45,238 nucleotides of DNA from Planctomycetaceae bacterium. Its GTDB lineage: Bacteria; Planctomycetota; Planctomycetia; Pirellulales; UBA1268. Below, piece after piece: positions 1 to 45,238 of the stretch (position 1 is its first letter; each line of letters starts with the position of its first letter). Position numbers and translations under genes: made by a program. The stretch spans positions 1 through 45,238 of the forward strand of contig WTHB01000176.1 of NCBI GenBank assembly GCA_011523305.1. The letters run 5' to 3'. The notes under the pieces were generated by a model, which was not told where the DNA came from, did no database searches, and saw only the letters and a program-made list of their open reading frames with translations.

Positions 1-263
1 GCGGTGGGAATGGCCGGAAAGGTGCTGATGCAGTCCTGCACCGCCAGACCCGGCTCAAACGGCTTGTACAGCTTGGGGTCAAAGGTGTCGGGCGCGGCCA
101 TGCCTCCGGCCATCCAGAGAACAATGATCGCGTCGGCGGTTGCGTCGGGGTGTACGATCGGGCTGCCGTCGGTGGTGTTCGCCCGCGCCTGCGGTTCAGG
201 CAACCCCAGGGTGGTCGTCGCGGCGGCAGCCAAGCTTTTGAGGAGGTCGCGGCGGGTGTTCAT
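1..263 (-). CDS. DUF1501 family exported protein, N-terminal part
   Basis: This is the N-terminal 87 residues of a gene that runs off the left edge. The protein starts MNTRRDLLKSLAAAATTTLG, a twin-arginine signal (RRDLLK) followed by a short hydrophobic stretch. A segment with DAIIVLWMAGGMAAPDTFDP follows, which matches the start of the DUF1501 domain, where a variant of 'WMxGGxSHxDTFDPK' is typical. DUF1501 proteins are Tat-exported, related to the alkaline-phosphatase fold, and of unknown reaction. In planctomycetes they usually sit beside a PSCyt1/DUF1549/DUF1553 gene, as here. The start is supported by a CTCCGGAG ribosome-binding site about seven bases upstream. The usual SH of the motif is replaced by MA, so family membership rests on the rest of the motif and the context. 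Confidence 0.8.
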   Translation of the reverse strand, partial: MNTRRDLLKSLAAAATTTLGLPEPQARANTTDGSPIVHPDATADAIIVLWMAGGMAAPDTFDPKLYKPFEPGLAVQDCISTFPAIPT

Positions 264-561
264 GGTGGAACTCCGGAGGGCATTGATTCATACGAGGGAT
301 TTTTAGTGAACGATGCAGGCAGGGGTTCCCTGCGGCTGCCATTGGCCCTGTGCAGCCAAGCCGGCGTTGCCCACGTCCCGTCGCCGGCCGCGTGTTTCGG
401 CCATCCTGGCCTCTACCCGCTCGACGCTGCCTGCGCTCCGCCATCCATGGCTCCGCTGGTCAGCGACGCCTGCTCGCAGGACCTGAGCAACCCCTCTTCT
501 GTCTTCCGATTGTTGTGCACTATCCATGATCGGCCAGTTCAAGGTTCGCGGATTGGCCCGG
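264..561. other. Spacer between DUF1501 and PSCyt1 genes
   Basis: This 298-base stretch has no credible gene. It holds a 6-bp hairpin at 319-333 (GCAGGG, loop GTT, CCCTGC), 56 bases upstream of the DUF1501 start. The open frames here read as arginine- and proline-rich noise. It may carry a promoter for the DUF1501 gene, but no convincing -35/-10 pair is visible. Confidence 0.4.
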
Positions 562-3027
562 TCAGCGTGAAAATTGAAACTCCGGGAGCATGACGATGGC
601 CCAGAGGCAGTCGGCGACGGTCTGTGCGGTTGGTGTGTCGGTGAGAATTTCCCGGGCGGCATTTTGTTCGGCGGCTGTAGGAGGGCGAGCGAGCGCAGCG
701 GTGAACAGCCAGGTGCTGATCGGTTCGGGCCTCGGGCCGTGGTCGGCAAGGATGCGGGCACCACCTGTGGTGAACATCTCGAATAACCCCTGTTCGTTGG
801 CCAGTTGAATGGCCTCCAGGGTCGTCAGGTCAGCCGGCCGGCTTGTCACAACCTGATCGCGATTGGGTCGGCCAAGGGCAGCCATCAAGGCTGTCGCCTT
901 GACGAGCGCGGCCCGCACCATTGGCAGGGGACCGCTGACGGTGCTTGCAAGCACCTGCCTGGCAAACTCAGCCGCCGCCCGGGACCAGATCTGCTGTGAG
1001 CGGGCGATGGCCGCCGGTGCCCAGTCGGTCGGCTGCTTGTTTCCCGGGAAAATACTCCGGCCATCATTGACCACCTTGAGCGTGGTGGGGGTCCACTCCC
1101 AGGAATCATCCGTTGCCACCAGTGCGTTTGATCCATCGGCGAGCGTGGCTCGAAGCTCCACCTTGAGGGCTGCCGGTCCACCCGCCGGGGCGTTCGCTGC
1201 CGACACCAGGATGGTGTTGCCGCCCGGTCGCAGTTGGGAGGTGACCGATTGGCTCACCGGGTGCATCCAGTCGGTACAGGTGGCGACGTGTTTGCCATTG
1301 AGAAAAACCTGGGCTTCGTTGTCGGCGGTGACCACCAGGCGGCCATGAATGGCTGGGTCGGCGAGCGTGAATGTCTTGCGGAACGTCAGCCGTTCGCCGG
1401 GGGGTGACTGGGCCAGATCGTTTGACCAGATCCAGACCGCCTGGGACGGTGCTGCATCAGGGGCGGCGGAATCAGTCTGCTCAAAACGAACAACATCGCC
1501 ATCGGGTTTGACCGGGGCGGCGGCCGTCAGCTGCCAGAGGCAATCAGTGAACTGTTCCGCTGTCAGCCGTCGTGGCAGCGGTCCGAGAAAGACATAGTCA
1601 CCCGTGTTCGGATCGGCTGCTGCCGGTGTCACGGCGGCGTAGGCTTCCGAGGTGCAGATAGTTGCCAGGACATGCTTGATGTTCCAGCCATGGGCCACGA
1701 GTTCACCGGCCAGGAGTTCAAGCAACGGTTCATTCCAGGGCTGGGTTCGCAACGCTGCGACGGGGTGCACAATGCCCCGGCCCAGCAGCCGGGCCCAGAG
1801 TCGGTTCACGAGATTCCGTGAGAGCCAACCATTCTCTGGCCGGGTCATCAGGGCGGCCAGTTGCGCCAGCCGCTCAGCCCGGGGGGCGTCCGGGTCGATC
1901 TGGCCGAGTTCGCTGAAGAGCCAACCTGGGCTGGCCATGCGCCCCGTTGCCTTTTCACACCGGTGCAGTTCCAAGGGAGATTCTGCAGCGATCGCTGCCA
2001 GATCGTAGGTCTGCTGCAGAGTCCAACGATCAACGAACGAATCGTGGCAACTGGCACACTTGAGATTGATGCCGAGAAAGGTTTGGCCAACATTCTGGGC
2101 GAACTGAATCGGTACGGTCTGACTGGCGTTGACCGTGCCCCGCCAGACGATCCCATCGATGAACCCCCGGGATTCATCCGTCGGGGCGATCAGCTCCCGA
2201 ACAAACTGGTCGAACGGCTTGTTTTCCACCAGCGACTGATGCAGCCAGCCCGTAATCTGCCGCCTGCCGCCGGTGATGAACCCGGTGCCGGTGTAGTCAT
2301 TCCGCAGCAGATCATTCCAGAACGAGAGCCAGTGTTCAGCGTATCGCAGCCGCTGGTCAAAGTCGTCTCCTAGCAAGTGGGCAACGAGTCGCTGCCGTTT
2401 GGCCGGGTCGGCATCACGAACGAAGGTCTCAACCGCTGCCGGTTCGGGCAGCAGGCCGACCAGATCAAGATGGAGCCGGCGAATGAAGGTGCGGTCGTCG
2501 CACCGAGCTGGCTGAGGCAGTCCCTGCTCACGCTGGTAGGCATCGATGACACGATCGACTGGGTTGGTCCGTCCAGCCATGGCGGGTGGCAGGTTGACCG
2601 GTTGCAGCGCCAGCGGTGGCTCCCAGGAAGTGCTGGTAAAGGCGAAGCCTTCGTCCCAGGGTGCCTGCGCTTCAATCCACTGGGTCAGGACCGCGATCGC
2701 GTCAGCTGGCAACGGGTCGTCGTCTGCCGGCATCCGTTCGTCAGGATCGGGAGACGTGATGCGGCGAATCAGTTCGCTGGCAGCGGCGTTACCCGGCACA
2801 AATCCGGCCTCGCCAGAGTCACCGCCAGCCCGCGTCAGCTCGCGGGTATTCATCGAGTAGCCGCCCTGCCTGGCATCGCCGGTGTGGCACTCGCCACAGT
2901 GTCTCGCCAGCACGGGCACCACGTCGTGGGCAAAGTCGATCGCCTCAGCCGGTGCGGCGGTTCCCACAAACGCGGCCAGCAACCATCCGGCGAGGAGCGG
3001 CCGCCTACCGTTTGAAGCGTCCATCAC
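562..3027 (-). CDS. PSCyt1 / DUF1549 / DUF1553 planctomycete cytochrome protein
   Basis: An 821-residue exported protein. A signal peptide covers residues 1-29. The planctomycete cytochrome c domain (PSCyt1) has a CGECH heme motif at residues 44-48. DUF1549 (PSCyt2) follows, with RTFIRRLHLDLVGLLPEPA and a second CxxCH (CASCH). DUF1553 (PSD1) starts near residue 385 with NRLWARLLGRGIVHP. About 125 residues (roughly 530-655, containing AVWIWSNDLAQSPPGERLTF and FLNGKHVAT) interrupt DUF1553. They look like a beta-sandwich, galactose-binding-like domain, after which DUF1553 resumes with GRPNRDQVVTSRPADLTTLE. The family is thought to act in extracytoplasmic breakdown of complex substrates, but its reaction is unknown. 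The start overlaps the 3' end of the upstream heme-binding gene by 23 bases, so the two are probably co-transcribed. A second ATG follows directly, so the start may be one codon later. Confidence 0.92.
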   Translation of the reverse strand: MMDASNGRRPLLAGWLLAAFVGTAAPAEAIDFAHDVVPVLARHCGECHTGDARQGGYSMNTRELTRAGGDSGEAGFVPGNAAASELIRRITSPDPDERMPADDDPLPADAIAVLTQWIEAQAPWDEGFAFTSTSWEPPLALQPVNLPPAMAGRTNPVDRVIDAYQREQGLPQPARCDDRTFIRRLHLDLVGLLPEPAAVETFVRDADPAKRQRLVAHLLGDDFDQRLRYAEHWLSFWNDLLRNDYTGTGFITGGRRQITGWLHQSLVENKPFDQFVRELIAPTDESRGFIDGIVWRGTVNASQTVPIQFAQNVGQTFLGINLKCASCHDSFVDRWTLQQTYDLAAIAAESPLELHRCEKATGRMASPGWLFSELGQIDPDAPRAERLAQLAALMTRPENGWLSRNLVNRLWARLLGRGIVHPVAALRTQPWNEPLLELLAGELVAHGWNIKHVLATICTSEAYAAVTPAAADPNTGDYVFLGPLPRRLTAEQFTDCLWQLTAAAPVKPDGDVVRFEQTDSAAPDAAPSQAVWIWSNDLAQSPPGERLTFRKTFTLADPAIHGRLVVTADNEAQVFLNGKHVATCTDWMHPVSQSVTSQLRPGGNTILVSAANAPAGGPAALKVELRATLADGSNALVATDDSWEWTPTTLKVVNDGRSIFPGNKQPTDWAPAAIARSQQIWSRAAAEFARQVLASTVSGPLPMVRAALVKATALMAALGRPNRDQVVTSRPADLTTLEAIQLANEQGLFEMFTTGGARILADHGPRPEPISTWLFTAALARPPTAAEQNAAREILTDTPTAQTVADCLWAIVMLPEFQFSR

Positions 3028-5755
3028 GACGATTGCCTCGTGAAAGCGTGTATGCCAGCAGATCGAGCACCTCTTGTTCGTTGAGTTGATCGAGGAGCCC
3101 GGCGGGCATCAATGACTGGTTGGCGGCGAACATCTCGTCGATGTCATCCCGCTTGATCACCACGAACTTGGAGGCATCTTCCGGATCGGTGACGACCGTG
3201 ATGTCGGCTTCGGTTTCACTGATGATCCGCCCGGTATGGACCTTCCCACGCGTGGTCTGGATGACATGGGCCTGATACTGGTCGCTGACCGCCTTGCTCG
3301 GCTCAACGATCGCTTCCACCAGGTCTTTCAGTTTGAACCGGCCAGCTGCCTGAGTCAGGTCGGGTCCGGTCGCTCCGCCGTCACCGCTGTAGCGATGACA
3401 GACGATGCAGCGGGCCGCCGCAAAGGTCCGCTTGCCGTGCTCAAAGTTGCGACTGCGATTTCCCATGCCGGTGGCTGCAGCGGCAAGCACCGAGTCAACG
3501 GTCCACTTCTGGCCCGGGCCCTCGGGCTTCGGCAGTGGTGGCGGCACATAGGGCTTGCGGGCTCCGAGCGTTTCCAAAGCCAGTTTTTCATTATCACTGA
3601 GCCCGGCAAGGCTTTCGGTCTCGATGTTCTGAAGGAACTTGCGGTAACTGTTGCCACCGGTCCAGGTGCGGGCCTGGTCCAGCCAGGTGAAGTAGCCCTT
3701 CCGATCCTCGAGCGACCAGAGGTTTTTCTCCTGGACTGTTCGCAGGACGTAGGCGTAGTGGATCTGCAGCATGTCGGTGCGTTTTTCAAGCACCCCAGTC
3801 ACGGCGCGGCCATAGCTGGCGTTGCGGGAAGCCAGCCGGGCGAGGTCATCCTCGTTGGGTGCCAAATTGGTTTCGCCAGAGGCCTCATTGGTCGTGGCAA
3901 GCAGCCCGATCAGCTTCGAGACGATTCCCGGTGCCCGCACGGCCACCAGCAGGCTGGCAAGAGCCCGGTCGAGTTCAAACGCACCCGCCGGGAACAGCGG
4001 TGCAAATTTCGCGGCCAGCGACGCTTTCACCGCGGCGGGTGGCTCACCCAGCCGAATCAGGGTCAGTTCGTAGGCTCGGACGAGGTCGAGTTGGCCGGCG
4101 GGATCGAGACTGGTCGGGTCGATTTGGTCGAGGGCAGCCAGCACCTCGGCCTGGGCGGTTGGCTCAGCCTGTCTCGCGACAGCGATGGCACCGGTGATTG
4201 CAGCAGTCGGGTTGGTCTGGGCAAGGGCCTGAGTCTGCCACTGGGACACCGGCTGATGCTCCAAGGCAATCCGAGCGGCATAGCGGATGAAGCGATCTTC
4301 ATGGCCGAGATGCTCAAGGGCCAGCGCAATTGCCGCAGTCGGATCATCCTGTGCCGCATGGAAGGCCTCCAACTGTCGCCGCAGGCTCCGTTCTGCAGCT
4401 CCTGCTGCGTCATGAGCATCGACGGGATCGGTCGGCTCCGTCCCGGTGTAGGTCACGCGGTAGAGTTCACTCTGGCCACCGCGGCCCCCGACGGCAAAGT
4501 AGATGGCCCCGTCCTTGCCGATCGTCATGTCGGTCAAGGGCAGGGCGTTCCGCGAGACGAACTCTTCTTTTTCTGCTGTGTAGGTCGAGCCAGCCGGGGT
4601 CAGATGAATGGCATACATCGTGCCAAAGGTCCAGTCACAGATGTAAAAGGCCTTCTGGTATTTCCCGGGAATCTTGGCGCCGTAGCCAAAGCTGGCCCCG
4701 ACCGGTGAGCCGGGCCCAATATCAACGGCTGCCGGTAGGCTGTCGGGGTAGGCAGCTGGCCACTTTGCCGTGCCGCTCCGCCAGCCCAACTCGCTGCCAC
4801 TGGTGACATGGTTGACGCGGGTCGGGCGATACCAGGGCATGCCAAAGTCCCACTCCATGTCGGCGTCATAGGCAAAGAGTTCGCCGTCGGCATTGAAGCC
4901 GAAGTCGTAGGGATTGCGGTAGCCAGCGCTCCATAGTTCCCACTGTTTGCCGTCTGGGTCCGTGCTGACGATGTAGCCTCCCGGGGCCAGTCTGCCGGTG
5001 GCATGACCGTTTCCATCCCACATCCGCCGAATGAGCATGTCTTCGTCCCAGTTGGCGGGCAGCCGACTTGTACCGTCTGCAGACAGGGTGACCCGCCGCT
5101 GGTTGGGCCGGATGCCGGCCATCGTCTGCGGTTCTGTGACATTCTTCACAGCGAAGGGCAGGGGTGTGTGATTCCCACAGATGATGAACAGGCTGCGGCC
5201 GTCGGGTGACAACAGAATGTTGTGGGCTCCGTGTTCACCGCCACCTGGTATGTCGTGAAGTTTTTCAACATGATCGAGCTGGTCGTCCCCATCGGTGTCA
5301 GTAATCCGAAAGAGGCCATGGAAGCCCCCACCGTTGCAGACAGCGTACAGGGCATCAAAAGCCCAGAGCAGACCCTGGGCACCCGAGATCGGGGCAGGCA
5401 CCTTTTCGATAACAGTCTCGGTGGACCCGTCGTGTGCCGCCGGACTGATGCGGGCCAACCCTTGACCACCCTGATCGCTGGCATAGAGGCGGCCCTCTGG
5501 GTCGGTGGTCAGTGCCACCCACGACCCTAGCGTGTCACGGGGTACGACAAACAGCCGCTCAACCTGATAGCCAGGAAGGACCTGAAACGGCTGGTCGTCC
5601 TGGGGTTGTGCACCCGGTGTGACCGTCGGCATCCGTTCCGGAGACTGCTGCCACTGCTGCGGTTGTTCAGCCGTGCTCGTCTGCGGAAGCACACTGCCCA
5701 CTGCGGTCAGGAGGAGGCTCAAAAACAGCATGGTGAACGGTCGGTGAAACGGCAT
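3005..5755 (-). CDS. PVC-type beta-propeller and heme-binding domain protein
   Basis: About 916 residues, exported. I place the start at the ATG giving MPFHRPFTMLFLSLLLTAVG, because AAGGAATTC lies just upstream and the residues from there form a clean signal peptide. The frame is open 18 codons further. The N-terminal half is a propeller of the glucose/sorbosone dehydrogenase type (GNGHATGRLAPGG, DPDGKQWELWSAGYRNPYD, GRGGQSELYRVTY). A HEAT-like helical region is followed by the PVC-type heme-binding domain, with CIVCH near residues 783-787 and then GPDLTQAAGRF and LVEAIVEPSKAVSDQY. The domain set matches the putative heme-binding family described from Pirellula and Verrucomicrobium (TIGR02603). 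It probably passes electrons from oxidation of a sugar-like substrate, but the substrate is unknown. It is the first gene of the set continuing into the PSCyt1 gene. Confidence 0.9.
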   Translation of the reverse strand: MPFHRPFTMLFLSLLLTAVGSVLPQTSTAEQPQQWQQSPERMPTVTPGAQPQDDQPFQVLPGYQVERLFVVPRDTLGSWVALTTDPEGRLYASDQGGQGLARISPAAHDGSTETVIEKVPAPISGAQGLLWAFDALYAVCNGGGFHGLFRITDTDGDDQLDHVEKLHDIPGGGEHGAHNILLSPDGRSLFIICGNHTPLPFAVKNVTEPQTMAGIRPNQRRVTLSADGTSRLPANWDEDMLIRRMWDGNGHATGRLAPGGYIVSTDPDGKQWELWSAGYRNPYDFGFNADGELFAYDADMEWDFGMPWYRPTRVNHVTSGSELGWRSGTAKWPAAYPDSLPAAVDIGPGSPVGASFGYGAKIPGKYQKAFYICDWTFGTMYAIHLTPAGSTYTAEKEEFVSRNALPLTDMTIGKDGAIYFAVGGRGGQSELYRVTYTGTEPTDPVDAHDAAGAAERSLRRQLEAFHAAQDDPTAAIALALEHLGHEDRFIRYAARIALEHQPVSQWQTQALAQTNPTAAITGAIAVARQAEPTAQAEVLAALDQIDPTSLDPAGQLDLVRAYELTLIRLGEPPAAVKASLAAKFAPLFPAGAFELDRALASLLVAVRAPGIVSKLIGLLATTNEASGETNLAPNEDDLARLASRNASYGRAVTGVLEKRTDMLQIHYAYVLRTVQEKNLWSLEDRKGYFTWLDQARTWTGGNSYRKFLQNIETESLAGLSDNEKLALETLGARKPYVPPPLPKPEGPGQKWTVDSVLAAAATGMGNRSRNFEHGKRTFAAARCIVCHRYSGDGGATGPDLTQAAGRFKLKDLVEAIVEPSKAVSDQYQAHVIQTTRGKVHTGRIISETEADITVVTDPEDASKFVVIKRDDIDEMFAANQSLMPAGLLDQLNEQEVLDLLAYTLSRGNRRDGRFKR

Positions 5756-6062
5756 GGACGAATTCCTTGGACTCAAAAAGCGACAGGGTGCGAGGGTATT
5801 CAGACGCAAACGTCTCTTTCAAGACGGCTCCGGGACGGTGTCATCATGAGGTCGTCAGCGGACATTCCTTACTATTGTACTCACTCAATGATCTGCACGT
5901 TGATTCGAGTGGCCCGGCAAAACCAACCCCCTTTTCTCGTCAACGCAGCAAGAAGCAACGCTTTCAGCACGTGCGGCAAGCACGCTCTCGGTCAGTTCGT
6001 TGCGTGGAAACGACAACCGCTGACGGTGCAAGCCCGGGTTGCCCGTGGGTTCACGCTTCTTC
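5756..6062. promoter_or_regulatory. Intergenic region upstream of the heme-binding protein gene
   Basis: No gene is visible in these 307 bases. Close to the downstream gene, three 5-base arms alternate: AGACG at 5802-5806, CGTCT at 5811-5815 and AGACG at 5822-5826. The middle arm could pair with either neighbour. A TACAAT-like -10 on the minus strand (5874-5879) is possible, but it lacks a good -35. This is probably the leader of the 5755-to-562 gene pair. Confidence 0.35.
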
Positions 6063-7430
6063 TTATGGTTTCTCTTTTCGTGCTGGACTCAGATTGGCCG
6101 CGGGTGATTCCCTGCCAACGGTGTTGACCGCGATCACCTCATACCCGCCGGGTGCGTCGGGCTCAGGGATGGTGAAGACCATGGCAGCCAGCGGTTGGGT
6201 TGGCGTGTCGCTGTACAGCAGATTTTGAAACAGCGGGCGGCCGTAGCGGTTCTGGGGCGTTTCGGGGACGTGGCCAATGATCGAGCCATTGTGTTTGATG
6301 ACAAAACAGGCCAAGCCGCTTTCGAGGTCAGCCATACAAGACCACCGCAACTGGTCACCTTCGATCTGAACTGCAGTCGGGCTCGGTGGCAGCGTGTTGT
6401 CGGGGACAGTGGTGTCTTTCACGTAGTGCTTCCACGCGACGGCGATCGCTTCGTTCGGCAGCCAGGCGAGTGTCGTCGGATCAGCTTCAGCAGCACCAGC
6501 TGGCCAGGCTGCGAATCCAGCCACCTCGGCCAGCCAGGCATCGGCTGCTGGCATTGCCTTGAGTGGCTGACCTCGGCGATCGGGCAGCCGCGCGGTCAGG
6601 CAGGCGTCAAGCCAGGGGATGGCGAGATAGCGTTGGTTGCCGCACTCATGGCCGGTGAGCGGATCGACCGCCACACCAAGCAGTCCTCCCTTGCCGCGAA
6701 TCGCTCGAAAGAAGGCTTGATTGGCCGCCCAGGTGCCGGCGAACCTTCCGGTTTTCACGGTGACACCCTCTTTGGTGCCAGGGTTACACATCATCGGAAC
6801 CGTGAGGGCTGCTTCCACAATCGTGTGCGGTTTGATCTGGGGCCGCTTTGGATTGGCTTCGAAAAGCGGCACTCCCGATCGCAGCCAGGTGGCAATGGTT
6901 CGGTCCGGAAAGAGCAGTGTCATTCCGCCTGCCCAATGGCCACCACCGCTGTGGCCCCAGAGGGCCCAAGGAACGGTGGCAAGTTCGGGATGGCCTGACT
7001 GCTTCCCCAAATCAGTCAGCGCCTGCTGAAAGGTTTCGGCAGAGCCATTCCTTGGGTCGCACCACATCTGGCAGTCAGCCTGTTGGGGCTGTTCATACGA
7101 CGGGGCCAGTAAGGCACAGTCATGCGTGGCTGCCAACGCCTGCCAGTGCAGGTCGTAGGCCCCGGTCAATCCTGATGAGCACGAACCCTCACCGCAGCCG
7201 TGCTGGTGGACGATCACCCCCCGCACCTGGTCAGCGGTGGGCGGAATCCAGACGGTGTAGCTGACAGGAAAGATCAGCCCGCCAGGTTCCGACGAGGCTG
7301 CGTATCGCACCCGATACACCGGTGGGGTCGCCGCCGGGAAGACATCGTACGGGGGCTGCTGGGCCAGCACGGGTGCTGCGAGCAACGCCGCGAGGAACAC
7401 GATCCCGTGACAAGGAAGGCATGCTTGCAT
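6063..7430 (-). CDS. Secreted alpha/beta hydrolase (esterase-like)
   Basis: A 455-residue exported protein with a signal peptide ending near VLAQQ (residues 22-25). An alpha/beta-hydrolase core follows, with the strand [16 protein letters not shown] near residues 69-84 and the nucleophile elbow GHSGGG at 159-164 (Ser161). The order of strand, HxHG-like oxyanion segment and nucleophile elbow fits a carboxylesterase or polyhydroxybutyrate-depolymerase-like hydrolase. The last 110 or so residues (from [17 protein letters not shown]) look like a fibronectin-III-type beta domain, perhaps for substrate or cell-surface binding. No strong ribosome-binding site precedes the ATG. A GTG nine codons further in would still leave a hydrophobic leader. 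The substrate is unknown. Confidence 0.78.
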
Positions 7431-7487
7431 CGAATGTGTCGCAACAGAGGAACCACGTCTGCGGTCTATCGCATCGTCCGCTGCCGG

Positions 7488-8144
7488 TTACTCGGCAGCC
7501 GCCGGGGCAACCGGAATTTGCACCTCGGAAAACTTCATGAACCCTGGCACCATCGGGCTGTTGTAGCCCAGCGTGCGAGGGCTGCCGGCCGCCTGCCATT
7601 CAGGATGGTCTGCCAGCCAGGCGGTCAATTTTTCATAGCCCTGCAAGAAGGTCTTTTTGCCGTAACTGCCGCGAAGCCCGATCGAGACGACCTTCAACTC
7701 GGGAATATCCTCGACCATCACCGTGCCATCTTCGGGGTCGGCACCTGCATCCCCGAGGGTTGGCTCCCGATAGAGGAAGGCCATTGCATTTGGCTCACTC
7801 GCGGGCTTTGTACCGATTGCAGCCGGCGCTGCCTTGTCGCCCCATGACATCTCAACAGGCGCAGTCATGGCGATGTCGTTGCGTTTGATGTGATTAAACA
7901 GTTTCCAGAACATGCCGTCGGTGCCGCCGTCCGACCGGACTCTCGCCAGCCGATGGGGCGGGTAGGTCTTGATCACGACCTCATCCACCGGGCCGGCCGC
8001 TGGATAGCCTTCCGGCAGGTTGGCCTCGGAGACGAGCCACGGTTTTTGGTTCGCGTTCGCCGCCGGTTCAGCGGCACCGGCATCTCCGGCAGAGATGCCG
8101 AGGAGGGCGAGCAGTGTGCACCAGCGTGACGACCAGCGACTCAT
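7488..8144 (-). CDS. SOUL family heme-binding protein, exported
   Basis: 218 residues with a signal peptide of about 24 residues. The SOUL/HBP fold is recognised from NDIAMTAPVEM in the middle and from LGYNSPMVPG near the C-terminus, the two best conserved stretches of that family. SOUL proteins bind heme or tetrapyrroles. Bacterial exported members have no firmly assigned role. The ATG overlaps the stop codon of the upstream PhoD-like gene as ATGA, and GAGGAGGC lies about seven bases before it, so the two genes are translationally coupled. The coupling suggests that the two products act in the same compartment or process, which is inference. Confidence 0.9.
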   Translation of the reverse strand: MSRWSSRWCTLLALLGISAGDAGAAEPAANANQKPWLVSEANLPEGYPAAGPVDEVVIKTYPPHRLARVRSDGGTDGMFWKLFNHIKRNDIAMTAPVEMSWGDKAAPAAIGTKPASEPNAMAFLYREPTLGDAGADPEDGTVMVEDIPELKVVSIGLRGSYGKKTFLQGYEKLTAWLADHPEWQAAGSPRTLGYNSPMVPGFMKFSEVQIPVAPAAAE

Positions 8145-9928
8145 GGGGTTGCCTCCTCGGGGTGAGGTTCCGGTCGATCCTCAAGCGGCACGGTCACCGG
8201 CCAGCCAGGGAACTGGGTGGCCTTGCCGTCCGCTCCGATGGTGGCGAACCGGGGAAAGCATTCGAAGGTGATGGTCTTCCCGGGCACGTTAAACCGGGCC
8301 ATTCCGTACCCGTCAGCCCGCTGTTTTTCATCGGTGGTGTCCTGGGGATTGGCGTAGGCCACCATGGTGATCTTGTTGCCCAGGCCATCTTCATAGTCAC
8401 CGGTCCAGGGCAACGGGCTGCCCGGGATCGGGTTGGCCCCAGGCTGCTCGTCCGCGGGATGCCACCAGCGGCCGTAGATCGTGTTGACCAGCGCAGGCGA
8501 GGTGAAGGACCAGGGGCCATCGCGATACTCGTCAATGCCGTGCTGCACGACGACCGCCAGGTGCTGGTCGCCACAGAGGTGAACCGCCCGGGCCTGCTTT
8601 AAGATCCGCAGCGCTTTGTTGCGGCCGGTCTGCGGCCAGCCGTTGCAGTCGAGATCAGCCAGCAACCGGTTGGCGGGAGTGCCGTGCAGGTGCACCGCGC
8701 CACAGAAGGCGGTCTGGGACAGCGCACATTTGGCCCGCACACCCTGCCAGTCATCGGCCCAACTGCGGAGCCAGGTCAGCTGCCGCTTGCCGAGCAATTC
8801 CAGGCCAGGGAGATCGATCACCGTCCGGTCATAGGCCGGGTCAACGATATGGTCGGGCCGAGGCCCCAGTTTTGGGATGGTGCCGTCCGGTCCGGTCTTG
8901 AACTTGCGGTCTTCGAGGATGGCAAAGTCGATCCCACCGACGATCAGCCGCGTGAAGTAGACCCCGATCCCACCGTTGATCGGCGCGGGGTCAACGGGAT
9001 CGGGCAGGTGGGCCGTCTGCTGCCGCTCCACCATCGTGACGTAGCCGGCTGGGTAGAAGTAGCCACCACTTGCTCCAGCAGGGTTGGTTGCCCGGCCGCC
9101 GCCATTGCCCCAGAGATTGGCTTGGCCGACGTCATGGTCGTCAGGAATTGTCACGGTCGGCCGGTCACGAATCACGTCGCGAAACTGCAAGCCGAACTCA
9201 ATCCAGCCAACGGTGTGCTCGGTGTGTCGATAGGTCTGGTCGCCCGCAAAGAAAAGCAGGTCGGGATCAGCTGCCCTCAGGCCGTCGATCAGTTCCTGCC
9301 GCTGGCCGGGCGTTCGGGACGAGTTGCACGACAACACGGCAACGGCGATCTCTGGCTTGTCTGCAGGATCCGGGCGAATGGTGCCGGTGAAGGTTGCCTG
9401 ATCACCGTGACGCACCCGGTACGGGACTGCCTGCGTGGCATCCCAGCCTTCGATGCGAAAGGAGGCATCCCAGCCGGGATAGTGCACCGCTGCCCGAGCA
9501 ATCTCCTGCCAGCCATCGCTTCGCTCAACCTCAAGCCTGACCTCGTTGGCCTCACCTGGTTTCAGGGGAAAGAGTTGGGCCGACAGTTTGAGAGTGCTGG
9601 CTCGGGGATGCTGTGGTGGCACGGTCAGCGTGTAGAGGGCAAAGGCGATCACCTCATCTCGGGCTACATCAAGCCGGAACGGCACGGGGGGTGAACGGTG
9701 TTTTTTGCCCTTGGCTGCTGCGGCCTGGCGGGCCGCCCGGGCTGCCTCGGGTGAGGCGGAAGGCTTTGTCCACCATGCTCCGGTGGCCCAACCGTCGAGG
9801 CTGGGGAAGTCAGCCCCGAAGGGCTGAGGCTCAAGGGTTGCTGGCACGCGGGATTCGGCGGCAAAGCACCACGGGCTCCACGCAACAGCAAGGCTCAGCA
9901 TGACAACGAAGCAACGCATATGAGGCAT
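8141..9928 (-). CDS. PhoD-like metallophosphoesterase, exported
   Basis: 595 residues. I use the ATG at 9928 (MPHMRCFVVML), because AGGAGATCCAC stands directly before it and it begins a clean signal peptide. The frame is open eight codons further. An N-terminal beta region of about 180 residues precedes a PhoD-like metallophosphatase core. Metal-site motifs are AVLSCNSSR, GDQTY (near residue 229), PDDHDVG and LCGDQHLAVVV. PhoD-type enzymes are Ca/Fe-dependent phosphodiesterases or phosphomonoesterases, and planctomycetes carry many paralogues of unknown substrate. The gene ends in a 4-base overlap with the SOUL gene. It diverges from the sulfatase locus across a spacer of about 205 bases. Confidence 0.88.
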   Translation of the reverse strand: MPHMRCFVVMLSLAVAWSPWCFAAESRVPATLEPQPFGADFPSLDGWATGAWWTKPSASPEAARAARQAAAAKGKKHRSPPVPFRLDVARDEVIAFALYTLTVPPQHPRASTLKLSAQLFPLKPGEANEVRLEVERSDGWQEIARAAVHYPGWDASFRIEGWDATQAVPYRVRHGDQATFTGTIRPDPADKPEIAVAVLSCNSSRTPGQRQELIDGLRAADPDLLFFAGDQTYRHTEHTVGWIEFGLQFRDVIRDRPTVTIPDDHDVGQANLWGNGGGRATNPAGASGGYFYPAGYVTMVERQQTAHLPDPVDPAPINGGIGVYFTRLIVGGIDFAILEDRKFKTGPDGTIPKLGPRPDHIVDPAYDRTVIDLPGLELLGKRQLTWLRSWADDWQGVRAKCALSQTAFCGAVHLHGTPANRLLADLDCNGWPQTGRNKALRILKQARAVHLCGDQHLAVVVQHGIDEYRDGPWSFTSPALVNTIYGRWWHPADEQPGANPIPGSPLPWTGDYEDGLGNKITMVAYANPQDTTDEKQRADGYGMARFNVPGKTITFECFPRFATIGADGKATQFPGWPVTVPLEDRPEPHPEEATP

Positions 9929-10133
9929 GTGGATCTCCTGAGGTGCGCGCACAGTGATAAGAAAACAATGGGGAGGACATGGAAGAGCGGAAAGGACGCC
10001 CCTGTGTTCGCCACTGACGTGCCTGCTCGTCCCGGTGGTCCGCAGCGTCGGCTCCTCCGGTGCAGTATAAAGGTTGTGTTCGTACGCTGCTTACACGGGA
10101 TCACCAGGGCTTTTCTGCTGGAGTGCTTCAAAC
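9929..10133. promoter_or_regulatory. Divergent promoter region
   Basis: This spacer separates the PhoD-like/SOUL pair (minus) from the sulfatase locus (plus), so it should hold both promoters. A perfect palindrome, GTGCGCGCAC, lies at 9943-9952, just upstream of the PhoD-like ribosome-binding site. A TATAAA at 10066-10071 on the plus strand is a possible -10, without a clear -35. Assignment is by position only. Confidence 0.4.
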
Positions 10134-12872
10134 ATGATTGCATTGTCTGATCCGCGAAAGATCTGTCCGGGTCGCCAGTTCAGTTGGTCGTTCCGGTTTG
10201 TGGCCCTTCTGGTGGCGTCGTTGCTGTCCGCCGTCAGCCTCCGGGCAGCCGAACAAAGCCGACCCAACGTGGTCCTCATCCTCTCGGACGATCAGCACTG
10301 GCGGGACTACGCCTTTCTTGGTCATGAGCAGTTGCGGACGCCGGCACTTGATCGGCTGGCAGCCGAGAGCCTCGTCTATACCCGGGGCTATGTGCCCAGC
10401 AGCCTCTGTTGTCCGAGCCTTGCCTCGTTGATCACTGGCCACTATCCGCATGAGCATCTGATTACCGGGAATGACCCACCAGAGCAGCCAGGGGTCACCC
10501 GACGGTCACCCGCAGGAAGAAAACTTTTTGAGGATGGCCGCGAGCAGATGAACCAGCGGCTGGAACGCTGGCTGACGCTGCCCAGGCTGTTGGGGCAGCA
10601 CGGGTACAAGAGCCTGCAGACCGGCAAGTGGTGGCAGGGGCACTTCTCGCGGGGTGGCTTTGACGAGGGCATGACCAAAGGCTCGCGGCACGGCGACGAG
10701 GGGCTCGATATTGGCCGAAAGACGATGCAGCCGGTTTACGACTTCATCGATCGATGCAAGGACGCCGAGCAGCCGTTCTTTGTCTGGTATGCCCCGATGC
10801 TGCCACATGATCCCCACGACCCGGCGAAGGAACTCGTGCAGCACTATCAGACGAAGACCGACAGCGTGCATGTTGCCCGCTACTGGGGCAACGTTGAGCG
10901 GTTTGATCAGACGGTGGGTGACCTGCTCACGCACCTTGATGACCAGGGACTCACGGAAAACACGCTGGTCGTCTATGTCTGTGACAATGGCTGGATCACG
11001 AACGCTGAGCGGGGCAGCTTTGCCGGTAAATCAAAACTTTCGCCGTACGATGGTGGTCTGCGAACGCCGATCATGCTGCGGCAGCCTGGCCGGATTGAGT
11101 CGGCCCGCAGCGAGGCCTTGGCGAGTTCCCTCGATCTGCTGCCGACGATCCTGACTCACTGTGAACTGCCTGTTCCCGAGGGGCTTCCCGGCCTCAACCT
11201 GCTTGATGTCCAAGCCGTTGCGGCCCGCAAGCAGTTGTTTGGGGCCTGTTACCAGCACACCCTGGTCGACCTCGATCAGCCGGGCCGCAGCCTCCTCTGG
11301 CGCTGGACGGTCAAGGACATGCCCGATGGAAAAACCTGGAAGTTGATCCTTCCAGTCACCCATGGCGTGGCAGGGGATCACCAGTTCCCTGCCTATGAGG
11401 CAAGGCGGGTCGATGCAACATCAGAAAAACGGTTTCAATCTGGCGAAATCGAATTATTCAACGTGGCGGTCGATCCCGATGAGACCAAGAACCTAGCGGC
11501 CGCTCACCCCGATGTCGTGAAGGCTCTACTGGCTGACCTCGACGGCTGGTGGAGGCCGCAGGCTCCAGCTGCCGCTGCGGGCCAAGCGGCGGCCGACCGG
11601 CGTAGGGTTCAGGTCCTGCCTGTGGCCGCCCGCCTGACACCATCTCAATTGTCTTCCTGGCCGCACTGGCGCGGTCCGGAAGGCACCGGGGTGGCCGCGG
11701 GCAGTGGCTATGCCAACGCGTGGAGCCCCGCCGAAAACATTCGGTGGAAGGTCGCCCTGCCGGGGTTGGGAGCGAGCACCCCGGCGGTCTGGGGTGAGCG
11801 GCTGGTGCTAACCTGTGGCATCGACGGCCGTGACGGGGTGCTTTGTTTCAATCGCGACGGCACGGAACTGTGGCGGCAGCAGCTTGGCGAGATTCGGCCT
11901 GGCAAGCACAAGAAGGCAACCGGCTGCAACTCCTCACCCGTCACGGATGGCGAGCATGTCTGGGTCTATTTTAAAAGTGGTGACCTGGCCTGCCTGTCGC
12001 TGGCCACTGGCCGGGTCGTGTGGAACACCAACTTGCAGGAACGCTTTGGGGAGGACACCCTCTGGTGGGATCTGGGGACGTCACCAGTCCTGACGGACAA
12101 GGCGGTCATCATCGCCGTGATGCAGTCCGGGCCGAGTTACCTGGTCGCTTTCGACCGGCAGACAGGCGAGGTGCTCTGGAAGCACGACCGAATGCTTGCG
12201 GCACCTGAGGAGGCAGCGCAGAGCTACTCGACCCCTGTGGTGCTCAAAGGGAATCCAGCCTGGGATGAGCCGGCAGAACTGCTCGTCGTCCTTGGGGCTG
12301 ACCATGTCACGGCGCACGATGCGGCCGACGGTCGTGAACTCTGGTGGGTTGGCGGCCTCAACCCAACCGAGCACAAATATTTCCGATCGATTGCCTCGCC
12401 GGTGGTGGCGGGTGAATACGTGATTGCCCCCTATGCACGGGGCCAGACCGTGACGGCAATCCGGCGGGGCGGTCGTGGGGATGTGACCGCCACGCATGTT
12501 GCCTGGACCCGTGAGCCGCTGGGGGCGGATGTGCCGACCCCTGCGGTGCTGGGTGGCCGTCTACTGATCTGTGGAGACAAGGGCGAGGTCAGCCTGCTTG
12601 ACCTGACCACCGGGACAACGCTCTGGGAGGAGCAGCTGCCGAAGCATCGCACCGCCTACAGTGCCTCGCCCGTGATTGTCGATGGCCGAGTGATTCTCAC
12701 TCGGGAGGATGGCCACTCTTATCTGCTCCGGTGGCCTGCCGCAGAGGCGGCGGGGCTCGAGGTGGTGGGTGAAGGCACCGTCGAGGAGATGACCGTTGCC
12801 ACACCGGTCTGCCTTGATGGCGAGATTTTCTTGAGGACGCATGACTCACTCTGGTGCATCGCGGCCGGCTGA
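10134..12872 (+). CDS. Sulfatase fused to PQQ-type beta-propeller, atypical active site
   Basis: 912 residues from the ATG at 10134, chosen because GGAG lies 10 bases upstream and a signal sequence follows (FVALLVASLLSAVSLRAAE). The frame is open 20 codons further. Residues 43-500 are a type I sulfatase: RPNVVLILSDDQ (metal-binding Asp pair), GKWWQG, and VVYVCDNGW with the DNG metal ligands. The signature normally read as CxPxR is CCPSL here (Cys92 to Leu96), so the arginine that supports the formylglycine is replaced by leucine. From about residue 525 a PQQ-type propeller follows (WPHWRGPEGTGVA, repeats with W and DG turns, GRVVWNTNL, TGEVLWKHD). This resembles outer-membrane beta-barrel lipoprotein propellers and PQQ dehydrogenase blades. 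It is the first gene of the plus-strand locus. Whether it still hydrolyses sulfate esters is uncertain. Confidence 0.9.
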   Translation: MIALSDPRKICPGRQFSWSFRFVALLVASLLSAVSLRAAEQSRPNVVLILSDDQHWRDYAFLGHEQLRTPALDRLAAESLVYTRGYVPSSLCCPSLASLITGHYPHEHLITGNDPPEQPGVTRRSPAGRKLFEDGREQMNQRLERWLTLPRLLGQHGYKSLQTGKWWQGHFSRGGFDEGMTKGSRHGDEGLDIGRKTMQPVYDFIDRCKDAEQPFFVWYAPMLPHDPHDPAKELVQHYQTKTDSVHVARYWGNVERFDQTVGDLLTHLDDQGLTENTLVVYVCDNGWITNAERGSFAGKSKLSPYDGGLRTPIMLRQPGRIESARSEALASSLDLLPTILTHCELPVPEGLPGLNLLDVQAVAARKQLFGACYQHTLVDLDQPGRSLLWRWTVKDMPDGKTWKLILPVTHGVAGDHQFPAYEARRVDATSEKRFQSGEIELFNVAVDPDETKNLAAAHPDVVKALLADLDGWWRPQAPAAAAGQAAADRRRVQVLPVAARLTPSQLSSWPHWRGPEGTGVAAGSGYANAWSPAENIRWKVALPGLGASTPAVWGERLVLTCGIDGRDGVLCFNRDGTELWRQQLGEIRPGKHKKATGCNSSPVTDGEHVWVYFKSGDLACLSLATGRVVWNTNLQERFGEDTLWWDLGTSPVLTDKAVIIAVMQSGPSYLVAFDRQTGEVLWKHDRMLAAPEEAAQSYSTPVVLKGNPAWDEPAELLVVLGADHVTAHDAADGRELWWVGGLNPTEHKYFRSIASPVVAGEYVIAPYARGQTVTAIRRGGRGDVTATHVAWTREPLGADVPTPAVLGGRLLICGDKGEVSLLDLTTGTTLWEEQLPKHRTAYSASPVIVDGRVILTREDGHSYLLRWPAAEAAGLEVVGEGTVEEMTVATPVCLDGEIFLRTHDSLWCIAAG

Positions 12873-12927
12873 TTGGCGATCAGCGACATGCGTCAGCCAA
12901 CGATTACTTTTTCAGGGAGACGTTCAT

Positions 12928-14091
12928 ATGGTGTCGGTTCGATGGATCTGTGCGGGAATCAGTGTCCTGCTGCTCGGCAGTGCGAATGTGCCGGCTGCTG
13001 AAACGCCGCCGGCCCGGCTGCTGGTGGTGACGGTGACCAGCGGCTATCGCCATGGATCGATCGACACGGCTGAGCCGGTGCTTGAGAAACTGGGCCGTGA
13101 GTCGGGTCTGTTCCATGTCAACTTTCTGCGAATGCCTGCCAACCGACTGCCGCAGCCGCGCCGGCCGCGGCGGGGCAAGCAGGTGAGCGACGCCGCCTGG
13201 GCAGCCCAGGAAGCGGAATTCAAGCAGGCCCAGCAGGCATTCCAAAAAGCTGATCAGCCCTGGCAGGAGGAACTGAAGCGACAGTTTGCGGTGGCCTTCG
13301 CGCCTGAGGCGCTTGCCCAGTTCGACGGGGTGATGTTTCTCAGCACGACAGGCGAACTGCCCATTCCGAATCTCGGGCTGTTCCTCGACTGGCTCAAGGC
13401 TGGTCATGTCTTCATCGGCGTTCATGCGGCGACCGACACGCTGAAAAGTTCAGATGCCTATGTGGAGATGGTCGGCGGTAACTTCGCCGGTCACCCCTGG
13501 ACTGCCCGCGGGGAGCACGGCTTCGTCAATCATGAGCCCACCCACCCGGCCGTAGCGATGTACCCAGACCGGTTTCGCTGGAAGGACGAGATCTATCAGT
13601 ACGGCCCCCGGTACAAGCTCGAGAATCAGCGGGTCCTGCTCTCAATCGACATGGCGGCGAGCACGCCCAAAATGCCCTGGCATGTCCCGGTTGCCTGGGT
13701 GCGGGATTACGGGCGGGGGCGGGTCTTCTACACGAACCTCGGTCACAATGATGCCACCTGGAAGGACGAGGCCTTCTGTCAGCACCTAGTTCAAGGGATC
13801 GCCTGGGCGCTTGGCCGGGTTGATGGGTCGGCTGCTCCCAACCCCGAGGTGCAGGCGGCCGAGTATCTCCGCAGTGTCCTCGCGGCAGCCGCAGCCGAGA
13901 CCGGCGCAGAGCATGACGTCCTGCGGGCCAAGGCTGACGCCTTGATTGCGGCTGACTCTGCCTGGGCTGTCCGCCTCAGGCCCCGTCTGCTGGCAATTCG
14001 ATCCATGGAACCAGTGGCAGCCAAAGCGGCGCTGGCAGACGTCATCGCGGAGCTGGAGTTGGGTGAGCCAGTTGGCAGTGGGGCGGAGTGA
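12928..14091 (+). CDS. ThuA-like domain protein, exported
   Basis: 387 residues from the ATG at 12928 (MVSVRWICAG), preceded by CAGGGAGACG at good spacing. A signal peptide ends near AAET. The ThuA-like fold (class I glutamine-amidotransferase-like, named for trehalose utilisation) is shown by LLVVTVTSGYRHGS, FDGVMFLSTTGELP, GHVFIGVHAATDT, GGNFAGHPW and a late GRVFYTNLGHNDATW. A charged, glutamine- and alanine-rich stretch of about 50 residues (near residues 70-120) is inserted in the first third and probably forms helices. The family is common beside PVC propeller/heme proteins, but its reaction is not established. It lies 55 bases after the sulfatase/propeller gene and 93 before the next, in the same direction. 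Confidence 0.88.
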   Translation: MVSVRWICAGISVLLLGSANVPAAETPPARLLVVTVTSGYRHGSIDTAEPVLEKLGRESGLFHVNFLRMPANRLPQPRRPRRGKQVSDAAWAAQEAEFKQAQQAFQKADQPWQEELKRQFAVAFAPEALAQFDGVMFLSTTGELPIPNLGLFLDWLKAGHVFIGVHAATDTLKSSDAYVEMVGGNFAGHPWTARGEHGFVNHEPTHPAVAMYPDRFRWKDEIYQYGPRYKLENQRVLLSIDMAASTPKMPWHVPVAWVRDYGRGRVFYTNLGHNDATWKDEAFCQHLVQGIAWALGRVDGSAAPNPEVQAAEYLRSVLAAAAAETGAEHDVLRAKADALIAADSAWAVRLRPRLLAIRSMEPVAAKAALADVIAELELGEPVGSGAE

Positions 14092-14184
14092 GCCACAGCC
14101 ATTTCACCTGGGGGTGTGCTTCCGCAGGGGGGGCACTGAGCCCGCAGATTTTGATTCCGGACTTTTTGATGGGAGGCGCAGAAC

Positions 14185-17100
14185 ATGGTTGATCAGGGTG
14201 ACTGCATCGCGGTGAGGAGTCTTCTCGGTCTCAGCATCCTGGCGTTCCTGTCGGCTGCTAGTGTCGCGGGCTCGGCGGCAGCGGCTCCGCCAAATGTGGT
14301 GGTGATCCTCGCGGATGACATGGGCTTTTCTGATCTTGGCTGCTACGGCGGGGAGATCGACACGCCTCACTTCGATCGCCTTGCTGCAGGGGGGCTGCGA
14401 TTCACGCAGGGCTACAACACCGCCCGCTGCTGGCCAACTCGCGGGGCGCTGCTGACCGGCTACTATGCCCAGGCGATTCGCCGCGACAGCATGCCTGGGG
14501 TCCGCGGTGGCGGCCAAGGAGAGCGGCCGGCCTGGGCTCGTCTGCTGCCCGAGTTGCTTGCTCCGTCCGGCTACCGGTCGTATCACTCTGGCAAGTGGCA
14601 TGTCGATGGTGAGCCCCTGAAAGAGGGCTTTGCCCATTCCCTCCGTATCGAAGGAGGCCAGAACGATTACTTTGATCCGGTGGGGGTGACGGTTGATGGC
14701 CAGCCGCTTCAAGGGAGTGAAACCTATTACCTCACCACCGCGGTAGGCGACCATGCTGCCGCCTGCCTGCGGGAGCATGCCCAACAGCACCCCGGTGCAC
14801 CCTTTTTCAGTTACATCGCCTTCACCTCTCCCCACTTTCCCCTGCAGGCTCCGCAAGCGCTGATCGACAAGTACCGGGCCCGGTACGAGGCTGGCTGGGA
14901 TGCCGTCCAACAGGCCCGGTATGAGCGCCTGGTCCAGCAGGGCATCGTTGACGCTCCCCTGGCGCCGATGGAACGAGAAGTTGGTCCGCCCTATGCCTTC
15001 CCGGAGGCAATCAAAAAATTGGGCCCCGGGGAGGTCAACCGGCCATTGCCGTGGGATTCGTTGACACCCGAGCAGCAGGCGTTTCAGACCACGAAGATGG
15101 CGATCCATGCAGCGATGATCGATGCGATGGATCAGGCCGTCGGCGCGGTGATCGCTCAGCTTGAGGCGATGGACGCGTTGGAAAACACGCTCATTCTCTG
15201 CCTGAGTGACAACGGCGCCTCAGCCGAGATCATGGTCCGGGGGAAGGGGCATGATCAGTCCCTGCCGGCAGGCGCATCGGGTACCTACCTCTGTCTCGGA
15301 CCGGGCTGGTCCAGTTGTGCCAACACACCCTTTCGGCGGCACAAGACCTGGGTCCACGAGGGAGGCATTGCCACCAGTTGGATTGCTCACTGGCCGGCCA
15401 GCATCACGACAGCTGGGGCCTTGCGGACTCAACCGGTTCACGTGATCGACATTGTGCCGACGGTGCTTGACCTGGCAGGTGTTGCAGCCCCGGTGGAGCA
15501 TGCCGGTGTCGCCGTGCCTCCGCTTCAGGGCCGCAGTTTTGCCGACTGCTTGGCCAGTGCCACGGCGCCTCCGCCGCATGAAACTCTCTGGTGGTGCCAT
15601 GACGGGCACCGGGCAGTGCGGCAGGGCGACTGGAAGCTGGTTGCGGCCAAGGGGGAGCCGTGGGAGCTCTACCACCTGGCCCACAATCGCACGGAACTCC
15701 ATGACGTCGCTGCCGCTGAGCCCGACCGGGTGAAAACGCTTGACCAAGCCTGGCAGACAATCGCCGCCGAAAACCTGCGGCTGGCAAACCTCGATGGCAA
15801 ACTTGATCAGCCTTTGAAAGAGCGGAAGAAAAAGCAACCAGCCCGAGCAAAGGCTTCATCAGAGAAACGCAAGCCCTCAGCCCAGCAATCAACAGCGGTG
15901 GGTCACCCACCCAATGTTGTGGTGATCTTCACGGACGACATGGGCTACGCCGATCCGGCTTGCTATGGCGGTACGTTTACGCCAACGCCTGCTATCGACA
16001 GGCTTGCCAATGAGGGCATTCGGTTCACAAACTTTTACGTTTCCCAGCCTGTCTGCTCAGCCTCACGAGCATCACTGCTGACCGGTTGCTATCCCAATCG
16101 AATTGGTATTCACGGTGCCCTCGGCCCACATGCGACCCATGGCATCGCAGCGTCTGAGACAACGTTGGCTGAACTGCTTCAGGCCCGCGGCTACCGTACC
16201 GCAATGGTCGGTAAGTGGCACTTAGGCCATCACCCAAAATTTCTTCCGACCCGTCACGGCTTTGATCAGTATTTCGGCTTGCCGTACTCCAACGACATGT
16301 GGCCGTTTCATCCGGCGGCGAAGCCAGGCACGTACCCACCTCTGCCTTTGTTTGAAAATGAAGAAGTCATCGACGCCGATGTAAGTCCTTCGGATCAGAC
16401 AAACTTGACCAAGCGGTACACCGAACATGCAGTCGATTTTCTTAAGCAGGCTGGGTTGGCGGCGGACCACAAGCCGTTCTTTCTCTATCTCGCACACTCA
16501 ATGCCACATGTGCCGCTATTCGCTAGTGAAGGTTTTCAGAGAAAGACATCTCACGGACTTTATGGCGATGTGATCGCTGAAATTGACGCTTCTGTAAACG
16601 CGGTACTGAACACACTCGAAGAAACTGGCCACCTCGACAACACGCTCGTGGTGTTCACGAGTGACAACGGCCCGTGGCTCTCCTACGGCAACCATGCCGG
16701 CTCAGCAGGAACACTGCGGGAGGGAAAAGGCACAACGTTTGAGGGTGGTGTGCGGGTGCCATGCCTGGCTCGGTTGCCCGGCCGCATTGCGGCTGGTCAG
16801 GTCAGCGATGAGCCGCTGATGACAATAGATCTCATGCCTTCGATTGCCCGCCTGACGGGAAAAGCTTTAGCGACCGATCGAATTGGTAACTGTCTGGTTG
16901 GGGGGAAACGGATTGATGGGCATGACAGGCTCGATTTGTTTTGTGGTGGAAGGCGTCGGCCCGGGCAACATGACACGTATTTTTTCTACTACCACCAAGC
17001 TGATCTTGAGGCAATTCGTCAGGGTGACTGGAAACTTTGCTTTCCCCATCAGTATCGGACGATGCAGGGTCAGCAGGCTGGCCAGGATGGGAAGCCCGGC

Positions 17101-19644
17101 CGCTACAAACAGCAAAAAATCGACCTGTCTCTTTATAACTTGGCTGATGATCCGGGTGAGCAGGATGATGTAGCCCTGAAAAACCCTGAGGTGGTTGCGA
17201 GGCTACAGGTAGCAGCTGACAAGGCCCGTGGTGATTTAGGTGACCGGCTCACGAAACGGGTCGGTTCAGGCCTGCGGCAGCCAGGCACGATTACTGAGCA
17301 CTCCGCCGCCCATCAAAACAGAGAGCCACGACTTCGCATCAAGCCGGTTGCCTTCGCCGCAAAAAAATCACCGCGTCTCATGGGGCGTCGTCCCAACATC
17401 ATCTACGTGATGACCGATGATCAGGGCTACGGTGACCTTGGGAGCCATGGAAACCCCCTTCTGAAAACACCGCATTTGGATCGTCTGCGAGACCAAAGCG
17501 TGCGACTTACTGAGTTTCATGTCAGCCCCACCTGTGCGCCGACCCGGGCAGCGCTCATGACCGGCCGGCATGAGTTTCACTCAGGTGTCACGCACACCAT
17601 TCACGAGCGCGAACGATTGGCTCTTTCAGCGACAACGCTTCCGCTGTTACTCAAAACAGCTGGCTACACCACTGGCATCTTTGGGAAGTGGCATCTTGGC
17701 GATGAAGACGCCTATCAGCCTGGTCAGCGGGGGTTTGATCGGGTGTTCATTCATGGAGCCGGCGGCATCGGACAGCACTTTCCTGGTAGCTGTGGCGATG
17801 TACCGAATAATGACTATTTCAGCCCGATCATTCGGAGCAACGGACGGTTTGTTCAAACGCGTGGGTACTGCACCGATGTCTTTTTTCGAGAAGCGGAAAC
17901 CTGGATTGAGGCCTGTAGTAAAAAAGATCAGCCCTTTTTTTGTTACCTGCCAACCAACGCACCGCACGGTCCTTTTATTCCACCTCGAAGTGGGGATGAA
18001 TCGTATCGCAGATTGTTGCAGGAATCTGGTGATGTCAATGAGCGGTTGATTGATCGCGTGGCTCCGTTCTACGCGATGATCGAAAATATCGATACCAACA
18101 TGGGCCGACTTTTGAAAAAGCTTGAAAGCCTGGGGCTCACCGAGAAAACCCTTGTTGTTTTTTCGACAGATAACGGTTCTGCAGTTGGAAGTCGGGTTTA
18201 CAACGCTGAGATGCGGGGGGCAAAGAACTCACCGTATCGAGGTGGTACGCGGGTGCCAGCTTTCTGGCGATGGCCAGAAACGCTGGCTCAGGGCATCGAT
18301 ATCGCTCAGGTCACAGCACACGTCGATGTGTTGCCAACGCTCTGTGAAATTGCCGGCGTTGATCTGTCAGCATCGGTGCAGAAAGCAGTGGAAGGTCGCA
18401 GCCTTGTGCCATTGCTGCTCAACAAAGACGCCAGGTGGCCTGATCGATCATTGATTACACACTGTGGGCGATGGAGTAGAGGCAAGGCATCAGAACACGC
18501 CTATGACAATTGCCGAGTGCGGGAAGGCCGCTGGAGCTTGGTGAACACGCAGAACAAGCCCGAGGCATGGGAACTCTATGACATTGAGGCGGATCCCGGT
18601 GAGCAGCACAATCTGGCGTCGAAGCATCCCGACGTCGTACAACGACTCGCAAACACCTACGACAATTGGTGGCAGCAGGTTCAGCCGGACTTGGTCAATG
18701 AGGATGTCGATGGCCCCGCTGAGAATCCCTTCCGGACGGCCTTTTGGCAGCAGTTTCATCCGCGTCCAACCTACGAGGATGTGCACTATGGCAAGCACCC
18801 AAGGCAGGTGCTTCATTTCTGGAAAACACCAAAAGCGACAGATTCGGAATCGGTACCACTTCTTTTATTCGTTCATGGTGGTGGCTGGATGGGTGGTAAC
18901 CGGTTGAGTGGCCTGACAGGTTTGCTTCAGCCAGTTCTTGATGCTGGTATTTCTGTTGCATCTGTTGAGTACCGTCGCATTCCTGATGCGATTGAGCAAG
19001 GTGTGGAGCCCCCAGTGAAGGCACCGGTAACCGATGCCGCTCGAGCCCTGCAGTTTGTACGAAGCAAGGCAGTTGATTGGCAGATCGATAAGACGCGTGT
19101 GGTTGCAGCCGGCGGTTCAGCCGGTGCGTGTACAAGTCTCTGGCTGGCGTTTCATGATGACTTGGCTGACCCCGCGAGCGACGATCAAGTTGCCCGTGAA
19201 TCAACCCGATTGGTTGGCGTTGCGGTCATGGGTGCCCAGACGACGCTCGATCCAAAACAGATGAAGGAGTGGACACCCAACAGTAATTACGGCGGCCATG
19301 CTTTTGGCTTCATGCCAAGCGTTGACACGCCGGTTTCACCGTTTGCCCGGTTCCTTGCCAGTCGTGAGAAAATTTTGCCTTGGATTAACGAGTATTCACC
19401 CTATGCACTCGTTTCGGCTGACGACCCACCGGTCTGGCTTTCATTTCGTGGGCCGCCTGCTCTCGGGCAGGACGAGAAGGATCCAACCCATACTGCAAAT
19501 TTCGGCGTGAAACTCAAGGAACGGCTCGACGCGGTTCGTGTACCGTGTCAACTGGTCTATCCCGGTGCGGCTGATGTCGAACATACGACACAGTCGGAGG
19601 CAATCATCAGTCTGCTGAAGCCGACGGCTGCGACTGTGAACTGA
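14185..19644 (+). CDS. Giant secreted protein: three sulfatases plus an esterase domain
   Basis: 1819 residues in one uninterrupted frame. GGGAGGC lies about seven bases before the ATG. There is a single signal peptide (to about residue 34). Module 1 (35-545) has ILADDMG, CWPTR (Cys82-Arg86), GKWHVD and LSDNGAS. A lysine-rich linker (545-572) leads to module 2 (573-1030), with IFTDDMG, CSASR (Cys624-Arg628), GKWHLG and TSDNGPW. A second basic linker (about 1030-1068) leads to module 3 (1069-1500), with VMTDDQG, CAPTR (Cys1117-Arg1121), GKWHLG and STDNGSA. All three keep the CxPxR-type signature (CxAxR in module 2) for formylglycine conversion. Module 4 (about 1526-1819) is an alpha/beta-hydrolase with HGGGW (1564-1568) and nucleophile elbow GGSAGA (Ser1645), of the acetylesterase/feruloyl-esterase-like type. 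Typical sulfatases are 450-550 residues. Only the N-terminus has an export signal, so the modules would be secreted as one chain. Likely role: stepwise desulfation and deacylation of a sulfated polysaccharide (inference). Confidence 0.93.
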   Translation: MVDQGDCIAVRSLLGLSILAFLSAASVAGSAAAAPPNVVVILADDMGFSDLGCYGGEIDTPHFDRLAAGGLRFTQGYNTARCWPTRGALLTGYYAQAIRRDSMPGVRGGGQGERPAWARLLPELLAPSGYRSYHSGKWHVDGEPLKEGFAHSLRIEGGQNDYFDPVGVTVDGQPLQGSETYYLTTAVGDHAAACLREHAQQHPGAPFFSYIAFTSPHFPLQAPQALIDKYRARYEAGWDAVQQARYERLVQQGIVDAPLAPMEREVGPPYAFPEAIKKLGPGEVNRPLPWDSLTPEQQAFQTTKMAIHAAMIDAMDQAVGAVIAQLEAMDALENTLILCLSDNGASAEIMVRGKGHDQSLPAGASGTYLCLGPGWSSCANTPFRRHKTWVHEGGIATSWIAHWPASITTAGALRTQPVHVIDIVPTVLDLAGVAAPVEHAGVAVPPLQGRSFADCLASATAPPPHETLWWCHDGHRAVRQGDWKLVAAKGEPWELYHLAHNRTELHDVAAAEPDRVKTLDQAWQTIAAENLRLANLDGKLDQPLKERKKKQPARAKASSEKRKPSAQQSTAVGHPPNVVVIFTDDMGYADPACYGGTFTPTPAIDRLANEGIRFTNFYVSQPVCSASRASLLTGCYPNRIGIHGALGPHATHGIAASETTLAELLQARGYRTAMVGKWHLGHHPKFLPTRHGFDQYFGLPYSNDMWPFHPAAKPGTYPPLPLFENEEVIDADVSPSDQTNLTKRYTEHAVDFLKQAGLAADHKPFFLYLAHSMPHVPLFASEGFQRKTSHGLYGDVIAEIDASVNAVLNTLEETGHLDNTLVVFTSDNGPWLSYGNHAGSAGTLREGKGTTFEGGVRVPCLARLPGRIAAGQVSDEPLMTIDLMPSIARLTGKALATDRIGNCLVGGKRIDGHDRLDLFCGGRRRPGQHDTYFFYYHQADLEAIRQGDWKLCFPHQYRTMQGQQAGQDGKPGRYKQQKIDLSLYNLADDPGEQDDVALKNPEVVARLQVAADKARGDLGDRLTKRVGSGLRQPGTITEHSAAHQNREPRLRIKPVAFAAKKSPRLMGRRPNIIYVMTDDQGYGDLGSHGNPLLKTPHLDRLRDQSVRLTEFHVSPTCAPTRAALMTGRHEFHSGVTHTIHERERLALSATTLPLLLKTAGYTTGIFGKWHLGDEDAYQPGQRGFDRVFIHGAGGIGQHFPGSCGDVPNNDYFSPIIRSNGRFVQTRGYCTDVFFREAETWIEACSKKDQPFFCYLPTNAPHGPFIPPRSGDESYRRLLQESGDVNERLIDRVAPFYAMIENIDTNMGRLLKKLESLGLTEKTLVVFSTDNGSAVGSRVYNAEMRGAKNSPYRGGTRVPAFWRWPETLAQGIDIAQVTAHVDVLPTLCEIAGVDLSASVQKAVEGRSLVPLLLNKDARWPDRSLITHCGRWSRGKASEHAYDNCRVREGRWSLVNTQNKPEAWELYDIEADPGEQHNLASKHPDVVQRLANTYDNWWQQVQPDLVNEDVDGPAENPFRTAFWQQFHPRPTYEDVHYGKHPRQVLHFWKTPKATDSESVPLLLFVHGGGWMGGNRLSGLTGLLQPVLDAGISVASVEYRRIPDAIEQGVEPPVKAPVTDAARALQFVRSKAVDWQIDKTRVVAAGGSAGACTSLWLAFHDDLADPASDDQVARESTRLVGVAVMGAQTTLDPKQMKEWTPNSNYGGHAFGFMPSVDTPVSPFARFLASREKILPWINEYSPYALVSADDPPVWLSFRGPPALGQDEKDPTHTANFGVKLKERLDAVRVPCQLVYPGAADVEHTTQSEAIISLLKPTAATVN

Positions 19645-19682
19645 ACCGCTGCTGGACGAAGATGCTGGGGGGAAGTGAAAAG

Positions 19683-21125
19683 ATGACGAGTTTGATTGAC
19701 ACATTAATTACCCTCGGGCTGCTCTTTGTGGTGACCTGCACTGGGAAGGCATTCGCTGACAAGCCCCGGCGACCGAACATTTTGTATGTCATCGTCGATG
19801 ACCAGTCACCCTTTGATTTTCCGTTTTATAATCCGGCCGCAACCCTTGATGCTCCTGTGATTGAACGGTTAGCGGCTGAGGGAATGGTATTCGATGCGGC
19901 CTATCAGATGGGCTCGTTCTCGGGCGCAGTCTGCACGCCGAGCCGTCACATGGTGATGAGTGGTCGGACCCTCTGGCACTTGCCGATCGGTCCAGGCATG
20001 CCGAAGCGCAAAAAGGGCCAGCCGAAAACGTTGTACACGCCGCCGCACTGTCCTCAGGGACTTGAGTCGAGCACGCTGGCGGCTGTTTTCAATGCCGCCG
20101 GGTACGACACGATGCGAACCTGCAAGACAGGGAACAGTTACGAAGGAGCGAACCGGCAGTTCACTGTCCGGCATGATGCTGGCAAGCGAGGCGGTACGCA
20201 TGAGACCGGCAGCGGCTGGCACGGCGATCAGGTGATGAACTATCTCAGTGAGCGGGAGCAGACCCGCGACACCGATCCGTTTCTTATCTATTTCGGCTTT
20301 TCCCACCCACACGACACTCGTGACGGAACGCCCGAACTACTTAAAAACTACGGTGCGACCAACCACGCTGATCAGACAAGCCTGCCTGTAGCCAACCTCA
20401 ACCAGCCGCCGCTGCCACCCAACTGGCTGCCGAAGCATCCCTTTGACCATGGTCACATGGACGCTCGAGATGAGGTTGCCGTGAGCGGGGTGTGGAGTAA
20501 CCGCGATGTGCGAACCATACGCAACGAACTCGGCCGAGAGTATGCCTGTAGCGAAAACATTGATCGACAAGTCGGCCGTGTGCTCGACAAGCTTGAGGCA
20601 ATGGGTGAACTCGAAAACACCTGGATTTTTTATACCTCTGATCACGGTATTGCGATCGGTCGGCATGGCCTGCAGGGCAAACAGAACCTGTATGAGCACA
20701 CCTGGCGGGTGCCGTTTGTCGTGAAGGGGCCGGGCGTGAAACCCGGTAGCCGGGTACCGGGTAACATCTACCTCGGTGACACGCTGGCGACCCTCTGTGA
20801 GATTGCCGGGATAGAGCCTCCGGAGACTAACGAAGGTACGAGCTTTCTTCCGGTGCTCGAGGGCCGGCAGCAGTCGGTTCGCGATACCCTTTACGGTGTC
20901 TACTGCGGTGGCCAGAAGCCGGGAATTCGCAGCATTCGACGGGGCGACTGGAAGCTGATCAAGTACGAGTCCCCCTCCGGCGGCTTGCACACACAGCTTT
21001 TCAATCTGCGAGAGAATCCACATGAGTTGCTTGCGGAACACCAAGTTGTGGCTGTTCGTGATGCCCTCCCACAGCTGCCCAGCCCCCCGCAGCAGAACCT
21101 TGCTGACGATCTAACGCACCAGTAA
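19683..21125 (+). CDS. Secreted type I sulfatase
   Basis: 480 residues from the ATG at 19683, chosen because GGGGGAAG precedes it and the residues that follow form a signal peptide (MTSLIDTLITLGLLFVVTCT). The frame is open seven codons further. It is a Cys-type sulfatase: RPNILYVIVDDQ (metal-binding Asp pair), signature CTPSR at Cys84-Arg88, then YTSDHGIAIGRHG (a DHG variant of the DNG metal motif), which is seen in iduronate-2-sulfatase- and choline-sulfatase-like groups. It follows the four-module gene by 38 bases, so the two are probably co-transcribed. A formylglycine-generating enzyme is needed for activity and is not encoded in this window. The sulfate ester it acts on is unknown. Confidence 0.92.
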   Translation: MTSLIDTLITLGLLFVVTCTGKAFADKPRRPNILYVIVDDQSPFDFPFYNPAATLDAPVIERLAAEGMVFDAAYQMGSFSGAVCTPSRHMVMSGRTLWHLPIGPGMPKRKKGQPKTLYTPPHCPQGLESSTLAAVFNAAGYDTMRTCKTGNSYEGANRQFTVRHDAGKRGGTHETGSGWHGDQVMNYLSEREQTRDTDPFLIYFGFSHPHDTRDGTPELLKNYGATNHADQTSLPVANLNQPPLPPNWLPKHPFDHGHMDARDEVAVSGVWSNRDVRTIRNELGREYACSENIDRQVGRVLDKLEAMGELENTWIFYTSDHGIAIGRHGLQGKQNLYEHTWRVPFVVKGPGVKPGSRVPGNIYLGDTLATLCEIAGIEPPETNEGTSFLPVLEGRQQSVRDTLYGVYCGGQKPGIRSIRRGDWKLIKYESPSGGLHTQLFNLRENPHELLAEHQVVAVRDALPQLPSPPQQNLADDLTHQ

Positions 21126-21220
21126 CGGCGGGCTGAAAGGGAGGCCCTGCTGCTCGCTGAAATGCAGCGACACGACGATCCTTATCGGTTTTCTGATCAA
21201 CGAGTGAAAGAGTGATTTTG

Positions 21221-24200
21221 ATGACCCGATCGAGGTGGCAGCCGAGAGTTCTGCTGGTGGCATGTTTGGTTTCGGTGCATGCTGTTGCTGCCGAAGATTT
21301 TTCGGACCATGCCCTCTTTCTCGACACCGCTCCACGGCCGGCGGCCTGCGAGCCAGCGGCTACGACGTTGCCGTTGCAGTTAAATCGGGGCGACCGGATC
21401 TGCCTGATTGGCAACACCCTGTTTGAACGCGCTCAGTTGTTCGGGCAGGTGCCGGCGACGATTCAGGCTGGCTTCCCCGAGCATGAATTGGTGATTCGCA
21501 CACTCGCTTGGTCAGCCGATGAAATCGATCTGATGCCCCGGCCGGAGAACTTCGCCGACCTCGAGCAGCATCTCACTTACGCAAAAGCCGATGTCATTCT
21601 TGCTGCTTATGGCTTCAACGAGTCATTTGCCGGCGAGGGCGGCCTGCCGGTGTTTCGCACGCGACTGGCTGCCTTTCTGGAACGACTGAAGACCAAGGCA
21701 TTTAACGGTGAGTCGGCCCCGCGGATCGTCCTGGTCTCGCCTATCCCGAACGAAAATGTGACGGGTGTTGCTGCTGCTGACAGCAACAACGCGAACATTG
21801 CGACTTACACCTCCGCAATGCGTGAGGTAGCCGCCGCGCAAGAGGTTGGTTTCGTCGACGTTTTCACGCCGCTGCTTGAACCCATGGCGGCGGGGGGAGA
21901 CCTCACGATCAACGGCTGCCATCTCACACAGGCCGGCTATACGATTTTTGCTAAGGCCCTGTTTGCAGGCTGTTTCAATCGGCAGTCTCCGGTCATCAGT
22001 GAGACGCTGCGGCTAGCTGTCGTTGATCTGGAGCGGCAGTTCTTCCGCCGGTACCGGCCACTGAACACATTCTATTACACCGGTGGCCGCAGCGAACGGT
22101 ATGGCTATCTCGACTTCCTGCCAGCGATGCGGAACTTCGAGCTCATGTGTGCCAACCGGGACCGCCGGATCTGGGACCTTGCGCATGGCCGGCCGGTGCC
22201 GGACGCGGTCGATGATTCCAATCTGCCACCGCTACCTGCCGTGAAGGAGACCCGTGGTGCCAACGAGTGGCTGCCCGCCACCGAAGAGCAGCAGGCTTTC
22301 AAGGTCGATCCCCGATTTGAAGTCAACCTATTTGCGGGAGAGGAGCAGTTTCCGGAAATCGCCAACCCAATCCAGGTCCGCTGGGACAACCGCGGCAGGA
22401 TGTGGGTCTGCACCTCGCAGGCGTATCCCCATGTCTATCCCGGGCAGGAGCCGCACGACCGGCTGGTGATCCTTGAAGACACGGACGGCGATGGCCGAGC
22501 TGACACCTCGAAGATTTTTGCCGACGATCTCCATGTGCCACTCTCGTTTGAGTTCGGTGACGGTGGGGTCTACGTTTCCGAACAGCCCCACCTGACCTTT
22601 CTGGCTGATACCGACGGCGATGACCGGGCCGACGTCCACGAGGTTTTGCTCTCCGGCTTTGGCACGGAAGACTCGCACCACTCGCTGCACGACTTTATCT
22701 GGACACCCGATGGCGCCTTGCTGTTCCGTGAATCGATCTTTCATCACACCCAGGTCGAAACCCCCTATGGCCCGGTTCGTCAGCAGAACAGCGGCTGGTT
22801 CCGCTATGAACCGCGGATCCACCGACTGACGTCCCTCGGCACCTATCCCAGCACCAATCCCTGGGGCGTGACGTTTGACCCGTGGGGGAACCATGTGGCC
22901 AGTCACCCGATCTTCGCTGAAGCCTTTCATGCGCTCGACCCGCCGTATCCTCAGCAGCATGCGGCACCGGTGGGCCTGCAGGCCTATTCGGGCACCTGTG
23001 GGCAGGCCTTTGTCGATGCTCCGGGGTTTCCACAGGAACTTCAGGGCGGCTTCATCAAGGCTCGCTACAAGCCGACCAACCGGATTGAGATCCACCGCTG
23101 GGTGGAAAATGCCTTTGGCTACAACGAGCAGTACGTCAGCGATCTGATCTTTTCGACAAACCTCAGCTTCATCCCAGTCGATCTTCACTTTGGCCCTCGT
23201 GGAGCCCTCTACGTGGTCGACTGGTACAACCCAGTGAAGGGACACGCCCAGTATTCGTTGCGGGATAGCCGTCGCGATCGTGGGTCAGGCCGGATCTGGC
23301 GGGTGACCGCCAAAGCTGGCCAGCTCGGCGAGATGCCGTCGTTCGTCGGGGCTGGTGCGTCCGAGTTGGCCAAACTCCTCGGTCACCCCGAGTTTCGGAT
23401 TCGGTATCTCGCCACGCGGGAGTTGGCCAGCCGCGAGCGAACTGGCGCAGCCGCCGCGATCGACCAGTGGCTGGTCGGTCTGGAGGCAGAGGATCCCCAT
23501 CGATTGCGGCGGCAGGCTGAAGCAATGGCAGCCTTTTCGACAATTGGAGTGGTGCGGCCAGCACTCCTCGCGGAGCTTGCCTCCAGCGACGACCACCATG
23601 CCCGGGCAGCAGCGATTCGGCAGCTGCGGTTCTGGCATCAGTCGTTGCCTGACAGCCAGGAACTGCTCATGCGGGCGGCTGCGGATGAATCGGGACTGGT
23701 GCGGCTGGAGGCGGCGCTTGCCGCCAGCTGGATCGGCACGCCTGCGGCCCTGGAGGCAGTCCTTGGCATTTTTCGCCGACCCCTTGGTGGCCATCTGGTC
23801 TATGCGGCGGTCGGTGCGCTTGAATCAGCTCCACTGAAGCGGCACTGGCAGAACGACCCCGCCAGTCCTGTGCCGAGTCTGCTCAAGCGTGTTAGGCGGT
23901 CATTGGATATCCGTGAGCCGCAGGCCAAAGGGAAAGACCGCACCTTCGACCGCCGGCCGGAGACAGTGGAGGTGCGGATTTCCTGCGAGCCCGAGCGGAT
24001 GCTCTTCACCACCCGGCAGTTCAGCGTGCGTCCGGGTCAGCCGGTCAAGCTGGTGTTCACGAACCCTGATGCAACCGACCACAACCTGGTACTCGTGCAG
24101 CCCGGCAAGCTTGCAGAGGTCGGCATGGCGGCCAACGCCATGGCCCGCGATCCCAAGAATGCGACGAGTGATTTTGTTCCTGAGAGTAAGCGGGATTTGA

Positions 24201-24931
24201 TCATTGCGGCGACGCCGATGATCGGGCCGACCCGGAAGTCACTGGTGCATGTCCTGCGGTTTGAGGCCCCAACAGAGCCTGGGGTGTATCCTTATGTCTG
24301 CACTTTCCCGGGACACTGGATCGTGATGAACGGCTCGATGGTGGTCGCTCGCGACGCAGCCGAAGCTGAGCGGTTGCTGGAAGCCTGCCAGCCGACGATC
24401 GTGAAGGCGTGGAGTCTCGAAGATTTTCCCGAAGTGAAAACCAGCCGGGACGAAACCGTGCTCGCGCGGGGCATGCACGCCTTCGTCAAGGCGCAGTGCA
24501 ACCAGTGCCATGTAGCAGCCGGCCACGGCGTGAACCTCGGGCCAACGCTGGCCGAGAGTGTCAAAAAACTGCGAGGGCGTGAACTGCTGTCCCACCTGCT
24601 TGACCCGTCGCTGAAGATTGACGACCGGTACCGAACAGTTCAGTTCGTGTTGGACGACGGCCGAGTGGAGTCGGGGGTGCTTGCCGGTGAGACTTCAGCG
24701 GCATGGAAGATTCGCCCCAATCTGCTCAGGCCTGATGACATCAAGCTGATTGTGAAAGAGACGGTTGACGAGCAGATTCCTTCAAAGGTTTCACCAATGC
24801 CCGCGGGGCTGCTCAACGTCCTCACCCGAGATGAAATCATGGCCCTGGTTTCTTTCGTGGAAGCAGGCGATCAGCTTCCGGCTGGCCTGGTGCCCGATCA
24901 CGGGCTGGCGCCAGCCCAACCAGCCCAATAA
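21221..24931 (+). CDS. Multidomain redox protein: SGNH, propeller, HEAT, cupredoxin, cytochrome c
   Basis: 1236 residues from the ATG at 21221, with a GTG three codons earlier also open. A signal peptide (to about residue 24) leads to an SGNH-hydrolase-like domain (about 55-260), where the usual GDS block is GNT (IGNTLFER) and the C-terminal block is NGCHL. A PVC membrane-bound-dehydrogenase-type propeller follows (about 360-700: GRMWVCTSQAYPHVYPG, EDTDGDGRAD, LYVVDWYNP), then HEAT-like helices (700-890). A cupredoxin domain (about 920-1045) keeps azurin/auracyanin-like copper ligands His954, Cys1027, His1032 and Met1036. A cytochrome c domain with CNQCH (1093-1097) and a PVC heme-binding tail (LLSHLLDPSLKID) ends the protein. 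One chain thus carries a possible substrate-oxidising propeller, a copper site and a heme. It is the last gene of the plus-strand locus and converges on the next gene with 26 bases between. Confidence 0.92.
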   Translation: MTRSRWQPRVLLVACLVSVHAVAAEDFSDHALFLDTAPRPAACEPAATTLPLQLNRGDRICLIGNTLFERAQLFGQVPATIQAGFPEHELVIRTLAWSADEIDLMPRPENFADLEQHLTYAKADVILAAYGFNESFAGEGGLPVFRTRLAAFLERLKTKAFNGESAPRIVLVSPIPNENVTGVAAADSNNANIATYTSAMREVAAAQEVGFVDVFTPLLEPMAAGGDLTINGCHLTQAGYTIFAKALFAGCFNRQSPVISETLRLAVVDLERQFFRRYRPLNTFYYTGGRSERYGYLDFLPAMRNFELMCANRDRRIWDLAHGRPVPDAVDDSNLPPLPAVKETRGANEWLPATEEQQAFKVDPRFEVNLFAGEEQFPEIANPIQVRWDNRGRMWVCTSQAYPHVYPGQEPHDRLVILEDTDGDGRADTSKIFADDLHVPLSFEFGDGGVYVSEQPHLTFLADTDGDDRADVHEVLLSGFGTEDSHHSLHDFIWTPDGALLFRESIFHHTQVETPYGPVRQQNSGWFRYEPRIHRLTSLGTYPSTNPWGVTFDPWGNHVASHPIFAEAFHALDPPYPQQHAAPVGLQAYSGTCGQAFVDAPGFPQELQGGFIKARYKPTNRIEIHRWVENAFGYNEQYVSDLIFSTNLSFIPVDLHFGPRGALYVVDWYNPVKGHAQYSLRDSRRDRGSGRIWRVTAKAGQLGEMPSFVGAGASELAKLLGHPEFRIRYLATRELASRERTGAAAAIDQWLVGLEAEDPHRLRRQAEAMAAFSTIGVVRPALLAELASSDDHHARAAAIRQLRFWHQSLPDSQELLMRAAADESGLVRLEAALAASWIGTPAALEAVLGIFRRPLGGHLVYAAVGALESAPLKRHWQNDPASPVPSLLKRVRRSLDIREPQAKGKDRTFDRRPETVEVRISCEPERMLFTTRQFSVRPGQPVKLVFTNPDATDHNLVLVQPGKLAEVGMAANAMARDPKNATSDFVPESKRDLIIAATPMIGPTRKSLVHVLRFEAPTEPGVYPYVCTFPGHWIVMNGSMVVARDAAEAERLLEACQPTIVKAWSLEDFPEVKTSRDETVLARGMHAFVKAQCNQCHVAAGHGVNLGPTLAESVKKLRGRELLSHLLDPSLKIDDRYRTVQFVLDDGRVESGVLAGETSAAWKIRPNLLRPDDIKLIVKETVDEQIPSKVSPMPAGLLNVLTRDEIMALVSFVEAGDQLPAGLVPDHGLAPAQPAQ

Positions 24932-24957
24932 CTATGAGCTGGAAACGTGCCAGTCCG

Positions 24958-26100
24958 TCACGTTGGGTCGAAGATTTGAATTTCGAAGCCGAGTTTGCAG
25001 GACTGGCACGCAGAGCGACCGAGGGAAAACGACTGGTCAAGTCCGCAACGAGGACATTGAACATGGATTGCTGACAGGGGCTGGTTCGATGCTGCGACCG
25101 GCTCACTCGGCGCGTTTTCCAGTCGCATATTCCTTCGGCTGATATACGCAATCGCGATGGTTCCAGCTGAGGCCACAATCGCCGAAGCAATCGTCACCCG
25201 CACCAGCAGTCCGGTCCCGCTGGCTTCGGTAATCACAAGTGTGTCGAGACAACACGCGCAGGCTATCACTGTGGTGAGTACAGCCGGCCGCAGCCATTTC
25301 TGGCTGTCGTGGAGCGTTGCCAGAAGTAACAGATTGGCATGGAGTACGACGGCACAGAGTGAGCCTATCGAAAACGTGATTTTTTCGAGCCACGTGGTCG
25401 TCGGATAGCCCTCAAAGATCAGCACAACGGTCAGCCCATACCCGATGACAGCTGCGGCAACACCAATCCACCGCCATTGCTGACGGGAGTGAAAGGTGTG
25501 GCCAATCAAACAGCCTGCCGCTGCACTCGTCCATGCTGTCAGGGCGACGCCGGTGAAAAAGATCTCTGGGCTATTCGAAAGGTCTAGCCAGATCGCAACC
25601 AGCCAGCAGATGAAACTTGGAACAGCCAATACCGCCAGAAGCAGCCCAGACATTCGCTGATTCGGTCGCTCAGCAAGCCAGAGTCCACCCGTCGCCTGAT
25701 AAAAGCCAGCAACGATAGCGATCGCTGTTCCCCACATTTTTAGTTCGTCGCCAACGTCCCAGATGGCGAGCAAGGAAAATAGATAGAACCCAGCAGCGCC
25801 ACCATCAACCAACCGGCGAAGGCTTGCTCGTTTCAACGCAAGTCGATCGATTGATTGCCAGAGTGCGGCTGAAACACCTGCCGTCAGCAGCGCCGTGCCG
25901 ACCACTCGCCCGACTACGTCAAAGCTCGCCGTGAGGACTGCCCCCACCCCGCACACGGCTGCGATCCCCAGCGACCACAGCATGACTCGAAACATCAGGT
26001 CGGACCGCCGGAAGCCGTTGCTTCCATCGCCAGCGTTTTTCATGGGCAGAGATGCTTCGCTATCAGAGTCCCCGGTTTCCAAAGACATGTCATTCGCCAT
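24958..26100 (-). CDS. Polytopic membrane protein with C-terminal zinc ribbon
   Basis: 380 residues with AGGAAAC just upstream of the ATG. A polar N-terminal tail of about 35 residues precedes about ten hydrophobic segments (for example SLGIAAVCGVGAVLTA, GLLLAVLAVPSFICWLVAIW, FSIGSLCAVVLHANLLLLAT, IASAIVASAGTIAIAYIS). The cytoplasmic C-terminal tail holds two Cys pairs (CPRC and CQSC, 16 residues apart) that look like a small zinc ribbon. I do not recognise the family. The combination suggests an integral membrane protein with a metal-stabilised regulatory or protein-binding tail. It converges with the multidomain redox gene and diverges from the DUF485/symporter operon. Confidence 0.8.
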   Translation of the reverse strand: MANDMSLETGDSDSEASLPMKNAGDGSNGFRRSDLMFRVMLWSLGIAAVCGVGAVLTASFDVVGRVVGTALLTAGVSAALWQSIDRLALKRASLRRLVDGGAAGFYLFSLLAIWDVGDELKMWGTAIAIVAGFYQATGGLWLAERPNQRMSGLLLAVLAVPSFICWLVAIWLDLSNSPEIFFTGVALTAWTSAAAGCLIGHTFHSRQQWRWIGVAAAVIGYGLTVVLIFEGYPTTTWLEKITFSIGSLCAVVLHANLLLLATLHDSQKWLRPAVLTTVIACACCLDTLVITEASGTGLLVRVTIASAIVASAGTIAIAYISRRNMRLENAPSEPVAASNQPLSAIHVQCPRCGLDQSFSLGRSACQSCKLGFEIQIFDPT

Positions 26101-26286
26101 AAATGTTTCCTGTCAGGGAATGTGGTGTGTGATTGTTCCCCGGCGCAAGGCAAAGATACCTCAGCATACGTGCCCAGACACTGAGATGGTAACGCGGGAG
26201 AGCCGAAGAACTGCTCGTTGAAGATCGGAGCGGATCGGGCCCCGAGATTCGCGGTGACAACAACCTGCCCGAAAGAGTTGGTGGCT
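26101..26286. promoter_or_regulatory. Divergent intergenic region, upstream part
   Basis: This part of the 314-base spacer lies between the zinc-ribbon membrane protein (minus) and the symporter operon (plus). It should contain the minus-strand promoter and probably the start of the plus-strand transcript. No clear -35/-10 pair was found on either strand. Confidence 0.4.
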
Positions 26287-26392
26287 GCCCGCAGCCTGAG
26301 AAGTGAGCCAATCAACGGGAAGAAGGCGGGCTGCGGGCTTGCCCGCAGTTGGGTAGACTTCTGAGGTCGTGGCCGAGAGGCCAGAGGTTTTT
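26287..26392 (+). promoter_or_regulatory. Structured leader of the DUF485/symporter operon (candidate)
   Basis: Several pairings are visible by eye on the plus strand. CTGCGGG (26331-26337) pairs with CCCGCAG (26342-26348) across a CTTG tetraloop. CCTGAGAAGT (26295-26304) pairs with ACTTCTGAGG (26357-26366) with one mismatch and encloses that hairpin. TGGCC (26370-26374) pairs with GGCCA (26379-26383) across a GAGA tetraloop, followed by a T5 run at 26388-26392. GCCCGCAG also occurs at 26287-26294, so CTGCGGGC has two alternative partners. The ribosome-binding site of the DUF485 gene begins about 10 bases after the T run. The layout resembles an attenuator or riboswitch-like leader. No known class is recognised, and GC-rich DNA gives such pairings by chance fairly often. 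Confidence 0.4.
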
Positions 26393-26414
26393 GGGTGCGT
26401 GTAGGAAGAGACCA

Positions 26415-26669
26415 ATGGGGAATGACCACAATGGGCAGGCGCAGTCGGGCAGTCGCAGTCGGCGGCTCGGGATGCAACTGTTTCTCGTCTACGTGCTGTT
26501 GTATGCCGGCTTCATGGGTGTTGTGCTGTTTCGCCCCGATGCCCTCTCCTGGCGTCCGTTCGGCGGCGTCAATCTGGCCATCGCCTATGGCATGGGATTG
26601 ATCGCAGCCGCATTCATCTTGGCAATGATCTACATGGCAGCCTGCCGCAGCGACACCGCAGACCGCTGA
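26415..26669 (+). CDS. DUF485 (YjcH-like) small membrane protein
   Basis: 84 residues from the ATG at 26415 with AGGAAGAGACC just upstream. Two hydrophobic segments are visible (LFLVYVLLYAGFMGVVLF and AIAYGMGLIAAAFILAMIYM) with a basic start, the usual form of DUF485. DUF485 proteins are found directly upstream of ActP-type acetate/solute symporters, as here, where the symporter starts 31 bases later. The role is thought to be accessory to the transporter and is not defined. The two proteins are probably translated from one transcript. Confidence 0.85.
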   Translation: MGNDHNGQAQSGSRSRRLGMQLFLVYVLLYAGFMGVVLFRPDALSWRPFGGVNLAIAYGMGLIAAAFILAMIYMAACRSDTADR

Positions 26670-26700
26670 ACGAAGCGGTTTCTTCACAAGGACTTTCACG

Positions 26701-28452
26701 ATGATTTATGAGTCGTCTCCGGTGGCGATTGCCATCTTTGCTAGTTTTGTCGTCGGTGTTGTCGGCCTTTCATTCTGGCTTGGCCGAAAAGGCCAGTCAG
26801 CCAAGGGCTACTACGCGGCCCACGGGGAGATTCACTGGTTCGTCAACGGCATCGCCTTTGCCGGTGACTATCTCTCGGCCGCCTCATTTCTCGGCATCTG
26901 CGGCATGATCGCCTTCTACGGCTACGACGGGTTTCTCTACTCGATCGGCTTTCTTGCCGGCTGGATCGTCGCCCTGTTCGTCATTGCGGAGCCGATCAAA
27001 GCGCTAGGGAAGTTCACCTTTGCTGATGCTCTCGATGCCCGCTTCAACAGCCGGGGCATCAAACTAGCGGTCGCAATTTCGACGCTCATCGTCAGTGTCT
27101 TCTATCTCATTCCCCAGATGGTCGGGGCCGGCCACCTCATCGTGCCACTCCTGGGGTTGCCGCATGCGGTGGGCGTCATCCTCGTCGGGGTAGCCGTGAC
27201 GCTTATTGTCGTCACCGCCGGCATGGTCTCGACGACATGGGTGCAGTTCATCAAGGGCTCGTTGCTGGTCTTTTTCTGCGGTGTGCTAACCGTGATGATT
27301 CTGGGTCGCGGGCTGGAGGTCAACGCGGGCCGGCCAGGCGCAGAAGACCTTTCGCCCCAGGTGCGGACGGTCACCCCGGCGGGCACGGTGCTGATCAATG
27401 GGCAGCCGCAGACGGCAGAGAACGACCTGCGGTCGGTCGGGACGATTCACTCCCTCCCCGACCGCTACGGTGCTGCCCGGGAAACCGGCCCGCTCCGTCC
27501 GCTGGCGTACCTTTCGACTCTGGAAGATTCCAAAATTATCACCTGGTCGGCAAAAAAGCATCAGGATGAACAGGGCAGTCACACCACCTACACACCGACC
27601 ATTCGCGAAGGGAAGGATCTGCTCAAGCCGGGCGGCTATTTCAAGGGGCTCTCCAGCGGGACGCTGACCGACCGGCTCAATTTTGCCAGCTTGATGCTCG
27701 CGCTGTTTTGCGGCACGGCCTCCCTCCCGCACATTCTGATCCGCTACTACACCGTCAAGGATGCCGCCGCCGCCCGCAAGAGCACGGTGGTTGGTATTGC
27801 GGCGATTGGCGGCTTTTATGTGTTGACGCTCTACCTTGGTCTGGGCGCGATGACCAGTGGCTATCTCGATCCGACCAGTTCCAATATGGCCGCCCCGCTT
27901 CTGGCCAAGTCGTTCAGCGAGACCCTCTTTGCGGTGATTTCTGCGATTGCCTTCACCACGGTTCTGGGGACGGTCAGCGGTTTGATCATGGCAGGCAGTG
28001 GTGCCGTTGCCCATGACCTCATTGAGAATTGTTGCGGTGTGACCATGACCGATCACGAGAAGGTTCGAGCGGGCAAGATCGCGGCGGTCGGGCTCGGGAT
28101 CGCTGCAATGGCACTCGGTATCTTGTTTCGTAACTTCAATGTGAGTTTTCTGGTTGGCTGGGCCTTTCATATTGCCGCCTCGGCCAACCTGCCTGCGCTG
28201 GTCATGCTGCTGTTCTGGCCGCGGACAACCAAACAGGGCATCACGGCAGCGGTGACCGTCGGCATGCTGTCGTCATTGGGCTGGATTCTGCTCTCGGCAG
28301 ACACCTTCGAGAAGGTCTATGGCCTGTCGCGGGATGCCTCACCGATTCCCTTCAGTCAGCCCGGGCTGGTGACCATTCCCCTTGGGTTTGTGGTGCTGGT
28401 CGTCGTCTCGTTGCTGACGCCACGGCCGACGCCTCAGCAGGTGGCGACATGA
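26701..28452 (+). CDS. actP: Sodium/solute symporter, ActP-like
   Basis: 583 residues with AAGGACTTT before the ATG. It belongs to the SSS family: FWLGRKGQSAKGYYAA, FAGDYLSAASFLGICGM and FTFADALDARF match cation/acetate symporters, and about 13 hydrophobic segments can be traced. Compared with E. coli ActP (549 residues), an extra polar stretch lies at about residues 205-315. It contains VRTVTPAGTVLINGQPQTAE and HTTYTPTIREGKDLL and probably forms an enlarged loop outside the membrane. The DUF485 partner upstream supports a monocarboxylate substrate such as acetate. The substrate itself cannot be read from the sequence. The stop codon overlaps the start of the next gene as ATGA. Confidence 0.85.
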   Translation: MIYESSPVAIAIFASFVVGVVGLSFWLGRKGQSAKGYYAAHGEIHWFVNGIAFAGDYLSAASFLGICGMIAFYGYDGFLYSIGFLAGWIVALFVIAEPIKALGKFTFADALDARFNSRGIKLAVAISTLIVSVFYLIPQMVGAGHLIVPLLGLPHAVGVILVGVAVTLIVVTAGMVSTTWVQFIKGSLLVFFCGVLTVMILGRGLEVNAGRPGAEDLSPQVRTVTPAGTVLINGQPQTAENDLRSVGTIHSLPDRYGAARETGPLRPLAYLSTLEDSKIITWSAKKHQDEQGSHTTYTPTIREGKDLLKPGGYFKGLSSGTLTDRLNFASLMLALFCGTASLPHILIRYYTVKDAAAARKSTVVGIAAIGGFYVLTLYLGLGAMTSGYLDPTSSNMAAPLLAKSFSETLFAVISAIAFTTVLGTVSGLIMAGSGAVAHDLIENCCGVTMTDHEKVRAGKIAAVGLGIAAMALGILFRNFNVSFLVGWAFHIAASANLPALVMLLFWPRTTKQGITAAVTVGMLSSLGWILLSADTFEKVYGLSRDASPIPFSQPGLVTIPLGFVVLVVVSLLTPRPTPQQVAT

Positions 28453-29003
28453 GCCCCACGTCGCCTGAGCGTCAGGTGATTGTGTGTGGCGAGCGGCATC
28501 TGGAGGAGATTCGGGCGATCTACAACGAGGCGATTGCGAAGACGACGGCCCACTTCGAGGAAACGCCACGGACGTTTGACATGATCGCGGCGTGGTTTGC
28601 CACCAAGAATCAACTGGGGCAGCCGGTCTTGGGCGTGGAGCAGGCGGGGGTCCTCGCCGGCTTTGCGACCTGGGGCTCATTCCGACCCCATTCCGCCTAT
28701 GCCCGTACTGCGGAACACTCGGTCTACGTGGCGACACCCTGGCGGCGGCAGGGCATTGGCCGGCTGCTGCTGGAGCGGCTGATCGAAGAAGCGACCGCCC
28801 ACGGCCTGCACCTGCTCGTCGCCGGCATCGATGCTAGCAATGTAGCTAGTATTGCCCTGCACCGGGAGTGTGGCTTCAGCCACGCAGGCACTATCCGTGA
28901 TGCCGGCTTCAAGTTTGGCCGTTGGCTCGACCTCGAGTTTTGGCAGCGGGTGCTCGGTGGTTCAGACAAGAGTTCTTCGTCCGGGCCGCAGTCAGGGTCA
29001 TGA
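28449..29003 (+). CDS. GNAT N-acetyltransferase, phosphinothricin-acetyltransferase-like
   Basis: 184 residues. The GNAT fold is recognised from EIRAIYNEAI near the start, the acetyl-CoA loop RRQGIGRLLLERLIEEA near residues 98-114, and the tail ALHRECGFSHAGTIRDAGFK, all typical of the PAT/MddA-like branch that acetylates amino-acid analogues. The native substrate of such enzymes in planctomycetes is not known. The start lies in a 4-base overlap (ATGA) with the symporter stop, so translation is coupled to it. It ends the plus-strand operon. The next gene is on the other strand. Confidence 0.88.
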   Translation: MSPTSPERQVIVCGERHLEEIRAIYNEAIAKTTAHFEETPRTFDMIAAWFATKNQLGQPVLGVEQAGVLAGFATWGSFRPHSAYARTAEHSVYVATPWRRQGIGRLLLERLIEEATAHGLHLLVAGIDASNVASIALHRECGFSHAGTIRDAGFKFGRWLDLEFWQRVLGGSDKSSSSGPQSGS

Positions 29004-29149
29004 GCCAGGAAAAGTGCCCTTCGGCCGCAGGTTTACAAAAACGAGAACGGAGGAGGGTGTCTGGGTCGAATGACAAGAAGCAACTTGGTCGGAACCGCAT
29101 ATTCGCAGCGATTCGACAAGAGATACGGAGATCTCTTCCTGCTTCAGAG

Positions 29150-29398
29150 TCAGGCACCCGGCCGTCGGAAGTGACGATACGCCTGCAGGACGTCGTGAAG
29201 ATCAGAGGAGATGGTCACCTCATCATCTTCGAAGTCCGTCAGCCACGTCCGATTGCTGGCTACGGCATCGGCAAGCATTGGCAAAATTTCGCCGAGCGAG
29301 ACCTTCACGGTGTTGGCATCGAGCGGTTCGTCAAGCAGTGAAAGGCTTGCCGGTTCAACTTCGGGACCGGTGTAGACACGCAGTTTTCGCAGACCCAT
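29150..29398 (-). CDS. Small acidic hypothetical protein
   Basis: 82 residues from the ATG at 29398, preceded by AAAGGGAATC. It is soluble, with no signal or membrane segment. It starts MGLRKLRVYTGPEVEPASLS, has a helical middle (LGEILPMLADAVASN) and ends FEDDEVTISSDLHDVLQAYR plus HFRRPGA. The balanced composition, good ribosome-binding site and absence of any better frame make it a likely real gene. I do not recognise a family. An opposite-strand frame covers the same bases but reads as low-quality sequence. Confidence 0.6.
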   Translation of the reverse strand: MGLRKLRVYTGPEVEPASLSLLDEPLDANTVKVSLGEILPMLADAVASNRTWLTDFEDDEVTISSDLHDVLQAYRHFRRPGA

Positions 29399-29585
29399 GG
29401 CAGATTCCCTTTCGCCGATGCCCACGTGTCAATGTGGGCGGTGGTGCTGTGCAGGCAGGAATCGCCAGCAGCCGCCTCTTGCGGACTGTTGCCAGCCAGG
29501 TCGCCCAGGGCTCCTGCCTGTAAGAGGTATCGGCAGCGGGTGGCCGCAAAGTTTGACTGAATTCGCCAGTTATGCCGATTTTTTG

Positions 29586-29610
29586 CCAGCGGGCTAAAAC
29601 GCTGGATTTT
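29586..29610. terminator. Hairpin next to the 3' end of floA
   Basis: A perfect 6-bp stem (CCAGCG at 29586-29591, CGCTGG at 29600-29605) with an 8-base loop, followed on the plus strand by ATTTT. It sits four bases from the floA stop. On the minus strand, the floA direction, no U-run follows, so it is a weak candidate for floA termination and could only act that way for plus-strand read-through from the GNAT gene. Confidence 0.3.
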
Positions 29611-30554
29611 CAGGCCCGGCCGGCTGCTGCCTGGCTCTGCATCCGGCCAGCCCGGAGGGCCTCGCCAATGCTCTTGGGTACTGAAGCTTCGGCCTGGAGC
29701 ACGCGGGCTCGGTTTTCAGCCGTGGCGGCCTTCATCTCTTGTTCCCGAGCAATTGCCACCGCCCGCCGCTCCTCGGCCTTGGCCCGAGCGACTCGCGTGT
29801 CGGCCTCAGCCTGATCGGCCTGGAGGCGGGCCCCGATGTTTTCACCCACCTCAATGTCGGCGATGTCGATTGAGACAATCTGAAAAGCGGTCTGGGCGTC
29901 GAGCCCGCGTTCCAGCACGGCCTTCGAAATCGTGTCGGGATGCTCCATCACTTCAAAGTGGGTCGGCGCCGAGCCAATGGACGTAATGATGCCTTCCCCG
30001 ACACGAGCGATGATCGTCTCTTCGGTGGCCCCACCGATGAGTTGCTGCAGGTTTGTCCGGACGGTGACCCGAGCGCGGATGCGGAGTTCGACACCGTTGC
30101 GGGCAACTGCCGACAGGGTTGATTTGCCGCTGGCAACATCAGGGCAGTCGATGACCTTCGGATTGACACTGGTTTGAACGGCATCGAGCACATCGCGTCC
30201 AGCCAGATCGATGGCACAGGCGCGATCATAGTCGAGATCGATACCGGCCCGGTGGGCGGCAATCAGGGCCCGAATGACCCGGGGGACATCACCACCGGCG
30301 AGGAAGTGGGCCTCGAGGCGACTGGGGGGAATGTTTTTTCCGAGGCCTGCCTGGGTCGCCATGATCCGCGCCTGGACGATCGTGCGGGCATTGACCTTCC
30401 GCAGGGTCATGCCGAGGAGTTCCAGGAAGGTAACGGCCGCCTTCGACCAGTAGGCCTGGAACCAGATCTGACCGTAGTTGAAGATCATCAGCAGGATCAA
30501 CAGACCGATGACCCCAAGCATGATGCCGAGGACAGCGAGGGCGGCAGGTGGCAC
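29610..30554 (-). CDS. floA: FloA-like flotillin (UPF0365)
   Basis: 314 residues. A single N-terminal membrane segment ([21 protein letters not shown]) is followed by the SPFH-type domain, with [40 protein letters not shown] and [20 protein letters not shown], close to the FloA/YqfA type. A long helical C-terminal part of repeated [17 protein letters not shown]-like sequence forms the coiled coil. FloA scaffolds membrane microdomains and supports oligomer-based protein complexes. The start is GTG at 30554, with TCCGGAG about eight bases upstream. It lies 125 bases after mnmA and carries an inverted repeat in its leader. Confidence 0.95.
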
Positions 30555-30574
30555 GGGAAGGCTCCGGAAGGGGG

Positions 30575-30598
30575 ACGATCAAATAACAGTTTGATCGT
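30575..30598. repeat. Perfect 9-bp inverted repeat upstream of floA
   Basis: ACGATCAAA (30575-30583) and TTTGATCGT (30590-30598) are exact reverse complements with a 6-base spacer (TAACAG). The element lies 21 to 44 bases before the floA GTG. It could be an operator for a dimeric regulator or an RNA stem in the floA leader. Confidence 0.6.
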
Positions 30599-30610
30599 AG
30601 TCCGAATTTT

Positions 30611-30633
30611 TTCCGGGGCAAACATGCCCGGAA
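30611..30633. repeat. Bulged inverted repeat between mnmA and floA
   Basis: TTCCGGGGCA (30611-30620) and TGCCCGGAA (30625-30633) pair with one bulged G across AACA. It lies just downstream of mnmA in transcript direction. No U-run follows on the minus strand, so intrinsic termination is not supported. Confidence 0.45.
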
Positions 30634-30679
30634 TGCTGGGAGAGCCCGCCAACAGGACCCTCAGCAGCGGTGCCAGCCC

Positions 30680-31822
30680 TCAGGCGGAAGCAGCCGGCTC
30701 GCGGTCGATCCAGCCGCCCCCGAGTAACCGAGTGCCGTCGTAGCAGACGGCTGGCTGGCCGGGGGTGATCGGCCCGGGGGCATCGACTGTCGGTTCCAGG
30801 AAGGTGGCTTCGAACCGGTCTGGGCCCTGGCGGGTGACCACCGCCCGGGCTGGTGGCCGCTGGGCCCGGCACTGCACCAGGCACTCAAACGGTGTGTCGG
30901 GAATCGCTGCGACCCAACTTGCCTCGGTGGCAATCAGCCGTTGCAGCGGCAATGCCGCCTTTGGTCCGACCACCACCTGGCAGGTCTCCGGCTCGATCCG
31001 GATGACATAGAGCGGACTGCCGGTAGCAATCCCCAGGCCCTGCCGCTGTCCGATGGTGAAGTGCTCAATGCCGTCGTGGTGGCCGAGGACCTGGCCGTCG
31101 CGGTCGACGATGGCGCCGGCACGTGAGCCGCCGAGGCGGTGGGCAACCAGTCGGGGATGTTCCCCGGGCGGCACAAAGCAGATCTCTTGGCTATCGGGCT
31201 TGGCGGCTGTCACCAGGCCGAGCGTTTCAGCGTGACGGCGGACATCGGCCTTGGCGAGATCGCCAACTGGTAACAGCATCCGCCGAAGCCGGGCTGGGCT
31301 GATCCCAAACAGCACGTAGGACTGATCACGGGCCCCGTCCCGGCCTCGGTGGAGCTGCGGCACGGCTGCGGCATCACTGGCGTCAGCCGGCGGCAGCACT
31401 CGGGCATAATGGCCGGTGGCAACATGGCTGGCACCAACGGTGTCGGCATAGTCGAACAGGCGTCCAAACTTGATCCACTGGTTACAGCGGACACAGGGAT
31501 TCGGCGTCCGGCCCGCGCCATAGTCGGCAGCGAAGGCGTCGATGATCTGCTCAAAGTCTGCTGTCAGGTCTAGCGGATACAGCGGCATGCCAAGGCGGTC
31601 GGCGACCCGCCGAGCGTCGACTGCGTCAGTGACGCTACAGCAGCCTTGATGACCGGGCCGGGCTGTCTCGCATTCAATGATCGGCAAGCCGTCAGCCGTT
31701 GGTACGGCGGGCTGCCCATGCCGCATGAAGACGCCAATGCATTCGTGGCCTGCCTCAACCAGCAGGGAGGCGGCGACGCTTGAGTCGACCCCCCCTGACA
31801 TGGCAATGACGATGCGAGACAT
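30680..31822 (-). CDS. mnmA: tRNA-specific 2-thiouridylase MnmA
   Basis: 380 residues. MnmA makes 2-thiouridine at position 34 of tRNA, using ATP and a cysteine persulfide sulfur source. The PP-loop SGGVDSS is at residues 9-15, the first catalytic Cys lies in NPCVRCNQWIKF (near residue 102) and the second in SQEICFVPPGEH. The C-terminal PUA-like part is intact and the length is usual. It follows apt by 56 bases on the same strand, in a probable operon with the sigma factor, apt and floA. Confidence 0.97.
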   Translation of the reverse strand: MSRIVIAMSGGVDSSVAASLLVEAGHECIGVFMRHGQPAVPTADGLPIIECETARPGHQGCCSVTDAVDARRVADRLGMPLYPLDLTADFEQIIDAFAADYGAGRTPNPCVRCNQWIKFGRLFDYADTVGASHVATGHYARVLPPADASDAAAVPQLHRGRDGARDQSYVLFGISPARLRRMLLPVGDLAKADVRRHAETLGLVTAAKPDSQEICFVPPGEHPRLVAHRLGGSRAGAIVDRDGQVLGHHDGIEHFTIGQRQGLGIATGSPLYVIRIEPETCQVVVGPKAALPLQRLIATEASWVAAIPDTPFECLVQCRAQRPPARAVVTRQGPDRFEATFLEPTVDAPGPITPGQPAVCYDGTRLLGGGWIDREPAASA

Positions 31823-31878
31823 GAGTCACGGTGGGCAGAAAGCAGGGGAAGCGACCGCCGTAGCGGTGTCGGGAACGA

Positions 31879-32391
31879 CTAGTAGGTCAGAACAGTCTCG
31901 ACACGGTGGTCACCGAGCCGGTCGCGGCCACCAAGCCCTTCAAGTTCGACCAGGAAGGCACAGCCAGCCACGGTCGCCCCGGATGATTCCAGCAGTTTGA
32001 CGCAGGCTTCCGCAGTACCACCGGTGGCGAGGACATCGTCGATCACCAGCGCACGAGCGGCGTCTTTGATGATGCCGCGATGCATTTCCAGGGTGTCGCT
32101 ACCGTACTCTAGGTCATAGCTGTAACTGACGGTCTCAGCCGGTAGTTTGCCCGGCTTGCGGACCGGTATCAGACCGACCCCAAGCCGGAGGGCGAGCGGG
32201 GCGGCGAAGAGAAATCCTCGCGCCTCGACCGCCGCCACGGCGTCAATCTCGCCGGCCAGCCACGGGGTGGCGAGCTGGTCAATCGCTGCCGCAAAGGCAG
32301 CAGGTTCGGCGAGCAGCGGCGTGATGTCGCGAAACAGAATGCCCGGTTTGGGAAAGTCGGGCACCGCCCGAATGTGTGCAGTGAGATCCAT
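31879..32391 (-). CDS. apt: Adenine phosphoribosyltransferase Apt
   Basis: 170 residues. Apt turns adenine plus PRPP into AMP in purine salvage. DFPKPGILFRDITPLL near the start is the typical APRT opening, AVEARGFLFAAPLALRLG holds the substrate-binding region, and VIDDVLATGGTAEA is the PRPP loop. Length is as expected. The ATG at 32391 has no strong ribosome-binding site. Only 18 bases separate it from the sigma-factor stop upstream. Confidence 0.97.
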   Translation of the reverse strand: MDLTAHIRAVPDFPKPGILFRDITPLLAEPAAFAAAIDQLATPWLAGEIDAVAAVEARGFLFAAPLALRLGVGLIPVRKPGKLPAETVSYSYDLEYGSDTLEMHRGIIKDAARALVIDDVLATGGTAEACVKLLESSGATVAGCAFLVELEGLGGRDRLGDHRVETVLTY

Positions 32392-32409
32392 GGTGTGAGG
32401 GTATCCCGA

Positions 32410-33255
32410 TTAGGCTCCCCGCCGCAACTGCCGGGCGGGACGCATGGAGATGGTGGCCCGTGGCGTCCCCTCAATGTCAGCGGCCAGGCCAGCAAGGGTT
32501 TCGGATTCAATCTGCCGAACCCGCTCGCGGGTCAGCCCGAGCACACTGCCGATTTCTTTGAGCGTCATCGGTTCGCCTCCCCCCTCCAGGCCAAAACGCA
32601 ACCGAATGATCGTCGCAGCCCGTTCATCGAGTTCGTCGATCCGTTGCAAGACATGCTGGAGCGTGTCTGCGTCAAGCATGACATCGGCGGGACTGCGGGC
32701 ATTTTCGTCCTCAAGAATATCTCCGAGGGACCAGCTGCCGTCACTCTGGTCGGTTTGGGGGCCAGCCTGGTTGACCTCCATTGCCTTCTTGATGATTGGC
32801 AACTTCTTGCGGGCGAGGCCGAGCATACGGGCGACTTCTTCGGGCGTTGGTGTCCGCCCCAGGGTGTCGATCAGCCGCGACGATGCCCGTCGCCACTTCG
32901 ACAGAATTTCGACCATGTAGGCCGGAATCCGAATGGTCTTGCCGTTGTTGATGAGTGACCGTTTGATCGACTGTTTGATCCAGTAACTGGCATAGGTGCT
33001 GAAGCGGGTGCCGACGGTCGGGTCAAAGCCCTCCACGGCACGAATCAGGCCGAGGTTGCCTTCCTCGATCAAGTCGGGCAGGGGCAGTCCACGGTTGGCA
33101 TAGCCGCGAGCGATGTTGACCACGAGACGGAGATTCGCCCGGACCATGTGGTCACGGGCCTGAGCATCACCCTGCTGAATCCGGACGGCCAGTTCCTTTT
33201 CTTCAGCCGCTGTCAGCAGGGGGGTTTCATTGATGTCGCGAAGGTATGTTTCCAT
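32410..33255 (-). CDS. RNA polymerase sigma-70 factor
   Basis: 281 residues. It is a short member of the primary-like sigma-70 group: region 1.2 (METYLRDINETPLLTAAEEK), region 2 with DLIEEGNLGLIRAVEGFDP and RFSTYASYWIKQSI, region 3 with RIPAYMVEILSKWRRASSRL and TPTPEEVARMLG, and region 4 with LDERAATIIRLRFGL and TLKEIGSVLGLTRERVRQIE. All promoter-binding regions are intact and the long N-terminal region 1.1 is absent, so it is an RpoS/RpoH-like alternative factor rather than RpoD. It starts a four-gene minus-strand set ending in floA. The regulon is not inferable. Confidence 0.95.
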   Translation of the reverse strand: METYLRDINETPLLTAAEEKELAVRIQQGDAQARDHMVRANLRLVVNIARGYANRGLPLPDLIEEGNLGLIRAVEGFDPTVGTRFSTYASYWIKQSIKRSLINNGKTIRIPAYMVEILSKWRRASSRLIDTLGRTPTPEEVARMLGLARKKLPIIKKAMEVNQAGPQTDQSDGSWSLGDILEDENARSPADVMLDADTLQHVLQRIDELDERAATIIRLRFGLEGGGEPMTLKEIGSVLGLTRERVRQIESETLAGLAADIEGTPRATISMRPARQLRRGA

Positions 33256-33540
33256 GAGAACTCACTGGGTGGAAGTGACGGACACGTTGGATGAACGCAG
33301 CAGGGGGTGGAGCCAACAACGTTCGTGATTGGGTGCAAACCGGTGCCGTGTGGCAACCCGGTCAGGAGCCACGGGTAAACGGTGGTGGGTCGAGGGGCGA
33401 ACCCGCGTGAAGCGGGAGCACGGCATTCCCCGGCCGAAGATTGCTATCGACGCCACGACCGGAGTGGCTGCACAAGCGGGGCTGAAGAGGCTCCCTGCGC
33501 CGGTGGTGCCGGCTGTACGGCCAGAAAAGAAAGTTCTCGA
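33256..33540. promoter_or_regulatory. Leader and promoter region of the sigma-factor operon
   Basis: 285 bases without a credible gene. A small hairpin (CCCGC, loop GTGAA, GCGGG) lies near 33404-33418. The promoter of the sigma-apt-mnmA-floA set should lie here, but no clear -35/-10 pair was found. The preceding gene ends at 33541 on the same strand. Confidence 0.4.
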
Positions 33541-34443
33541 TTAGGCTGGCCGGTCGGGATGCTGACACCCCAGCCACCAGTCGAGCGTGACCAGTTCCGG
33601 GAGGGCACCCATCCGCAGCGGCACCATTGAGGTACCGATGCCCCGCGATACGTAGAGCGGTGGGCCGTTGTCACAGTACCAGCCGGCAACGTAGGAGCCG
33701 CTGCCCGGAGGAGTCACCAGACAGAAGCCAGCCGGTGCGATCTGACCACCATGCGTGTGGCCACTGAGCATGAGGGTCGCCGCTGGCCCCTGGATGGCCG
33801 GTAGCTGATCGCGGCTTGCTGGACAATGCGCTAGCAGGAGATGGTCCAGTTGTGGGTCGTGGGCAATGGAGCCAGTTGGCACCGCCGGCTGCCCACCCAG
33901 CAGGTCATCAAGTCCGCTGATGAGCAGGGGCTGCCCATCGTGCTCAATCAGCACGGTCTCGTTTGTCAGCAGTCTGAAACTGTGACGATCGAGCAGCCGT
34001 TGGAAGCTTGCGGGTGTGAGGCCGGCGTTGTATTCCCAGTTGCCCATAATGGCCAGCCGGTGCGGGGCCGCTGGCAGCAGGTCCAGAAATGCATGGAGGG
34101 GGCCGCTGCCGGCAGCCTGATCAAGGGCATCGCCAGTGAGCAGAATCATGTCGGGTGCGGCAGCCGTTACGGCCCTGAGCAGATTCGTTTCGAGACGGCC
34201 GATGCTTCGAATGTGGAGATCGCTCAGTTGCACCGCACGCAGTGGGCTGCGAGCGGGTTGGCCAGTTGGGCCAGGTGAGCCGAGGCTGAGTCGCGTGGTG
34301 GTGAGCAGTTGGGGCGCAATCGCGACCGACTCGGCCACGGCCCCACCGGCCAGCCCGCAGCCGGCAGCGAGTGACAATTTGAGCCATGTTCGACGGGAAC
34401 TGGTTTGGCGGGAACAGTGGGGGTGGGGGCCTGACAGCACCAT
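33541..34443 (-). CDS. Tat-exported metallophosphoesterase, YaeI/YkuE-like
   Basis: 300 residues with a twin-arginine signal (SRRTWLKLSLAAGCGLAGG, residues 16-34). Calcineurin-type metal-site motifs follow: SDLH (74-77), LLTGDALD (GD at 104-105), GNWE at 134-137 and SGHTHGG near residue 230. The third motif is normally GNHD/E, so its His is replaced by Trp. The overall arrangement is that of the YaeI/YkuE group of periplasmic phosphodiesterases and UDP-diacylglucosamine hydrolases. GAGGAG upstream supports the ATG. It follows the pseudo-hydrolase gene by 119 bases. Confidence 0.88.
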   Translation of the reverse strand: MVLSGPHPHCSRQTSSRRTWLKLSLAAGCGLAGGAVAESVAIAPQLLTTTRLSLGSPGPTGQPARSPLRAVQLSDLHIRSIGRLETNLLRAVTAAAPDMILLTGDALDQAAGSGPLHAFLDLLPAAPHRLAIMGNWEYNAGLTPASFQRLLDRHSFRLLTNETVLIEHDGQPLLISGLDDLLGGQPAVPTGSIAHDPQLDHLLLAHCPASRDQLPAIQGPAATLMLSGHTHGGQIAPAGFCLVTPPGSGSYVAGWYCDNGPPLYVSRGIGTSMVPLRMGALPELVTLDWWLGCQHPDRPA

Positions 34444-34562
34444 GAGGCGGCACTCCTCAGAACGAATGGAGGCAGGAGCCTCGTCATTTTGAGGAGTCCA
34501 CTCAAGGCCGATTTGGCGGTGAGCCGCCGGTTTGGGCCGTACAGTGGTCAGGGGGTTTCGGG

Positions 34563-35726
34563 TCAGGGGGTTTCGGCCGAGGTGGGGGCCGCGTCACGGA
34601 TGATCACGCTGTCGAGTTCATTGACGAGTGTCCGCCTGAGAAAGGCGAGGAGCAGCCGGCCAGCCTGGCTCGAAGCAGTCAAACCTGGTTCGTCGTCGGT
34701 GAGAATCAGCGTGCTATCGACTGCGACCGCTTCGAGGGCGGCGTGGAGCCGCTCGCTCTGACTGGCTGGAATGGCGGCGTCTGACCGCGGGTGAATTAAT
34801 AGTGTGGGCGGGTCACCGGCTGACACATACCGGAGCGGACTGGCGGCCAGGGCGGCCTCACGTAACTCGGGCAGCGGGCCACCAATCAGCCGGCTCGCTG
34901 CGGAGGAGGCCCGGTCATGTTCGGGCCCGAGGGTTGGCAGATGGGTAATTGGGGACATGCCACAGATGGCGGCGACGCGAAAGCGACGGGGGGGGGCAGG
35001 GTCGTCGGCGGTCGTGCTGGAGCTGTCGTCGAGTCCGAGCAGCATGGCGAGGTGGCCCCCGGCAGCCTGACCAACCACCGCAATGCGAGAGGGATCGATG
35101 CCCCAGACAGCCGCATCGTGGATGATGCGATTCATGGCCTCCTGGCAATCGTCTCGCTGCGTTGGGAAGGTACTGGCCGAACTGGGGCGGTAGCCAATGC
35201 TGGCGACTGCGAAGCCACGGTCAGTCAGCCAGAGAATGGGACAGTCAGCCCGTGAGGTATCTGTCCAGTCACGTCCCGGTACCCAGATGACCAGTGGCAG
35301 CCGACCGGTGCGGCAGCCGCCTGGCAGGTGGAGGTTGAACCGTTGGGAGGCATCGCCCTTACCGTAGGGCAGGCCCCGATGGTCGATCCGCAGTCCGCTA
35401 TGGGGTGGAACGGGTGCCTGAAGGTCAGCCGTTGTCGAGGGACCGTCGGGCGTGATCACCAGACCCCGCCGGGCAAGCCGCCGTTGGGCGCGCCGGGAAA
35501 GCCGTCGGCGTGGCGAGTTCGAACCAGCTGCCGACTCGGTACTCGGTCCGACACCAGCGGGTAGATCTCCAGCCGGACGGGGGTCGTCGCGGTAGAGCCG
35601 GGAGGCATGCTGCCCCAGTCCACCAGCTGCGACAAGATTCCCACTCCACACCAGTAGTGCCGCCCCGATCAGGCAGGCGGTGGGAACCGCAGGGCGGCAA
35701 CTGCGATGGCAGAGCGAGCGAAGCAC
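34563..35726 (-). CDS. Exported alpha/beta-hydrolase-fold protein lacking catalytic residues
   Basis: 387 residues, with a GTG start and a hydrophobic signal segment (ACLIGAALLVWSGNLVAA). A basic, arginine-rich stretch (SPRRRLSRRAQRRLARRG, about residues 71-88) precedes the fold. The fold follows BD-FAE-type esterases (FNLHLPGG, LPLVIWVPG, YRPSSASTFPTQRDDCQEAMN), but the nucleophile elbow reads GQAAGG at 219-224 where GxSAGG is expected, so the serine is alanine (Ala221). The HGGG oxyanion loop is VPGRDW. The later acid and His positions (HPRSDAAIP, DDEPGLTASS) also lack the usual residues. It is probably a binding or regulatory pseudo-enzyme. No ribosome-binding site is clear at the GTG, so the start is uncertain. 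Confidence 0.75.
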   Translation of the reverse strand: MLRSLCHRSCRPAVPTACLIGAALLVWSGNLVAAGGLGQHASRLYRDDPRPAGDLPAGVGPSTESAAGSNSPRRRLSRRAQRRLARRGLVITPDGPSTTADLQAPVPPHSGLRIDHRGLPYGKGDASQRFNLHLPGGCRTGRLPLVIWVPGRDWTDTSRADCPILWLTDRGFAVASIGYRPSSASTFPTQRDDCQEAMNRIIHDAAVWGIDPSRIAVVGQAAGGHLAMLLGLDDSSSTTADDPAPPRRFRVAAICGMSPITHLPTLGPEHDRASSAASRLIGGPLPELREAALAASPLRYVSAGDPPTLLIHPRSDAAIPASQSERLHAALEAVAVDSTLILTDDEPGLTASSQAGRLLLAFLRRTLVNELDSVIIRDAAPTSAETP

Positions 35727-35883
35727 GTCGGGGGAGGACTCCGGCGGGTCGTGACAGCGGCGTGTCCTCTGCTGTGGAGACAGCGTCGGTCAGCCTGAAC
35801 CACTCGAGCGTACCAAAGGGAGCACGCCGATGCGCCTGCCTGCCGGATGGCCCTCGTTTGCTGCGGGAAAACTACGGTAGCGA

Positions 35884-36981
35884 TCAGGGTGGGTTGGCAA
35901 ACTCCCCACCGCTGCGGGTGGCCAGCCCCTGCCAGATCTGCAAGGGAATGGTGTCGGTAATCCGGCGGGTTGAGCCATCGACCATGCCGGTGTTGACCAG
36001 GCCGCCGTGATGGCTGCGGGCAGTGATTGCCGCAAAGGTTTTTTGGGTGGCACTCTTGCCTTCCTGCTGCGAGTTGTAGTCGATGTTGTAAGTGCTGCCG
36101 CCACTGCTCAACGGCACGACCGTGTTCGGAGTGAAGGTGGCGGTGAACCCGGTGTGATGCACCCGACCGTCCGGCCACTCGGTGTGCCCGGTGTTGCTGT
36201 TTGTGTCAGGCCCGAGTTTGTTCTGTCCGCCACTGGCCAAGCCGGCGATCAAACTCGGATCAGTGGGGGGGTTACCGGCTGGATAACTGCCGCCCGGGTC
36301 AGTGGTGTTGCGGACGTATGGCGTGAAAGCCTTGATCTCACTGACGAGGAGCGTTTTGGAGAGCCCGTCAGTAAACATCTTGGCCCGGTAGCGGGAGTTG
36401 GGATGGAATGCCCCATTGCCCCCCTGGCCGGTTGCGGGGTCGTAGATGAACCAGGTGCCAAAGTTGAAGCCATAGTTGGTTGGGAAGACATAGTCGGCAC
36501 CATTCTTGGTGCGGAAGACGCGGTTGACTTCACTGGGGCAGGCCAAGGTCTCGATCTCCGTGGCGGCCACGATGCTGCCGTTGCCGCCCTGATCCCAGGG
36601 TTGTTCCAGATCGATCTGGGACGCCACGCGATCCTCTTCGAGATAGGGCAGGATGCGGCCATGCACGCCCCAGGAACCGTTGTTGCTGGTGAAGGCTGTT
36701 CCAGGCGTGTGCAGCATGCTGGGAGGAAAGTGACCATTTGCCGAGGCATAGGTATGCGTCGCCAGGACGAGTTGGCGGAGGTTGTTACTGCAGGCCAGCC
36801 GCCGAGCCGCTTCGCGGGCCTGCTGAACAGCCGGAAGCAACAGGACCAGCAGCACCCCGATGATGGCGATCACCACGAGTAGTTCGACCAGCGTGAAGGC
36901 CGCCGGTGCTGGTGGGAACGCTGTCGGTAGCCGGCAGCCGCTGGTTCTTCGCAACAGACGCAGGTGGGAAGGGAGCGGCAT
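35884..36981 (-). CDS. DUF1559 pseudopilin-like protein
   Basis: 365 residues from the ATG at 36981 (MPLPSHLRLLRR). A prepilin-like segment follows (AFTLVELLVVIAIIGVLLVL, then LLPAVQQAREAARR), and a DUF1559 domain ends with SHHGGLVNTGMVDGSTRRI and IPLQIWQGLATRSGGE. These proteins are very numerous in planctomycetes and resemble type II secretion or pilus pseudopilins. The residue before the expected Phe is Ala (PAAF) rather than the usual Gly. A GTG at 37095 is also open and overlaps the upstream stop as GTGA, but it would place 68 residues before the prepilin segment. I prefer 36981. Confidence 0.88.
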   Translation of the reverse strand: MPLPSHLRLLRRTSGCRLPTAFPPAPAAFTLVELLVVIAIIGVLLVLLLPAVQQAREAARRLACSNNLRQLVLATHTYASANGHFPPSMLHTPGTAFTSNNGSWGVHGRILPYLEEDRVASQIDLEQPWDQGGNGSIVAATEIETLACPSEVNRVFRTKNGADYVFPTNYGFNFGTWFIYDPATGQGGNGAFHPNSRYRAKMFTDGLSKTLLVSEIKAFTPYVRNTTDPGGSYPAGNPPTDPSLIAGLASGGQNKLGPDTNSNTGHTEWPDGRVHHTGFTATFTPNTVVPLSSGGSTYNIDYNSQQEGKSATQKTFAAITARSHHGGLVNTGMVDGSTRRITDTIPLQIWQGLATRSGGEFANPP

Positions 36982-37091
36982 GGTGAGGTTCGTTGCAGCG
37001 GGCTGTCTGAAAGCAACCTCGCTGCCTGGTTCAGGTGACTGCAGCGCTTCACACCACATTCTACGGCATCTGCAACGGTGCCCGTTTCGCT

Positions 37092-38333
37092 TCACGGAAA
37101 AATCACAAGTGGGGGGCTGTCGAGTTGGCGGGTGTAGTCATTACAAAACTGGATGAACTGCTGGTTGCTCTGGTCCTGCGCCTCCATGGTGGCGGCTCCG
37201 AAGCGGATGGCTGTCGTGATGGCGTGGTCGTCTGTCAGACCCAGCAGGCGGAGGCCAGCCAAGGCCTGCTTCACCCGGGGGTCGGCCGTGATCCGTGCCT
37301 CGGCGTCCGGCCGGGCATTCTGAGCGTCACCAGTGATGCGGTCACGCCAGAGGGTCGCCCAGCGGTTTGTTGTCGTCAGGACTTCAAACCGGCTCTCCAC
37401 CACAACGGTGTGCTGAGTGAGGTTCGTCGTGACACGGGTCGCTCGGAAATGCCCGTCGTCGATCGCCTGGGCGCGAGCCGATTGCACCCAGCGATCCTCA
37501 GGAGGTGCTGCCGGCGTTGCAGGGTGTCCCCCTGGCTGGCCAGCTGGCTCGAGTAGGTTGCTGATTTCAGCTTGCAGCAACTGCGTGATCATCGGCAGCA
37601 GTGTTGCTTCGGGAGCGGCTTCATCGAGTCGCACCAAAACATCGCCGGTTCCCTGAAAACTCACCGGGGCCCCGTACGTGTGCTGGAGGAGTGCCAGGCG
37701 TGCCTGCCACTGATCATCGGACTGTGGGAGTGGGGGCAGCCGATCAACCAGAGACGGTGGCTGCTGCGTGGCATCAATGCCGGCCTTGGTCAGGGCGGTG
37801 GCAAGCCTGTTTTGGGGGAGGGTTTCAACGTCGTCGAGGTGTTCCTGCCAGCCCCATTGCACGAGCCGCCGCCACGCTGGGTCGGCCGGGGTGACAGCCC
37901 GGACGGAACGCTCGGGGATTCGGAGCCAGAGGAACTGAAACGGCGGGGGCGAATCGACGGCAAGCAATTGCTGAATCCGCGTCTGTTCACGCTGCAGAAA
38001 GACCCGCAGCGGATCGTTCTGTTGTGCCAGCGGTGAGGCGAGGAGGGCATCAAGCCGGTCGCTGAGCTGCCGCCACGCGGTCGCTGTCTGCTCGGCGGCT
38101 GTGTCAATGGCTTCCTGCGCCAGGGCGGGCTCCCGTGCCTCCAACCAGTTGCGTTGCACCGCCATCAGGAGGCCATCGGTCTCACGTCGATCCACCACTT
38201 GGCCCCAGAGGACCGTGCCGTCAGTGAGCCGGACACGATCAGTCCCTGACGCGATGGCCCAGTCAATGGGCATCAGTAGGAGCAACGCTGCAGTGAGCGA
38301 GGACACGGCACCACGCTTGTCAGCAGGAGTCAT
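37092..38333 (-). CDS. Exported protein of unknown function, SHD1-like N-terminus
   Basis: 413 residues with a signal peptide of about 28 residues. A short SHD1/SH3-like barrel follows (RVRLTDGTVLWGQVVDR), of the kind often seen in planctomycete exported proteins. The rest is helical and Gln/Leu-rich (AWRQLSDRLDALLASPLAQQ, TLLPMITQLLQAEISNLL), then becomes beta-rich (TQHTVVVESRFEVLTTTNRW). No enzyme motif is recognised. Its 3' end lies 111 bases upstream of the preferred DUF1559 start, and overlaps the alternative GTG start of that gene. They are probably one operon. Confidence 0.75.
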   Translation of the reverse strand: MTPADKRGAVSSLTAALLLLMPIDWAIASGTDRVRLTDGTVLWGQVVDRRETDGLLMAVQRNWLEAREPALAQEAIDTAAEQTATAWRQLSDRLDALLASPLAQQNDPLRVFLQREQTRIQQLLAVDSPPPFQFLWLRIPERSVRAVTPADPAWRRLVQWGWQEHLDDVETLPQNRLATALTKAGIDATQQPPSLVDRLPPLPQSDDQWQARLALLQHTYGAPVSFQGTGDVLVRLDEAAPEATLLPMITQLLQAEISNLLEPAGQPGGHPATPAAPPEDRWVQSARAQAIDDGHFRATRVTTNLTQHTVVVESRFEVLTTTNRWATLWRDRITGDAQNARPDAEARITADPRVKQALAGLRLLGLTDDHAITTAIRFGAATMEAQDQSNQQFIQFCNDYTRQLDSPPLVIFP

Positions 38334-38821
38334 TCACTTCCCTCGCGCTGGCGTCATTGGCCTCATGCCTCTTGACGAGAAAATTACTGTGATGGTGGAG
38401 CGTCTCGGCGACGTATCGGCAGCCTCAATAAGAAGCATATTCCTTCGGTCTGATCCCGTCTAAAAACGCGCACAACAAAAGACCTGCCTCGGGAGTTCGG
38501 TGGTCTTCGTTTGGATTGCGGAACGTTGTTCTGCATGGCCATGATCCATTCCCAAGGTCGATGTTTGGGTTTCCTGTCGCGACGAGCGTTGCCTTCGGTT
38601 TGGCAGGACACTCCCCCAGCCACTCCTGCTGATGTCGCGTATTCCAGCTGTGCGGAGTTGCTCTTCCATGGTGAGGCACTCTGCGGATTCTCGTCAGCCG
38701 AGGGTTGGAGCGGTGGGCGGTCAGATAGACAGAGACCGCAACATATGCCAGCAATGCGACCAGCAAACTGCCAACTGCCAGTGCAGAAGTTGGCCGTCAG
38801 TAATCGCTCCTGGACATGCGG
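38334..38821. other. Intergenic stretch with a possible gene remnant
   Basis: 488 bases without a clean gene. On the minus strand a membrane-like segment, SLLVALLAYVAVSVYLTAHR, lies near 38710-38770. It has no ATG and a stop shortly before it. Its frame continues to 38425 with poor protein character. Moving the frame by one just after the helix gives a longer polar sequence, so a small membrane protein broken by a frameshift is possible. Otherwise I see only the likely promoter of the 38333 gene. Confidence 0.35.
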
Positions 38822-39667
38822 TCACGCCGGAGCGGGGGCGACAGGGTCAGCGGCCTCGCGGTGGGCGGCGGCCAAGAGGGCCGGCCGGTCGAGTGGGCAG
38901 CCGGCGCCGGTTCGTGACAGGATTGTGACAAACTCGAAGATGGGCGTTGCCCAGAAGCCTGCTTCCCGCAGTGCGAGGATCTCCATCGCGTTGAGGTCAC
39001 TCGTAATCAGCCGGAAGCTCGAGGGGGTAAAGACCCAGGCGTGACAGTCTTCATAGCCGCTGGCATTACGGAATCGGTGGCAGGCGTTCATCGCGGCAGT
39101 GACGTGATTGGGGAGGGTAAAGCGACCTGCTGGGACGTCAGGTGAGGGGGGCTCGAGCTCCGCGTAGTTGGCCACGAAGTCAAAGGCTGAGCCAGGTGAA
39201 TGTTGCGTTCGTCCTTCAAAGTGGGCCTGCAAGACGCTACCGGTGGTCGAGGCGGGCCGGAAGAAATCAAAGCACCGGCGCCTGTCAGGCACAACCAGCA
39301 CGAGCTGGCCGGTGGGCGTGAGCGTCTTCTCGCACTCACGCAGAAAGCCGAGCATGTCGGGGGTGTGTTCAATGACGTGCGAGGCGACGACCACATCGAA
39401 CTGGCCTTCACCGACGAGCTGTGAGAGAGGCTCACCCCGCCAGATGTGGGTCACCTCTTCGATTTTGGTGAGGTCGATATTGGGATTGGTTGCGTATTTG
39501 GCTCGGAGACCTGCGGCGTCCATGTAGTCGACCGTCTCGACCGCATGGCCCATGGCCCTGGGTAGCAGTGGGTCGTAGCTGGGGCCGATCTCAAGACAGA
39601 GCCCTGATGCGTCGAAGAGGCTGCGGATTTCGTCACCGCGCGAAATGGTATAGCTGAGGGTGTCCAT
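38822..39667 (-). CDS. Class I SAM-dependent methyltransferase
   Basis: 281 residues from the first in-frame ATG (39667). A TTG at 39760 would add 31 residues and is possible. The Rossmann SAM site is LCLEIGPSYDPL (near residues 22-33), followed by FDVVVASHVIEHTPDM and QLVLVVPDRRRCFDFFRP. The C-terminal half has YEDCHAWVFTPSSF. It is close in layout to the two other methyltransferases of this region, and such enzymes act on sugars or glycan ends in surface polysaccharide loci. It diverges from the glycosyltransferase. No strong ribosome-binding site is visible at either start. Confidence 0.85.
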   Translation of the reverse strand: MDTLSYTISRGDEIRSLFDASGLCLEIGPSYDPLLPRAMGHAVETVDYMDAAGLRAKYATNPNIDLTKIEEVTHIWRGEPLSQLVGEGQFDVVVASHVIEHTPDMLGFLRECEKTLTPTGQLVLVVPDRRRCFDFFRPASTTGSVLQAHFEGRTQHSPGSAFDFVANYAELEPPSPDVPAGRFTLPNHVTAAMNACHRFRNASGYEDCHAWVFTPSSFRLITSDLNAMEILALREAGFWATPIFEFVTILSRTGAGCPLDRPALLAAAHREAADPVAPAPA

Positions 39668-40194
39668 GACTCGTGTTTGTCCGAACTCGTGGAAGTGATC
39701 TGTGTTGTACAGATCAGCATGGGAGTGCCGTCGCGTATCGACAGGGTTCTCGTCAATCAAACAGAACGAAAGGAAATCCGGCTGCTCGGCCGCTGCGGCA
39801 TCAGCGAGCCATTGCCCAAGGGAACGTGTCGGCAGCCTCGCCGAAACGACCGGTCAGGGGAAAGACCAGCCGTGGCAGGAAGTCACCATAGACATCCGCG
39901 AGAAGCCTCCCGAAATGCCCTTGCCTGGCCTGCCGATGATACGTAGTTTCCCGTGACTATTCGATCTCCAGCAGCCTCTGCTCGGAACTGCTGAAAGGAC
40001 CTGTGATCACTGGTCACACCACTGGAAAAGGCAAGAACTCCACGTGAGAACAGGCAGTTTTTCCGATTCGCCTGCAGGGCAACACGTCCGGCACAGCTTT
40101 TCCTATTACGAGAGGCGGTCCTTCCAGTTGAAACCAACCCCATTCTCCTGGCTGGATGAGTCGACGAGTCATTGCGCGTAGGGAACCACGGACG
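39668..40194. promoter_or_regulatory. Divergent region before the glycosyltransferase
   Basis: 527 bases with no convincing gene, unless the methyltransferase starts at the TTG at 39760. A perfect 7-bp inverted repeat, TGATCTG (39696-39702) and CAGATCA (39710-39716), lies 29 bases upstream of the methyltransferase ATG and could be an operator. Both promoters should lie here. I found no clear core elements. Confidence 0.4.
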
Positions 40195-43100
40195 ATGCAA
40201 ATTGGACGATCAGTAGCCACTGTCAGCCAGCGGATTCCGGGTCTTGGGTTTGCCGTGCGGCGCATCCAACACCAGCTTCGTCGTCGTCGCGCAGCACGGC
40301 GTCTCCACCGGCTCGCTCTTGGGGACGGCATTGTCCCCCAGCCGAAGCACATGGCGGGCTGGTCCGCCACACCTACTGAGTACGCCACCTGGATCGCCAC
40401 GCTTGAAGTTCCGAATGAGCGTCTCCGTTTGCCCGGTGGCGGGTCGCCATCTCCGGATGCCGAACCCGTCTTCAGTGTTCTCATTCCGGTCTATCGGGTG
40501 AAGCGGGAGTTTCTTCGCCGGACGCTCGACTCGCTGCGTCACCAGCAGTTCACTCGCTGGGAGGCCTGCATTGCCTGCGCGGATGCGGGCAGCGCGGAGA
40601 CGCGACAATTGCTTGAGGAGTACGCCACCCGTGACGACCGCTTTCGTGTCGAGTTTCTCGCTACTAATGGCGGCATCTCGGCCAACTCAAACGCCGCTCT
40701 GGCAATGGCTCGCGGAGCGTTCGTCGCGCTTCTCGATCACGATGATGAACTCGCTCCGTTTGCGCTGCAGCGGATGCACGAGGCGATTGCAGCGGAAGCC
40801 GATGCCGACTTTCTTTACTCTGACAAGGACAGCATCGACGAGGACTCAACACTCCGGCAAAACGCACTTTTCAAACCTGCGTGGAGTCCCGAGATTCTCT
40901 TCTCAGTCAACTATCTGACCCACTTCAATGTGATGCGAACCAGTCTGGTCCGGGAACTTGGCGGGTTTCGCAGTGAGACCGACGGGGCTCAGGATTGGGA
41001 CATCTTTCTCAGGGTCTGCCACCAGTCTCGGCGAATCGTGCGGGTTCCGGGTGTCCATTACCACTGGCGGATTCACGCTGCCTCGACCTCAACCGGCATT
41101 GATGCCAAGCCGTACGCCCTCGCGGGCCAACTGCGGGCCCTTGAGGACCATGTTGATCGGCTTGAGCTGCCAGCCCGGATTGTGCCCAACGACGACTCCG
41201 GCTTCCAGGTCTGTTGGCGGGGAGATGCCGTCGGAGCCACCCACCTGATTATCAACGGCTACGCGGCTACCCCTGACGCAATTCAACGGGTTGCTGGTCT
41301 GGCTGCCACCGCAGCGGCTCACCGGGTGACGCTCATCTGCGAGCCGGAGGTGGCCAAAATGGTCGACCGGAGCGTTGGGCCCACAGTCGAAGTCGTCAGC
41401 GGTCCGGAACAGGATCGGATCACGATTATCAACGAACTCGTGGCAGCCAATCGAGAGGTGACCAGGGCTGTCGTGCTGCTCTCGGCCGCTACCATCGACC
41501 TTACTTCCGGTTGGCTGGCTGAACTGGCTGGCTGGGTCACCGGCCACCCGGAGATCGGCTTTGCCAGCGGTTTGGTGCTGGACGCAAAAGGGCTCGTGGT
41601 TGAAGCAGGACTGATAGTCGATCGGTTCGGCACCGGCTCGCCGATGTTCCGAGGCAGTCCGTTGCGGCAATGGGGCTGGTTTGGTGGCCCGCTTTGGTAT
41701 CGCAACTGCACGGCTGCCTCGCCCTGGGCCCTGGCAATCAATGCCGACGACTGGGTGGCAGCTGGGGGTCTCGACGAGCGGCTCAGCTGGCAGTCAGCCT
41801 GCATTGAGCTCTGTCGGGCGATCGGTCGGACCGGCAAGCGGGGGGTTGTCGATCCGCACGCCCGCGTGACCCTTGAGCCCGGCCCACTCCCGCCGGTGCC
41901 AGACTTCCACGACAGCCTGCGGGACGATCCCTACTTTCATCCGGCGTTTGCCTCGGTGGTGCCGCTGGCCCTGAGGGTCGGTGATCCTGATGCCCTCTTC
42001 GAAAGTAGGCCGAGTCGGCGGTTGCCGAAGCTGTCGCTGCCCCGCTGGTCTCGTTCGTGCCCGCCCGCTGGTCGCCCCGCTCCGGCGGCTCCCGGCAGCT
42101 ACGCCGCTGATGCGTTGGCCCTGGCCGGCATCAACAACTGCACCCTCGCCGAGCTTCAGGTGCCGCAGCAGCATCCGGAGCGAGTAGGCCGTGGTGCCGG
42201 GGCCGGCTGGTGCAACTGGTTCCTGCCCCCTTTCGACAACCCCTATTACGGCGGCGTGATGACCATCCTGCGGTTTGCCGACTATCTCAAGCGGACGCAG
42301 GGAATCGGCCAGCGGTTTCTGATCTGTGGCGGCTGCGACGCCACCGCGCTTGCCGAGAAGATCACTGCCGCCTTCCCGGCGCTTGCCGGGGCGACTGTCC
42401 GGCCGCTCGACTCAGCCGAGGCGATCCAGGTGATTCCTCCGGCTGACTACTCGATTGCCACGCTCTGGACCACCGCCTACGTGCTCCAGAAGGTTCGCAA
42501 TACCGGGCTGAAGTTTTACTTCATCCAGGACTGGGAACCGCTGTTTTATCCGGCCGGCTCCACCTCGGCCCAGGCCGAGCTTACCTACGAATTCGGCTTT
42601 TACGGCATCACCAACACCCGCACGCTGCGGCGGCTCTATGAGGAGGAACACGGCGGCGTGGCGATCCATTTTGCTCCCCAGATCGACCCGGCCATTTTTC
42701 ATGGCAGCCCGCTGCGGTCTGACACCGGCTCGCGGCGGCTTTTCTTTTACGGTCGTCCAGGTCACCCCCGCAATGGCTTCGAACTGGCGGCGGTGGCCCT
42801 CCGTGAGCTCAAGCAGCGGCTCGGCGATCAGGTCCAGATTCTCTGTGCCGGCTCCCCCTGGAATCCCCGACAGTACGGACTTGATGGGGTGATCGAAAGT
42901 CTGGGTCTGCTGCGCTATGAGGAAACAGCGGAACTGTATCGTTCCTGTCACGTCGGTTTTGTGATGATGATGACCCGACATCCCTCGTACCTGCCCTTTG
43001 AGTTCATGGGCTGCGGTGGACTGCTGGTCTCCAATGACAACCGGGCTAACCACTGGCTCCTCGAGGACGGTCGCAACTGCCTACTCGCACCGCCGAGCGG

Positions 43101-43278
43101 CCCAGCCATCGCCGAGCGGCTGGCATATGCGGTGGAAAATTTTGATGCGCTGCTGCCCGTCCGCCAGGCCGGTTGGGATCTCATCCGGCGGCGACACTCC
43201 GACTGGGATAATGCTCTCGCTGGCGCCTGGGAATTCATGGAAGGCCAGGCGGATGCAGTGATCCGCTGCTCCGCCTGA
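40195..43278 (+). CDS. Multidomain glycosyltransferase, GT2 tandem with GT4/WsaF-like C-terminus
   Basis: 1027 residues from the ATG at 40195, with AGGGA about 11 bases upstream. An ATG 13 codons earlier is also open. Module 1 is a GT2 domain from residue 93 (FSVLIPVYRV, TNGGISANSNAAL, metal site LLDHDDE with Asp181, then GAQDWDIFLR). A second GT2-like part (about 345-600: GWLAELAGWVTGHPEIGFAS) has SAAT where a DxD would be, so it is probably non-catalytic. The C-terminal third (about 660-1027) is GT-B-like, with NPYYGGVMTILRFADYL, FIQDWEPLFYPAGS and MGCGGLLVSNDN, resembling WsaF-type rhamnosyltransferases. It is likely a surface-polysaccharide enzyme working from the cytoplasm, since it lacks a signal. 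The downstream methyltransferase starts 35 bases after its stop. Confidence 0.85.
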   Translation: MQIGRSVATVSQRIPGLGFAVRRIQHQLRRRRAARRLHRLALGDGIVPQPKHMAGWSATPTEYATWIATLEVPNERLRLPGGGSPSPDAEPVFSVLIPVYRVKREFLRRTLDSLRHQQFTRWEACIACADAGSAETRQLLEEYATRDDRFRVEFLATNGGISANSNAALAMARGAFVALLDHDDELAPFALQRMHEAIAAEADADFLYSDKDSIDEDSTLRQNALFKPAWSPEILFSVNYLTHFNVMRTSLVRELGGFRSETDGAQDWDIFLRVCHQSRRIVRVPGVHYHWRIHAASTSTGIDAKPYALAGQLRALEDHVDRLELPARIVPNDDSGFQVCWRGDAVGATHLIINGYAATPDAIQRVAGLAATAAAHRVTLICEPEVAKMVDRSVGPTVEVVSGPEQDRITIINELVAANREVTRAVVLLSAATIDLTSGWLAELAGWVTGHPEIGFASGLVLDAKGLVVEAGLIVDRFGTGSPMFRGSPLRQWGWFGGPLWYRNCTAASPWALAINADDWVAAGGLDERLSWQSACIELCRAIGRTGKRGVVDPHARVTLEPGPLPPVPDFHDSLRDDPYFHPAFASVVPLALRVGDPDALFESRPSRRLPKLSLPRWSRSCPPAGRPAPAAPGSYAADALALAGINNCTLAELQVPQQHPERVGRGAGAGWCNWFLPPFDNPYYGGVMTILRFADYLKRTQGIGQRFLICGGCDATALAEKITAAFPALAGATVRPLDSAEAIQVIPPADYSIATLWTTAYVLQKVRNTGLKFYFIQDWEPLFYPAGSTSAQAELTYEFGFYGITNTRTLRRLYEEEHGGVAIHFAPQIDPAIFHGSPLRSDTGSRRLFFYGRPGHPRNGFELAAVALRELKQRLGDQVQILCAGSPWNPRQYGLDGVIESLGLLRYEETAELYRSCHVGFVMMMTRHPSYLPFEFMGCGGLLVSNDNRANHWLLEDGRNCLLAPPSGPAIAERLAYAVENFDALLPVRQAGWDLIRRRHSDWDNALAGAWEFMEGQADAVIRCSA

Positions 43279-43312
43279 ACATCTGCACTGCTTTACTCTG
43301 ACCGCCCACGGC

Positions 43313-44248
43313 ATGAACACGTCCGCCGTCAAATCAGCGATTGTGCGGGATGAGACTGTCATCCTGCAGGCCCGCGACAGCATTTTTGGCGATCAAGCAT
43401 TTCTCTGTACCCGTGGTCGGCGCCATCTGCTGCTCTCGGCAGAGCGGCTCGTTGAGGTCGGCTTTCGCTGGCCTGAAGACCTAGAGCAGACCAGTGAGCG
43501 AATGCTGCGGAGCTTTCGCCCGGCCGGGCCGGTTCCCAGCCCAACGCCAGTCTGGCCACCGGTCGACAGCATGGGAATGCGTGAATGGCTGGCCACTACC
43601 ATTGCCGGTACTGGATTGGAAATCGGTGCTGGGGCGTCGCCATTTCCGGTGCCGCTGCACTGCCGAGTGCTCTATGGAGACCGACTCTCCTATGAACGTC
43701 TCACTGCCGAGCCCTACCCCGGGCAACGGAAATGTGATCTGGTCGTGCCCGAGATCTTGACCGAGTTCGATGAGATCAGCGGCGTCGCCGACGAGAGCCT
43801 CGACTTCCTGATCGCTTGCCACGTCATCGAGCACACCCGCAATCCGATTGGGTCGATCGCCGCGGCCCACCGGAAACTCAAGCCAAGTGGCCAACTGTTG
43901 TTAGTCATTCCGGACAAGGAGCAGACGTTTGACCGCAACCGACCGGTCACCACCCTCGACCACCTCCTTGAGGATTTCCACAGGCCTGATCGGCAGCGGG
44001 ACCTTGATCACTATCGAGAGTTCTATCGACTCGCTTTTTCGGTTCCGCAGAACGTTCTCGAGGAGACGGCTCGGCAGAATTTTGTCGAAGAGTATGCGAT
44101 CCACTACCACGTCTGGACCCATGACACCTTCGCGGCCATGCTGGCTGCCTTGCCGGCGACGGCCGGGCCGTGGGGTTCTGTTTGGACGCACCCGGGAGTT
44201 GGCAATGCCAGTAATGAGTTCTATGCCCGACTGGTAAAGCCCGCCTGA
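43313..44248 (+). CDS. Class I SAM-dependent methyltransferase
   Basis: 311 residues. An N-terminal part of about 95 residues (LCTRGRRHLLLSAERLVEVG) is not in the other two methyltransferases. The core follows with GLEIGAGASPFPV, FLIACHVIEHTRNPIGS and LLLVIPDKEQTFDRNRP, and ends with YHVWTHDTFAAML. It starts 35 bases after the glycosyltransferase stop, with a weak ribosome-binding site, so co-translation is likely. The glycan or lipid acceptor is unknown. Confidence 0.85.
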   Translation: MNTSAVKSAIVRDETVILQARDSIFGDQAFLCTRGRRHLLLSAERLVEVGFRWPEDLEQTSERMLRSFRPAGPVPSPTPVWPPVDSMGMREWLATTIAGTGLEIGAGASPFPVPLHCRVLYGDRLSYERLTAEPYPGQRKCDLVVPEILTEFDEISGVADESLDFLIACHVIEHTRNPIGSIAAAHRKLKPSGQLLLVIPDKEQTFDRNRPVTTLDHLLEDFHRPDRQRDLDHYREFYRLAFSVPQNVLEETARQNFVEEYAIHYHVWTHDTFAAMLAALPATAGPWGSVWTHPGVGNASNEFYARLVKPA

Positions 44249-44396
44249 CAACCTCTGCAATAGACCTGCATTCCCACAGTAGGTGGAGACAACACGTATC
44301 GTGGAAAGCTTGAGTTGGCCACCCAAGTGTCCCAGCAAACGAATTGAACGAGCCTGCTTTCCCCAGCCAGGCAGCCACCACCTGGGAAATCTGACC

Positions 44397-45169
44397 ATGA
44401 ACCGCGTTGCAAAATTGCTCGAAGGATGCTGTGTTGAGTCGACCCCTGGGCTTGAGTTTGGCCCATTGGCCAACCCGCTGGTGAAGAAAAAACAGGGACC
44501 GATCTTTTACGTCGATTACGCCGACTCCGAAACGCTGCGGGAAAAATCCCGTAACGATCCCAACGTCGATCGAGAGGCCATCGTCGAGGTTGATTTCAGT
44601 CTGGCTGACGGTCCGTTGACGGACACCAGGGGCCCTTTGGCTATGCCCTGGCCTCTCATGTGTTTGAGCACCTGCCGAATCCACTGGGGTGGCTACGGGA
44701 TGTGGCAGATCTCCTGGATCCGAGTGGCCTGGTGTCACTGGCGATCCCCGATCGCCGCTACACGTTTGATTTCTTTCGCAGCGAGACGACCGTCGCCCAA
44801 TTGGTTGCCTACGATCTGGAGCAGCTCTCCAGACCAAGCCTCGTCCAATTGGCAGATCACTTCTACAACGTGCGGCAGGTCGATACCGCCGCCGCCTGGG
44901 AAAAGCCGCCGTCGTCGGCTGAGGCCGCCCGGCACCACGAGGACGGCCAGGTCGAATGGATTCTGAATCAAGCTGGCGAGGGAGCCTATCAAGACTGCCA
45001 CTGCACCGTCTGGACGAGCGACCAATTTCTGCAAACGCTGCCGACCGCGCTGCGGCTCCGCCGGCTGCCGCTTGAGATCGCGCGGATTCATCCGCCGGAG
45101 CAGTACAGCAACGAGTTCATCGTCCAGCTGCGGCGGATCCCCGGTTGTAAAACTGCCGAATCGTCCTGA
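44397..45169 (+). pseudogene. Class I methyltransferase split by a 1-base frameshift
   Basis: The 5' part (from ATG 44397) has GLEFGPLANPLVKKKQGP and FYVDYADSETLREKSRND, equivalent to the SAM-binding start of its paralogue at 38822-39667. It then reads into noise. The 3' part continues one frame away: FGYALASHVFEHLPNPLGWL, AIPDRRYTFDFFRS and YQDCHCTVWTSDQF, to the stop at 45169. Adding one G to the GGGG run at 44629-44632 restores a single frame of about 257 residues (TRGPFGYALASHVFEH). It is either a recent pseudogene or a base missing from the assembly at a homopolymer. The 3' end overlaps the convergent aminotransferase gene by 53 bases. Confidence 0.75.
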
Positions 45170-45238
45170 TCACCTTCCCCACGTCATCATCGGTGAGCCT
45201 AGGGTGCAGGGGAATGGACAGGGCTTCGGCGTTGGGCC
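45117..45238 (-). CDS. DegT/DnrJ/EryC1/StrS aminotransferase, C-terminal end
   Basis: Only the last 39 residues are in the window, ending at the TGA at 45117-45119. The sequence NAEALSIPLHPRLTDDDVGK and VIRTIRQFYN is the usual C-terminal pattern of PLP-dependent sugar aminotransferases (DegT/DnrJ/EryC1/StrS), where a variant of 'SLPLHPxLTxxDVxxVIxxI' is typical. Such enzymes make amino sugars for O-antigen or exopolysaccharide, fitting the glycosyltransferase and methyltransferases nearby. The tail-to-tail overlap with the methyltransferase is 53 bases. Identity is good, but the fragment is short. Confidence 0.75.
   Translation of the reverse strand, partial: PNAEALSIPLHPRLTDDDVGKVIRTIRQFYNRGSAAAGR

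Follow-up and report, generated by a model that had tools for sequence, protein, structure and literature searches.

Gene Organization and Domain Composition

The window, which is the whole stretch of 45,238 nucleotides analyzed from a Planctomycetaceae bacterium, contains a run of genes on the same strand that begins with a sulfatase fused to a propeller and leads up to the gene for a large, probably secreted protein with predicted copper and heme sites (Table 1). Three codons upstream of position 21221, a GTG is present as a possible alternative start. The signal peptide was assigned by eye from a basic n-region, a hydrophobic core and the residues A-V-A followed by E-D.

Table 1. Genes and domains at the locus (window coordinates; residue numbers refer to the 1236-residue chain).
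Feature	Coordinates	Strand	Remarks
Sulfatase fused to PQQ_2-type (BamB-like) propeller	10074..12872	+	First gene of the same-strand run
ThuA gene	12841..14091	+	
Multi-sulfatase gene	14185..19644	+	1819-aa chain, three sulfatase domains and a BD-FAE esterase domain
Sulfatase gene	19662..21125	+	Directly upstream of the copper-heme gene, gap ~95 bp
Copper-heme gene, whole	21221..24931	+	1236 aa; secreted SGNH-DUF7133-HEAT-cupredoxin-cytochrome c protein
Probable Sec signal peptide	21221..21292	+	Residues 1-24, MTRSRWQPRVLLVACLVSVHAVAA
SGNH/GDSL-like domain	21362..21985	+	Residues 48-255; Thr66 at the nucleophile position, Asn231-x2-His234 replaces Asp-x2-His
DUF7133/TIGR02604 beta-propeller	22283..23314	+	Residues 355-698; related to GSDH/AA12 sugar dehydrogenases
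HEAT repeats	23363..23905	+	Residues 715-895
Cupredoxin domain, auracyanin/azurin type	23954..24349	+	Residues 912-1043; ligands His954, Cys1027, His1032, Met1036
Short linker	24350..24448	+	~33 aa; carries the invariant Trp1064
c-type heme domain	24464..24862	+	Residues 1082-1214; CNQCH 1093-1097, Met1193 probable second axial ligand

That five modules lie in one polypeptide, as an earlier note on this DNA had claimed from the sequence, was confirmed by a single open reading frame with matches in Pfam and NCBIfam. In Pfam, each match exceeded its gathering score: Lipase_GDSL_2 (residues 81-241; 42.0 bits, cut-off 32.9), DUF7133 (starting at residue 355 and split in two stretches; 211.7 bits), HEAT_2 (residues 780-867) and Copper-bind (residues 917-1042; 28.4 bits, cut-off 21.2). 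In NCBIfam, the chain was identified as a member of TIGR02604, with 218.8 bits and a cut-off of 122.2. A structure predicted for the full chain reached a pTM of 0.60, with low confidence near the heme motif, and one for the cupredoxin and heme domains together reached a pTM of 0.67 and a pLDDT of 86.5.

In Planctomycetes and Verrucomicrobia, large secreted proteins with cytochrome domains are numerous. With the PVC-type heme-binding CxxCH proteins of TIGR02604 and TIGR02603, the chain shares the propeller, the C-terminal CxxCH motif, secretion and the phyla in which they occur. However, it additionally contains an SGNH fold and a cupredoxin, neither of which is required by the TIGR02604 family model. 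A literature search, the scope of which lay outside subscription journals and domain-architecture databases, found no publication on the SGNH-propeller-HEAT-cupredoxin-heme architecture; TIGR02604 was named in a single paper, and the family name "PVC-type heme-binding" in none.

The Cupredoxin Domain

For the cupredoxin domain, the copper ligands His954 (within D-H-N, 953-955), Cys1027 and His1032 (C-x4-H) and Met1036 (H-x3-M) were invariant in 79 of 79 aligned homologues; together with the cupredoxin fold, this set corresponds to a type 1 blue copper site. The best relatives in the PDB were the auracyanins (E 1.7e-12), and a fold search superimposed the domain on auracyanin with a Z score of 18.3 and an rmsd of 1.6-1.8 over 120 residues, at 31-36% identity. 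Since auracyanins are the best relatives and the ligands are retained throughout, the ligand pattern is not a chance occurrence, and the domain is predicted to be a real type-1-copper-like site. The numbering of the four ligands and of CNQCH at 1093 in the earlier note was exact when checked again on the sequence, and the azurin-type spacing C-x4-H-x3-M was upheld. Azurin proper (TIGR02695) was not recognized, the score being 31.5 bits versus a cut-off of 105.1. While auracyanin and azurin, which share the fold and all four ligands, are free carriers, the cupredoxin described here is a domain inside a large multidomain chain.

The Heme Domain and the Copper-Heme Linker

The C-terminal domain shows the features of a c-type cytochrome, with Cys1093-x2-Cys1096-His1097 and a distal Met1193 that were invariant in all 34 homologues aligned in this region. 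A real c-heme site is therefore predicted, with Met1193 as probably the other heme ligand. The domain stayed below the TIGR02603 cut-off of 68.15 with 65.3 bits, a score at which homology is nevertheless clear (E 5.4e-18). In both fold searches with the two-domain model, cytochrome folds were absent among the matches listed; this was not counted against the heme fold, because cupredoxins occupy the listing.

A profile search related the heme domain to Kustd1711 (PDB 7zs0; E 3.8e-12), a di-heme cytochrome of anammox planctomycetes which, unlike the chain in the window, has neither a copper domain nor a propeller. The Kustd1711 hemes are His/Met coordinated and have a potential near +350 mV (PMC11791136), so that a heme downstream of blue copper would be energetically sensible.

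Copper-to-heme electron transfer within the chain is plausible, as judged from the residues, since both sites lie in one secreted chain, are connected by a short linker and have strictly conserved ligand sets. The intramolecular transfer suggested by the earlier note is thus partly supported: it is reasonable for the chain from the window, which has two conserved sites joined by a linker of about 33 residues, but it does not extend to the family as a whole. In all 13 Verrucomicrobiota loci found, and also in the Planctomycetota loci L052 and L053, the heme domain is absent and the chain ends 1-2 residues past the cupredoxin. Directly adjacent to the heme-less Verrucomicrobiota genes, no split-off cytochrome gene was identified; CxxCH genes occur at a greater distance, and in L033 alone. 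Because all Verrucomicrobiota relatives found stop after the cupredoxin, the copper domain can do without a heme on its own polypeptide, and a separate carrier would be needed in these relatives, to which the copper would hand over its electrons.

On the tree, the heme domain was lost or gained in at least two changes. Together with shuffled architectures and a very high number of paralogues, which reached 34-41 matches in several verrucomicrobial genomes, this would suit a chain that was assembled by the general shuffling of giant proteins in the PVC group, and in which each redox module serves its own outside partners without intramolecular transfer. Under free shuffling, however, it would be unexpected that the linker measures 32-39 residues throughout the heme-plus clade of the window and that Trp1064 is invariant in 34 of 34 aligned two-domain sequences. 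An independent use of the modules is considered unlikely.

The SGNH Domain

The N-terminal domain has the SGNH fold, as shown by the Pfam match and by a fold search in which the GDSL lipase 4q9a was found with a Z score of 15.9. However, neither the catalytic Ser of block I (GDS) nor the catalytic Asp-x-x-His of block V is present. Among the resolved sequences outside the PA14 group, position 66 is Thr in 55 of 71, Gly, Met or Leu in 11 and Ser in 5; in the PA14 group it is Ala or Gly. Position 231 is Asn in 77 of 79 homologues and Asp in the other two, while His234 is kept in 78 of 79, and Gly64 and Asn133 are likewise retained. With this pattern, the domain probably has no hydrolase activity. 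"SGNH-like" in the earlier note applies to the fold alone. An active esterase or hydrolase was rejected as the default role, since Ser and Asp are not conserved.

The Propeller and Its Relation to PQQ Dehydrogenases

For the DUF7133 propeller, a direct sequence search of its profile against the PDB gave nothing useful, so that its homology rests on a profile-profile comparison and on the fold search. A comparison with hhalign to ten members of the GSDH family gave a probability of 96.7% (E 4.5e-10). The closest solved folds were AA12 and other PQQ-dependent sugar dehydrogenases (Z 17.5-19.1), with AA12 as the best match (Z 19.1). By these comparisons, the propeller was shown to be a descendant of the glucose/sorbosone (PQQ) dehydrogenase superfamily, which includes GSDH (PF07995), sGDH, Asd and the AA12 pyranose dehydrogenase. 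Like the chain from the window, the AA12 enzyme of Coprinopsis is a multidomain redox protein, and the title of its PDB entry names a PQQ domain.

The GSDH-invariant site, composed of His, Asp, Gln, Arg and Asn, is retained only in part. His487, at the position of the invariant His, and Asn546 are kept in all homologues, whereas Asp135 of L093 aligns with Ile506, Arg183 of L093 with Thr545, and Gln143 of L093 falls opposite a gap. In profile searches, PqqC was found in none of the 27 carrier genomes, although the same profile strongly matched two other planctomycetes (G252 and G795), and no PqqE exceeded the cut-off; PQQ synthesis by the host was thus not detected. Since two of five site residues are kept and PqqC is missing from the 27 carriers, PQQ-dependent oxidation at the propeller is unlikely. 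The assignment of the propeller as a PQQ dehydrogenase was consequently rejected. Scavenging by the host is the remaining possible source of PQQ.

The propeller proposed earlier is confirmed for its fold, while the further proposal that a substrate is oxidized there has the fold of PQQ sugar dehydrogenases in its favor and the missing site residues and PqqC against it. A quinoprotein propeller which oxidizes a sugar and passes the electrons via copper to heme inside the chain would account for the homology and for the invariant His487 and Asn546. Besides the changed site and the missing PQQ synthesis, the absence of the heme from many relatives speaks against such an enzyme, which is regarded as improbable.

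The propeller also contains invariant polar clusters (Asp484, His486-His487, Asn546, His675, Arg681-Asp682 and Arg685-Asp686) and two D-x-D-G-D-x-x-A-D loops, which are likely Ca sites by their motif. The chain might also belong to a new class of secreted copper-heme oxidoreductases, the propeller of which is now PQQ-free and oxidizes (sulfated) sugars bound to the chain itself or to a fused sulfatase or ThuA partner, with a copper-to-heme relay draining the electrons to respiration; this is considered doubtful.

Alternatively, the SGNH domain and the propeller might be dead enzymes serving as binding modules, with a glycan, a partner enzyme or the cell surface as their target, and the copper-heme arm would do no more than relay electrons for a separate dehydrogenase. 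The SGNH domain, in which Ser and Asp are lost and Gly64, Asn133 and His234 are kept, and the loss of most of the GSDH site are consistent with such a docking protein, as is the hedgehog-interacting protein (Z 18), which uses the same propeller fold as a binder without PQQ. Some relatives have in addition acquired carbohydrate-binding PA14 or F5/8-C domains. The invariant polar clusters, however, are conserved across two phyla and exceed what binding usually needs, and docking as the principal role is possible, if somewhat unlikely.

Comparison to Copper Nitrite Reductases

The three-domain nitrite reductases RpNiR and PhNiR likewise combine type 1 copper with c-heme in a single polypeptide that has its cytochrome at the C terminus; in these enzymes, electrons pass from the heme to T1Cu, 10.6 A apart, and on to the catalytic site (PMC13324648). 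In contrast to these enzymes, which contain two cupredoxins and a type 2 copper site, a single Copper-bind domain was identified by Pfam in the chain from the window, no type 2 copper site was recognized, and the N-terminal half is unrelated.

By analogy with these characterized fusions, heme and copper might instead supply electrons for a reduction or for oxygen activation in the propeller or the SGNH domain, in the manner of the tethered cytochrome of copper nitrite reductase. However, Pfam recognized neither a further copper site in the chain, whether type 2 or trinuclear, nor a site for any other metal. In addition, the high potential of the Kustd1711 heme is better suited to an acceptor, and the family links point to sugar and sulfate catabolism. 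A flow of electrons in this direction is very improbable.

Neighboring Genes, Gene Fusions and the Proposed Role

Sulfatase genes adjoin the family gene in the window and in the Verrucomicrobiota loci L032 and L041. The source genome has 82 sulfatase matches in 3.5 Mb, and because sulfatases are so common, the neighborhood says little and the argument is carried by gene fusions. In L014, L016, L018, L042 and L111, the family chain carries a fused sulfatase, an arrangement confined to one lineage, and in L020, L021, L023, L121 and L128 it carries a fused ThuA. The propeller and heme are split into adjacent genes in L078, L079, L080, L082, L083 and L090, while they are fused in L081 and in the full-length forms.

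The reading preferred here, to which a probability of about 45% is assigned, is that the protein is secreted (periplasmic), transfers electrons in the catabolism of sugars or sulfated glycans and belongs to TIGR02604, an uncharacterized family of PVC bacteria. The body formed by the SGNH domain, propeller and HEAT repeats would bind or oxidize a carbohydrate-type substrate, alone or with the sulfatase and ThuA partners to which relatives are fused. Electrons would move singly from the body to copper, from copper to heme and from there to a soluble cytochrome or an oxidase.

In this subfamily, a recognizable electron path from blue copper to heme is joined to a propeller that is now placed in the sugar-dehydrogenase superfamily. 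The fusions to sulfatases and ThuA provide a testable hypothesis for such proteins, namely the oxidative processing of sulfated glycans. The heme-less chains of Verrucomicrobiota and L081, a natural variant without the copper domain, constitute built-in controls.

Domain composition and proposed role

An earlier note had placed an SGNH-like domain, a propeller, HEAT repeats, a cupredoxin and a cytochrome c in one polypeptide. This was borne out by Pfam and NCBIfam, which identified GDSL/SGNH, DUF7133 (equivalent to TIGR02604), HEAT repeats, Copper-bind and the TIGR02603 heme domain, in this order from the N-terminus, in a single ORF. The residue numbers given there for the copper ligands, His954, Cys1027, His1032 and Met1036, were exact. 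The heme motif CNQCH spans 1093-1097, and Met1193 is the probable second axial ligand. Auracyanins are the nearest relatives of the cupredoxin in sequence (E 1.7e-12), and its predicted structure also resembles them most closely (Z 18.3, rmsd 1.6-1.8 over 120 residues). A relative of the heme domain is the anammox planctomycete protein Kustd1711; the hemes of Kustd1711 have His/Met coordination and potentials near +350 mV with Ca present (PMC11791136). A secretion signal was recognised by eye.

The most likely reading, with a probability of about 0.45, is that the gene product transfers electrons in the periplasm during the catabolism of sugars or sulfated glycans. The putative substrate would be met by the SGNH-propeller-HEAT body, with or without partner enzymes, and electrons from any catalysis would pass, in the direction we infer, to bound copper, then to heme and to a soluble carrier.

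Coordinates and composition of the subject gene, its neighbours and the sulfatase fusion
Feature	Location	Strand	Length
Subject ORF	21221-24931	+	1236 aa
Sulfatase + PQQ_2/BamB-like propeller, single chain	10074-12872	+	932 aa
ThuA gene	12841	+	
Three complete sulfatase domains, then BD-FAE/alpha-beta-hydrolase esterase domain	14185-19644	+	1819 aa
Sulfatase gene, last before subject gene in the same-strand run	19662	+	
Sulfatase-SGNH-DUF7133-HEAT-cupredoxin-cytochrome c, single chain	L014:4510-9627; also L016, L018, L042, L111		~1700 aa

The TIGR02604/TIGR02603, DUF7133 family is catalogued but uncharacterised. Related PSCyt/PSD proteins were described by He et al. 2017, with carbohydrate-binding modules and, in Verrucomicrobia, with sulfatase neighbours of their genes; nothing is known of their function according to these authors (PMC5615132). 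The window also encodes, at 562-5809 (-), a PSCyt1-PSCyt2-PSD1 protein of 821 aa adjoining a 934-aa protein, the C-terminal heme domain of which (C57:3047-3439) is homologous to that of the subject protein. In the searchable literature, no prior mention was found of the arm that joins copper and heme, of the descent of DUF7133 from GSDH, of the inactivated SGNH site or of the sulfatase/ThuA fusions.

Conservation of the copper and heme sites

Scanning 84,980 species genomes yielded 33 relatives, and further ones came from surveys covering Planctomycetota (294 genomes), Verrucomicrobiota (289) and the same order (196). The four copper ligands are unchanged in 79/79 aligned sequences. None of the 34 two-domain sequences departs from the Cys, Cys and His of the heme motif, from Met1193 or from Trp1064 of the linker. 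The short cupredoxin-heme linker comprises 32-39 residues in the clade of the subject protein and 43-59 in a second clade, which has additional sequence ahead of the cupredoxin; in the one member scanned this is a PA14 domain. These invariant residues and linker lengths therefore point, at the sequence level, to selection on the coupling of the two sites.

A precedent for tethering copper and heme in one chain is the three-domain copper nitrite reductase, in which the crystal places the heme 10.6 A from T1Cu; in solution the tether gave no fast transfer, and SAXS suggested ~40 A (PMC13324648). Thus, a shared chain alone is no proof of fast intramolecular transfer.

Propeller and SGNH domain

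Among solved structures, the propeller resembles AA12 most closely (Z 19.1), followed by the Coprinopsis pyranose dehydrogenase PQQ domain, sGDH and Asd (Z 17.5-19.0) and by hedgehog-interacting protein, which is not an enzyme (Z 18). When 26 propellers were combined into a profile, it matched ten planctomycete GSDH proteins with 96.7% probability (E 4.5e-10). Pfam DUF7133 (PF23500), listed as a domain of unknown function, thus has detectable kinship with GSDH (PF07995); PF07995 itself gave weak matches within long ORFs of ~1100-1450 aa. In the ten GSDH proteins His116, Asp135, Gln143, Arg183 and Asn184 (numbering of the reference locus L093) are invariant or nearly so; their counterparts in sGDH are His144, Asp163, Gln168, Arg228 and Asn229. 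Only two of the five, His (H487) and Asn (N546), are retained in the propeller. Profile searches identified PqqC in 0/27 genomes carrying a homologue, the same profile giving 300-333 bits in two other planctomycetes, and PqqE nowhere above cut-off. A PQQ-dependent reaction is thus unlikely; the invariant His pair may support a different chemistry, or the role may be one of binding alone.

Gly64, Asn133 and His234 are retained in the SGNH domain. The nucleophile position is mostly Thr, with Gly, Met or Leu in others; only five sequences have Ser there, and Asn replaces Asp in block V. The domain is, judged from these residues, probably not a hydrolase.

Gene fusions and neighbourhood

In five loci, all of one lineage, the complete copper-heme chain carries a sulfatase fused at its N-terminus. 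ThuA fusions occur in at least two other lineages (loci L020, L021 and L023; L121 and L128), with a weaker ThuA match in the chain of verrucomicrobial L107. A ThuA-SGNH-DUF7133-F5/8C-cytochrome chain of 1783 aa was also observed at L084:2546-7894 (-). In the window, sulfatase and ThuA genes are separate and precede the subject gene in a same-strand run, and sulfatase genes are also near verrucomicrobial L032 and L041. Since the host genome has 82 sulfatase matches in 3.5 Mb, a few of them split pieces of one domain, this proximity is weak evidence, and the fusions are the stronger argument. Many of these host matches lie within multi-domain chains. The triple-sulfatase chain is split or re-fused in homologues; at L014, part of it is joined to the homologue of the last sulfatase gene. 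The two (-) ORFs directly downstream, 24958-26100 and 26040-26699, gave no Pfam match above cut-off.

In six planctomycete loci (L078, L079, L080, L082, L083, L090), SGNH-propeller-HEAT forms its own gene and the heme domain lies in the next, preceded by HEAT repeats at L078, the only one of these loci scanned with Pfam. L081 carries both in one chain without the copper domain.

The heme domain is optional in the chain

The chain ends 1-2 residues past the cupredoxin in every Verrucomicrobiota relative identified (13 loci), as well as in L052 and L053 of Planctomycetota; the heme domain is optional. A maximum-likelihood tree of 66 rows requires two changes for the heme label. The 46 heme-plus rows of the subject type form a single clade (support 100) nested among heme-less rows, and the PA14-type rows are heme-plus too. 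There may have been two gains, or a loss followed by a regain. A cytochrome gene directly adjoining the heme-less genes was sought and none was found. The verrucomicrobial genomes G294-G300 have 15-41 matches to the subject protein each, among them short ORFs of 155-260 aa matching the cupredoxin domain only, which could be free-standing cupredoxins serving as partners.
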